A stretch of 64,000 bases of DNA, from positions 16,765,434 to 16,829,433 of the forward strand of contig OY987227.1 of assembly GCA_963920705.1 (NCBI GenBank), in the 5' to 3' direction. Below are positions 1 to 64,000 of the stretch, piece by piece. Position 1 is the stretch's first letter. The number at the start of each line of letters is the position of its first letter. The translations under genes and the position numbers were made by a program. Source of the DNA: Odiellus spinosus (lineage: Eukaryota > Arthropoda > Arachnida > Opiliones > Phalangiidae). The notes under the pieces are model-generated. The model saw nothing but the letters and a program-made list of their open reading frames with translations. It ran no database searches and was not told the DNA's origin.

Positions 1-3000
1 AATTTGTAGGAATTGCTGATGGTTTTTTGGGCTTGTCTCCTAGCTCCTATCTTTGTTCTTAACGCTCATTTACGCCTATGGAGCAATGTCTAGCCCGTGA
101 TTAGGGACTAATTTAACCGCTAGAGGGCTTGGCCCGGTGTTGAGGGAAAGCGTGATTATCGTTCGCGTTACTCTTCCCCCGCGGGGATAATGAATAAGGT
201 GTGTTACCACCCACCCTTTTTTATGTATAGAATCTTTTTATTCAACTTATAGAGCTCTGTAAGTTCTTCACTAAAACCAAAAGTTTGAAATGATTACCCT
301 TTGAAAAGTAGGTCAAAATCATAATGATGTCGATATGATTTTTATTCTATCTATTTTTAAGGTATTCGAAAAGTATTCTAAATTGTTTTATTTTAATTTT
401 GAAGTTTCTTATGGTTTAAAATTTTTAATATAGATTATTAAAAGTGTGAAAAAAAATCTATAGGTCTTCGTAAAAAATGTTGACAGGCTAACTTTAAAAT
501 AAAAATAAAACTTATCGTATAAGATTCCTTCGTCCTTTTATCTTTAACTTTTATTCGCCCGGTTCTTTTTCTCCCGGCAAATCGCGTTTTTCTTTCCTCC
601 GGGTAAATGTTGCCATAAAAGTGTCCGTTTTTCGATTTCCTCATCTGCTTTCCAGCGTTTCGGTGACATTTTCTTGGTTGTCGGCGTAACTGGCAAGCGC
701 TACTTAAGTTTATTTTATGGACACCACGCGATTCAATCCCCTCTCATATACAGGCGCTAGCGAGAGTCGAATAAACAATTGTTTTTATTTTATTTTTTAT
801 CTTTAACCCACTTTTTTTCTTCTTCGAATCTATTACGTATCATTCATTTTATTTGAGTCAATAGCTACAAAGCTATGCTTTAACGCCTTCTTACCGCAAT
901 TTTCTACTACCCTTATCATCAGTTCATTGTCTGAAATAAAACGGATAGAATTGTGTAGGGCAAAACAGTCCGTGGTTTCAGTTTTCTCTAACAATACTAC
1001 AATGAATCGCAGAGAAATACGTGGTATATCGTGCCTTTAGAAATTCAGCAATTTCAGACTGATTTTGAATGTTCCCCTGTTCACGAGAAAAATGGAAAAC
1101 TACTTTTATCGACTATGAAGTTTAATATTATGTATTATTTCGCCCCTTTTTTCGCTAGTTTGCAAACTAATCTTCAAAAATAAAAGTATATAGGCCTACT
1201 ATAGTATAGAATGGCAAGGAAATAAAGAAGGAAAAGGATATCCCGGGGAAAACGAAAGAATTAACGATCAAAAAGTAGCATTTGTTTTATCGGTTCATTT
1301 ATCACTTTTTTTTTGTGATATCTTTTTTTAATGACTATAGGGGTACTATAAATTGTTTCTTGGGCTTCTCTATAGATGAGGAAGTAAAATAAAGAATAAT
1401 CAGTTTTTTTTTTGCCCTTATAAGGGGCAAAAGATCACCCTCTTTTCCATTTGAAAATTTCAAACTTTAAAAGATTATAAGGTTTTTGTTTAATGTCTTT
1501 GATTTATTATCGGAAGCGAATTGAGAGAGCTGGAATTGACATATCCATTTGCAAATATATTGAACGGATAGTTTTAAATTTATTTTTCAACCTTGACATT
1601 TAATGATTACTTTGTATATAGACTGTTGTTCAAAAGCAGTTTGTAGAAACTATTATTAACTCTAAATAATCTTAATCAATTAACCAAACTTTAGAAATTA
1701 ATTTAAGCACCTAAAACGTGTCCAATAATTGTGAAAAACAAATTCCGGTGTAGGTTTTTTTGGCACTGTGATTCCGAAAATAAATTCAAACGCTGTTTCC
1801 CTTTTTGTGTATCATTTTTTTCTCATTTTGCTAAATGACAGACAGATGAACGCACCTAGTGAATTATATATTTTGATGATGATATTGAATCTCGGTTTTT
1901 GATGCCAAAACGTAGATTTAACGAATTTTCCCCTAGAAGTCAGCTTTGCTCTGGACATGGTTGCGCGAAGGCTGGAACACTTTTACAGGGGATGCGTAGT
2001 AAATATATTACCCATTTGTTCCTATATCTAGCTTCCCTCTGGAGTCTGATACACGATAGCGCAAAAGTTCAAACATTGTTACCTTTTTCAAAACCTACTT
2101 TGAAGAATAATTCATTCGTTCATGGGTATTAGTTTCTTCCAAATAAAGTTGATCACGTCACTTCCATACGAGATTAAAAAAAAAAAAATCAGGCGACGAA
2201 ATTCTGAAAATTTCGAAAAGGTTTTCTATTTAATCGTAAGAGGTGTCACTTAAGGTATAGTAAGGCTGGTTATTTTGATATCGAAGTTAAGTGACCTTGA
2301 ACCTCGGTAAAGACGGTTTTGCCTAAAAAAAATCAAACCTGTCAGTCTTCAAATATTCATTTATTCCCTGCCGAAAAATTCGACGCTTTCGAGATAAGAG
2401 AGAGGATTCGAGAAATATTTTCTCGAACGCGTAAGTGTAGTTCTCTTATACATGGCATAATGCATTAGTCATGTTATACGATTTACTGAGTTAAAGGGAT
2501 ATTACCGTATGATTTTGGGTCTAGGGAATACTTTCAATATCGAAAAAATATTTGATTATATATATTCTAAAAAATCTACTTTTTAGTTTCGGAGTTTTAC
2601 CTATTTGATGACGATATAGAATTGCCACGAGTTCACCCAAATCTTAACCTTTATGGTATTTTTCTTATTATTTGGCTAAGAGGTTTCATACTTACTGTTT
2701 TTTAGGATTTTCAAGAGATGTTGTGATTTTTAAGTAATATGTTTGGGATAAACTTTGAGATTTCAAATTTCCCAAATTTTGGAGATTTTTGTCCGACCCC
2801 TGGAATTATACAAGCCTACACTGATGACTAAAATGTCACAAACTCTTAAAGTCACGTCATTGTCGTAAATTTCATATGATCTTTGAGCTTTATTAAGGAA
2901 AATATCGTAAATTTTGTGAACAACCTTGTATATTTTCTTCTTCCTCTAAAGCCGCATTTACACCAGAGACTTTGAGACAATTTCCAAAGCGTTTTTAATG

Positions 3001-3504
3001 TTTAAATCATCTATTCAAGCTAACAATTACATAATTAGACGTAGTTTAATGTCTAATATGGACGTAGCTTAATTTGGTTGTCTTACGCACAATACATGAA
3101 GCGTTTTAGTTTTGACTAGGTTGTTGTACAGGATACTATCTCTTTGAAGGTTCGCTATAGGTACGCGTACAATATTTTTCGCGTGATTTCCAATATAGAA
3201 GTTTTTTCTTTCTAAAGTAAGAAAAAATATTATTTTTTCGATCCATTTGGAAATAGGGGATTGAAGGAAAAAAAAAAGTCAGATACTAAGAAGCGTTTCA
3301 CACCCAATCAGCGTACCGCGCTGTCAGACTGTCTACATATTTTTATCGATAAACTAAGAAATTGCCTTGAATTATATATATCTTTGACCTTTAATCCTTT
3401 TCGGCGATTCTTCGGATATGGATTTTATGGGGTTTTTATTAATTTAAAAGAAGGTGATAATATCAAATGTTTTTAGGTGTGTGAGATTCAAGTGTTGGCG
3501 ATCA
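1..3504. other. Non-coding stretch, no gene seen
   Basis: No open frame here has splice context, domain-like composition or a signal peptide. The only structure I can name is a fragment at about 1,092-1,175 of a dispersed repeat that also occurs near 43.9, 49.9 and 52.8 kb, and a short hairpin around 2,408-2,431. Short T and A runs occur on both strands. The first 200 bases are somewhat GC-richer but match nothing that I recognise. Confidence 0.5.
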
Positions 3505-3944
3505 TTGTAATTTTATTTGATTATAAAATAATTGTGATAATTTAGATTTCGATTACAAATGTAATAAAGAGGATTTTGATTCAAAATAATTGTGATAAAG
3601 AGGATTTTGATTACAAATAATTGTGATCAAGAGGATCTTGATTACAAATAATTGTGATCAATATGATTTTGATTACAAATAATTGTGATCAAGAGGATTT
3701 TGATTCAAAATAATTGTGTTCAAGAGGATTTTGATTCAAAATAATTATGTTCAAGATGATTTTGATTACAAATAATTCCGATCAAGGGGATTTTGATTAC
3801 AAATAATTCCGATCAAGGGGATTTTGATTACAAATAATTGTGTTCAAGAGGATTTTGATTACAAATAATTGTGATCAAGAGGATTTTTGATTACAAATAA
3901 TCGTGTTCAAGAGGATTTCGATAACAAATAATTGTGATAATTTA
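3505..3944. repeat. Minisatellite, 31-bp unit
   Basis: About 14 degenerate copies of a 31-bp unit, roughly AAGAGGATTTTGATTACAAA followed by TAATTGTGATC. Variation is mainly GATC versus GTTC or GATA at the join and ATTACAAAT versus ATTCAAAAT inside. Some adjacent pairs share private variants, such as TTCCGATCAAGGGG twice in a row near 3,775-3,825, which indicates local unit duplication. There is no coding potential, and there are no spacers of the kind seen in CRISPR arrays. Confidence 0.9.
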
Positions 3945-5225
3945 TATGGAAAATATGTAAATATATATATTTCTAACCAATGTTTTAACCATCTTTCAGA
4001 AAATTTAACTTAAATTTCATTTGATTTTCATGATGAATCAGAATCTGTGACATAATCAAAATTTCTTATTTTTCAATTTCGATTTAATTTGAAAAATTCG
4101 AATGGAATCTTTTCATGCTCATATAAAGAGTTTTTTAAAAAAATGTATCTGAGCATCTTGAAGGCATATCTTTACAAGTATAGAAGCATAAAAGGGGTAA
4201 AAAAACGGTCGCTCTTATAGAGGAAATACCATTGGTCAAGATCAAATGACGCACTGCTGTCCTTTTATTTTCCTATACCATACTCCACTTTTTTTTTTAT
4301 TATTATTTTTATATTCCATCTTATATATTTTTATGTTATGTGTGGATTCTTTTGGATTCTCCATCACACAAACCTTTTTTTTTTATTTCGTTTTCGTATA
4401 AGAAAAAAAAAATGGAAGCAATAGCGAAAAACTGTAGGGAAAGAGGAAGAAGTCATGTTTAGGATTTTGTTTGAATCGCGAGAGAGACTTCCCGTTTGAA
4501 ATTTACGACTCTTTTTACAAAGATAGATCTAATATGTCCCTTGATTTATTTTTTCTTCTCTCGAAGCTTTATATTTCAAGTCATTGTTGTTCATATATTC
4601 GTGTTCAAGACGAAATGGTAACGGTTCTATTTTTTACCGTGATTTTTTTATATTGTTTATCAATTCGCCTTATCTTTTCCCATTTTGTCAACTCCGCTTA
4701 GAAGTTCCTTTAAATACAAGTATACCTAATACATCTCTCTTTTATTTTCCTTTACTACGAAACACGAAGGAATGTTTGTAGCGTATTGTGTAAACGTCAA
4801 ATAATGATCATTTTACAGATGACTTTGAAAATAAATTTCTGACACACTTTTTTACTCTTCGTTTTAAAGTGTTTGTCAAAGGATATCCCTATATATATTT
4901 TAAACATTGCTGGCTTGTTGAATTGCGGATGTAGTCGCGAACAATGGATCTACAGCGAGAGAAGTTAACTTAACATTAGCGATATTTAATATACAATATA
5001 ATTTAAAAAAATCCTTGTAAGTTAGAGAGTGGCTAACTCAAAATTTATGAGTTTTTTTAATGAAACGTAGATGGAATTTTCTTCAATACTTTTACTTCGA
5101 ATATTCTTCAAACTGTAGATCTATTTTAATCAAATTATATGAGTATTTTATTATACGTAAACTCAGATTTAATATATCCAAACTGTAGATGTTTGACTCT
5201 TTTTTACTCAAAACTTTGCACGCTC
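3945..5225. other. Non-coding AT-rich stretch
   Basis: The open frames present (for example 4,471-4,701) are low-complexity and lack splice or initiation context, so I do not call a gene. Long T runs occur at 4,289 and 4,377 and an A run at 4,403. Confidence 0.5.
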
Positions 5226-5945
5226 TTTATATTTGGGATATTTTACTAACCTTTAATATTTGGGATATTTTACTCAATAATTAATATTTGGGATATTTTA
5301 CTCAATCCTTAATATTTGGGATATTTTACTGAACCCTTAATATTTGGGATATTTTACTCAACCCTTAATATTTGGGATATTTTGCTCAATGCTTAATATT
5401 TGGGATATTTTGCTCAATCCTTAATATTTGGGATATTTTACTCAATCCTTAATATTTGGGATATTTTACTCAACCCTTAATATTTGGGTTATTTTACTCA
5501 ACTATTAATATTTGGGATATTTTACTCAAACCTTAATATTTGGGTTATTTTACTGAACCCTTAATATTGGGATATTTTACTCAAACCTTAATATTTGGGA
5601 TATTTTACTCAATCCTTAGTATTTGGGATATTTTACTCAAACCTTAATATTTGGGATATTTTACTCAAACCTTAATATTTGGGATATTTTACTCAAACCT
5701 TAATATTTGGGATATTTTACTCAAACCTTAATATTTGGGATATTTTACTCGAACCTTAATATTTGGGATATTTTACTCAACCCTTAATATTTGGGATATT
5801 TTACTCAAACCTTAATATTTGGGTTATTTTACTCAACTCATAATATTTGGGATATTTTACTCAAACCTTAATATTTGGGATATTTTACTCAAACCTTAAT
5901 ATTTGGGAAATTTTACTCAAACCTTAATATTTGGGATATTTTACT
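5226..5945. repeat. Minisatellite, 28-bp unit
   Basis: About 26 head-to-tail copies of a 28-bp unit (TTAATATTTGGGATATTTTA then CTCAAACC). The GGGATATTTTACTCAA core is nearly invariant. The last four bases change between AACC, ATCC, ACCC and GAACC, and a GGGTTATTTTA variant recurs at several separated positions. High identity between copies suggests recent expansion or ongoing homogenisation. Confidence 0.95.
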
Positions 5946-6854
5946 TGATGAAACAGGTATATTTAACTTCAAACTATATAAAATAACACTACCCTTATTC
6001 ATTTTAATGCGAAAAAAATCTACCATTTTTTCTTAAATATACCGCTTCATAATTTTAAAATTCATGACCTTTAATATTTGAGAAAAAAAAAAAACGTTTA
6101 AAATTTCACGTCTGTTTATCTTCTACTTTAAATTTTTCCATAAATATGTATTATTTTTTTCTTCCATCTTCCATATTTAGGACATTTCATTTAGTTTTCC
6201 ATACTTTTTATCTTTTTGTAGAATGGGAATCAGCAGCGAGCACCTGCACACTCGTGGCTGCTAAAGAAGAAAGAAAAAAGAATGATGGAAAAACTTGAAA
6301 ATGTACGAAGGAAGCAACGACAGAAAGAAAAATGAGGCGAAACGTGCGCCCAGAGAAGAGATTTCTTTTCCTATTTCTTTTCACGTTTACGATAGGGTGC
6401 TAGTATAGAGCAAATGGAAATTCAAGCTGAACCCAGAGAAACGAGTGAACGAAAATGAAGAATTTGGAAATTTTACGACCTCATAATATCGTCGGAAAGA
6501 AAGAAAATTGAACAAACCCGTACTTACAACGCCTATGGTAACGGTAGGTGGATAAAATAATATAACAATTATTATCCGAAATAACTACATCTTTTAGAGT
6601 AACATTCGTCTCTAAGATGAGAATAAAAAATACAAGTTTCGCCAAGAGATGCGGTTTACAAATTACACTTTTTTTCGGGTCAAAACATCAAAGCGTAGGT
6701 GGTTAACGGCTGGGGAAAATTAAAGGTTAAATATCTTAAACGTTTACAAGAAAAAAAATAAACTAAAACATGGAAATAATTCGATATCAAACAAAAATTT
6801 TAAATATCATTAAAATATGAAAAATAATTCGATTCGCGTGGGTTCGCGCCATTT
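5946..6854. other. Non-coding stretch, no gene seen
   Basis: A purine-rich patch at about 6,255-6,510 (many GAAAGAAAG-like words) is the only compositional feature. I see no supported exon. Confidence 0.5.
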
Positions 6855-6957
6855 CAGACACCTTAGGAAAACGCCTTCCCTGGATAGTGTTTAACGCGGG
6901 TTACGTATTGTTATTGATGATTTGAGGAAAAAATAACGCGCGTTTTCAAGGTGTCTG
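6855..6957. mobile_element. Short MITE with ~20-bp inverted ends
   Basis: The left end reads CAGACACCTTAGGAAAACGC; the reverse complement of the right end reads CAGACACCTTGAAAACGCGC, about 103 bp apart. CA...TG termini and length suit a non-autonomous DNA transposon remnant, possibly hAT-like. The flanking bases do not give a clean target-site duplication, so the superfamily is uncertain. Confidence 0.6.
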
Positions 6958-9900
6958 TTTTGTTTCTACATTTTCTTACTTTGCATGAACCGTACTATAC
7001 GTTAAAAGCATTAAAGGCACTAATTACCCGAATAAAAACGTTTAGAATATGACGTCATTTCGTGTAAAGAATAAGAACAGCGAAACAAATTACTGGTTTA
7101 AGGATGTGAAATGTTTTTTGTACCAAATTTGTACAAAACATATTAAACAAATAAATTTAGGTTCAAACAAGAATGATATTATACAGAAATGTACCCTAGA
7201 TATGAATTTAACATCTATTCTAAAGAAAACTTGAACATCTAATCTAAAAATCACTTGATTCTCTCAAGTTCTCAACGATTGAGTGTTCAAAGAACGTTGC
7301 TTTATCGAAAGGCGGTTTCATATAAAGCATGATAATTCTTAATAAATTTAGAATGTATTTAATATTTAAATGTATATGATTTTTCCGAGGATAAACGTTT
7401 GTTAGTTTTAACTATTAATAAATCGTATTCAAAGGTAATTTTAGAGTATAATTTTGTACTAGTTGAAAGGGAATTAATTCTTAATGGACTATTCGCCTTT
7501 GGATAAAACACATGTGGCTTCCAATCCAGGGTACATAATATGTTTATCATCCTTGTTTTAGACTCTAAGTTCGGTATTTATTAAAATGAAAATGAAATGA
7601 AGACTCAAATTAAAATGGATTCTTTACCCTTAAATTAACCATAAAACATCACCAACAAACGTGCGCACTACGTTATGAACTTGAAATTAATTCGAGCGAT
7701 GATAATAATAAATTTGATTGATCGAGTACACGAATATTTACATTAAGTAAAGAAAGGCCTGCATTAGCTTGGCGGTGATGAGATATGGCTTTTAATTTGG
7801 GCTTAATAATTAATTAAGGGTAAAAAATTGCATGAAATACAAAAGCGTTTTTCATTATTCATTTCTAATTTTAATTATAATTAAAGTAAAGATTGAAAAC
7901 AAAAGGAACTGAAATTAAATACACGTCAAAGAACGGTTTTTGCAGCATAATTGGCTGACTTCCAAAAATTTCTAATTTTAAACATCAATTAGATATACGT
8001 CAATTTTGACATTGGCTTTACATATACACACTCTCCCGTTGCTCACTACAAAACTCGCTCTATTAACACAAACAAAAACCAACAGTTAAACTAATTAAAA
8101 AAATCCGAAAATCACCTTTTGGGCCTAAATTTAAAAACCCAAAAAAACAATTAATAATAATAATAATAATAATAATTCAAAGTACATTTTGCGCGCAAGC
8201 TTTCTCTCTACTATACTTTTTAAAACGCAGCTCAGACTCGCGGGCGTGCCTTTTTGGGAAGTTTCTTGGGGTAATTACGAAAAATAAAAATATAAAAAAA
8301 AAATGCGTATTCAAATAATATTCAAATCATTTTTTTAAATAATAAAATAAAACCAGATAAAAAATACAAAAAAACAAAAAAGCCTTAAACCGCGATTAAA
8401 CGTGATTAATTTTAATAAATTGATATAAATTAAAATATAAATTAAAAAGGTACGTCTTAAATATCGTACCAGGCAGCTGATACCAAAAAACAAAAAACAA
8501 TTTAGGTTTTTATCAAAAAAATGAAAAAATTTCCCGAATAAAATATATTTCTTAAGCCTAACTAAAAATTTTCGCCTTTAAGTATTAGGCCCCTAAAATA
8601 TATTTCGCGCCTTTTTGCTAACTAAAAATTAAACTAAACTAAAAAAAAAATTAAAACTAAACTAAACGCGAATCGAAAACAAAAATTCTAACCAAAAACT
8701 ATCGACTAACGAAACTGACAAGGAGATGAGAGTTAAAGAGTGGACATTTAAAAATTAAACCTCGGGATTTCTTCGTTAAAACCGACATGAATATTTCCGA
8801 GTGATGTGAAAAAAAGTTATTAACAAACAAAAGTGTTTTTATCATATTTTGTATCCGTAAAAATATGGGGGGAAAAATAATAATTGATACCAAAATGTTT
8901 TACATTGTATAAAAAAAAAAAACTTAGGCTTAGGAAATATTAACTGTATAAAAACAAAAACACAAAAACAAACAAACAAACATCTATTGTAAAAGTGGCG
9001 TCGCTTTTGGTAATTAATAACCAAGCAAAATATTAATGAAACACAAATGAATTGGAATTAACACCGAGGCTCTCCTATCCCGTACCCCAAAATAGAGAAC
9101 CCAAAATATTTTGGATATTTGGTTTAATAAGAGAATAATTAATTTAATTACTAGTTTATTTTAGTTCTATTTATAGTATAATTTAAAAGATTTTGTTATG
9201 GAACCCTGGTTAATTGAGACATCGCTTACTTGCCGCGTTCTAAAAGAAAATGTTTGAAAAATCTAACTATCTCATATACATAAATTCTTATAAAGTATAT
9301 TTATGATCATATAAATTGTTATTTGCGTAGTTTCTTAGACATCCAACGCCGGCCTATTCTCTTAATGTTAGGACATTACAAGGGCTATTGAAGGCTGAAA
9401 TAATATGATTGGCTCGAATTTATATTTACTATTTTTCAAAATTTACCAAACTTCAAAAGCTGTTCCATTTTTAGCTCCAAGTTTCAATTTAATTATGAAA
9501 TATCAGTCTCTTAAATAAATTTAATAATATTCTAATATAAATTTAATTTTCTCTATTTATTGGTTTAGAGGCAATAGTGTCAAAGATAGGAATGACGGAA
9601 AACTCGTATTATTATTCGTATTTAGTATTAAAATCTTGTTTAACTTATAATAAATTAAAATTCATGATACAAACACAATGCTGGTTATTGCATAAATTAT
9701 ATTTAGTTAATTAATATTCTAATATATGTCAATTATTTCACCAAGTATCCAAAAATTGAAGCAAAATATTACCATCATATAATACAAATAATATATGTAT
9801 ATTATACCATATCGTTGGCTAAATATATATATACATACATACATGTATTAACGTTAATGTGGTTCTAAAAACATAATTACCACTAACATCAAGCTTTCAC

Positions 9901-12460
9901 ACTTAGATATTTAACATAAAACCCTTCCCCCCAACCCAAAATAAAAAAGGAGATATAAAAACAAATATTTTTGTGCTAAAGCCATTATAAATAATCATGT
10001 TAATATATTTGACTGGGGTAACGTATTAACATTGGTATTTGAAAAAAATACATCAACCAAAAGACCCTATAACAAAACAATTCTTAAATATTCAATGTAA
10101 AGAGCCTATATTACTGTCTATAATCTATTAATAGTGTCGTCACTAACGTATAAAACAAAATTACAATTGAGGTAAGGTTTTAAATTAAGAAATAATTCTT
10201 TAATTAATTATACGAAGAAGAAAAAAAAAAGGTTTTTGGTTCCTTAAAATCGCTTTAAAATTCGTAAAGCTGAGATATATTTTTAATATTTTTAATATTA
10301 GTTTTTACCATGGAAAGAAATTAAAACATTTTATAGTAAGTTCGTACTAACTTAGAAGCAATATAGTGAAAGGCAGGGAGAAAGGAAAAAACGAGTAATG
10401 TCGTCATTATACGTTTATATATCTCTTTTTCTTTGAAGATATTATTTCTAAGCTGGTAAAATTACTATAAGTTGGTAAATATTTGGATAGAGTTTTTAAA
10501 AGGCTATAAAATAAGATAAATAACGAGGAAAATGAATCAAAAAATAATAAAATTGTAAATTACACAAATTAAATTAATTGATAGTTAAATATATGTTAAT
10601 TTTATTGTGACGTCATCAGAAAATTTTAGTTTGTCTGCATAAAAAGTATTTTTTTCATAATATTAAAAACCCAATTTCAACTGAGTTAACGCGTTTTTAA
10701 GTAACTTCAAAATTACAATGCTAAAAATGTTATAGATTTATTTTTTTTCCGCTTATTGACGTGAAATTATTCAGGAACGTAATTATCGATTAGATTCGAA
10801 TGAAAGGCTGTAGTTTCTGGATTTAGTACTTTTACGAGAACAACACCGTGAAAGCTCCTGTATCACGTGACAGAACGCCAGAGAGTTTTAGGTGATGACG
10901 TACTATTTTGAGGAGAATTTTTTGTTTTCAAAGATTTCTAAGATGATGTTTATAATATATTATTTTTACTGTTTCTGGAGGTAATTTTTTCTATGTCATA
11001 AATTTAATCTTTTTTTAACAACATTTCCAAAAATGCTACTGTAACTCCATTTTAAACCTGTGAAACTTATATTTGGGATTCATTTGAACATTTTTGATCT
11101 TATTTTATAGCTTATTTGAAACTCTATCCCTAAATTAATATTCACGATCTAAATAACCTTTAATATTATTATATTAATCATAATTTAGCAGTAATACTTA
11201 ATATGTTTTAACTTAATTATAATTTAATTGCTTACTAAAATACCAGTAGTGAACTTAGTCAAGGACCAAAGATTAACTAAAACCAAAAAAAAAAAACCCC
11301 AAAATCTATCTATATAAAAATATATGCAATAATTAATAAGAATTTTTTTATTATATGACAAAAAAAATGAAAACTTTTCGCATTTTAAATTTACTGAATA
11401 ATAATTACATAAAATAAGGAGCCCAAGAACATTTTTTATCGCCAAAAATCTTTTTTAAAAAATATTCTAACTTATCAGCGGCTTTTTCAATACGATACTA
11501 AAGAAAAACTTTAAAAAACCCAAATCATTTTAGTTTTGCAAATTCTTAAACCTAACCTTGAGATTAAAAAAAAAAAAAAAATAAAGAAAGATATTGAACG
11601 GATTATAAGGGTTATTTAAATAAGAATGAGATAGAAAATTAAACATTACAACTAAAGTTTTAATTTGGCTTTAATAGAAAATGAGAAATGATATTAAAAT
11701 TGTAAAAAAAATTTAAAATAATTTTATTCGATATTTCATACTCGAAATTAAAATAGGGCCTAAATTACAATTATTTTTTCATCTTTTGGATCATAATTAC
11801 TTTTTGAAATATGCATTAGGCTTAGCTACAAAATAATTGGTGAAAATATTTTATTGATAATATATTTAAATATTGTTCATAATTATTTCTCCAAATGAGG
11901 CCCAGTGATTGGTTGGTTTTGCGAAGACGTTATAGTTTAGAGTCCCATCCCATGCACTCAAATCTAAAATCGCGTGAAAAAACTATTTAGGTCCAAGTGA
12001 TTGACTTTGAAATGATCGGCGAAAATACATTGAGTTTAAAACTAACTTATTTAGTTTAGAAATGGATTGAAAAGGGACTAGTACGTCCGAAAACTCTCCT
12101 TAAAGCGTTTATTTAATAAACTGTTTAATTTAAACATGCAGTAGCAGTCTCGTAAATTATTTTTAAGTTTAATCACCATGGTCAACACATTTTGTGTAAA
12201 ACTAACCTAGACTCACCTTTCCTAAGTCATTGTTCATTTGAAAGTCGATCACGGCATATTATTTGTTAAAAACATAATTATGTTAAAATATAATTAAAAC
12301 CCTGTACAGGATTTAACCAAAAAAGTAATTTAACCGTTTTAAAATGTAATTTAAGCCCAATTTTTGGATGGTAAACTATTGAATAATAATAAGTATAATT
12401 TAACTTGACATTGTAAAGATTAACAAAAATTTTGGTGGGGAAAATTTGTAGCAAGTTTTA
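6958..12460. other. A-rich non-coding stretch
   Basis: No exon is supported on either strand. From about 7.6 to 11.7 kb the + strand carries many A runs of 8-15 bases (8,290, 8,641, 8,909, 10,209, 11,287, 11,567) and few T runs. An (AAT)n microsatellite lies at 8,152-8,176 and a TA/CATA microsatellite near 9,825-9,845. A single arm of a palindromic element also found at 62.1 kb lies at about 9,335-9,480. The skew could mark an intron or 3' UTR of a gene on the minus strand, but I see no exon to prove it. Confidence 0.45.
9335..9480. repeat. Single arm of a palindromic element also at 62.1-62.4 kb
   Basis: The segment with AACGCCGGCCTATT, then AATGTTAGGACATTACAAG, GATTGGCTCGAATTTATATT and ACCAAACTTCA matches, in the same order, the right arm of the fold-back element at 62,085-62,440 (about 80-85 percent by eye). 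Here only one arm is present, so this is a solo half or an older truncated copy. Confidence 0.75.
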
Positions 12461-13130
12461 AAATCAAACGTATCCTTTCTGTACATTGGGGAAACTAGTT
12501 GACTTTATTCTCTCCCTATCTGTCATTCCGTCTCTCGGTACACAACGCGGAAACTTCGCTGTCGAGTTGCGATAACAACTTTTAAGCCTGGTAATTAATT
12601 CCAAGCTCGAAGTGTCGACTTTTGGATTAAGGGCGCGCGGATCTTCCCAAATAAAGTGTCTTCGGAGTTTTAGGACAACGCATGGCCTTGGCCTTCCACC
12701 CACGCACGCTCTTAACGCGAATATACGGTGCCAAGGACAAAAATAGTAAGGTTAAATATATATATACACATATATACACGCAAAATTTGAACTCGCGTAA
12801 TATTTTATTTTTACGTAATTTTCTTGTCCGCCACTTTTAAAACGAGTTGAGCCTTTTTCTTTTCAGACTTTTCTGTTATTTCTCTTACTTTATATAGTTT
12901 GTCCACCGACATAATAGTAACGTTACAAAATGCAGGGAGAAATAAAAATGGTTGATGACGACATTACGCGTATTTCTTTCACCCTGCCTCTCTCTCTATT
13001 GATTCTGTGCGCGGTGAACGGACAAAGAATAGTCGGATAGTTGTTTCGTTTTGAATGACAATGTGACGTGTACTGTTTCTAATTTTAAATCTCGACACAA
13101 AGAAAAACAACGTTGTGTTTGTAATAGTTT
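12461..13130. other. GC-richer island, gene status unresolved
   Basis: This stretch is visibly richer in G+C and CpG than its surroundings. A minus-strand frame of 79 codons (12,464-12,703) crosses it, and a minus-strand TATATAA-like box lies at about 12,889-12,900. That combination could be a promoter and 5' exon of a minus-strand gene reading toward 7 kb. Against this, the 79-residue frame has no signal peptide or domain and I find no convincing next exon. A small inverted repeat with CAGGG ends (12,933-12,987) lies inside. Confidence 0.3.
12933..12987. mobile_element. Very short inverted-repeat element, CAGGG ends
   Basis: CAGGGAGAAATA at the left and TTTCTTTCACCCTG at the right form imperfect inverted ends around ATGACGACATTACGCG. 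A related sequence occurs at about 10,370-10,415 (CAGGGAGAAAG ... GTAATGTCGTCAT), matching its reverse complement. This suggests a dispersed MITE family with hAT-like CAGGG termini; no target duplication is visible. Confidence 0.4.
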
Positions 13131-13357
13131 CAACAAATCGTTAGGTATTAGGAATAGTCAAAAAGCTTTACCGTTACAGTATTAAACAAAGTAAGTTATA
13201 TAGTTTAAGAGTAAAAATGAAGCAACCAATGCAGCGCCAATTAAAAAGTTTACAATATCTATTTATGTGATAGCCGAGACAAAATAAAACACTGTAGCTG
13301 GCCCTCCTTCCTGTAATTATCTTCCTTCAGTCCTTTCTCTGACCGCTGCCTCCTTCT

Positions 13358-13545
13358 TAGAGCTCGGCGTTTGGACAAGATTATTCATAAATAACGGTTA
13401 ATCATTTATTTATGAATAAAAATCGATATTATTCAGTAAATTATTCGCGATAACATACTTTTATCATAGGCTCCCCGTGGATAATATCAAATTATGAATA
13501 AAGATAAAACAAATGGATATTTTCTTGTCCAAACGCCGAGCTCTA
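13358..13545. mobile_element. hAT-like MITE with 8-bp target duplication
   Basis: A 188-bp element with 23-bp perfect terminal inverted repeats beginning TAGAGCTCGGCGTTTGGACA. It is flanked on both sides by the direct repeat CTCCTTCT (13,350-13,357 and 13,546-13,553). An 8-bp duplication plus TAGAG-type ends is characteristic of the hAT superfamily. There is no coding capacity, so it is a non-autonomous copy that needed a transposase from elsewhere. The interior contains a smaller hairpin (TTATTCATAAATA / TATTTATGAATAA). Perfect ends and perfect duplication suggest a recent insertion. Confidence 0.93.
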
Positions 13546-13553
13546 CTCCTTCT

Positions 13554-16440
13554 AGAATTACCCGTTTTGACTAAAATTCAACCTTTAACATTTGGCTGCG
13601 TCCCTGTAAAATGTTATTTGTCTACTCGATATATGAATCTGTCGATAGGTTTAGTTTTATACGTTGTTTCTTTCTGTATGATTGTAGCGAGCTGATGTGG
13701 TTTTCTGTTCGGAAACAAATCATATTCTGTGACTGTAATATTATATTTGCTTCCAAGTCTAGAATGATTTTGGGGCCAACCCCAAATTAATCTGCAGTCA
13801 TTAAAACACGATTTAGGTTCCCTCTCTTTCACTCCAACTTTCTAAAAATAAATACTTTTTAAAAATTGTTCATATCCAAAAGGAATATGGAGAAAAGTCA
13901 TTTTTCGAAATTATTTTCGGTCTAGTTAGGTCGACGCCGAAACACTGGTTAATTTCGAGGATTTCAAATACGAGAATCGACCACAGTTAAGAGGCAGTTA
14001 TAGGGCTTTCTAAATCAGTTTAGAAACTCTTTATTTTTAGTGTCTTCGTCAATCAATTTCAATTTTGGAAATTGCTTAGGCAAGCGTATTCGCCAGCAGG
14101 CTTTACACGACTAAAATGATTAGAAAACTGCTCAGTAACTTAAGTTGTTAATTTGAATATTAATAGGATTAAAACTACACTTGTTTGACATTAGTTATTA
14201 TTTACAAAAGGGAGGGTGAAACAATACAATGTGGTTTAGGTTTATTTATTTAGGACTAAGAGTTTAAAATATGTCAAATAATTTTAAACTAGGCTTAATT
14301 GCAAATGTGAGTATCATTCTACCGTTCGCAAAGTGCGTTTTTTAACTAAATTTAACGTCTTTTAATGTGGGCTTCGTTAAATTGTCTTTTTTAAAGGTAT
14401 TAAGTTGTACCAAATACGTCTCCTTTATTTGGTTGTTTGCATAAATTAGAGTCATCTGTTGAACTAAATCATTTTTCTCCCCAGAGCCAAAGTTGTCAGA
14501 CTCAGATAGAGCGATTTATAGAGAGATAAATCTCTACTATATTTTCCAAATGTACAAAGGTCTCTTTGATTTTAAAACTCGTAAAAATGAGATGTAAAAA
14601 AAAATATATAACAAAATTCTGAAAACTGGAAAGTAGGCCAAAATTTGAAACGAAGGGAGATTGAGAGAAAAGAAACACAATGTAACTAAAACAAAATATT
14701 TAATCATTTTGTTTTAGTAACATCGCTTTTAGAAATACTATTCGAGCCAAAAATTGGGTAAAATATAGATGAAAAATATTAAAAATTAAGGTTGTGCGAA
14801 AATGATGAAAATTAAAATAGATTTATATATCAATTTACGCGGGGATATAATGTGAAAATTAATATTAAAAATAACTAAATACCCGAGCTAAAGAAAAAAA
14901 AATATAAGGTGTTTTTTCCATTGCATCGCGAAATGAAATATTGTAAAAAAAAAATTAATATATTTAACAAAAAGAAAAACCCAAAAAATATATGATATAT
15001 TCGTAACAAAACGTGTAACATCGTTACGGTTTAATTGTATTAAGCCATCAATTATATACCCCCTCATGACGTCATTATTAAGTAACTTAACCCCATCCCC
15101 TTATTCCTCGCCCCGCCCACACCCATTAAAAAAAACCCAAAAGCAAACTATCGTGCATATAATATTGTCTTGGCTATTTGCAAACAATAAAGAAAAAAAA
15201 ACATTTCTGTGCACATATATACACGTAAAAAACAATTAAATTTGAAACAATACTGATGGGAAATAAAAAAAAAAATATGCAATTGTCAAATTGTATGAAA
15301 CCAAAGAGAAAAAAAACCAAAAAAAAAACCTAATGTTACACGAATTGTATTTATGTATCAGAAAGAGTATTTATATGGAAATAAATTTTGTATGCAAGTA
15401 TAATTTGGAAATGAAAAGAAACAAGGAAAATGTATTAATCAGTAAAGAAATTTTAATAATTTTAATTAATTAATTGTTATTTTTCGCAGGTTTTCATATG
15501 GACAATGGATTTATGTAGCAGAGAAACATTCTGAAATTGGTATTTGATTAATTTTTGTGTTAACTTTATTTTTATTTACTTCTAGAAATTGCAATCAAAA
15601 ACCTTAATAAATATTTTACACCTCTGCTTTGACGCGTTTTTAAGCAATACATTATAATTCAAGAAATGTAATATTGCAAATTTACGAAGATAATACCATA
15701 CAAAAACAAGATCATCACAGTTCAGATAACCCTAATGGTTATTTGCATAAATCACATTTATAAAATGTTTGTTATTTATTGAAATTTTATTTTAAAAGAT
15801 TTTGATATTTTATTTTTAATAATACCAAAACCCCTTATATTCTGTCACACCTCGATTTGGATGCACGTCCAATGCTAGACTTCTTTTATTTCACAGTCAA
15901 CAAATCATAGAAATATCATATCAGGTAACCAGGAGTTGCTCGCGCTACTAACCCAATCGAGTAATCTGCGTTTGGGAAGTTACGCGAACCAAAAAGTAAT
16001 AGATAACGTTTTAGTTTTCACCAGAGGGAGAGACCTCCGCAATTATTGACCCTAGTTATTTTCGCCGCCAATTTTAAACGAGCTATTTCGAGGGATAATA
16101 TTTATACGGGTTTTGTAAGCATTTACGCCAACATCAGCAATAATATAATTAATAACAAATATCAGATTAAGTTTTAATTTAGTAGGATACATTTTTTTCG
16201 TGTATTGTATCTCTTATCTAAGGAGTGTGGAAAACAATGCTGATATTATCTCACAATGTCATTCCGATAAGAAACCTTATTACAAATGATTTAATTATCC
16301 ACTTTCGGATATAATAATCGATGGAGGATAAAATACGTGTAATTTTAAATTGTTTAGATTTATCTTTCGGGAGGCGTTTCCCAATAAGATTGCTAAAAGC
16401 CGACCAAAAAATGTTTGCCGAGGGACATTCGGGTTCCATA
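13554..16440. other. Non-coding stretch upstream of the 37-exon gene
   Basis: No exon is supported. A runs on the + strand are frequent from 14.6 to 15.4 kb, and a C-rich patch with CCCCGCCCACACCC lies near 15,110. A TGACGTCAT motif lies near 15,066. This is probably intergenic DNA or the distal 5' region of the gene starting at 16,495. Confidence 0.45.
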
Positions 16441-16456
16441 GGCCTGTCCGGTTAAA

Positions 16457-16494
16457 TATATAATTTAACCCTCCACTATTTAGTTGGAGTTACG
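16457..16494 (+). promoter_or_regulatory. Candidate TATA promoter of the 37-exon gene
   Basis: TATATAA at 16,457-16,463 is followed 25 bp later by TTAGTT, which is close to the metazoan initiator TCAGTT (A at 16,482). The start codon is at 16,495, giving a 5' UTR of only about 13 bases. That is unusually short, so the transcript could instead start farther upstream or receive a trans-spliced leader. This is inferred from motif spacing only. Confidence 0.4.
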
Positions 16495-19400
16495 ATGGCA
16501 AAATCCTATGGGATTTTGTTCCTATACCTGACTTTCGTTGCTTTAACTTCATGCCAGACTACACGTGAGTTTATATAATCTGACCTAATTGGGGGAGTAT
16601 CTATGGCTACTCGGTGATATTGCTAACTCGGACGTCTATTCGCGGACGATTTAACCCATTCTTAAATTGTTTGAATTTATCCATACATGGATTATTTTAA
16701 TATGTTATTAGTAGCTATTTTGACATATTCAGAGAGGCAAGTTTGACCTATTTTTGTATGAATTATTTTAAACTATTCAGAGTGGTAATTTATTGGTAGG
16801 GGTAATTCTATTTGTAATGGTAATTTTAAATTTTGTATATATAATTTCATCTCTGTAATTCGCGAGTGTCGAGGGGTCAAATACTTGTCAGGTTTGGAGA
16901 TATGGAGATTTCAATGTTAATTTCCAAAAAAATGAAAAGGTCATGTTAGGAATTTTAAAGAAGTTTCTATTATATTCCTTAATTAGTTGCAAATTTTAAT
17001 ATATATTTAGCTAATTAAGGGTCATTTTAATAAATTTAATGATAAATTCGACCTAATCGACGTGAGAATCATCCAAATTTTACTACAAATTAAAACTTAA
17101 AATTTTATTTTAAATCTTAAACTCTTTATCAGCCTCTTACCCCAGTTTCGAGGATTTATATTTCGCCACAGAAGCTGAAATTACCAGCATTCAAGATGAA
17201 GTACGTATATACTTATAGGATATATCATTTGTGCAATTTATTTAGTAACTAGCATTACGGTACATTATTAAAATGTCTAAATAATGACTTTAATATTTAG
17301 TTACATACAGTGTGATTATAATAATATATCATTCTTGACGTTCTCGCAGACCAACATTAGCCACACGAATGTATTCCACGAATACCACGATGTTAAAGGA
17401 CAACGGGGAAGAGTCCATTCACCGGAGAGTCGTCAAGTTTTCTTTTATTTCCAGAAGCTGAGCCAAGTGGTGTTTGTTACGAGTAGGTCATTTCCAAATT
17501 AAGATGAATCAAAACTTTATTTCAATAATCCATTTTAATATTTGCACAGGTGATAAGCGATGCTATGGTTTTAAAATAAACGAAACTGACATTAATAACC
17601 TCGAAACTCTATGGGGCTGGTGGGACAAAGATGACAAACTTATTGGACCCGCCGCTATCCTCAAAAGATACAAACCAGTATGTGATAATTATAATTTCCC
17701 TTCTTTTTTTTAAGAGACAACCTATTCATGGGTAAAACATCTATATGGAAAAAATCTGTCTTGTAAAACATCTCTATGGGAAAATATTGTTTTGTAAAAT
17801 ATCTCGAATGAGTATAATTCCTATGGGAAAATTCATTATGAATTTTCATATGACCCACATGGAAAAATGGGTGTATTGCCTAACAGATTTTTCCTAAAAA
17901 AACTAACAAAGTTTATCTATTCGTTAAATTCGCGGTAATCGCGAATTTCAATAGAAATTGTGGTTTTAGGAAAATGTTCCTAGGGTCACCACTATTAGAA
18001 AATACGCAAGAATCTTCTAATATGGGAAAACATGAAAAATTCCCCTTTGGGTAAAACCAATTTTTAAGAATATCGCCATCTAGAAATCCATTAAAAGGAG
18101 GATCTTCTCTGCATAAATTCATTATTAGTATCACCTTTGGTATAACCGCATAAGTTAATAAAATTTTATTGATATTCATTCAGACGTACGAAAAGAACGA
18201 AGTTGTACGTCGCATTTCGTGCAATAAATTCGTCGCCACAGATGGGAATATTTCTTTAGCTTTCTATATGGCTGGTAGGTTTGTCGTTTATAAAAGCTTA
18301 TCAATAAAGAGTATTTTAAGTTCAAATATTTTACTCCCTAGATCAAAGTTGGCTCGATTCGAACGGTATCAAAAACCCTTTTCCCGTAAGAGTAACCTTT
18401 AATGGTACCAGAAAGGTCAAAGGTATAGACCAACTGACAGTTGGACAGGTGGATTTCATGGCGTTTCGCTTGATTAAAGCATTCGAGTTTGAAAATATCG
18501 TAAAGGCAAGTACTGATAAATAAGAACTTTCAATTAGAAGGTTTTTTTTTTTTTGGTTTTTTTAACGTTTCAAAATTACCAGATCCCTCATGGCATTGGT
18601 TGTCAAGCAAATAGTACTCACAAAGGCATTATGACGCATCCTGGCAAAGTCTTTCCCAAACTCTCAAACGACATCTCTTACATCATGGAGACATTCAATA
18701 TCGAGACGGATACCCCAAACCGAGCCGACACTTTCGTCAACTTAGTAAAGGTAAGTCTTAACCATATTTTGTAGCTGCTCTTACGAAGAATTCCATTATT
18801 TCAACAGGTATGGTTCCATGCCGCGAGTCATTATGTCCGACTGGACGGATATGACGCAGATTTTGTCCGGTACAGCGAAATACAGGATTATAACACTGGT
18901 AAATTAATTAAAATTTAACAATTAAATTGTTAATGAACGAGTGTGGAAGAGAGCCGCGCGATATGACCTCATCACTATTCAACGATAGACCCAAAGGCGT
19001 GGTAGAAGGGTTCAAACTCGTCTTATAAGCATTTAATATTCCTGGTGACAAGCGTTGAGCAAGAGATCATGTGACAATATCGCTTGGTTGTCTTCCACCC
19101 TCTAGACGTTTACTAAAGCTCCGTTCACACTAAATTCTTGAAACCGAACACCAATATGGGTATGGGTGCGTAAGGTGGCGAATTTGTTTGAAAATTTCAA
19201 TTTAAGGAATTACATGGCATTTGGGATCTTTTTCGTACAGGGGTTAATTATCGCGTCTATGCAAACGACACCTGTTTCCTATCGGCTATTGAAAACAAGA
19301 CACCCGAAAGCCACGAGAATGGTTTTATGGGAAAAATGAAAAACGCCAACGAACTTTTAAACATGGATGCGGATTACTACTTTTTGGGAATGGAACTATA

Positions 19401-22400
19401 CCGCAGCATCTACTGCGAAGTCTGGGAGGCTATCATCCCCAACAAAACCGTAGGGGGAACCTTCTACTCCAACGTTCTTTCCACGTATTACATATCGGCC
19501 GTGAGTTAATTACTTTTTAATAAAAGTTTAAGTTTTTAACAATATCATTCCACGATCTAGTCTGCGGTAGTAGAGCTCAGTGAAATAGACCCCAATGTCC
19601 GAGTACCTGTGGCTTTGATCATATCGGCCTTCAAAGCTGACATTGGAGGAGAGGTATGAAGATAATTAGGCCTAAATTGTCCTAACGAAACAAATACTAA
19701 AGCCTTTTTTTTAACCAATTTTTTCAGCCTGATGTCCGAGCCTTGTACAACTTTTTCAATTTCGACGAGACTAAGTCTCATCAGTTCTTGCGCGAAGTTG
19801 ATTTGTCAAAGTGTTTTGAAGAAGAGTCGCAGAAGAACTATTTCATCGTTCGTTTCCAGGGAAATTCCGACGCCCAAATAAAACAAGTCAAGGATCACAA
19901 AGCGTCTTTCGAAGTCGAGGCCCTTTTGGGACTCGCTGTCGCTGCTCAAGCCTCGCTGGTCAGATTTCCAGTACTTGAAGTACGATGATAACTTCTAGAT
20001 ATTTATCAATTTCAAACCAAACACTAAATTTAATCATTTAATTGATTAGGTTCATGTTCAAAATAAAGAAATTGTCCTATTTGGACTTATTCTAAACCGA
20101 CCACCTGCGTTAGGTAAGGTTTTTAATATGTTACATATACTTGTTTTAAATGGGATTTGCCAACGACTATTTTATTTTCTACGAGATTTTGCGTCGTGTA
20201 TGAATCCGCCCCAGCTGGTTACCTTAATTGTTTAAAAACCATAGTGTACCTTATCTTTTAAAATACTTTATCATCGTGTTCTGCGTGATTAAACATACGC
20301 GTACGTGTAACTCCGGTTTTTCTTAAGGGGGCTTTATTATGTACGACGAGCAAGGCTTCACTCCAACAGTCGACATGGACCAAGTGGCGAACGTTGATAA
20401 CCCAGAGCAATGCGCCGATTTCTGTTTACGCCATGATAAATATACTTGCAGGTAGATGACGCGTCAATCGATACGCTAGTAGATGTACTTGGTATTTAAT
20501 TTAAAGTCGTCAATTGCAGGATTTTCAGCCTTTGCAACCACCCTTCCACTTGCAAGGATATGCAGACTTGCAAATACCAGTGTTTCTTGGGGAAACAAGA
20601 CATTGACAGCAAATTCGACACTCCACTGCCGGGATCTTTCAATTGCCAACTCTTCGCTCGTGCGTATTTCAAACAATATTTTCGGTTTGAATCTTAGAAT
20701 GAAATTATACATCCATAGAATAATCGGATTTATAGTGTTAATTTATACCCTTCCAAGCTTGTAACAGTACCACGAACAAACGCTGTTATATTCCTATAGT
20801 ATTAGGTCATATCATAACTAACGAGGACAATTAATTGTGTTGAATCCTAGGACATATCTTATTTATGGTGAACAATTGTTGGGAATACAAGGACATATCT
20901 TCACTATGGTGAAAAATTGTGGGGAAGACAAGGTTATATCTTCAATATGGCGGACAATTAATTGTGATGAATATTATTGGACGTATCTTAATTATGATGG
21001 GCAATTACAATTCTGGTTATGTTAGATTTGGTATTGGGATAGACGTAAAGAATTTTCGGAGAAGAGGTACGGATTTTATCGTACGTCTTTTCATTCCACG
21101 TAGGTGCTGTGGCAGAAGAGGCCATAGCGGAACTGGACCTCGTTGAATCTCTGAAAGCCTTAAACAAAAGCATCAATGAAAAACGTCTTAAGATTAATCT
21201 AAGTGAGGACAACATGGTTAGTAAATAAATTTATTTAAAATTATAAATCGTTCTTTCATATTCATAAGTTCTTTCATAAGTGAACATAGACATCTAGTTA
21301 TTCTAATTATATTTTAATAATTAATTAATAAATACTTGATTAACTTCGCGCAGTCTTTCGACTACACCGCTAGTGTACTTCAAACTGGCTTGAAACCATT
21401 TAACGGTAAATTAAATATTTTCAATTTAATTTTACTCGTAGTTCTTGATAAGTTGCGTTTTAATCCGCGTTCAGATTTCAACCACGGTCTTCTGTACGAA
21501 ACATCGTTCTCCGGATTCCAACTGAAGAACTCGGCTGGTTCATTCGCTACTCAGGAAATTTACGAGAAAATTGGAACACCGGAACTTTGCTACGATCGTT
21601 GCGTAAAAGATTCCCGACTTTCTTGCGCTAGTTTTTCGTACTGTCCCAACACTGGCCTGTGCCGTTTGAGTTCCCTCTATTTGACGGTGGACGTCACCGA
21701 TAGCATTAAACACATTGAACCAGCCACGGCTTGTCGAGTCTACCGAAGTAAGATATTCACTCTTTGGTTTTCACTTAAGCTTGTATAGTAATTGATAATT
21801 GCTGACTTTCTTTGAAATACGACTTCTTTCAGAATAATTATATTTTTATTAATTAATTTAGAAAGGGACTTTGACTTCTTCGAGAAGACGCCAGGAAAAG
21901 TCGCCGTGGTTGCAGGAAAGAAAGTATTAGAGAACGTGGTTGATACTGAATCCTGCGCAGTTTGGTGCAAGAGTGACAAGGAAGTCAATTGCAAAAGTTA
22001 CGACTTCTGTTCCAACACTAAAAATTGCGTTCTTCACGATGTTCACCATATCGACGGGGGCTTAATGAAACCAGACCTGAGTGACTTTTGCAATCATTAC
22101 CATCGTAAGTATCAGTTCATTATTTTACACTGTTAACTGAAAATCGCTGGTTAAAAAAAGAGTAATTTTACTGGTTTTCTTCCTGGTACAAAAATAACTA
22201 CGTTTTACGGATTTTAGTGAAAGTTAATTTCATAAGTGTCAAATTTAAGATAGCGAAATAAAATCTACTTCTTCTGCATCAAGATACCCCCAAACGCGGG
22301 ATAACCGCAATTTTCTATGTACGATCTGATGTTTTTAACTTCTGTCCGAGTGTCACCGAGAAGATTAATTTTGCTGAAATTTTTTTATCAAACGCATCTG

Positions 22401-25400
22401 ACTTTGGGTTGGTTTGGTTCTTAGTTAAGTACAGTACCGAATACACTTTGTCCCCGGGATCTCAAATCGTAGACGACAAACAGGCCACCGTTATTCGTTC
22501 TATAAGTTTCGAAGATTGCGCAAAGAGTTGCTCCGATTCCGAAAAATGCCGTTCTATAAACTTTTGTCCTGGAAGCGTAGAAGAACCGAATATCTGCGCT
22601 CTGAATACGATCGCCATTTACGATACTAACGCAACAACCATGGTCTCGGATGTCTGCCAACATTATTCAAGTATAATACATAAACTATTTTCATTAAATT
22701 TGTCCGACCAATTCCTTACTATAAAGTAACTCTTAATTCCTTAGGTAGAATGATTCAAGCTGATACTAACCCTCTTTTCGTCAAAATTCGAGATTTGGTC
22801 ACCAATGGTTATCAAGCTACGATTGAAGTCACGACGAAAAATTATAATTTTGGTGTGAGTTAATTTTCTTATAGGAGAAATCTAAAAAATATATACGTTT
22901 TTGGTTAGTAATATATTAAACAAGATAGCAAAGCTCATAATAGAACCCAAACCCAGAGAGCCCATCACTACTAGCCGCTATAAGCCTCGTGCCAAGCCTC
23001 TTTCTGAGGTCCCCTAAAAATCGTATAATTTATTGGAATTGTCATTTAAGAAGAAATTACTGGGCTGCATTCTCTTTTAGTATATCCCTAAACCTAATCC
23101 CGTCGTCATTCGCCCAATTTTTTGTTATTTTATTGTGAGACTGTAGAATTTTTCGTCTTTTTCCAGCTTATTTCGTTCTTTTATGAATTTTTCTAATGAC
23201 CTATTTTGTAATTTTCCTTATTTTTAAAGTTGTTGGTAATTTTTGCGAAACTAGCTAGACCTTTGAATTTTTCCAGATTTGACTTCACCCTACTCGTTTT
23301 TTCCAAATAAATTTTTTGGGCATTTTTTGTTTTTAAATTTTGTGAGACTAGACCGTTTCGTGCTTTTCCAGATTAGTTTTAATTAAAGTTGTAGGTTATT
23401 TTTGTGAGACTAGACATTTTTTCCATTTAGACTCACCTTATTCGTCTTTTTCCAGATTAGGTTTTTTTAGAAGCTAAGCTTAATTTTGAATTGTAAATTT
23501 TCACTAGTGAATTTGGTCTATTTCAACGATAAGACTTCGTTCTCCCTTTAACCAAAAAGGTAATTTTAAAAGATGACGGCTGTTATTATTTCAACAGAAA
23601 GAGACGAAGAGCTACGTTGCCAACGAATATCACGATTTGAAACGTCAACGCGGCAGAGTTGACCGCCAAAATATTGGCCCAGGGACCCGAGCCTCCTGGT
23701 TTTACTTCACGGAAACGAAACAAGTTGCTAACATAAGCGGTAATTTTTTATTTGTTATTTTAAAAAAAATATTCTTAGTACGTAGTAAAGGTTTAAGTAT
23801 TTCTTTTTATAGATTCCAGCTGCAAAGTGGACTCCTTCGAAGACCCTAAGTTTTACGACGAAACTATGTTCTGGAGAGATATAGCCATCGATGACTTCAT
23901 CGCCGGTCCATCCGGTGTACTTTATCGCCCAACATTCAGCACACCTCAATTCACAGGCAACAATACCTCTGTACGGGGAGTCCCTTGCAATCAATTTTTG
24001 GCAGTTGACGCGATTGACCACAATGTGAACATAGCTTACCACGTCCCAAGTAAGTAAATTTATATGAGATTTTCCCTTGGCGTTGAATCAGTTTGCGGAG
24101 AAAGTATCCGCTGGCATCGGGCTAAAATACTACAAAATATTTAGTTTAAACTCCCAAATATTTATTCATGGTAATCTTATTTTTGCGCGCCTTTAAGTAT
24201 CTTGGAAAACCTCCGATGACAAGCCATTTCCATATCCTATTCGCGTTGAAGCTTATGGGAGAGACAATAATAATCAAGCTGTCAATGTCCAAGTGGATAT
24301 TACCACCTTTATTCCCAGCATAAGGGAATTCGACGAATTTCAGGTGCGTTTGAGAAGGGGTATTTTTTTATTCATGTGTTCAGGAAATAACCATTAAATT
24401 TCGAAGGTTTCATAGGTTATCTACTTATTTGGCCTTTTTTCCATTGGTATCTACCCTTACTTAATAACAAATATCGCGGAAAATACTTAAAAATATTTTT
24501 TCCATTTTGGAAGTCTTCTGTCTGTTTGATTTTTGAAATCACTGACAATTGAAATTATAAGAAATGAAATAAGCAGACATCGTTAACAAATTTAAGTGAC
24601 ATGATTTCCAAGGGTATCTTTTCCTTTATAAGCGCATCTTTGAGGATACTCATAGTGCAAGGTCCTGATTTTAATTCATGAAACTTATTTTTCCAAACTT
24701 CAGATTTCGGGGAATGTATAAGGCAGTTATTTTTTTAAAAAGTTAAGAATTATGGCCCATGCGAAAGTTAATATTTTTGGGACATAATCACCTAAAAGTG
24801 AACATGAATTGGTTTTTATTTTCTTCAGGTCCCAGTCGGTATTGGTTGCGTTGGTTTAAAAACCACTGGTGGTCGACAATTCCCACCAGTTGAGGATCAA
24901 TTTTCATTCACTTCCGAAGTTTATAATATATTCAAGTCTTCAGAAAAAATCAAGAGCCACGTACTATTATATAAAGTAAGTCGCAGCTTTGCCCGGTTCC
25001 AATTTGAAATCCCTACAAATTAACCGTTTGTAGATATGGTTCGACGCCATGAACAAAGTACTTAAGATTGACGGTGTAGACGAGAAATTCCAGCCATTCA
25101 AGTCCGTGGCCGATTTTAACACTGGTGTCCAATACATGGAAACCGAATATAACAGTTGCGAAATCAAAGGAATTAAGAACTCTCCTGGTCAAGGACCCGA
25201 TGGAGAAGTCAGGGCCATGAAAAACGGGTCGACCTTTTTAGGATTCGACGGCGATTATTATTACATTGGAAAGGTAGGAACCTTTCCCCTGGAACTCCAC
25301 ACATAAAATTTGCATTGAGCATTATTAAGTTTAGAGCCTCTGCACTAGTACAAAATCTAACCGAGGTTAATTTGAAACAAGTACAAAAATCCTTTAAGGA

Positions 25401-28400
25401 CAAGTATAAGTACAAAAGTCCATGAAAAACGAATACAAGGGACCTTTAAATACAAGTTCAATTAAGAGTACATTAAGTAGAAGAACAAGATTATGTTAGA
25501 AACAAGTACAAGCGTATGTTAGAGAGAAGTAGAAGAATACGTTAGAAACGTGTTCATTAGGAACAATTTCAGGAGTCCATGAAGAATCACGGAAGTGTAC
25601 AACATGTATTAGTATGGACATATCGATGAAGTACTTCTTTTTTTAGGGTCTGGTTCGCAGCGTTTATTGCGATATCTGGGAAACGGTGAAGAACGACGTA
25701 TACATCTATGATTCTATCTATCAACGTGTGGTGCAGACTGTTTACTTGCAATCGGTGAGAAAATTTATTAAATAATCAACATTGATAAAGTTAATTAATC
25801 TGGCGCGCTTCGCTTGGATGAAGTTTTAAAGCATTTTGCATTGGTACAGCGCCTTTTATATATGCGTATTATTGCCAAAGTGTAGTTTGTAGAATTTGTT
25901 ACGAATATAAGCATGATTTGAGAGTGGTTAATTTTTGATACGTTCTAAAAAAATAAATTATTTCTTAATTCAGCCGCAAATCATGGGTGTAGCCGATGAC
26001 GACTTTAACATTCAAGTACCGGTTAAAGTCGAACTTAGGCTACAAAGCAAGGATACCACACCAGTAAGCGCGTACGAAAAGATTGAAGAATAAATTTAAC
26101 GTAAATTTATAACCCTAAATGATAAATTTTCAAGGTGAGCCTAATAGAGAACAACATGTTTAATTTCGACGAAGCCGAGGGTCGTCTCTTCTACAACGAC
26201 ATCAACATTGAACGTTGCTTTCCGCGCGAGGAGGATAAAGCTAACTTTATGGTATATTTTCCGGCTCAAGGTACCACAGTTGACGAAAGAAAATCCAACA
26301 GACAACGTATAGAAGTCGATGCCAGATTGTCCATTGCCCAGGCCGCCGAGGTCTCCCTCTTAAGGATTTCTTCACTCATGGTAAAATAATTCAGACGCAG
26401 TTGATTTAAAAATCGTACTAATTAGTTCAATCGTTTAGGTTAATATCGACAAAAACAACGTCGTCGTCTTAGGTACCCTCTTGGGTAAACCTCCACCATT
26501 AGGTGAGTTTAATCTTTTCGGTGAAATCGCGAGTAAAATCAAAGTAAATGGAATGTAAAATCATCTACATATTCGCGTTCATCATTAATTGTACTCTGAT
26601 TTACTTTTACAGCTGGATTTTACTTATTTTCGGCTAAAGAACAACCGTTAAGCGGCGAAATTGAAGATAAAACTGGCGTTAAAGAGCCGGGTGATTGCGC
26701 CTCTGCATGCGTGAGCATAGAAGTCTGCAAGTAAGTTCTATATTCACGATGATGCGTGGTTTCGTTCGCGCGTGCTTAACCTATACGACTTTAAAGGGGA
26801 TTTACTTACTGTCCCGGTGGTTCCGGAACACCCATTAAGTGTTTCTTGACTACATTGGACATTGGTGATGATCCTTCCGATTGGGGTGAGATCAAACCCG
26901 GTGAAAAAAGAGATTGTAGTTTATATTTCAGTAAGTATTAACTTTGAAAAACCAATGACAGTTAATATCAATCTTCGAGTACATTTCTGGTTATGTTTCT
27001 AAAAGGATCCGCTTTGGGTACTAAGATGTCGGAGCCCGATCTTAAACAAGCCATCAGTAACTTAGATAGTAACGTCAAGAAGGGTACGGTGAAGTTGGGA
27101 ATTGTTATAACGGGAAAGGAACCCGTGACTCTGGTCGCGAACAGAACCGAAGAACGATTAAATCCATTCAACTGTAAGTTTGTACAATTACTTTATACAG
27201 CATGGACAGAATATTCAATTGTATTCGTGGTAAAGTTGAAGACACAGACCTCTTCGATACTGTCTTCACTCAAAGAAGACTGGACGATGGCTCGGAAACC
27301 GTTTTGGAAAAAGGGATGGCCCTTTCGGCCTCGGAATGTAATCAACTCTGTTTGGAAGAGGAAAGTATGTTCTGCTCGAGTTTCTCCTACTGCAAACACG
27401 ACGGTAATTGTAGGCTTAGCTCGCAATACATCGACGCCGAATCGTCTACTAGTCAAGAAGATGTCGAGAAAGGAACGGCAACTGCTTGTAACGTTTATAG
27501 AAGTAAGTTTTGTGGATTTTAGGGCTGAATACAGGCTAGATTGTCCATGGTTGGTTACCTCACAGGAGGTTCTATCAAGTTTTTCGACAAAAAACAAGGA
27601 CTGATTCCTAACAACAATGGAGATAAGTTCGTGTCTACAACCGTGTCAGCCGATCAATGCGCGTTTCTTTGCCGCCAAGAGAAATCATTCCCTTGCAAAG
27701 GATTCGAATATTGCGACAACTCGAATGGTTGCGTCCTTTACAAAACGCACTCTTTGGACGTTCCCTTGAATCCAGGAAATCCTATTTGTAGTCACTACTC
27801 TCGTAAGTTTTTACTGTCAAGGGCCTATAAATGTATCCGCTTGAATCACTTAATCCATCGGAGAATGGTTATGACCAGGAGTTTATAAGTAACCGCCTTT
27901 GAGGGGAAGTATGAAACGTAGTGAAAAAGGCCTAACAACAAAGTTTCGTTGTAAAAAGATACCGCTTTAGTTTCGTAAAAATATTTCAACCATTTTTGAG
28001 CGCTAAAACGTTTGCTCCTTTCTCTTCCTGAGCTATTTTCTGCGTTGTTATTCTAAAACTGTGACACGTAATAGTTAGGCCTTTTTAACTTCCGATTCAA
28101 AGTTAAAACTAAAAAACAGACAAAACACTGTAGTACAGCGAGTTATGAAGTCAACCGAAAGGGTAATGTTTTAGATAACCAGGTGGTAATCTTGTAGGGT
28201 AAATAATATGAACCAGTTTCTTAACTTCCTATTGTTGCTCGATTGCCATATCATCTTTGTATCCGTTCCAGTTCAAATACAATGTTCTAAGTGTATATTC
28301 TTCAATATTAACCCTCTTTAGTCAAATACGGTCTTGAATTTTCTGACATGGGTAAATTCGAATTGGTTGGTCCGAACCAGCCAATCAAAACTACCGTTGA

Positions 28401-28917
28401 GAGTTTTGAACAGTGCAGTCGAATGTGTTACGATTTGGGATCCGATTGTTTGTCCTTCAATTATTGTCCGGGAGATTCAATATTGACCTCAAGTTGCTCA
28501 CTGTTGGCGGCAGATTCGGACACCCCAGGTTACGAATTGAATGCTTCAGAAAAGTGTTCCCATTATTTCAGTAAGTAAAAATATTTAGGCCCACTAAATT
28601 AGGGTTAGATGTTAATTACGTGTTTCAATGTCTTAAGGGCGAACCAAAGCGCAAGTGAAACGACCAAAGGTCATAATTATAAACGACGACAGAGTCTCAG
28701 GAGGTACGTTTAAAACTTCGTGTCAAATGCGTTTTTAAATCTTTGAAGTGTTTAATTTTGATTGCCTCATATTTCAGGACATTTCGCTGGTGTCACCTTT
28801 GGTGTTTTGATCTTTGGTATGTTCCTAGGAGCTGCGGGTTTTATATTACTATCCCTTTACAAGAGCAGGCATCAAAACGCGGACGGAACAGCTGTAAGAT
28901 ACGTTAAAGGACCTTAA
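16495..28917 (+). CDS. 37-exon type I membrane protein: two LolA-like/PAN super-repeats
   Basis: Exons joined by hand give one open frame of about 1,891 residues: 16495-16564, 17133-17200, 17350-17482, 17550-17677, 18184-18274, 18342-18499, 18583-18750, 18808-18898, 19241-19500, 19561-19653, 19728-19979, 20050-20113, 20328-20451, 20520-20659, 21104-21216, 21354-21405, 21475-21747, 21862-22104, 22425-22670, 22745-22854, 23598-23739, 23813-24049, 24198-24343, 24829-24975, 25034-25273, 25647-25754, 25974-26063, 26135-26380, 26439-26502, 26613-26730, 26797-26930, 27006-27173, 27236-27502, 27566-27802, 28322-28570, 28638-28703, 28778-28917. Residues 1-22 are a signal peptide (hydrophobic ILFLYLTFVAL, then TSCQ). 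Residues ~25-923 and ~924-1824 are two copies of one super-unit, followed by a membrane helix (~1847-1870) and a short basic tail. It is probably a surface receptor or adhesion protein of unknown ligand; many N-x-S/T sites fit an extracellular location. The frame is intact. The end may differ, because exon 37 has an internal donor at 28,894. I give no gene name. Confidence 0.9.
17350..20113 (+). other. First LolA-like module (exons 3-12)
   Basis: Residues ~47-526. Landmarks in order: EYHDVKGQRGRV, RCYGF, ISCNKFVATD, PFPVRVTFNG, IPHGIGC, VWFHA, NDTCFLSA, IYCEVWEAI, NFFNFDE, KCFEEE and LFGLILNRPP. The second module has counterparts of all of these, including six cysteines at equivalent places. 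The EY-D...RGR strand followed by a [I/V]xCN[K/Q]F-type motif and a GIGC motif recalls, from memory, the extracellular metazoan proteins classed as LolA-like; I could not search to confirm. Such folds are lipid-binding in bacterial LolA, but no function can be assigned here. Exon 6 has two overlapping candidate donors (GT at 18,500, GC at 18,506), both keeping frame. Confidence 0.6.
20328..22670 (+). other. First set of four PAN/Apple-like domains (exons 13-19)
   Basis: Four cysteine domains: exons 13-14 (residues ~526-614), 17 (~669-760), 18 (~760-841) and 19 (~841-923). Each follows C-x3-C-x(5-7)-C-x5-C, then another C, then a closing C-x2-[YF] motif such as CRVYR, CNHYH or CQHYS. The core phrases CASFSYC and CKSYDFC correspond to the C..F centre of PAN/Apple domains, which bind proteins or carbohydrates outside the cell. 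Six cysteines would form three disulfides. Exons 17, 18 and 19 each hold one domain and are bounded by phase-1 introns, the usual signature of shuffled or duplicated extracellular modules. Exons 15-16 are a low-cysteine linker. Confidence 0.7.
20821..21010. repeat. Degenerate tandem repeat in intron 14
   Basis: Four imperfect copies of a unit of about 46 bp containing GGACATATCTT, then TATGGTG and ACAATTATTG-like words. It lies wholly inside the intron between 20,659 and 21,104 and does not overlap an exon. It creates short spurious reading frames. Confidence 0.7.
22855..23597 (+). other. Intron 20 with degenerate repeats carrying decoy acceptors
   Basis: From about 23,130 to 23,470 a unit near 100 bp recurs three or four times: TTTGTGAGACTAGAC followed by a T-rich stretch ending TTTTTCCAG. 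Each unit therefore carries a good-looking 3' splice site. The acceptor supported by frame and by homology to exon 3 is TTTCAACAG at 23,589-23,597. The intron joins the two halves of the duplicated gene. Confidence 0.6.
23598..26502 (+). other. Second LolA-like module (exons 21-29)
   Basis: Residues ~960-1433. It aligns along its whole length with the first module: EYHDLKRQRGRV for EYHDVKGQRGRV, RGVPCNQFLAVD for RRISCNKFVATD, YPIRVEAYG for FPVRVTFNG, VPVGIGC for IPHGIGC, YCDIWE for YCEVWE, MFNFDE for FFNFDE, LGTLLGKPPPL for FGLILNRPPAL. Identity is low (roughly a quarter to a third by eye), so the duplication is old. Intron positions are mostly shared, but this copy lacks the introns after exons 4 and 8 of the first copy and has its own after TYR-rich YYYIGK (25,274). 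Same uncertain LolA-like assignment as the first module. Confidence 0.6.
26613..28570 (+). other. Second set of four PAN/Apple-like domains (exons 30-35)
   Basis: Domains are in exons 30-31, 33, 34 and 35 (residues ~1433-1517, 1573-1662, 1662-1741, 1741-1824), in the same order as the first set. Cores are CKGFTYC, CSSFSYC, CKGFEYC and CLSFNYC; closing motifs are CSLYF, CNVYR, CSHYS and CSHYF. Exon 32 fuses the equivalents of exons 15 and 16, so one intron is missing here. The exon 33 acceptor is AAG at 27,233-27,235: the more obvious CAG at 27,198-27,200 would put the reading in the wrong frame. Introns 32 and 33 are only 62-63 bp. Confidence 0.7.
28638..28917 (+). other. Juxtamembrane, transmembrane and tail exons 36-37
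   Basis: Exon 36 encodes a basic stalk (RRTKAQVKRPKV). Exon 37 encodes a hydrophobic span rich in G, F, L and I (from GVTFGVLIFGMFLGAAG), then LLSLYKSRHQ and a stop at 28,915-28,917. The positive charges after the helix predict an outside-in type I orientation. The sequence GCT|GTAAGA at 28,891-28,899 is a strong in-frame donor, so the stop may lie in an intron of a longer isoform. No AATAAA signal follows the stop within 700 bp, which favours continuation. Confidence 0.75.
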
Positions 28918-29140
28918 GTCAATTTATTTTAAGTAAAACCCTTAACGGGGTTCTATTTTGAAAGTTAAAAACCAATTTTCACTAATTTTGTAAAATAGAC
29001 CATATTGAATTATTTATATCTCACATTTTGAATATGAGTTATTTTCAATTTCATGTTTTCGCCAGTGTGAAATATAGGTTACAGTTTTCACCAGGTTGAT
29101 TCAGTATTTATCCCTGTAGATCCAGGCGTTTAATCCCTTT

Positions 29141-29489
29141 GGCCGTGTCAATTTAAGAAACATTCCAGCTACCTAGTGTGACGTCACACTACCTAACTTC
29201 TTTTCCCCACTCGGTCTAAAATTCTCTCTACAGTCAGTTATTGCGATGACGTCATTTTTTCTACACACGTTGCTCGAAAATTTTAGTTAATTTGAGTCGG
29301 GCCGGTAACCAGTATTACGTGCAGTATCGTTTACGGGTCGAATTTGTTTCATTTTCTTAGATCGCGAACGGCTACAATCTGACTATTTTGGATGAATTTA
29401 GGAACAATAATATCAACGGTAAGCATTTAACGAAAGTTTATATGATATTTTTATTTAAGGAAGTTTATTATTTGATAAACGTCAGCGTC
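29141..29489 (+). repeat. Tandem duplication unit A (empty-site copy)
   Basis: This ~349-bp unit is repeated directly downstream (29,490 to about 31,368, interrupted by a transposon). Shared landmarks in order: GGCCGTGT, the TGACGTCACACTACCTA palindrome region, GATGACGTCAT, GAGTCGGGCCGG, GTGCAGTATCGTTTACGGGT, TTTTCTTAG and a mini-exon. At 29,204-29,213 (TTCCCCACTC) it preserves the sequence as it was before transposon insertion in unit B. Confidence 0.88.
29361..29418 (+). CDS. Candidate alternative tail exon A
   Basis: Bounded by TTTTCTTAG and GTAAGC, this 58-base exon reads IANGYNLTILDEFRNNNIN, entering in phase 0 and leaving in phase 1. Phase 0 is exactly what the in-frame donor at 28,894 in exon 37 would supply, giving a cytoplasmic tail that continues past the transmembrane helix. 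A diverged copy lies at 31,251-31,305 with an in-frame 3-base difference. I infer alternative, probably mutually exclusive, tail exons; there is no transcript evidence here. Confidence 0.6.
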
Positions 29490-29561
29490 GGCCGTGTTAA
29501 TTTGATAAACATTCGAGCTAGTGTGACTGACGTCACACTACCTATCTTCTCTTTCCCACAC

Positions 29562-31110
29562 CATAGCCTCCTCGATCACGCGCTTCGGCTGCGCTCGCGC
29601 TATAGAAGCCCCGGCAATCGCCCGAAAATCGCGAATAAATGAATTCTCGAGATTTACAAAACTCCCCCAAACTGATGCACGTCTCAAAGGGGGGAAACTG
29701 ACCAAATTTGAAGGGTTTTGCCCTTTTCAGGTCTTTAATGATTTTTAAAAGCCACAATTAAAATATATGTTTTGCAAATTAGTTTATTTTATCTCCCTAA
29801 CCAGGTTTCATAATTTTAGGGTGATTAGTTTTTAAGTAAAAAATTAAATATCAACGTAAGATTGTAGCGTGTGCAAAGCTTTACCGCGTGCTTCAATCAT
29901 TAACTCGGGTAAGTTTTGAAATTTTGGGAGAGAAGTTTTCCTGCCATTTTCCAAATGCCATACATAGGTATTTAACTATAATGATAATAGATTAGTGTTA
30001 ATCTACTCTCATTATAGTTAAATAACTATGTATGGCGTTTTGAAAACGGCAAAAAAACTTCTCTCCCAAAATTTCACAACTTACACGCTACCACCTTACA
30101 TTGATAATTAATTTTTAATTTAAATTTATCACCCTAAAATTACGAAATCTGGTTAGGGAAATATTTCGCCTTACAACCCTAGATTAGATTAAATAACTAG
30201 GTTTGGAAAAAATGTTGTTCGGGGCAATCTTATATTGGTATAGTTTTATAAATATATTTTTTACAACATATTGATACTACTACTATCTGATCATAGGTTA
30301 AGATGGTGGTGAATGTTTTAAATTTAAAGAGAATCTCAAATTATTTGGGGACTCTCATTCCACAATGCTATTGTTTACGAAAATATTAAGGGATTTCTTA
30401 CAAGTTAGTGTACAAGAATGTGATGTACTACTAGTAAATAAATACCCATCATAGAGCTCTCAAAATTTTTAGACAACTGTATCCTACGAAAAGACAAGAG
30501 AAGACCGCCGTATTTAGATTAAGGCCTATTACCCGGCTTCAAAATTTAGTAATTTCTCTCTCTTATCAATTCTCACAATTGCAACCTTATTAATTTTAAC
30601 ACTTGTTTTTGAGTAAAATAGTATATTGTCATAGAATAAAAATCAAATCAGAGGGTGAAATTAGAATATAAGTTTATAAATAGCATCTACAGCGTGACTG
30701 CAGTGCCTGTGTTAATGGATCAAGGCTTTAGATTTAAAAAGAACCGCGCGCAATAGGTGAAAACCGCAAAAAGCTCCGTCAGTAAAGAAAAATAATAGGT
30801 TCGCTAGTTTCAACAATTATTAACGCCAAATCTGTAATTCTCAAAGGCTTGGAATTAATTTGTAAATTATCAGTACATACTTAATTAGATGTGGTTAAAA
30901 AATCAGGAAGCTGGAGCGTAAATTTAAAACTTTAGACAAGAATTTGTTTCTCCCCTCGACTTTTCCCCCCTACATTTTAGTGCTTTTTCGCGCCGTCTTT
31001 TGGGGGAGTTTTAATTTCCCATTTATTCTCTCAAACACATGTTAATTTTTTTCTTTGCCGGGGCTTCTATAGCGCGAGCGCAGCCGAAGCGCGTGATCGA
31101 GGAGGCTATG
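29562..31110. mobile_element. 1,549-bp DNA transposon, 56-bp perfect TIRs, 7-bp TSD
   Basis: The left end CATAGCCTCCTCGATCACGC is the first part of a 56-bp inverted repeat that is perfect at the right end (31,055-31,110). The direct repeat CCCACAC flanks it at 29,555-29,561 and 31,111-31,117, and unit A of the surrounding duplication gives the pre-insertion sequence. The inverted similarity continues weakly inward (AATAAATG..., ACTCCCCCAAA, GGGGGGAAA). The interior has no open frame of useful size, so the copy is non-autonomous. A fold-back element is nested inside. A 7-bp duplication does not settle the superfamily. Identical ends imply a fairly recent insertion. Confidence 0.93.
29795..30158. 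mobile_element. Nested fold-back (palindromic) element
   Basis: Two arms of about 165-200 bp are inverted around a centre near 29,993. CCCTAACCAGGTTTCATAAT at the left pairs with ATTACGAAATCTGGTTAGGG at the right, and GGGAGAGAAGTTTT with AAACTTCTCTCCC. The left arm carries about 37 extra bases. The single-stranded form could fold into one long hairpin. It lies inside the 1,549-bp transposon, either as a later insertion or as part of that element's own structure. Confidence 0.85.
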
Positions 31111-31250
31111 CCCACACGGTCGTCAAATTGATGACGTCATTTGGTATACATACGTTGCGCGAAAATTTCTTTTAATTTGAGTGAGTCGGGCCGGCAATCA
31201 GTATAGACGTGCAGTATCGTTTACGGGTCGAATTTTTTTAATTTTCTTAG

Positions 31251-31305
31251 ATCGTGAACAAAGATGCGATTGTTTTGGATGAATTTAGGAACAATAATAT
31301 CAACG
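31251..31305 (+). CDS. Candidate alternative tail exon B
   Basis: Bounded by TTTTCTTAG and GTAAGC, this 55-base exon reads IVNKDAIVLDEFRNNNIN in phase 0 and exits in phase 1. The last ten residues (LDEFRNNNIN) and their bases are identical to exon A, while the first part differs and is one codon shorter. Flanking non-exonic sequence has diverged more, which suggests that selection has kept the reading frame. A possible terminal exon at 31,488-31,504 would follow. Confidence 0.55.
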
Positions 31306-31487
31306 GTAAGCAATTTATCGTAAGTTTTTATCATCTTTTATTTAAAGAAGTTTATTATTAAGCATCAGCTCGACCACGCGTTCGTTAGGCTTAACGAGCT
31401 ACTTTAAAAACGGGCGAGTTAGGCCTTTGCTCAATGGTGTTTCGGGTTGCTGAAGTTAAACGGGTTAATGACAATACTTAATTACAG

Positions 31488-31504
31488 AGCATATTACGCG
31501 GTAA
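31488..31504 (+). CDS. Possible terminal mini-exon (EHITR stop)
   Basis: The acceptor AATTACAG at 31,480-31,487 is followed by AGCATATTACGCGGTAA. Joined in phase 1 after either tail exon, it encodes E-H-I-T-R and stops. The nearest AATAAA lies at 32,191-32,196. The exon is tiny and the polypyrimidine tract weak, so this is a suggestion only; a different exon may be used. Confidence 0.25.
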
Positions 31505-32600
31505 TTTATAATTAATGACGTACTCCAATTTATTTTTAAATCTTAGTCATATTTATCGACGTTCGTGATATATATCACAAACATTAGGTTTAGATTTAGC
31601 GGGCGTTTAGAAAAAAGGGGAGGAGTAGAAATTCGGTTTTTACCCTACATTACTGAACACCCACATGGTTGTTTATCGACATGAGGATAGGCGAATTTTC
31701 AACAACCTTCACGAATCCTGTAATTAATATACTATGGGAAACAATTTATACGAAATTAAACGCCACGAGCCTCTCAACAATGTCTCTGTATAAGTAATCG
31801 ACTTACTAGATTTCCATGTCTGGTATTAAAATTTAATTACGAGAAAGGACGCTTGTTTTTATACGAATAGGAATTTTTTTTTGGGCGGTGGCTTAACGAA
31901 TAATGGGAATTAAAAGTCTGGAGCCAAAGTTAATTACCTGTTCGACTTCCTTCATTTAAAATACATATGGTATATCGCCATTTATGTGGATCATTTAGTT
32001 CATCCTTATTTACTCCCAAGATCATGCAGTTTTTAATTACAAGCAATATACTGTATTGTAATAATTAAGTTGGTTAATTATGGAAACTTAGCTAGTGGTA
32101 GGGTAGATTTGATCTGATATACTTTACGGATATTTAATCGATTAAAAATAACTGGTAACCATTCTAGTATCCCTTTAAACTGACAGTTTAAATAAAATAC
32201 AATTAGAGGTACAATAAGGCGATCTAGAAATGGGTCAAATAATTATAATAATATGCCTAAGGGTTCAAGGTCACCGTGTGTTTGTGTTAATCTCTTTGAA
32301 ATTAGTTTACACCTATATTTTAAATATAATGATACGAAACATTCGAATATTTAGGTTAACGTGTAATTAATGTAAACACTTAAATTTTTAAAAAATAACC
32401 AAGTTAATTGGGCTCAATTGAAATCAATATTTAATTATTCAGCTATTTCAAAACGAAATATTTTAACTCTCGGCTTCTTTGATCATCGGTTTCTACGTTT
32501 TTATGTAAACTAATGTTCCCTCAAAATTTAATCCGCTTTCCTTATTTTCAACGTTTCGTGTCCTAGCTACTGGTCAAGTCTATATATAGACCATACAGTG
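31505..32600. other. Intergenic or 3' UTR stretch
   Basis: No exon is supported. The AATAAA at 32,191-32,196 is a candidate polyadenylation signal for the long isoform of the upstream gene. G+C content rises sharply from about 32,580 toward the next promoter. Confidence 0.4.
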
Positions 32601-33250
32601 GCGCGTAAACAATAGCGACGTTGGGGGTATATAACAAGAAAGGTGGAATTCTTTTTGTGTTTTTGTTTTGTGCCAAGTTGGCGCCCTCGGTTTTCCCCCG
32701 CTAAGCACCAAGTTTGGGGACCCCTCTAGTACCGTTTTCAATCCCCCGATAAAGGAAAAAAAAGTTCCCTTTTGGTTTTCATTTTCCCCTTAGCTTTTTT
32801 CCTCAAATCTGCCCAAAAGCGTAAAGGCGGTCGAAGGCACCGGCGTCTGTAGTAGTGTAGTAGTAGGGGTAGGACCGTTGTATACCTAGTAGCTAAAAAC
32901 GCAGGGGCGAATTACGGCATAATCTTGCGGGGGCGCTCCCTCTGTCTCTCGGCTATCCGCGTTCTTCCTTCCTTCCTTCCTTTTCTTTCTACGCGCCTCG
33001 GTTTTCGAGTAAAAACTGTCCAAAAACGACCCAGAGTTAGAACGTAGCAGACGACGATTGAGCCTCTCTCTGAGAAGCGGTTTTTGGCGCGCGCCCGGTT
33101 CGATATTTAAACCCGCGAAGGAAGAAGCCTCAGTGAAGCAGTGAAATCGCTATTGACTCGTGTCTCGCGCATCGCGGATCAAAATGCTGTTTTGACTTTA
33201 AAAGAGGGATCGACCGAGAATTTTGTGCATTATAACCTTTGACCCTGAAA
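32600..33250 (+). promoter_or_regulatory. GC-rich promoter with TATA and initiator
   Basis: A CpG-rich block, in strong contrast to the AT-rich surroundings, leads to TATTTAA at 33,104-33,110. CTCAGTG (initiator TCAGT at 33,130-33,134) follows, with the predicted +1 A at 33,132, 28 bp after the start of the TATA box, which is the canonical spacing. The 5' UTR would be about 119 bases to the ATG at 33,251. A second TATATAA lies at 32,628-32,634. A (CCTT)n run is at 32,964-32,984. Confidence 0.65.
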
Positions 33251-33338
33251 ATGGATAAAAAGGATTTGGGTTTTCGGCTTATTTTGCTGATTGTCTCATT
33301 GTTTCAAATCACCTGCGTCGTGCAACAACAAATTAGGG
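33251..33338 (+). CDS. First coding exon with signal peptide
   Basis: ATG opens MDKKDLGFRLILLIVSLFQ, continuing ITCVVQQQIR. A short charged n-region, an LILLIVSLF core and a likely cleavage before VQQQ or QQQ mark it as a signal peptide. It ends at a GTTTGT donor (33,339) in phase 1. This is a partial gene: no following exon can be recognised in the window. The product is secreted or membrane-bound and of unknown family. The first exon at 57,140 also ends in phase 1, so both could splice to the same downstream exon. Confidence 0.7.
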
Positions 33339-33849
33339 GTTTGTAGTTATTTGTTACCTTTTATATTGACGTTTTAAGGAACATGTGCGTTTCGGATGGA
33401 GCTTTTTCTCCGAGGGCGAGGGAGGAGGAGCGTCTTTTGTAAAGATGGAAGGCCTAACTCGCGGGAGAGGCCATATTATTTACCGTTTTATTGACCGTCT
33501 GGGTTTTAAAACGTGGTTTTTCGGGAGTTTACGCTCGGTTTGAGATGAAATTTAACGTTTTTACGTATGCTGTAATGTTAATAATAGAATTTGTACGTTA
33601 TGATATATAGAGTTTAAGCATAAAATGCAAAGAAATTGTACAGCGTGTAATCAGACGCAAAATTAGTTTCGCTTAGTTTTAAATCAGTGTTTTGGTTTAA
33701 GAGGGAAACGTCAATTAACTTATACCAAATGTGTAATATATTTTTTGTTTGTAAGACTTTAAGCGCTAGTATCCTCAAATAAGGATATGTCAGTAAATTT
33801 AGACGTATTTAAGACTTGTTTGAAAAAATTTCAAATTTCCTTGGATGGT

Positions 33850-33889
<40 letters not shown>

Positions 33890-36612
33890 GAGGTTGTAAC
33901 CAATTTAGTTAATTGTATTTCAAACTCAGAAACGTCATGATACCTTGTTTTATTGATTGGTCCACCATCAAGGTTGCCAGAGACCTGGAGAATTGACATA
34001 AACGATTATCTTAAGCCTTTGGCAATGGTCTTAGGTTGCCTTGATTTCGGGTGTTGCGAATCTTCAAGTCATATGATCCTATTTGATAATTAGATATATA
34101 CAATTATGTTACTCCTTACCAAACGGAAAATTAACTGTATACTGATAAAAATTAAGTTGTTAGGGAAATTTGTGATATTTCATGTTGCCAGAATTGTGAC
34201 AAATGTGAAATGTCACAATAAAATTAGTTTTGATATCTTGCAATATTTTTAGCCGAACCACTTGAAATAGTAAAGTGTCATGAATTGTGACCATGATTTT
34301 TTATAATGTTAGATCAAATTGTGACCAGGCTTTGGGGGGGGGGGGATAAAGGTATCAAAAAGCCCCCAAAAATTAAATTCTTGAATATTTCATTATGAAT
34401 ATCCTTAAATCATTTTAAATTTCCTTCAATATTACATTTTACACTTTATTTCTAGAGTTCAATTTTTTTATTGTCTATCAAAGATAGGTAGGTTTATGTA
34501 TAAGCTTCCAGATGGTCTCGAGGCAAAATTGTTAGCTGTTACCAAACTTAAAAGTGCAGAGGCGGACAACACTTAAAGATATCGGGCGTTGATAGTGAGA
34601 GTGGGAATACAGTTTACCTGGCAACCAGTTTTTTTCATAGGTGGGATGCGATCGCAGGATCTGTATATATGTAGAGAGGCCTTCGGGCTACACTACCTAA
34701 AATGGTCTGCTTTTTTTTGTGACCAATTTTGGATAGACATGCTTATATAGCTCGAAAAGGAGGCACATCATATTATTAAGCGGTTGCTTAATCCCTATTG
34801 AGCCGCGGTTAAAAATTGTGGCGTGATTTAGATTTTAAAAGAGTTACAGGAACGCGTATGTTTGATATGTTAAAATTGAAATAATTTTAAACATGTAGAC
34901 ATTAAACGGAAGGACTATGGGATTGATTCATGCCCCGCCTAAAATTGGATATCCGGTTTCTGACGTCATTTGAAACGATATGTGATTCGCATGACGTCAG
35001 AGGTATACAGCCATTCAACAAGCACTGAACTGCTAGTCCTTCATATTGTCTATCTTTTGAGACAATCTATAAGATGCTGCCTCAGCGTTTCTCCATTTTG
35101 TAAACCCCTCTCGAAAAGATTTCAGCCAAGAAATTTAAAATTGAACTAAAAAATGAATTCAAATAACAATTTGATAGGTTGTGTTGTTTTAATAAAAATA
35201 TATAAATATATTAATTTTAAAACAATATTAATTAGTAAATGAGGTACATAACCTAATTAGATTAGTAATTTAAATGAATAGCTACTCATTTATTAATTTA
35301 TATATATAAAAATTATAATAAGACTAATTATAAATAGTTGCAAAGAATGGTCCAAAACCTAGTATTTCTCTAGTTGCGTGTTTTTAATACTAAATATTTT
35401 TCTCAAATTTTTAAGTCAAGTTTCTTTCCTTTTTTTACCTAAATTTTTTACATTAATTGAACTAGCGAAAACGAGTTCGATAAACGCTTATCTTAGCTTA
35501 CGCTACTCAGAAGGTATAAGAAATTAACGACTAATAAAAAAGCGGGTGTCATTTTGTGGCTGAAATTCCTGTCTCCCCGGTGGCCCTGGGTGAAATTTTA
35601 AAGTTGGGAGAAAAAGAAAAAAAACTTAAAATGATGTCAAGCTGTATAATTTTGGTTCCTAATGGGTGAAATTTTGACAAATATGCCCCTTTCTCCTGGA
35701 AATGACTTTATCGTACCCTCTAATATTGAAACCACCTACGATTAAGAAAATTAACTCTCAAACCATATGTTAGATTAAAATTGACACTTTAAGCTCTTGT
35801 TTATTTAAATGAGGTATTTCTTTAATTATAAGTGTTGGCCGTGAATCAAATGAAAGCTTTTTTTTTTTTATTAACTTAGTCATAAAATACCAAATTTGGT
35901 TTGGGTGTTTATCTAGGAAGAGAAAACAAAAACCCTACGACTTTTTGTTCCATTTTATTTAATATTTAAAGAGATTGTTCTACCTTGGTATTTTTTTTTT
36001 TTTTTTTTTTACTTATTTTAGTAACAGTTATACTAGTAACATCTAAAATTAAGTTAAACCATATTACCAAGGGGTGAAGGAAGGTTATTATTCCCCGAAC
36101 GTGTTAGGTCCTCTTGACTTTTGTCAAAAATAAGAATTAAAGATCTTGCAATCGTCTGTGTTTATCAAACTACAGATTTTATAAGCAGCCGAATAATACC
36201 CATTATTGCTCTCAGATGGTTAAACCTAACTTCCTTTAACAGAAAATTATGTGGATTATATATAATTTATTATTAATGATTCGTATGACTTTCTCAAGTA
36301 CTACAGAAGCCACTCAAGTACTACAGAAGCCACATTATTTACATTAGTGCTCCCTCGTTAAGCCTAACTATCTCAGAATATAAAGGGATTAAATAGTTTC
36401 GATCTGAAACGATTTGAAAATCATTTCGTAATTTCATGGGGGACTGTATTTTTCAACCAAAATATGAGTAACTCAGGAGCTGTATCGAAATCGCGTAGAT
36501 AAAATGAGTAATACGCGATTTTTTTTTTTTTTTTTTTTTTTTTTCTGTAACCCCCGTCTCGTAAGCTTTCTGATTCGATAAAAGCCTTCAATATATATTT
36601 TTTTATTCCCCT
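33339..36612 (+). other. Presumed first intron, no exon seen
   Basis: AT-rich, with T33 at 33,852-33,884, G9 near 34,335, T20 at 35,991-36,010 and a 20-bp direct duplication at 36,293-36,333. Two TGACGTCA motifs in inverted arrangement lie near 34,961 and 34,992. No coding frame is supported. Confidence 0.45.
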
Positions 36613-36617
36613 AATTA

Positions 36618-36734
36618 GCGGTGACATATTTGCCCACAAGGGCTGTGATAAGTTAGAAATATTGTCGAAAATGGAGGAGAATTAGGTCCTATTTCTGACC
36701 TATCACAGCACTTCGGGGCAAATACGTCAGTGCC
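36618..36734. mobile_element. Short MITE with ~45-bp inverted ends
   Basis: Left GTGACATATTTGCCC...GCTGTGATAAGTTAGAAATA pairs with the right arm, whose reverse complement reads ACTGACGTATTTGCCCC...GCTGTGATAGGTCAGAAATA. The 5-bp direct repeat AATTA flanks it (36,613-36,617 and 36,735-36,739). It is 117 bp with no coding capacity. Because AATTA is common in AT-rich DNA, the target duplication is only suggestive. Confidence 0.7.
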
Positions 36735-36739
36735 AATTA

Positions 36740-39700
36740 AAAATAACAAGTATAGCGGCATTAGGACGCAATTGAAGGCTACGAATCAGAATAAGCTTGA
36801 GGTAAGGTGGTAGCAGGAAAAACAATTTTTACGGAATTCGGGCGATAGATATTAACAATCTCTTTAAAAGAGGATACAAAGCTTTTTTTTTTTTTCTTCT
36901 TCTCACAAGTCACAAGAGGAGGGCGAAATATTTATTTTCAAAAGATAAGGAATAACCTACTCGAAGTAGTGTCAATGTGGGTGTTAAAAGTCACGCGGGT
37001 TTTTTTTTTTTTTTTTTTTTTGTTATTTTTTATTTTCGATTTTGAGGCGCTTTAAATTCATTCATACGTGACAAGCCTCTTCATTGAGGTACTTTTAAAA
37101 GTCGGGACGGATAAATGTAGTTTGTAAATGTAGCTATAGGGCACCAGCCCCTCGTAGTATTTATTTACCAGATAAGATATTGCGTGGAACTATATAACTA
37201 AAAATCACTTTGTTTTTAAAGACTATGTATTTTTTTCCATTTAAAATGAATAACATACCCATTTATCTCGAGTTGTAAGATCACGATAAAAGTGTAATCT
37301 AAAAGCATAGGTGTAATGGCAACGAAAACGAAGAGATTTAAAATAAGTAATCCTCCATGTGTTTTGATTCAATATTATCTCGAAACCAATACACTGAATT
37401 AAAACCGAATTTAGATTTATATTAATGATAACTAACTGGAAAATGTGGTTTTTCCAACTTGCCTAAGTAAAAAGATTAAGAATTTTTTTTCCCTAAAATA
37501 ACTCTTAAAAGTTGAGAAAACTTAAGAGAAATTTTAAATAAGCTTAAAATGATAATAAAGAACAAGAACCTGTTTTTATCTATTAGTTAATTTACAGTTA
37601 ACAAAAAATATTTCGAGGTATTAGAATTAAAAAAAGTTAAGAAAACTACAGAGCATTTGAAATTATCTCTCAAAGTTTAAAAATTTAAGATTCTAAACAT
37701 TAATCCGAAAATATTTTATGACCAAAGGAAATACTTCTTGAAAAGTTGAGACATAGACAGATCCATTTTTTATGAAATAGGCAAAGAACCTTTTACAGGA
37801 ACGCACCCATTGTAGGTTCATTTTTAGTCGAAACGGGTAATCTTAGAGGGAGGGAGGGGAGGGGTGGAAGAGGACTCAAATAAGAGACACGCGATTTTTT
37901 TTTTTTTTTTTTTTATTGTGGAGACTCCTTGGAGATATTTTCTCTGTAGGGAATTTTCTACTCCTAATCTCGTTGAAGAGAAGTTACTTATTTCTAACAC
38001 TGTATACAATCAGAACAGTATCATCGTAGGCTATATCAATTTTATGTTAACTTAAAGATTGAAGGAGCGAGTCTGTTTGTATACAGCCTACTAATTAAAA
38101 GTAGAAATAAAATATAGGTGCGGGCGTCTCCGTGATATACCTATATTGCATTTCACTCTTGAGTTTTCCAGACTAAATCAAAACTGAATAAATTTAATGT
38201 TCAGTGCCCCTTAGCTGGTGGCGATATTTTTTTGTTATTTTTTGATTCGTTCCGGACCTCAATGGTGCCATTTATCCTCGCATTTATCTTACGATGCGTG
38301 GCGACGATGCAGCCATAACACCACGGAACACTATAGCCTGTACAGACCCTCGTAGACAGAGGGAGAATTTTTTGATATCCGAAATCATGGAGAAAGTATA
38401 AAAGGGGAGCGAGGCGTGAGAAATTATGGTATAATAAATTAACCTTGGAACCAACTAAAAGAGCCGTTAAAAATAACCTATTTCTATGGAATATTGAAAA
38501 AACCTTCAAGGTTGAAATGGGACTGGTTAGGACGAAGTGGATTTAATTACTCAAGTAATTACGTATGTAACTTAACTGAGTACGTATTTATCAATGCCAA
38601 AGGCTGTAGTCAGCAGGGTTTATACAAACCTGGAAGTCTCAGGGAAATAAATTAAGGGCTTAAAGTATTAATAAAATTCGGAGGGACCAGGAAAATTTGA
38701 GGTTTGGGCATATTTGGTCTAAATGGGTTGTTTCATAAAATAATTAAAAACCACTTCAAGGTGACCTATTATTACTCCATTTTATTGATAAAAGTGGGTA
38801 GTTTAAGATTATCTCTCTTGGTTTTATCCGTGGTTTTATCTTAATATAATCAGTGGTCTTAGAGCTGGAATTTTCAGGGAAATATCGGTTTTTCAGTTTT
38901 TCCATATTGTGTCTGACTCTCCCTTTATACTTTCTCCATGCCAAGATCTTTTAGACATAACTTTTTTTCTTCCCTATAATTTTGATCGCCATCCATTTCC
39001 GGAAGGGGACACACAGACATACTCGTGTTCAATTTTTTTACGCGATCAGTTTTTCGTTCCGCTTGTTAGTTCAAAGATTTTTGATATAATCGACGTCACT
39101 GTCACTCGATACCGTTACCAAAAGCAGAGTGAACCTTCTGCGTCAGTGACACCAATCCTTATTATACTCGATTATTTATGATTTGAAAATATATAAGGGA
39201 AATGAGGAGAGGGGGGTTAAAAGTTCATTCGTACAAATTTGTTTATGAAAAAAGAAAAGTCGTCTTCTGTTTACTTTATTGTAACAGTGTGTTGAAAAAT
39301 AACCTGTTTACATTTTTATTCCTTAATTGGTCCCATCAAGGGACGGTGAAAGAGAAGAAAATGTGTTTTAATTTGATTACTTAGTTTGCATAATGGGTTT
39401 GATGTAAGTAATTGCCCGGTTTTTTTAGGATTTTAAAGAGATCTTGAGATTTCAAAGCTGTTTCTGGGAGTGATTTTTGGGAAATCGTGGTTATTTGCAA
39501 TAGAAAAGTTTAAGATTTTAGCATTGTCGTACGGGATTTTAGTCTAAACCAAATTTGACAGAAAAATAGACAGATTCATAAATTACTCAAATCCAAGGCG
39601 ATAAGTCCTCGAATCGGTACGCCATATCTATCCTGCGGAGCTCCTGTTTTATCTAACACCCTAAGCCCTGGTTAGTAGCTATGCCTGTCAGTAATTTATT

Positions 39701-40336
39701 TTGCCACACAGGGGGTAAACTCTTTCTGCTATATGTATCCTATTTTCTATTCCAACCAATTTCTCTCTTTTTCTAAGATAAAACTGCACTTGAACACAAA
39801 TATGACTAATTTGTAATTATTAGCCAAATCTGACCAGAACCGCTTTTGAACTATGATGTAGTTTTCGTGTAAAATATCACAAACTAACTCTTGTATTCCG
39901 CACCCACAATTTTTTCATGGTATGAGATTGTATATTTAGAAAATACGCAATTATTCGCTCCGGTATCTATATGACTTTGAAGCTTATTTCTTGTTTAATA
40001 TCTACCAATCATCTTTCATTTTGTATGCTGTCCTCGGCGGGAACCAATTAGTTCAGAATAAGAACAAATTATGAAACATCGATTTAACTTTTCACCCTAC
40101 CTTTTGTGATGGTAGAAAAAAAAACGACATCGGAGGGGCTTGTCCATATTTTAGATTTAATTATCTGGTAGAAATCCTGTTTGGTAATCTTCTTTTTTGC
40201 CTAATAAATAATAGGATACTAGAATTTGCGGTCAATTTAAAGTCTACGTGTAAACTTTTTTAAAAGTCATGGTTTTATTAGCGTAAATTTTTCGGCCTTT
40301 TTTTTTTCCGAACTAGTCTTTTCAAATTAAACTAAA
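36740..40336. other. Non-coding stretch with poly-T tracts
   Basis: Contains T13 at 36,883, T22 at 37,000 and T20 at 37,895. The last and the tract at 36,519 are preceded by ACGCGA, and the one at 37,000 by ACGCGGG. The open frames at 38,201-38,509 (minus) and 38,909-39,181 (plus) have no domain, signal or splice support. Confidence 0.45.
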
Positions 40337-40620
40337 GCCGCGTTCATACTAGACCTTGGAGTCGATTTAAACCGTTTCAAAACGTTTCGCTGGAGTCGTG
40401 TGAACCGTCTTTTCTGAAATCGATTTGATTCGATTTCTCGAAACTGCTTCGGGAATAGTTTCATATCGATTCGGTTTCAACAACCGGTAGATGAAGCTAC
40501 GATAAATCGATTTATAAAGATAATGCGTGAACACGTGACGCTTAAGTCGATTCCTTGCGATTTTAATATCGGTCCAATTTTACCATTACAAATCGATTAA
40601 GAAAATAGTCTAGCCGACGG
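40337..40620 (+). mobile_element. ~270-bp MITE family, copy 1
   Basis: Begins GCCGCGTTCATACTAGACCT and contains GTCGATTTAAACCGTTTCAA, TTTCGCTGGAGTCGTG, TCGAAACTGCTTCGGGAA, GATTCGGTTTCAACAACCGG, TAAATCGATTTATAAAGAT, GTGAACACGTGACGCTTAA and ATATCGGT. All have counterparts in copies at 41,333 and (inverted) 44,917. ATCGAT-type words recur throughout. Termini are degenerate, so the exact ends are approximate. Confidence 0.8.
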
Positions 40621-41332
40621 ACTTCCAATGCATATACTTTAGTAAATTCCAACTTGAATTGGCAGCGTGGTGAAAGCCACCGTCCCTTTGTCTCTAGGTA
40701 AACTGTCCTATCCTTGTTCCCGCTATAAATTCAAGATGAAATAAATTATAAATGAACTAGAAGGATCAGTTTAAGTTTTTAGCGCGTAGGAATCTAAACT
40801 CGCCTCGAATTAATAGTGATATAGAAGATTACAGTCTTAGAACGAAATTATTCATCATTAGAAAACTAGTTTAATACGGGAGTTATATTACTTCCAAGAT
40901 AGCATTTTAGTTTACAGTAAATCTACAATAAAAAGGGCTATATATATATAGAACTCGAGCGTTCATTTAAATATTTGTTGATATAATGGTAAAAGCTTCG
41001 GCGGATTTATACGCAATGTTAAATCTCTTAGATTAGAAGGTAGTTTGTGCTTAAAGCTACATGATAGGAACCATTTCTTTTCTTTTTTTTTTTTTTTTTT
41101 TTTCTCGCCAAACACGAGGAAAATTTTGTTTCCTTTAAGAAGAGCGCCGGCTATTTGGAATAAGAATGAAGTTTCTTTTCCTTTTTACTTTTATTTATTG
41201 CACTTTAAAGCTTTCCTTATGGAGTCGTAAAAATCGCTGCCCCTTCGTTATTTTTAGCTGATATCGCGCTTGAAATGAACGCAATATATTCGAAACATCA
41301 GTTGTTTGCGCGATTTGTCGGACTCTCACTAA

Positions 41333-41600
41333 CTGCGTTCAGCTAGGCCTTGGAATCGATTTAAACTGTTACAAAATGTTTCGCTGCGAAATCGTGCGAA
41401 CAAGAAATCGTCTTTTCTTGAATCGATTACATTCGATTCCTCGAAACTGCTTAGGGAACCAATTTCATTCCGATTCGGTTTCAAAAACCGATAGACTAAG
41501 CACAATAAATCGATTTATAAAGATGTGTGAACACCTGACGCTTAATACGATTCCTGGCGATTTGAATATCGGTTTGATTTTTTTACCATATCAAATTGAT
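41333..41600 (+). mobile_element. ~270-bp MITE family, copy 2
   Basis: Same order of landmarks as copy 1, beginning CTGCGTTCAGCTAGGCCTTG and running to ATATCGGTTTGATT. The right terminus appears lost after about 41,600. It lies in the same orientation as copy 1, about 0.7 kb downstream of it. Confidence 0.8.
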
Positions 41601-44600
41601 CAATTCTGTTGTTTTATTTAAGACTTTAGACTTAGAGCACCACGCTTAGAGGAACCCATTTTTAAACTGTAACGTCTTTGCTGTGTGAAATTAATAGTTA
41701 TAGCTAATAAACCATCTTGTTCATTGGTATTACTCCCTATTTGGACATCATTCGGTTCCCGTAGAGAGTAGCCTACATTACTAGCTGAGCAGGAAGGGGG
41801 TGGTAACCGTCTTTGGACGCTACTTTTTGCTAAGATGGAGAGGGGTGAGTGGTGCTTGGAAAAAAAAAAGTTCAATTTCAAAAGTGGAATATTTTGACTG
41901 TTTTTGGAAACGACCTGGGGCCTCTCGCTGATTTCGTAACTACTCAAGCTTTTTATCTGACACTCTTTCAAGATTAAACTGATTAAAATCAATCTGGCAA
42001 TGTATTGATTTTGGCGGGAAAGTTGGTGATGAGGGGTTTTCTAAACTATATACATTTCTCAAGGTCGTCCAACCCCCTTTTCCTTTAAGAGGTCTTTTAC
42101 GCGCCAAAAATGTCTCTATTTGAGAACAGTTTCGTGGCTTTGTCTGCAGAGAAAACTAAGATTGAGACGAATCATTTATCAGGAGAAACCCAAAAGCCCA
42201 ACCCTTCGCGACCTCCTACTCTATATCCAGTTACTGTCATAGATTGCAACTTATCGAAAGCTAAGTTAGGGTTATGGTTATACTTGAATGATAACGTAAA
42301 ATCGGATCGCGATACAATTCAAATAGAGTTATCTTTTGGACATTTTGCAATCTTGGGCAGAAACTCTAAAAAGGCGCTACAGTTTTTTGAAGTTTTCGAC
42401 CAAAGAAGGTTCAAACTGAAGTCGTTTCTTTTATCATTTGACCCATTTTTCCGAGAAGAAAGAACGAGAATGGGAGGAGGGAAGACCAAAAACCTTTTCT
42501 TCTTTTAAATTTAAGAACACCATGGGCGTTCTGGGACCCATCCATAAGCAAAGAAAAGCTAAAGACGTATAAAGTGCAGGAAAATAAGGTTTTCAGGTTT
42601 AGCTGTTGGGCATACACTTCTCGAACATTTTTTTTTTTTTTTTTTTGGAAGGGAACACCTTTTTTAGGCGCCCATTTGGAGGAATGCGCGCGTACCAAGT
42701 GAAAAGAACCACACCATCACACCCACTTTGAAAGGAGGGCTTTTTCTCTAGTCTTGTTCAATTTGAACTTCAGCGGGTTCCAAATCTATGGCTTCTTTTA
42801 TCTCCATAGTTTAGTATATATTGGAGATAGAGAGATCCTATAGTTTTCCAAGTGCTGAAGTATCATAATGACTAAAATTTATTTGGTTAGATATGATATT
42901 CTTAGAAACCTTACGGAGAAATGATACAAAATGTTATATTCCCATAGATATGAAAATAGTACGTAACTTTTCTCACGATTACTCACCCCAAAAACCTAAA
43001 ACAACGCTGTAGCTACCTGCTTTATATAAAATGTATAGTTCAAAGGAAAGCCGCCATTTACTCGTAACTTCGCTGGTGTGCCCTGAGAGCGCAAGGGGTC
43101 ACGACAACGTGTTAGCGAAAGATTTTTTAATAGGAATGGAACAAGGGGTCGGTCATTCCTATAAATTCCGTACGCTCCACTATAAATTTTAAATCCTCTT
43201 CAACTATCCCTCCATGTTTGGATTTCTTAAACATTCCGAAATATATCTCCAAATTATCCATAAAAATTTCACGAAATCCTACAACAATTCCAAACTCCTC
43301 AAATTGTTTTGGAAATCCTACATGATTTATTAAAAGTCTTACGAAAAATCCACAAATCGCAATTAAAAAAATTTATGAAATTCGGGAAAACAATTTCCAC
43401 ATTATTTTATTTTCAGTTTGACCCCTTGGTATGAAACTTATAAACCCTTAATTGGGTTACTTCATGAATATAGGTTAGTGTTTAATTAATTAATTAAACC
43501 TAATTTGCCTTTAGAAATTTTCTAGCACCTAGCCTTTTAAAACAACTTTAATAAAAGTGAACAAATCACATTTCGACATGAAAAATTGAAAATAAATTTA
43601 TAATTTTAATAAAATCCTAATTAGAGGTATCTTAATGTTAATAAGAAAACTGGGTTGATTATCCTTGGTACTGGTACAGGCCTGGTACAATACAAGAATT
43701 GTTTTTCTTTTGAGTAATGGAACATTTATATGGTTTGATGGTTATGGGCATCTATTCAGTATGACACTAGAGCTCACCAGGGTCATTAAGGGCGGGAACT
43801 GATGGAGTACATCTCCCGTCGTGTACGTTTTATATGTTTAATCGGGTGCAAAACTATAGTTTCTTTTACTGTAGTTCGGGAAAATGAATATCAGAAACTA
43901 TTTTCATCAACTATGGGGTTTAACATTGTGTATTATTCCTCTATTGTGTTCGTTAGTTTGTAAACTAATCGTAAACAACAACACAAAAACTCCCTGTAAC
44001 TTGTAAATTGTCTAAAACAAGGAAGAATGGAAATTTTTACATTATCTTAGAAATTATACGCCTAAAAGTTTGTTAAAAAAACATTAAATCTGCGTTCATA
44101 CTCTTTTGAACCGTTTTTGAAAGGTCTAATCATAAAATTTCGGGGTCATCCAAGTAGATTTTTGACCAAGAAGCATTATTATCTTCAATAGCCAATCCTT
44201 CAAAACAGTACAACTTTGCCCTTGATTGTCCTACAAAGACAGCTAGGTGATTGTATTTAGGAATTCGATCAAAAATTTCCATTCTCAACATTTCAATTTT
44301 GGGATTATTGTTGTATATTTGGAACATTTAATACTGTTAAATTGAACCGCATAAAAATGCCTAAAAATAGCAAAACCGACAATTATTCCTTATCTACCCT
44401 AAAAATATGCGTGCCTGAGGGAAGACTTTCCCGGGGTTGATTAACTACGGATAAGATTGAGAAATTTGGTAAATTATCAATTTAGTCGGCTCCTTTTTCT
44501 CCGAAAGATGAGGTACCGTAGCCTTTGTTCGGCCCCATTAACTCGTGTGTCTCTCTCTCCGGTATCTCGCTGAGAAATCTCAAATAATAGCTAACTATTT

Positions 44601-44916
44601 ACCACGGTCATATTTGCAAAGGGGTCCTTTATTTGGTGGCCCCTCATGCTCGCGCATGATGTCTCAATCATCACGAGATTCATGCTTAGATTCCATCTGG
44701 CCATTTTTTTCATGTTATTTTCAACTCGGGAGTCGATTAGGGAGAAAAATTGGAGTAAAACTATTGAAATGATACGTTTGCGGATAATTTCAGTTAACAA
44801 TCTTTTTACGTACTTATTGCACTTACGTTAATTTGTTGCTTTTCTTTGTTTGAACACAATTAGCAATTTAGTAAACATGACATTTATAAGCGCTTTAACC
44901 AAGGTCAATAGAATAT
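41601..44916. other. Non-coding stretch, no gene supported
   Basis: Frames of 124-132 codons at 41,618-41,992 (minus) and 42,110-42,508 (plus) are the longest here. They lack domain features, initiation context and splice partners, so I leave them out. Dispersed-repeat fragments lie at about 42,912-42,962 (+) and 43,892-43,970 (-), and T19 at 42,628. Confidence 0.45.
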
Positions 44917-45185
44917 AGCTACGGTCACACTAGCATTTCCTAATCGATTTGAATCGGTAAAATCAAACCGATATTCAAATCGCCAGGAATCGTTTTAAGA
45001 GTCATATGTTCACGCATTATCTTTATAAATCGATTTATTATAGATTCATTTTACGGTTGTTGAAATCGATCGGTATGAAACTGGTTCACGAAGCAGTTTC
45101 GAGACGGCTTCCTGTTCACACGACTCTAGCGAAATACGTTTTGAAACGGTCTAAATCGATTCCAAGGCCTATTACGAACGCAGCT
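44917..45185 (-). mobile_element. ~270-bp MITE family, copy 3 (inverted)
   Basis: The reverse complement of copies 1 and 2, and the most complete at both ends. The left end AGCTACGGTCACACTAGC and the reverse complement of the right end AGCTGCGTTCGTAATAGGCC, both leading into ...ATCGATTT, are imperfect terminal inverted repeats. This shows that the family is a non-autonomous DNA transposon. Flanks GAATAT and TATATT are too AT-rich to prove a target duplication. Confidence 0.82.
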
Positions 45186-46219
45186 TATATTGTTGGGCAA
45201 ACTGTAATATTTTCTTCGCAAGAGCTTTCGATTTTTGTTCGATGGCGCTGGCGTCGAAATTTTTTTGTAAAGCGCCTTTATCGAAATTCACTTCCACCTA
45301 AAATCACACGCATACCATATACTAGGCATATCTCCTTCCTGTGAAATAAGTATTGTAGTCTCGCTCATCTTGTTTATTTCTAGTGTAGCGAATTTATCAT
45401 CGCTTACGTTATCGAAAACTATTTTTTGTAGTATTATTACACGCGTATTTCAAGGGACTATATGGGCAAATTATGGGGCCCCAGAGAAAAAGATTTTTTT
45501 TTTTTTTTTTTTTTTAAATAAAAACAAAGACTCGACTCCGATCATGATATTGCGAAAATAGAAAACATTCCTTATTGGTCGTAAAATAGCGAGTGTAGGC
45601 ACCCGATTTGACTCATCGTTACTGTAGGTCTTTGGAGTATTAACGTTGGGTGCCGATACTCCTAAAATTTCTCCTAGGTCCTCCCATAAGAAGGAGATAT
45701 TCTACAGGTGTTTTTTGATGAATCGCTTTTAAAAAAATATAAATTTCGATAAGTTTTTTAGCGGGATCGCGAGAGGCTCCTATCGAAATTCCGACTAAAT
45801 TATTCTCGGTATTCTTGGCTGCAAGGTTTTTTATTTATAAAAAAATTTGGGTATTTTTTAATAGAAAAAAAAACCGGCTTGAAAAAGTTGAAAATATACA
45901 AGTCGCCTTTAGGTCTATTTTCTTCTCTATATAGGCGTACTTAATTACTTAATAGAGGCTATAAAACTTGTAATGAACTTGAATTGAGACGAATTACTTC
46001 ATTATTATGGATGATTTTATTTGGTGTTTGGTCTGGAGTGATATAGGAAAGGTTTACTGCGTTTAAATCTATTTGCCTGGATATAGTGGACCTAAATATA
46101 CTTAAACAATTTGATTTTGAAGTGAATTTAACGTACCTGAATCTATTGGGGATATATAGCTTAATAATTGGAAGGGATTAAATATTACTTCTGTTTGCTT
46201 CTTTGTAAAACCCTATTTC
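45186..46219. other. Non-coding stretch
   Basis: T22 at 45,494-45,515. I see no exon, RNA gene or element. Confidence 0.45.
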
Positions 46220-46226
46220 ATATTAA

Positions 46227-46542
46227 CAAGAATCCATTCAGGTTCCATAAGAATATGGGAGCATAGCTTTAGCCTCTGGTACCATCCTCCCAAACTTTGT
46301 AACAAAAGTTCGTCTGCAATTTTCGTAACATTTGTACGCTTAGATCTTTTTCTTTCGGCTCCATTTTTATTACCCAAAATATTATGTCTAGGTCGTTAGT
46401 GGCGCGGGTTAATAATATAATGTCAGGAGCGATTTACTTGAAAAATCGATTCGAAGCAGACGAACTTTTGCTACAAAGTTTGGGAGGATGGTTATTGAAT
46501 CGCGGCCCTCCCATATTCTTATGAAACCTGAATGGATTCTTG
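46227..46542. mobile_element. Fold-back MITE, ~93-bp inverted arms, 7-bp TSD
   Basis: Arms begin CAAGAATCCATTCAGGTT and share ATAAGAATATGGGAG, CATCCTCCCAAACTTTGTA and AAAAGTTCGTCTGC in inverted orientation. The direct repeat ATATTAA flanks it at 46,220-46,226 and 46,543-46,549. It is 316 bp with no coding capacity. The CA...TG ends and the 7-bp duplication match the pattern of the 1,549-bp transposon at 29,562, although the inverted repeats themselves differ. Confidence 0.85.
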
Positions 46543-46549
46543 ATATTAA

Positions 46550-47753
46550 TGTTTAGTTTTGGCAACAGTCTTGTGTTTTTCGTTATACTATTTCGGTATT
46601 TGTTTATCCCTTAACTCCAGAAGCTATTAGAACTCCCCTAAATATTTCTAGGTGTGTTTTGCGTAAATCCTTTATTTTAATTGCTATAAATATTTATCCG
46701 AGACTAAAAGTACCCCGAAACTCGTTAAAATAGACCCAACATAAAATGATCTTTTCCATATTTCCTTATATGGAGTCTTCAAAAAAAAAAAAAAAAGCTT
46801 AAATTTAATCAATTAGTTTTAAGTGAAAAATTAAAAACATTTATATCTCAAGTCCAATCATTTTCTAGTTTAAATTTTAATAAAGTTCCAAAATTATTTA
46901 ATTTTAAGTTCTCAAGTATCGCGATAGATGGCGGTAACGTATCAAGAAAGTTTCAAAATTCCGAAAAAATATATATATGAAAATAATGAGAATGAGTAAA
47001 AGCTCGTAGGCGTTGTGTGGAGTAATGCTTGGGGGTAAAGGAAAATTGAAAAGCGTGGGAGTTCTGTTATAAAACGAAAACCAGTTCCTCCATCAATGCA
47101 TCATTTCTTAAAATATTTAAATTTAATCCGAACAAAACCTCTATTCAAGGCTAATTAGTTTTATCAATCATTTTTTTTAGAGTAACGTGTAATTTGACTA
47201 CTGTTTACGCGTAGGGGGCGGTAGGCTAAGAAGGAATAAGTACACAATATTGCTTATAATAAGAAGAAACTGAACAATGCACTGATCCAAAAAATTAAAC
47301 AGGAAGTTCGAACTTGAGAGAAATTCTTTACATCGTAGGAGTTTCAAAGCGATGAAGAAAACTAATTTAAAAACAAAATTGATTGGAAGTTTAGGGACAA
47401 TATAGGAGGGTTGTTCTATAAATGAAAGTTATAAGCTAGCAAGTTGCTCTGCGCAGACTTGTGTTCCAAATCTTTCCGGATTATGTAGTTCGATAACAAG
47501 GAAGATCGATTCATCTTGCTCCGCGTATCGTAAACCCGATAGGCGCACTTCAAATCTTTAAAATGATTTGGGGGGGAAAAATGAGTCAATGACGTTAGTT
47601 TGTAGAAGTGAAAGGATTTAAACCATACGCGATCGAAACTTAAATCTTTTGAAATAAAAAAGGAAAAAACAAAAATTGAAGGGAAACTGAAATATATTTT
47701 ATTATTTGTTGACTCTTAAATTCTTTAAAAGATGATACTTACGTAAAAATCCG
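46550..47753. other. Non-coding stretch
   Basis: A16 at 46,781-46,796. No exon or element is recognised. Confidence 0.45.
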
Positions 47754-47757
47754 TAAA

Positions 47758-48153
47758 AGGGAGAATGCAAGCTAACAAGTTTTATCGTTTAAATATGCCT
47801 AATTCATCAGTAAAAAAAAAGTCACAAACAAATATTAAACTAGAAATAAATTTAAAACTTATCCAGAAAATAGGCTTAGCTGGATTCATGAAGACCCTAA
47901 TTTCCTCGCGTAAGGGGCTAGCTAGCAACCAATCGAAGATCTCGCTTTAACTACGGGCCTTTGCTCATTGGTCGCTATCCCTTACACGCGAGGAAATCAG
48001 GGTCTCCATGAATCCAGCTAAGCCTATTTCCTGGGTAAGTTTAAATTAATTTCTAGTATATTTGTTTCTAAATTTTGTTTACTGATGGATTAGGCATATT
48101 TAAACGATAAGGAATCGATTAAAAATCACTTGTTGTTGGGTTGCATTCTCCCT
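47758..48153. mobile_element. TTAA-type palindromic MITE, copy 1
   Basis: Nearly perfect 180-190-bp inverted arms. AGGGAGAATGCA at the left pairs with TGCATTCTCCCT at the right, and ATAGGCTTAGCTGGATTCAT with its inverted match near 48,008-48,027. The immediate flanks TAAA and TCAA are each one base from TTAA. A related element at 52,143 has intact TTAA on both sides. TTAA targets with AGGG ends fit Kolobok- or piggyBac-type transposition. No coding capacity. Confidence 0.85.
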
Positions 48154-48157
48154 TCAA

Positions 48158-50528
48158 AGCAATTAAAGTCAAGAGAGTTTATGGTGAAGTGTTTAAATTT
48201 TTAAATATGACTTCATAAAGGAAACTGAATCTGTTAATTATTCATTGAACACCCCCTGATGTGTTCGTTGGGCCCATGACCTTTTTGTCGGGACAGTAAC
48301 GTTGAAGAATTAAAGAATTTGGGAACAGGATGCGAACAGGATCGGGTATAAAGGTACTTGGCACATCGGACTTACTTATCCCATGATGCAGTCGCTATTC
48401 TGGTAAACATTTTTCATTAAACTGTCATTGTGGAGGCTATTCATTCCCTTTTACCCCCACGCTCTCTAACATTGGTGAAATACCAGAAAGGCGACCAGAA
48501 TACGTAGACCATACGTCAACGCGTCAAGGCCATATATTTAATTATTATCTAAAATATTTCAATCACCCTTCGAAAATCGAAATTCAGGTTTATTTAAAAG
48601 TTAGGCTTTTATAGAAACCCAAATGTTTAACTTAAATTTTCGATTTTGTCTGATAGTTTTAACTCTTGAAAGATTTCGTCAATGATAAAACTACATAATG
48701 ACATTATCCTACAATCTCAAAAGTTGAAAACCATTTTTTTTTAATCGTCCCTCAAATGTCAGTTTGATTTGAAGTAGAGGTTTATAGTTATTTAATGACT
48801 TTGGACTTTTAAAGTTTTTAAACTTGGGTGCTCCTGATTGGTTTGAAAAGGGTGTGGTAATTATTAACTTACAGACATAATTTAAGACCAAAAATTAATT
48901 AACGTCATCTCGTTTCATCGTCCCCTTTTAATTAAAAAAAAATGAAACTTTTAAAATATATGTTCGGCGTATGTTCCCTGGAATTTTAAACATTTTTACT
49001 TACAAATTTCGTAAGTTATTACTTGGATTACGTTTTTATCGGCCTTCCTTAGAAATGAAAATTAAACTTTACGTGTTAATCCAGAATCACGAATATTCGT
49101 GATTGCCTACAGCTTTGGAAACACTTTGGTCGTCCATGCTCCAAAGAATTAAAAGAGTCTATAGGCCTCTTTTTGAACCAATAATTTCTCTTGTTGAGAC
49201 TGTACCATAGATCAAAGCTGATCTCATTCATTTATTGAACCATATTAAAAAGGGGTATAATCAGTTTATTTCAATCTAGTCGCCTCTCTACCTGAAAATA
49301 ATTTACAGAAAAAAATACGACGGAAAGTATTTGTTTTCTTAAGAAAGTTGCTCCTTTTTTTAAGGGTGAGATAAACTAGAAATCTGTTCAGTTTCGATTC
49401 GTCTCATTTTGGGCATTCTATGGTTCTAAATCTAGATTACTACCAAATATGTGGTATAATTGTTACTTTAAGTATTAATGTATAGCTTTAAACTAATTAC
49501 CCTCGCGAAATGAGACGAACTATAAAATGAGGATCAATCCAAGATTTAAGTTCGTACGAAGTCATACTACGTGTTAATTTCAGCCATAGATTTCGAGTAG
49601 TATCTGCTCTCGAAAGCAATGTAATCACTGTGTAAATAATTTAAGAACTCTGGAAAAAGCTTATGGCATAGCTTCTTCGATGAAATGAATCGTGTATGAA
49701 CTAACTTGTTCCATCATATCCTATAAGCTTAGAGAGTTGAAAGTACGACAAAATAAACAAGAAAAAACGTTGAACCTTTTTCGCTGAGCTCCATACGCGA
49801 TGATAGAGATATTTCTAAACAATTAACACGAAATTTTATGAAACAAAAGTTCAAAGAAAAAATATATATATTCTTCAATATAATCTTCTTCTCTTCAAGA
49901 ATAGTTTACAATACGGCCAAAGTTGAGGCGGATTGATACAAAATGTAATCCATGGAAACTATTTACTGCATGATTTAATGCTTTTTCTCGTGATCCTTTT
50001 TTTAGAAACTCGTGATCTAATTTTAAACCTTTAAAAAAAGTGTATCATGGGTGTCAGTCTTGTAAGACTAAGCGCTAAGTGATGGGGTGTAAGGCATTCT
50101 TTCAAGTAACCGGTACACGTGATTTCAATTACTTTACCCCCTATTGCGTAGTCCCTGGAAATTCTAAGGGGAAAACATGGTTCGTATCAAATTGAATATT
50201 CCATATCAATACATTCGCTATCGATACGATTATCTTTACTTTTAACCTAGCTTACCGTTTATTGGAAATTCTCTGCGGTATTATGATATAAATACAATTT
50301 GCAAATTTTTAGAGTCGTAGAAAGGCCAATAGGAAATGCAATACAGTTTTTACTATATTTGGTATTTGGGATGAAAACAGTTTATGGTATATCTTTATCA
50401 TCGTAAAATGAGCGGGAGATTTGAAAGAAACTGTTTATAAGACGTATACACTTTTTTGGAATAGTTTTCCAAGTTTTTTTTTATTATTTAAAAAAATTCT
50501 CCGTTCATATTTAAGCGCATGGATCCCA
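48158..50528. other. Non-coding stretch
   Basis: A dispersed-repeat copy lies at about 49,921-49,970 (GAGGCGGATTGATACAAAATG). No exon is supported. Confidence 0.45.
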
Positions 50529-50559
50529 TTAGGTTCCTAAAATATCTATATATATATAC

Positions 50560-51391
50560 CTGTTTTATTTATAGGTCCCTAAAGTACCTATAATAAAGTC
50601 CCTATTTTACTTATAGGTCCCTAAAGTAGCTATAATTAAGTCCCTATTTTATTTATAGGTCCCTAAAGTAGCTATAATTAAGTCCCTATTCTATTTATAG
50701 GTCCCTAAAGTACCTATAATTAAGTCCCTATTTTATTTATAGGTCCCTAAAGTACCTATAATTAAGTCCCTATTTTATTTATAGGTCCCTAAAGTACCTA
50801 TAATTAAGTCCCTATTTTATTTATAGGTCCCTAAAGTACCTATAATTAAGTCCCTATTTTATTTATAGGTCCCTAAAGTACCTATAATTAAGTCCCTATT
50901 TTATTTATAGGTCCCTAAAGTACCTATAATTAAGTCCCTATTTTATTTATAGGTCCCTAAAGTACCTATAATTAAGTCCCTATTTTATTTATAGGTCCCT
51001 AAAGTACCTATAATTAAGTCCCTATTTTATTTATAGGTCCCTAAAGTACCTATAATTAAGTCCCTATTTTATTTATAGGTCCCTAAAGTACCTATAATTA
51101 AGTCCCTATTTTATTTATAGGTCCCTAAAGTACCTATAATTAAGTCCCTATTTTATTTATAGGTCCCTAAAGTACCTATAATTAAGTCCCTATTTTATTT
51201 ATAGGTCCCTAAAGTACCTATAATTAAGTCCCTATTTTATTTATAGGTCCCTAAAGTACCTATAATTAAGTCCCTATTTTATTTATAGGTCCCTAAAGTA
51301 CCTATAATTAAGTCCTTATTTTATTTATAGGTCCCGAAAGTACCTATAATTAAGTCCCTATTTTATCTGTAGGTCCCTAAAATACCTTTAA
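50560..51391. repeat. Minisatellite, 42-bp unit
   Basis: About 20 head-to-tail copies of a 42-bp unit (AAGTCCCTATTTTATTTATA, then GGTCCCTAAAGTACCTATAATT). The middle copies are identical over more than 500 bp, and differences cluster at the two ends (GTAGC for GTACC on the left; TCCTTA, CCCGAAAG and CTGTAGG on the right). This is the expected pattern of unequal exchange or replication slippage, and it implies recent growth. Degenerate half-units extend to 50,529 and 51,417. Confidence 0.95.
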
Positions 51392-51788
51392 ATTGAAATT
51401 TGGTTCCTAAAGTACCATATTTTAAAAATCCCAAGAATAGTCTGAATCTTTCCACTTTAGATCGGGTAAAGTAAATTCTTCTCTTAATTGAAAGTTTAAT
51501 TTTGTATGAATTGATGTGCAATAATTTACTCTATTTTTAATTAAAAAATATGTATAATTTCATATAAATTGATTGGAAATTTTATATTTTTGGGATTTTT
51601 GGAATGATCAACCTAAATTTAATAACTATTAAAAAACGTTAAACTAAGTTTCCCCTCCACAAAAAAGTGTTTTCGTCTCAGTTAAAATTTGAACCATATC
51701 GTGTTACTATCCCTATAAATAGATTTCTAAAATTCTAATGCAGCTCTTGTACAATGTGCATAATGAATATTCATTTTGATACAAGCTA

Positions 51789-51920
51789 TAGTCTATTCCA
51801 TCTGGAGTTGGCAGCGCGGACAAATTTCGGCTACGTTTTACCTCTATCATTTGTTAATTTATAGATAACGGTTCTAGCTATAACTTTGTCCGTGCTGCCA
51901 ACTCGAGGGGGAATAGATTA
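51789..51920. mobile_element. TA-flanked MITE with ~38-bp inverted ends
   Basis: Left TAGTCTATTCC...GAGTTGGCAGCGCGGACAAA pairs with the right end, whose reverse complement reads TAATCTATTCC...GAGTTGGCAGCACGGACAAA. TA lies on each side (51,787-51,788 and 51,921-51,922), so a Tc1/mariner-like target is plausible. It is 132 bp with no coding capacity. A single related end lies at about 55,708-55,745. Confidence 0.75.
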
Positions 51921-52142
51921 TATAACCTTTGTACAAACATCAATTGTCACAATTTCGTGAAAGGTAAGCCCCCCCTATAGGCTTTGTTTTCAGTGACAGG
52001 TAATACGGGGTTTGAAACTCTTCCTTGTTATCTCTTTTTAGCATCTACTTAAATTTTTAAAGTTAATCCATTATTTTTAAATTCACCCTCTTTTGTAATT
52101 ATAATCGGGTTTCTTCGTAAAACGATCCGACGTAGTTTTTAA

Positions 52143-52407
52143 AGGGATAATGCAACCCTAATCAACTAGTGAATTTTTTATACAGTAACAAAATACTAAG
52201 CTAGTAATAAATTAACTTACTCGTAAACTAGGCTTAACAAGGATCCATAGTGAGTTTAATATTTGGCCCTCGACTTTAACCCAACAGTAAAACGTTTCAA
52301 ACTTGGTTAAGAGGGTGAACTTTGCTCGTGGATCGTAGATTTCTTTTACCAGTGGATTAGGACTATTTTAACTATAGTGAATCGTTTTTTCAAGCTGCAT
52401 TCGCCCT
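52143..52407. mobile_element. TTAA-flanked MITE, copy 2
   Basis: A 265-bp element starting AGGGATAATGCA and ending TGCATTCGCCCT, with exact TTAA at 52,139-52,142 and 52,408-52,411. The right end shares GTGGATTAGG and GAATCG words with the element at 47,758, so they are one family. Inner arms are more diverged here, suggesting an older copy even though the target duplication survives. Probably Kolobok- or piggyBac-like and non-autonomous. Confidence 0.85.
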
Positions 52408-52786
52408 TTAAATAATACTGCGCGATAAAAGGCTTTATAGCAAGCGCGGCGCTAAGAGGCACGCGTTCGGGCTTCTAGAATTAGTAGGCTTTAAACGCCA
52501 CTCTTTAAACATCCATATTTCATATCATTTCATTGCATAACCAGTTTTATATTGAAGGCGGGTTATTGGTGTTAACCTATCGTTCGAATTCGTGTTTTTT
52601 TCACATCCTTTGCAACTTTATTTTTTAGATTTTAGAAAGGGAATTTTTGAAAAGTCCATAACAAGCAATGCTTTTAAATGATTAGATTCAAATTACGGAA
52701 GAATGATAAGTCGGGCAAGCTTTGTAAATTGCAAATATATAGATAAATAATCAATTTTATGGCTTTAATCAACTTATTTATGTTCA

Positions 52787-53275
52787 ATATGAATTGACAA
52801 AATCGGAAAAGGTGAGGCGGATTGATAAACAATGTTTAATCTCATAGATAAAAGTAGTCTTGGCAAACTCCTTTTAAATTGAAGTCAGTTGTTCATTACT
52901 TATTGGTTTTGAGACTTTGCTAATGTCGTAAGCAATTTATACCATTTTCCATCTAAGAAATCTTCCAATTAAAACTAATATGCAAATATTACTACTAGCT
53001 AATAATACCTAAATTACTAATATTTATTCTACTAATACAACTAATGCTATATGAGTTGATAAAATAGGGGAAATTGATGCGGATTGATACACAATATTAA
53101 ATCCCATAAAGTAAAGTAGTCTTGGCAAATTCCTTTTGCCGGAGTTCATTAGTTCTGAGCTTTTGCTAATGGCTTAAAAATTATCCCTTTTTATCTAAGA
53201 ATTCTTTTAATAAAACTACTAATATGCCAATATTACTACTAATAATACAACTTATACTACTACACTGTTCTAAAA
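52787..53275 (+). repeat. Direct duplication of a ~260-bp dispersed-repeat unit
   Basis: Two adjacent copies (52,787-53,047 and 53,048-53,275) share ATATGA-TTGA, GCGGATTGATA, AAAGTAGTCTTGGCAAA, TCCTTTT, TTTTGCTAATG-like, ATCTAAGAA and ATATTACTACTA words in order. The GCGGATTGATACAAAATG section recurs at other places in the window. Copies differ by about a fifth. Confidence 0.8.
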
Positions 53276-54664
53276 TCTAAAATAAGAGCTAACATACTTG
53301 CTGGTGTGGCTGAAATGTAGCGTACCAGTTAATTAGACCAATCTTTAACTCTAATTAGAAAGAATTTACTTTAATCTTCGTCTCATTACGAAGGTCTATA
53401 AAGAACAATGGTTATGAGTCTAATCTTAATTTTTTAATGCCGGCCCACCCCCACATACCTGATGTTTAAGTTAAAAGGAATAAAAATTTAGCGTAGGATT
53501 ATAAATAAGTCTAGGAATTCGCACGAACTAGGGCAATATATTTCAAAACATCAAGCTCTACAAAGGGTCGTGTCAAATTTCTTTATACAAATCCATTTAA
53601 ACCTTATTTGGTTAAAGATCTGGCGTAAAAAATTTCAGTCTCTAAACAATTTTAACGCTATCGCGCTTTATCTTTTAAACTTCGCGAAAGCTTTTTTTTT
53701 TTTTTTTTTTTTTTTTTTGTTTTAAAGAAAAGGGAAGTCGAAAATTAGGCACGAATTGTTTTAAACCACTGAATAATGTTCAATTATAGCGAAAATCTAA
53801 TCTCAACTCAACATTTTTTATTTGTTTTTTAAAGTCCTGTCAAAGGGATCGTCTGCTCAACGCCGCCTATGGTCTGCTTATTTATTAGCCTTGTCTCACC
53901 ACGGCCATCTTAGTTCAGCTCATCCGTCTAAGTTGGCCCTGGTGAAACTGGACAGACATGAAACCAGAGGCTAGCCTGAAGGTTCTTCGGGACTCAATTC
54001 GTTCTTGATTTTAGAATAATTTCATTAATTTAAGAGCAAATATCTTTTCGATACTCCCTTTAGTGCCTCGTGCTTAAACTTCAATGTTAAGTTTATAAAA
54101 ACTATGAGAAATGTCGTTTTATAATTTGAGAGTAATTTTTTTAAAGGACGCCTTAGAGATACCAAATTTCTTGTAGTATATATACTAGTTGAAACTTTGG
54201 CTAGGCAGGCAAGAGGTAATTTTAAGAAATTATAATAATTAAGTGGGTGTAGACACGGGTAAAATTTGATGTCCGTGGTTCATTCCGTGGTAAAGGCATG
54301 CATATTTTCTCGTTATTCTTAGCCGATGATCGTATCGATGCTCAAAAAAGCTTCTATATCGCGGATTTAATGACGCATATACGTCGGACATCCTATTTAA
54401 TATTTAAATTAATCACTACAAAACTTTAACACGTTAATTTTTGATATTGGTAGTTTTAAGAACCACCCATCTAGAACCCATCTTGAAATTAATGGAAATT
54501 AGCTGATAGAAAATAAACGGGAAAGTTTATAAAGTTTAGTATACTTGTTTTAAAATAATTTTTTTGGTCGTATCATAAGTACTAGACTTAAATATGTGCG
54601 TGTCAAATACTTTCCCACCTAGTCTGCTTATATTCCAATTTCCATAGCGCTCTGAAAATCTTTC
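53276..54664. other. Non-coding stretch
   Basis: T27 at 53,692-53,718. A GC-richer patch at 53,835-54,000 contains the hairpin GGCCATCTTAG / CTAAGTTGGCC. It is neither coding nor a tRNA that I can fold, so its nature is unknown. Confidence 0.4.
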
Positions 54665-54805
54665 CAGTGGCGTAGCGTCAGTGGAGCAAAGCCTATGACT
54701 AAGTAGGGGCCCATGTGCTTCTGGCATTATTTAGGGGGCCCGTGCCTATTTCAGTGAACGGGGCCCTGGATGCTTGTGTGCCCAAATTTCACCGTTACGC
54801 TACTG
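54665..54805. mobile_element. hAT-like MITE with CAGTGGCGTAGC ends
   Basis: The left end is CAGTGGCGTAGCGTCAGTGG; the reverse complement of the right end is CAGTAGCGTAACGGTGAAAT. CAGTGGCGTAGC is, from general knowledge of animal repeats, a recurrent hAT terminal sequence. The 141-bp interior is G/C-rich with three GGGGCCC-like blocks. Flanking 8-mers AATCTTTC and ACAAATTC do not match, so the target duplication has decayed. No coding capacity. Confidence 0.75.
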
Positions 54806-56890
54806 ACAAATTCATATGGTTAAGCGTGTGTTACCACGCTGTTATTTATTTGGTGAGGTCGATCAGGCACTCGTCAATATTTTTGTGTACTAGATTTTGA
54901 TATTTCACTGAGATTCTTTTCAAATTATCTCTGGTAGCGATTTTTAGATTTCGATGCGTAAAACAAAACTACAGTTAGTTGCAGTACAGTAAGGAACGAT
55001 ACTTCAAAGATGAAAATAAAATTATAATAATAAGAATTGGAATTTCCGCGTGATGTTAGCAATTTAATAAGTTCGATCTCTTAGTACATTGACTCCATTT
55101 AAATACATCTATAACTTGACCGCCAATACAAGTTCCTATTGATGTAACAATTTACTATACCCAATCCCCCGTCTTTAAATCCCCTTGCAAACGAAACCAC
55201 AGCGTGGAAGTATCACAGGCTTAAAGGAAAATGCCAACTTAAAATTTTTATTTTTGAAATCCATTGGTAATTGGATTAAATTAATTTTTCTTTCTTAAAA
55301 GCTTCTATTTCATACCGAAACACTCCCCTCGGTGCGACAAAAGTTTTAAAAACGCCTGAGGACTCGGTTCTCTCATTTGCACTCTATTTGTAGGTCAATG
55401 AAAGAAGCGAGTCACAATTGTAAAAGTTAAATTTTTATCTATAAGCCAAAAAAAAAAAAAAAAAAGTAACGTCGATTTTTACATTTTTCTTACATTTAAC
55501 AATTTTCAATGGATTTTAAAAACAAAAAATGTTGAGGGGGTATTTTCCTTTAACAGTTTTCATTCCATCGTCTTTTTTTCCCCGTATTACGAAAGCCTAG
55601 GGGTCAATTTTACATTTAATGATGGTCCGGATTTGGGAGCGATAGATTCTAGTACGGTTTTGACGAGACGAAGTCGGCCAGTTGGAATTATGATTATTAC
55701 ATTTATAGTCTATTACACCTCGAGTTGGTAGCGTGCTCAAAGCTGAGCTACTCGTTACCACTGAGATTTCTAGACTTATCTAAATTGAAGGGAGCTAGTT
55801 TAGTGATTGCTACAAACCTTATAGGTTTATTAAATAGGTCTCGTCATTTTTATCTGTGGGATTTAGTATGATAATATTCCTCCGCCTTACATTCTTATAT
55901 GCTGAAAACTCCAACGTATTTTGAATATAATACCGGATATATAAGAGAGTCTACATTTCTCTATAAACGAAGAGATCGTGCCGCGTCTAATGTTATAGTT
56001 ATTCTTTCCACCAAGAATAACTGTATTTGATATTGATCGCATTGATTTCTTTCTTGTTTACGGACGAAACAGTGAGTGCTCGAAATTTTTAAGCAACAGG
56101 TCTGGTTAGTGTATGGCCTTTTTAGGGGGAAGTCGCCTTTGATTTTTTTTTGCAACCTTTTTTGGTGAAGAATAGAGTAATATCAGTCCTCTGTAGAAAC
56201 TGAATGACTACTGTACCAGTCATACCCTTCAATCTGATTTTTTTTTGGTGATTATTTTTTTTTTTTTTTTTTTTGGTTTTTTAATTAGATACAAGAAAAA
56301 ATTAACTTTTCCAAAAACAACGAAAGTTACCCTATAAATTTTTTCGTGGGTAACTAAAATTTTTAGTGGGTATTCGCTGTTTTTTGGTGACTTGGTTTTT
56401 ATTGGAAGGTTAAAATTTGACATTTATTTGGTGAGATAGCTTTGCGCTGCACCCCACAACGTCGTGGGACCAGAAAATCAAAAAATTTGGGAATCCAAGA
56501 AACTTATTTTATATTTTTGGAGCCCCGTAAATTTTACTGCGGGTCAAGGACCGTTTATATTACCCCAGGGTATATCTCCAGTTAATCCGAGCCATGTGGT
56601 TTTGACCTATTTCAGGGTGTTTACTTTAACCATATTCTGGAGTTAATGTATACTTCATTACAATTAAATTCTCTTTAACCGTTTCGGGGGATTAACTTCG
56701 AATTTTTCGGCAGTATATGAAAGCTACCGTAGTAAAACCTGACGTTTAAGCGGGTCCATATTTGAAGTCCTGATAATCTTGATTGTTGCACAATTTTGAA
56801 CTTTCATTCTCCACTGATTTTAACGCGTGAATTGCCGGAGGGCTTGATTCGAGGGAAAGTATATCTCGCTTAGAGTAAACTCACGAAGAA
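54806..56890. other. Non-coding stretch upstream of second promoter
   Basis: Contains A18 at 55,448, a solitary MITE end at about 55,708-55,745 and T20 at 56,255. No exon is supported. Confidence 0.45.
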
Positions 56891-56896
56891 GAAAAA

Positions 56897-57139
56897 TATA
56901 TAATTTTTGTAGAGCTTCTTTTCTCGTCCAGAAGTTGCTCTCAGTTCGCCTCCAGCTAGCGAACGGTGTAGTCGTCGGCGTGCATATTTTTTTGGTAAAT
57001 CTCGCGCGCGAATCGCCAAATTTAACGAAACACGCGTTTTACAATCTTTTAATGGGATATAATCGTAATTATCGAACGATCGATTTGAGATATCGAACGG
57101 TGTTTTTACGTTAACAATCAAATCCAATGTGTTTTTTCG
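56897..57139 (+). promoter_or_regulatory. Core promoter with Inr and DPE at exact spacing
   Basis: TCAGTT at 56,941-56,946 is a perfect initiator (consensus TCAKTY) with +1 A at 56,943. AGTCGT at 56,970-56,975 falls exactly at +28 to +33 and matches the downstream promoter element consensus RGWYVT. A TATATAA at 56,897-56,903 lies 46 bp upstream of +1, too far to be the main TATA box for this start. The predicted 5' UTR is 197 bases to the ATG at 57,140. Confidence 0.65.
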
Positions 57140-57335
57140 ATGAAGGGAAAGTCCTGGTATCGAACATTTTGGATATTTATCGTTGCGGCGTTTTTGCGTT
57201 CGAATCGCGCGCGAGCTTTAACCGGTGGTCAGCGAACTCGTAACAATTGGCAAGAACAACAAAGAGTGACGTACGAGGTGGACAATAGTCGAACGGGCAG
57301 GTGGCAATTGCCTTGGGATTACTATTGGGATCCAG
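57140..57335 (+). CDS. First coding exon with signal peptide (66 residues)
   Basis: ATG opens MKGKSWYRTFWIFIVAAFLR. A basic n-region and a FWIFIVAAFL core are followed by RSNRARA, with likely cleavage before LTGG. The mature start is polar (TGGQRTRNNWQEQQRV), then YEVDNSRTGRWQLPWDYYWD. The exon ends at the donor CCAG|GTAATT (57,336) in phase 1. Start choice: this is the first ATG after a good promoter. No family is recognised. This is the start of a secreted or membrane protein whose remaining exons lie beyond the window or are not recognisable. It could also be an alternative first exon of the gene starting at 33,251. Confidence 0.72.
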
Positions 57336-60300
57336 GTAATTAGGGTTTAAATTTAGTTAAAATACTTGTAATGACTACTTGCGTATAAAAAATTAGATTT
57401 TTTTAATTAAGAGGTTAAAAACACGTCCTATAGGCGTGTCATTAAACTAGTTACCCATTAATTAAAAATTAAAACTCTACGAGACATAGAGTTCAAGGGT
57501 CCCGATCTGGTAACGGCCAATTTTTTGCTTTATGAGATTTTGCATATAAATCCACTCCATTTATTCATATTATGCGAACTACTCTTGAATTATTGAATTG
57601 ATTTTAATTTAAAACTTATATTCTTATTGTATTATATTATTGATTAGATGTAGACTATTAGTCCTAAATATTAAACTTCGGGTATAACCATGGATATAAG
57701 TCGACGTTTGAAGTATAGATAAAACACTTCATTTTATCTATATCCTTAATCAGAGATTATCCCGAGGATCCTATAATAAATTCAATATATTCCAAATACT
57801 TGTGAATAAATTAACTGATAATTTTGTCCATACTTCGACATGTAACCATGGAATATTTTAACCCCATTTTTCATATCTCAGCATTCAGTTTAGAAGTTAT
57901 AAAATTTGGTTTTAAGCTGATTTCAGGGCGTTATTATTTTTTTAATAATTATTATCTCGGGATTACTTAACAAATTTTACCAAAATTTTGAAATTCCGTG
58001 AACCTAGCTGTAATTCAATGAGTACATTCCAATAGTATGAATTACAGTTTTCCCCTCAACCAATAGTAATTTTTGCAATGTGGTTATAAGTAATATTACC
58101 TTGTAATTTTTACAATATTTCGTGCACTGTTGACTGGACAAATGTCCAATAAAGATATTGCATTATTACATGATCTATCAATATTTAATCCCAAATGTGT
58201 AGACTAGTCATTTTCATTAGATTTTCTTTAAATTTAAATCAAAGCTATGAACTATAAATTAAATTGTAGTGTGAGGAATCATTTTTTATATTAAATAAAA
58301 AATGTATAATAGGGAAATAGCTCTTATATCTAATCTTATCGGAAACACAGTCGCCGGGTTGCAACTACAGGCGCTATATTTATATTTTATAAAATATAAT
58401 CTATGTTGAAAAATTTCAGCCACACACGATTTTAATTTTCTGTTATTTTTCTCGTAAACTTTATTGAGGGGAAAACTAGTTGATTTATGCTTCAATAGAA
58501 GAACCAAGGGGAGAAAATTCGTCTTTGTAGGTCCCATAAATGAATTTTTATTTTCTATAAAAAAATTGGGAATAGTACATGGTCAATTAGAAAGACGAAA
58601 TTACTCTAGAATTGATACGAAAAACGACACTCTCTGAATATCAAAAAATTCCAAATATACATTTTTTTCGTTTTTTCAACCACCAGCTTGTGTGTTAAAA
58701 GGGGTGCCTAAATTACACGCTAATTTTAAAACATTTAATAGATTTTTTGCCTCAATCTTTCAGTATAGCATAAATCCTAGCCTAAGGCAAATTCTTGCTT
58801 TTGCCGCTCGACTTTTGCTAAGTTAATGTGAAATGAAATAAAATATGACCTCAATGGGTTCAATTTTAGTGATTGGTGTAGAGACATAAAAGAGCCCGAT
58901 CTTAATTATATATTTTTTTTATCAATATATCAAATTTTTCATATTATTATTCAACTTAATCGTGCTAAAATTAGGTCTTAGAAATTGCTTTTTAGTATAG
59001 GCTACAGCAATTTTGGAATTTTTCAAAAATAATTTGGGTAAACCATTGGTGAATGAATGTTAGTTTTTGGTACGATTTGCAGAATTGGTTTAGAAAAAAT
59101 ATTTGGATGATTATCAGGACCAATATAAATGTGTATTCATCGACTTAATCAAGATTATCAATTAATAAGCTACCGTAAAAATCAGTAAAGCCCCTCTGCC
59201 ATCGCATAAAATAATTTCAAATCTATGGTCTATATAAAGTCTGCTTCATTTAATTATTGGTTCAATTTAATTGGACAATAATCACTGGTCAATTATGAAA
59301 AAAAAATATTTTATTCGGTAATGATTCGGGCGTCATTTCCATATGTTTTATTTTAAATCTTATATATAGTTACAATATTAATTATTGCTACACTCGAAGG
59401 ATACGACACCCTTATATTTCCTTTTGTCTAGTCTCGGGTTAGTTTGACCGCAAATATAAATCCTACCACGTCTGATTTCGGCGAGAAATGTTTAATTATA
59501 TCTTATATCTTCTATTTCTCAATGCGAATCAGATATATTAAACAAAGCCATAATGAGGCTCTAATTGTCCCCTCGAAAAAAAATATTGTACCTCCGCTAA
59601 CGAGGTTTTCAAACGTGAATTCTTGGTGAAAAGTTAGTTTTTTTTTTCTTTTGTCAAATATGGCAATGATGCCTCCTAATTGTATACTGCGTGGTTTTTA
59701 TTTTATTTATACTTAATACTTCTGTTTAAAGTGAAGCTGTCACGCCATCAAATTGGAATTTGAGTAGCATTTTCGGAAGATCATTAAAAAAAAGATATGC
59801 CGTAAAAAATTACCACAATGTAGTAAAATAAAATTAATCAGCCTATTGTAAATTTTGAAAGTAAAGAATCAAACTGTATACGTCAACTCTAGGGTCTCAT
59901 GGCGATTTTAAAGCCTATAGATTAATATCGCGCCTTCTGGAACGTGATATGGTTGTTTTCGCTTCGTCTCTTTTGTAAAACTATGGCTGCGTTCATCGAC
60001 GCGCACCAAAGCGTCAAGTAGGCTATTCTACTACCTCCGGTTTTAAAACAGGTTCGTCCGGTATTATTCGAAGTTTAGAAAAAGGAACCGAACGTTCAGC
60101 GATTCAAAATACTCAAACTAGCACTATTAAATGAATCTGGCGTTCGTGAGCGTCCTCTAACGGTAAAGAGGGTATTTCTGAACGCAAGGTTTTATTATTT
60201 AACTATTAAAATAGGTGTCCATTGTTAAATAGTGTTAGGCTTCAGTATATTTGGTACCATTGGTTTCTCGAGAGACCACTTCTTTATAAATATCTCCGTT

Positions 60301-62084
60301 CCTTCGCTGAATGCAGCGTACTTAATCCGGAAAATCCTACCTTCCATTTGAATCTTATCTTTATAATCAGGTTCCAGAATTCTACGGATTTCAATTTTGA
60401 AGTTTTTTGAAAACGCGTCAACCCAGGGTGTAAAATTTTAAATATGGATTTTTAATAGTATGAAAAACTAAAAATATAATCCAGAGCCTTCTAATAAAAA
60501 TTGGTGTCAGCATCACTTTTTAGAACGGTTTACACATTGGCCAACGCTGTGGCGGAAAAATACAAAATGTTAAAGCTCATAGGAATGAAAGTAGTTAAGG
60601 ACAAATCTCTATATAAATTCGGAAATGTTTCTCTACCGTTCCTAAATCTATAATCCTTGATTTTGCCCCATCTTTTTATTTACATTATATTAATATCTAG
60701 GATATATCATAAAAAAGTGGAGTTTTTCTTCTAAAATTAATATTTTTACCCTATTATACCCTATTATTAATTCTCAAGGTATTAAATTATTTCGATATTT
60801 AAGACAGCGGCGTCAAAAATTGAGGCGTTCAAAGACCGAGGTTTTGTCATTTTATATATAGTTTTATTGCTGATATAAATCAGACTTCAGAGGGTGCAAA
60901 CATTTCAGGGTTAAAAATATTTTAAAGGTGGAATGAATGAGTGTAAAAATTATAATTTTAGATACGCAAAGTCCAAAAACACTTTATGTGAAATTTTAGG
61001 GAAAAAAAGGTTCACAATAATATTATTTGTAGTTAATATTTAAATTTCTAGGAACTTTGTCAGTTTCAGAAAATTACCGATAACAGCCGAAGCAAACTAC
61101 GAAAAAAACATTGATATTTCCCTAAAATTTAGTTTAGTTAAATAAACCACTTAATACGTCTTAAAAAATCATACGATGCAATCGTTAAAATTATAATTGT
61201 TGGTAGAGGGGGCAGTTTACTTTCTTCATTAACGACAGCGACAACCCTGGATACATAATTTGATAGATTATATAGTGAATTTAATATATAGAATTAAACG
61301 ACCCCTTTGGATTTCGCTTTCAAAGTACCATTTTTATAAAGAAATCCCCTTATTGTTTTATTAATTTTTCGTTTTATTTTCCCTTTAAGTTGTAAGTTAT
61401 GGAAAGGAAATCGTAGTCCATAGATAAAATCGTATCTTATCGATATAAAAACTATGTATACACTTAATTATTATTCTATGATCTCTCGGCAAAAAAAAAA
61501 GAAAAAAAAGTTTGTCGGTCCTGAAAGAAGCCTCATAATCGTGAGAAAGCGTGCCTAATTTCCAAAGTACTCACGCTACTAACAAATCATTTCATCTTTT
61601 GAAGTTTAGAAGAAAAGAAAGAAAAAAGAAAATGTTTTTAAAACCCGCAATTCGAATAAAAGAGAAATCTTGATTATAGCACCGTTAGTATACAGACTAT
61701 ATCGTGGTTTTGGATCATTAGGTACACTTTAAAAACATGAACCTCGTGCAAAATACACCGGTGAAAGTTTAGTTCGAATTTTGCGGTTTTAAAGAGGTTA
61801 TGAAATGTTTTACGTTCGGATTTCTTCCTAGGGGTTAACCATTTCCATAAAATCTGTTCACCGATTACGCGATTACCTAACTGACTACAGCCTTTGATAA
61901 TACTAAATAAGTAAAATCTACAAACTTGTATACCGACTTCAGGATTAAGTGATCCAACCCCTCGATTTATTCGCGTTTTAACTAGGATGTTCAAAAGTGT
62001 ATAATTATTTAAAGGGAAACTTGGAGCTAAAAATGGACCAGCTTTTGAATTTATTTTCGAAATAACCATGCCAAAAAACGTATC
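57336..62084. other. Presumed intron, no further exon seen
   Basis: AT-rich. A possible ~200-bp element at about 59,987-60,194 has GCTGCGTTCA at one end and TGAACGCAAG at the other. A dispersed-repeat copy lies at about 60,541-60,600. The minus-strand frame of 131 codons at 61,674-62,069 has no domain or splice support. Confidence 0.4.
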
Positions 62085-62440
62085 CGTATTCGGAATTTTT
62101 AGAGACGTTCTTGGTGTTTAAATTAGTTTCTGAAGTTTGGTAAAATTTGAAAAACAAAAAACAGAAAAGGAAATATAAATTCGAGCCAATCATATTATTT
62201 CATCCTTCAACAGTGCTTGTAATGTCCTAACATTAAAACAATAGGACAGCATTTGAAGGTCAAGATCTTAGGCATCAAACGCCGGCCTATTTTTTAATGT
62301 TAGGACATTACAAGCGCTGGTGAAATCGGATGTGATTGGTTGGAATTTATATTTCCTTTTTTTTTTTTTTTTTTTTACCGAACTTCAGAAATTATTTTAA
62401 ACACCAAAAACATGCCTAAAAATTCCGAAAAATTCTGGAA
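62085..62440. mobile_element. Palindromic fold-back element with internal poly-T
   Basis: Two inverted arms of about 155 bp meet at about 62,262. The left arm has AATATAAATTCGAGCCAATC and CTTGTAATGTCCTAACATTA; the right arm has their inverted counterparts (TAATGTTAGGACATTACAAG, GATTGGTTGGAATTTATATT). The right arm contains T20 (62,357-62,376) where the left has a broken A-rich tract. A single arm occurs at 9,335-9,480. Ends are approximate and no target duplication is visible. Confidence 0.8.
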
Positions 62441-64000
62441 TATGGAGAAACTGAACCACGTTGGTCCGGAAGGAACGAAAATGCAGCAATTATCTCCAAA
62501 TTAATAAACCAATTAAATAATTCTAAGACCTATTCGTATGTGCGAACAAAACCTTAATTTTTTTTATTCACCAGCGTCATTTCGTAGGGAAAAAAAGATG
62601 GATGTATGAGAAAGAATTTTAATGCCTTTGGACCCCAAAACCTATCTTCGGTTGTCAACCTTTGAATAAGTGGCGAGGGGAGGGGGGCTGAAAATATTTC
62701 TTGACCCTTTCTGCCGCTACGTTAAGCGGCTAAAACCAGCCACCCATAGATTTCTTTGGCGAGACCATTTTATAAACATCAAAAACCGACCGGGGCGAAT
62801 CTGTATCAAGGTGTATAGCAGACCGAAAAAAGGTATTTTAACATTTTTATCCCCGTGTGCCAAATAACACAGCTGTCTGGGACGTACATTTGGTTAAAAA
62901 GCCTATTTTTGCGTCAGAATCTTGGGTTATGGTTTCGGGAATCTTACTCTGATCCCTCGTAGACGGAATTGTGCCCGAAGCTTTATCTTCAATTGAATTA
63001 AATCAATTTCTGTTACTCCATAGTGCAGATTTCCAAATCTAAAATGATAAAATATCTCATTATTAATTCGAAAACCTATGGTGCCATTTGAAAGTATATT
63101 CCAAAGCCTATATATAAGCTCTGAGAAATTAATTGTGAAGAGTACTTCCGCTAAATATATAAATATATCGTAGAATAATTCCTTCAAAATATTACGACCG
63201 CAGTCCTTGTAACAGTAGATCGCACCAAAATTAATATTTTGATTTAATTTTCTTAATTACATATAATACTAAATTATCAGAAGAAAGATGGCGATTAATG
63301 AAGTTGAAATAAGTTTTTACGTTAAGAAGATTAATTTGTCTTGATCAGAACATGTTTGAATGTTTTTTTTCGGGTCTAAGGTTTATAATATTACTTGTTT
63401 ATCTTGTTTTTGCCGCTTCCAAATAACAACCCGTAGATCTTATGGGAATTTCGTGCTGACATTTTATACATGGGAGAAGATAACACATCATCCTTTCACT
63501 ATGAATATCCTAAAGAAGATCCCGAAAAAGGCTAAAAGCGGAAGGAATGTTAAATTTTCCCAGGGTTTTTCCTTTTTTTTTTTTTTTTTTTTTTTTCTTC
63601 TCTCTCTCTCTTTCTCTCTCTAGACCTTGTTTATAAGAAAATGAAAGTTTTATGTGCTCATTTTATTTTACACCATTTCCTTCAGAAAGTGAGAGAGAGA
63701 GAACGTTGAGCTATGCAGACTTTGTATTTAGAATTTCGGGCTTTTTCATCTCTAGCGACGTTTTTTGGAGGGGCAAGTTTTTAATGATCTCCTTTGTTTA
63801 AAATATGTTTTAAGTGAAAGCGCGTGCGCGGGGGTGTGGATATTATGTAAATAAGGCAGCCCACTCGTCTAAGAAATCCGCCAATTGAATAAGAATCAGT
63901 ATATGTAATGCATAAGGGAAATGAAACGAAACTAAAAAAAAAAGGGTTCTAAGCGCTAATTATACATCAAATTTTTATTTCTCGAGATAATAAGTGTGCA
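62441..64000. other. Non-coding end of window
   Basis: T24 at 63,573-63,596 is followed directly by a CT microsatellite (63,597-63,622), with a GA run near 63,690. No exon is supported. Confidence 0.45.

Follow-up and report, generated by a model that had tools for sequence, protein, structure and literature searches.

The stretch of DNA analysed here, called the window throughout, comprises 64,000 nucleotides (C3:16765434-16829433) of contig OY987227.1 of the arachnid Odiellus spinosus and contains a gene for a membrane protein with PAN_1 domains (Table 1). The gene was modelled with a gene finder based on dynamic programming, which was trained on the 64-kb window itself and retrained over rounds. 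An earlier reading of the same DNA made from its letters alone, referred to below as the sequence-only reading, had counted 37 exons, and the independent gene model arrives at the same number. Pfam search of the 1903 amino acid protein yielded PAN_1 (PF00024) in seven stretches (E 3.1e-38) with a score of 129.9 bits at a cut-off of 21.4, which makes the protein a member of this family, and no other Pfam family rose above its cut-off. LolA-like domains, suspected in parts of the ectodomain, were dropped as unsupported by this search, and no paper listed in a literature search for them contained the term. The two halves of the protein, residues 1–949 and 950–1903, align at 26.9% identity over 974 columns (E 2.3e-114), and the ectodomain is therefore a tandem repeat. 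Seven PAN_1 stretches above the cut-off are what the protein has in common with PAN/apple-domain membrane proteins, from which it differs in the two tandem related ectodomain halves and in the non-PAN parts of these halves, which stay below every Pfam cut-off. The top hydrophobic span starts at residue 1866 (hydropathy of 2.30 over 19 residues) and a weaker span is found at 468. Judged by eye, the N-terminus resembles a signal peptide.

Table 1. Features of the window, in positions counted from its first base.
Feature	Position	Strand	Remarks
Minisatellite	3516-3938		31-bp unit, 14 copies
Minisatellite	5225-5945		28-bp unit, 26 copies
PAN_1 membrane-protein gene	16495..28917	+	37 exons, 1903 aa, one stop; dynamic-programming model
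Exon 37	28778..28917	+	encodes the membrane span and a short tail (...KSRHQNADGTAVRYVKGP); carries its own stop
Candidate donor GTAAGA within exon 37, phase 0	28894..28899	+	5.5 bits; 6 of 36 modelled donors lower
Tandem unit 1	29141..29489	+	about 349 bp; from repeat comparison, alignment, and genome search
Candidate mini-exon A	29361..29418	+	58 nt, IANGYNLTILDEFRNNNIN and one base; acceptor 6.1 bits (21 of 36 lower)
Tandem unit 2, 5' part	29490..29561	+	ends in target-site repeat CCCACAC (29555-29561)
Inverted-repeat element	29562..31110	.	1549 bp; perfect terminal inverted repeats of 56 bp; very young and in high copy number
Tandem unit 2, 3' part	31111..about 31360	+	begins with second CCCACAC (31111-31117)
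Candidate mini-exon B	31251..31305	+	55 nt, IVNKDAIVLDEFRNNNIN and one base; acceptor 9.3 bits (34 of 36 lower)
Candidate shared last exon (top, weak)	34512..34576	+	DGLEAKLLAVTKLKSAEADNT, stop; first of 55 candidates
Minisatellite	50530-51391		42-bp unit, 20 copies

Elsewhere in the window a dispersed repeat, roughly 270 bp long, is present in three copies (40335-40604, 41335-41603, and 44936-45186), which are 78–82% identical and one of which is inverted. The 64-kb window gave nothing in Rfam at gathering score and nothing in a tRNA scan.

The stop codon within exon 37 suffices for an ordinary short tail. The exon stays in frame up to position 28893, where it reads GCT, and the proposal of the sequence-only reading that GCT|GTAAGA at 28,894 closes the exon in phase 0 is confirmed by the sequence. 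The donor had been placed 21 bases before the stop codon ends; this is in fact the distance to the start of that codon, whose end at 28917 is 24 nt away. Splice sites were scored with a matrix built from the 36 introns of our own model, in a leave-one-out manner for these introns, and on this partly circular scale all five questioned splice sites fall within the score range of the 36 modelled introns of the gene. The donor at 28893 is among the weaker ones, and sites of its grade are common, equally good donors occurring at 1.9–2.6 per kb of control sequence. The gene finder is indecisive on the tail because its preferred ending changed between rounds. In round one the gene ended at the plain stop and in later rounds at another tail, the scores after retraining being 747.0 for a tail at 29460-29642 and 741.2 for the plain stop, with several other tails between them.

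A second PAN gene was located about 43–46 kb past the end of the window (C3:16869434-16879433 and adjoining; tblastn, E 1e-6). Its automatic model skipped the membrane-span exon and ran into exons of another gene. The exons that follow the PAN gene look like those of an alpha-2-macroglobulin-type gene. The membrane-span exon of the neighbour (C3:16875775-16875875), examined by eye, has the same entry phase and an own stop after YGYYRANRR; its acceptor is modest (4.2 bits) and its internal donors all have 3.8 bits or less. The last exon of the neighbouring PAN gene thus seems to be one that comprises the membrane span and carries a stop, and should this ending be right, exon 37 with its plain ending would represent the ordinary form of the family.

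Downstream of exon 37 lie two candidate mini-exons, A and B, which had been described exactly by the sequence-only reading. They begin in phase 0 behind matching acceptors, both ending in TTTTCTTAG, finish in phase 1 at a GTAAGC donor (7.2 bits in both cases, 14 of the 36 modelled donors being lower), and encode the peptides that had been given for them. It is also true that their lengths are one codon apart and that the part they share, which is the 3' part, is base-identical. With 47 of 55 bases identical and one codon gap A and B are neighbouring homologous exons in form, and they have the same phases, the same types of splice sites, and the one-codon difference in length looked for in a mutually exclusive pair. 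Open phase-0 mini-exons of 20–150 nt and of the grade of A were found six times in 77 kb of control sequence, and those reaching the threshold of B not once in the same 77 kb. The codon score of the two is above that of 83–85% of open noncoding windows and below that of about 91% of coding windows; noncoding open windows score as high in 17.3% (A) and 15.5% (B) of cases, and coding windows as low in 8.4% and 9.5%. The splice anatomy of the mini-exons is suggestive, though by itself not compelling.

The mini-exons are contained in a segment which has been tandemly duplicated, a fact that had escaped the sequence-only reading. Copies of the 5' part of the unit are spaced 349 bp apart (29141 and 29490) and those of the remainder 1885–1890 bp apart, and the two spacings are reconciled by an insert at 29562-31110 which sits in copy two. 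A search of the 443-Mb genome (286 contigs) with 29211-29489 matched two places, both at this locus, absence of a match in this search being no proof of rarity, and with this result the mini-exon was ruled out as a dispersed repeat. A sample of 20 ten-kb stretches and one 2-kb stretch of the genome contained no mini-exon unit at E 1e-3 and one copy of one end of the inverted-repeat element.

The insert is this inverted-repeat element, flanked on either side by the 7-bp target-site repeat CCCACAC. Genome search with the element gave 603 first-look candidates, 40 of which were scored, with 219 matches. Among these 40 of 603 candidates at least six rows span positions 1–1549 of the element, this copy included, and a copy on C7 matches the one studied here at every base (1549/1549, 100%). 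At eight inspected loci 7-bp target repeats were seen in all six full-length copies, two of which lie in the same flanking sequence and are not independent, and the other two loci were not clean. Terminal repeats, a target-site duplication, and several copies, the marks of an inverted-repeat DNA transposon, are thus all present. Compared with a non-autonomous inverted-repeat DNA transposon in the 3' region of a gene, the element is alike in its perfect 56-bp terminal inverted repeats, the 7-bp target repeats, its high copy number, and its near-identical copies; listed as a difference is that the stop-to-stop list of open reading frames holds none above 93 aa overlapping the element. An internal fold-back of about 374 bp (29790-30163) is a further feature of the element. 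A and B are 1.9 kb apart because the 1549 bp were inserted into copy two, and copy one serves as the empty-site counterpart of the insertion. With 84% identity over 234 columns the duplication is old, whereas the insertion is recent, and the order of events was therefore duplication, divergence, and insertion.

The sequence-only reading had further maintained that the flanks of the mini-exons diverge around the shared part and had taken this as a sign of selection on the peptide. The comparison of the two copies does not bear this out. In the 5' flank 48 of 56 bases (86%) are identical at 29245-29300 and 55 of 60 (92%) at 29301-29360, the 3' flank has 47 of 53 (89%) at 29419-29472, and the exons themselves have 47 of 55 (85%) and a 3-nt gap. 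Because the flanking intron is as similar (86–92%) as the exon (85%), the argument for selection on the peptide fails. Within the exon the first 24 nt are the least alike of all sequence near the exon, with identity at 14 of 21 aligned bases and with the codon gap, and the last 34 nt are identical at 33 positions. The longest identical run, 39 nt, extends from the 3' part of the exon across the donor (P = 0.022 with shuffled columns). The identical part contains no synonymous change, so that constraint on the peptide is inseparable from constraint at the DNA or RNA level or from chance. In a neutral simulation (flank mismatch of 0.112, indels at 4 events per 169 sites, and indel lengths chosen by us) AG, GT, length class, and open frame were all kept in the second copy in 18.4% of 20000 runs, and the intactness of both copies may be regarded as a mild argument for function.

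Candidate exons downstream of the phase-1 donors were scored against about 85 kb of controls, and none was clearly above background. The first-ranked of them (34512-34576), with a single place in the genome according to the genome search, is equalled by two candidates in these controls. Competition between RNA pairings of docking and selector sequences is a frequent, though not obligatory, mechanism for mutually exclusive exons. In a test covering one 49-nt intron block per copy no such pairing around A and B was better than in shuffles, the best pairings being -29.1 and -33.0 as compared to a mean best of -33.0 and -32.2 in the shuffles. With the 150 C-terminal amino acids as query, plasmids returned no match, while viral contigs and prokaryote genomes returned 17 and 66 pattern matches, respectively, none of which was confirmed as a relative. 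Exact patterns taken from the element, from the mini-exon, and from the intron block were absent from these collections (0 matches). As the collections are not of animals, these results are uninformative on conservation. A search of solved structures with E up to 1 allowed returned 10 matches, the best being to toxin repeat chains over query residues 102–147, which comprise the membrane span and the tail (E 2.6e-5). These were taken as composition matches and dropped as homologues.

The reading that is tentatively preferred, and which on the sequence evidence we hold to be just short of probable, is that at least one of the mini-exons is an alternative tail exon of a candidate exclusive pair. 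By default the gene would give a membrane protein whose inner tail is short and ends at the stop of exon 37. Read-through of 28893 would yield this tail, ...NADGTAVRYVKGP, and exon 37 would be a composite last exon. A single-locus segment of about 349 bp with a small candidate exon, phase 0 to 1, was duplicated in tandem and, much later, a young inverted-repeat element entered copy two and increased the exon spacing from roughly 340 bp to 1.9 kb. When the donor at 28893 is used, A or B would appear in place of the last seven residues; if both were used, B would be out of frame and the protein would end after ...INDREQRCDCFG. Division by three leaves a remainder of one for both lengths (58 and 55 nt), so that joint inclusion of A and B shifts the frame and leads to an early stop after ...NNNINDREQRCDCFG; a downstream frame common to both can be kept only if one or the other is chosen. 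Site scores, phases, and this frame break would allow for an alternative tail from one of the two duplicated exons. The sequence-only reading had predicted at least three tails, the short one and one from each mini-exon. The coordinates, the duplication, the insertion, the sequence of these events, and the logic of the frames are shown by the DNA; that the mini-exons are spliced at all, and where their transcripts end, is what we infer here. A far more specific form of this reading is unlikely, namely a working switch between two tails, A with a tyrosine and B without, which would exist beside the short tail, would have come about by lineage-specific exon capture and duplication, and would be in the course of being reshaped by an element of such youth that the species may contain both carriers and non-carriers. 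If true, such a switch would be a natural test of the influence of intron length or of a new poly(A) signal on exon choice.

Almost as likely as the preferred reading is that the mini-exons resemble exons by chance and belong to 3' flanking or untranslated sequence. The donor at 28893 would then be a decoy, the tail would end at 28917, and the likeness of A and B would be that of a noncoding duplication. Conservation of the flanking intron to the extent of the exon, the background rates of donors of the exon 37 grade and of A-grade mini-exons, the ambiguous codon score, the own stop in exon 37 with seemingly the same ending in the neighbouring PAN gene, and the failure to find a convincing downstream exon all point in this direction. 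Chance look-alikes are, however, less easily brought into line with the very strong acceptor at 31251, with the identical run over the 3' part of the exon and the donor, and with two copies which are both intact despite about 11% flank mismatch and indels (P about 0.18 in the neutral simulation).

It is very improbable that the exons are used in another way, either with A joined to B as a frame-shifted last exon or with read-through of the donor of A or B, which would then be a last exon of 93 aa (A) or 36 aa (B) from the acceptor. In favour of such use, 31251-31282, when taken in the shifted frame, ranks second among the last-exon candidates in 29440-37000 (score 11.2), both read-through frames are open beyond the donor, and the first AATAAA past the stop of the gene, preceded by weaker variants, is found at 29634 within the element. 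Against it, the GTAAGC donors and their surroundings have been kept in both copies and AATAAA is frequent in sequence so rich in A+T.

If at least one of the mini-exons is used as an alternative tail exon, as preferred here, the locus shows the first steps of gaining alternative tails: an optional exon would have been gained behind a stop and duplicated in tandem together with its intron, half of it would have diverged, and a transposon would have been inserted. The youth of the insertion, to which the 1549/1549 copy testifies, would permit a comparison of chromosomes with and without the element. If the exons are not used, the locus illustrates cleanly how a noncoding duplication can mimic rival exons with apparent conservation of a peptide.

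Duplicated exons at the 3' ends of genes have already been described (PMC9013439), as has the duplication of an intron together with its exon (PMC6071210). In the latter paper the introns flanking mutually exclusive exons are described as resembling each other more than other introns, and the mutual resemblance of the introns flanking A and B is of this kind. Compared with tandem mutually exclusive exons as presented in these two papers (PMC9013439, PMC6071210), A and B are different in that their splicing is predicted and that competing RNA pairing was not found, in that a very young transposon lies between them, and in that the preceding exon 37 has a stop, which makes both copies optional. 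They are alike in being homologous neighbours with the same phases and a difference of one codon, in the duplication of the intron along with the exon, and in the break of the frame upon joint inclusion. Since duplications of this type are described in the two papers (PMC9013439, PMC6071210), the candidate pair, if used, would be a further case of an exon type already described.
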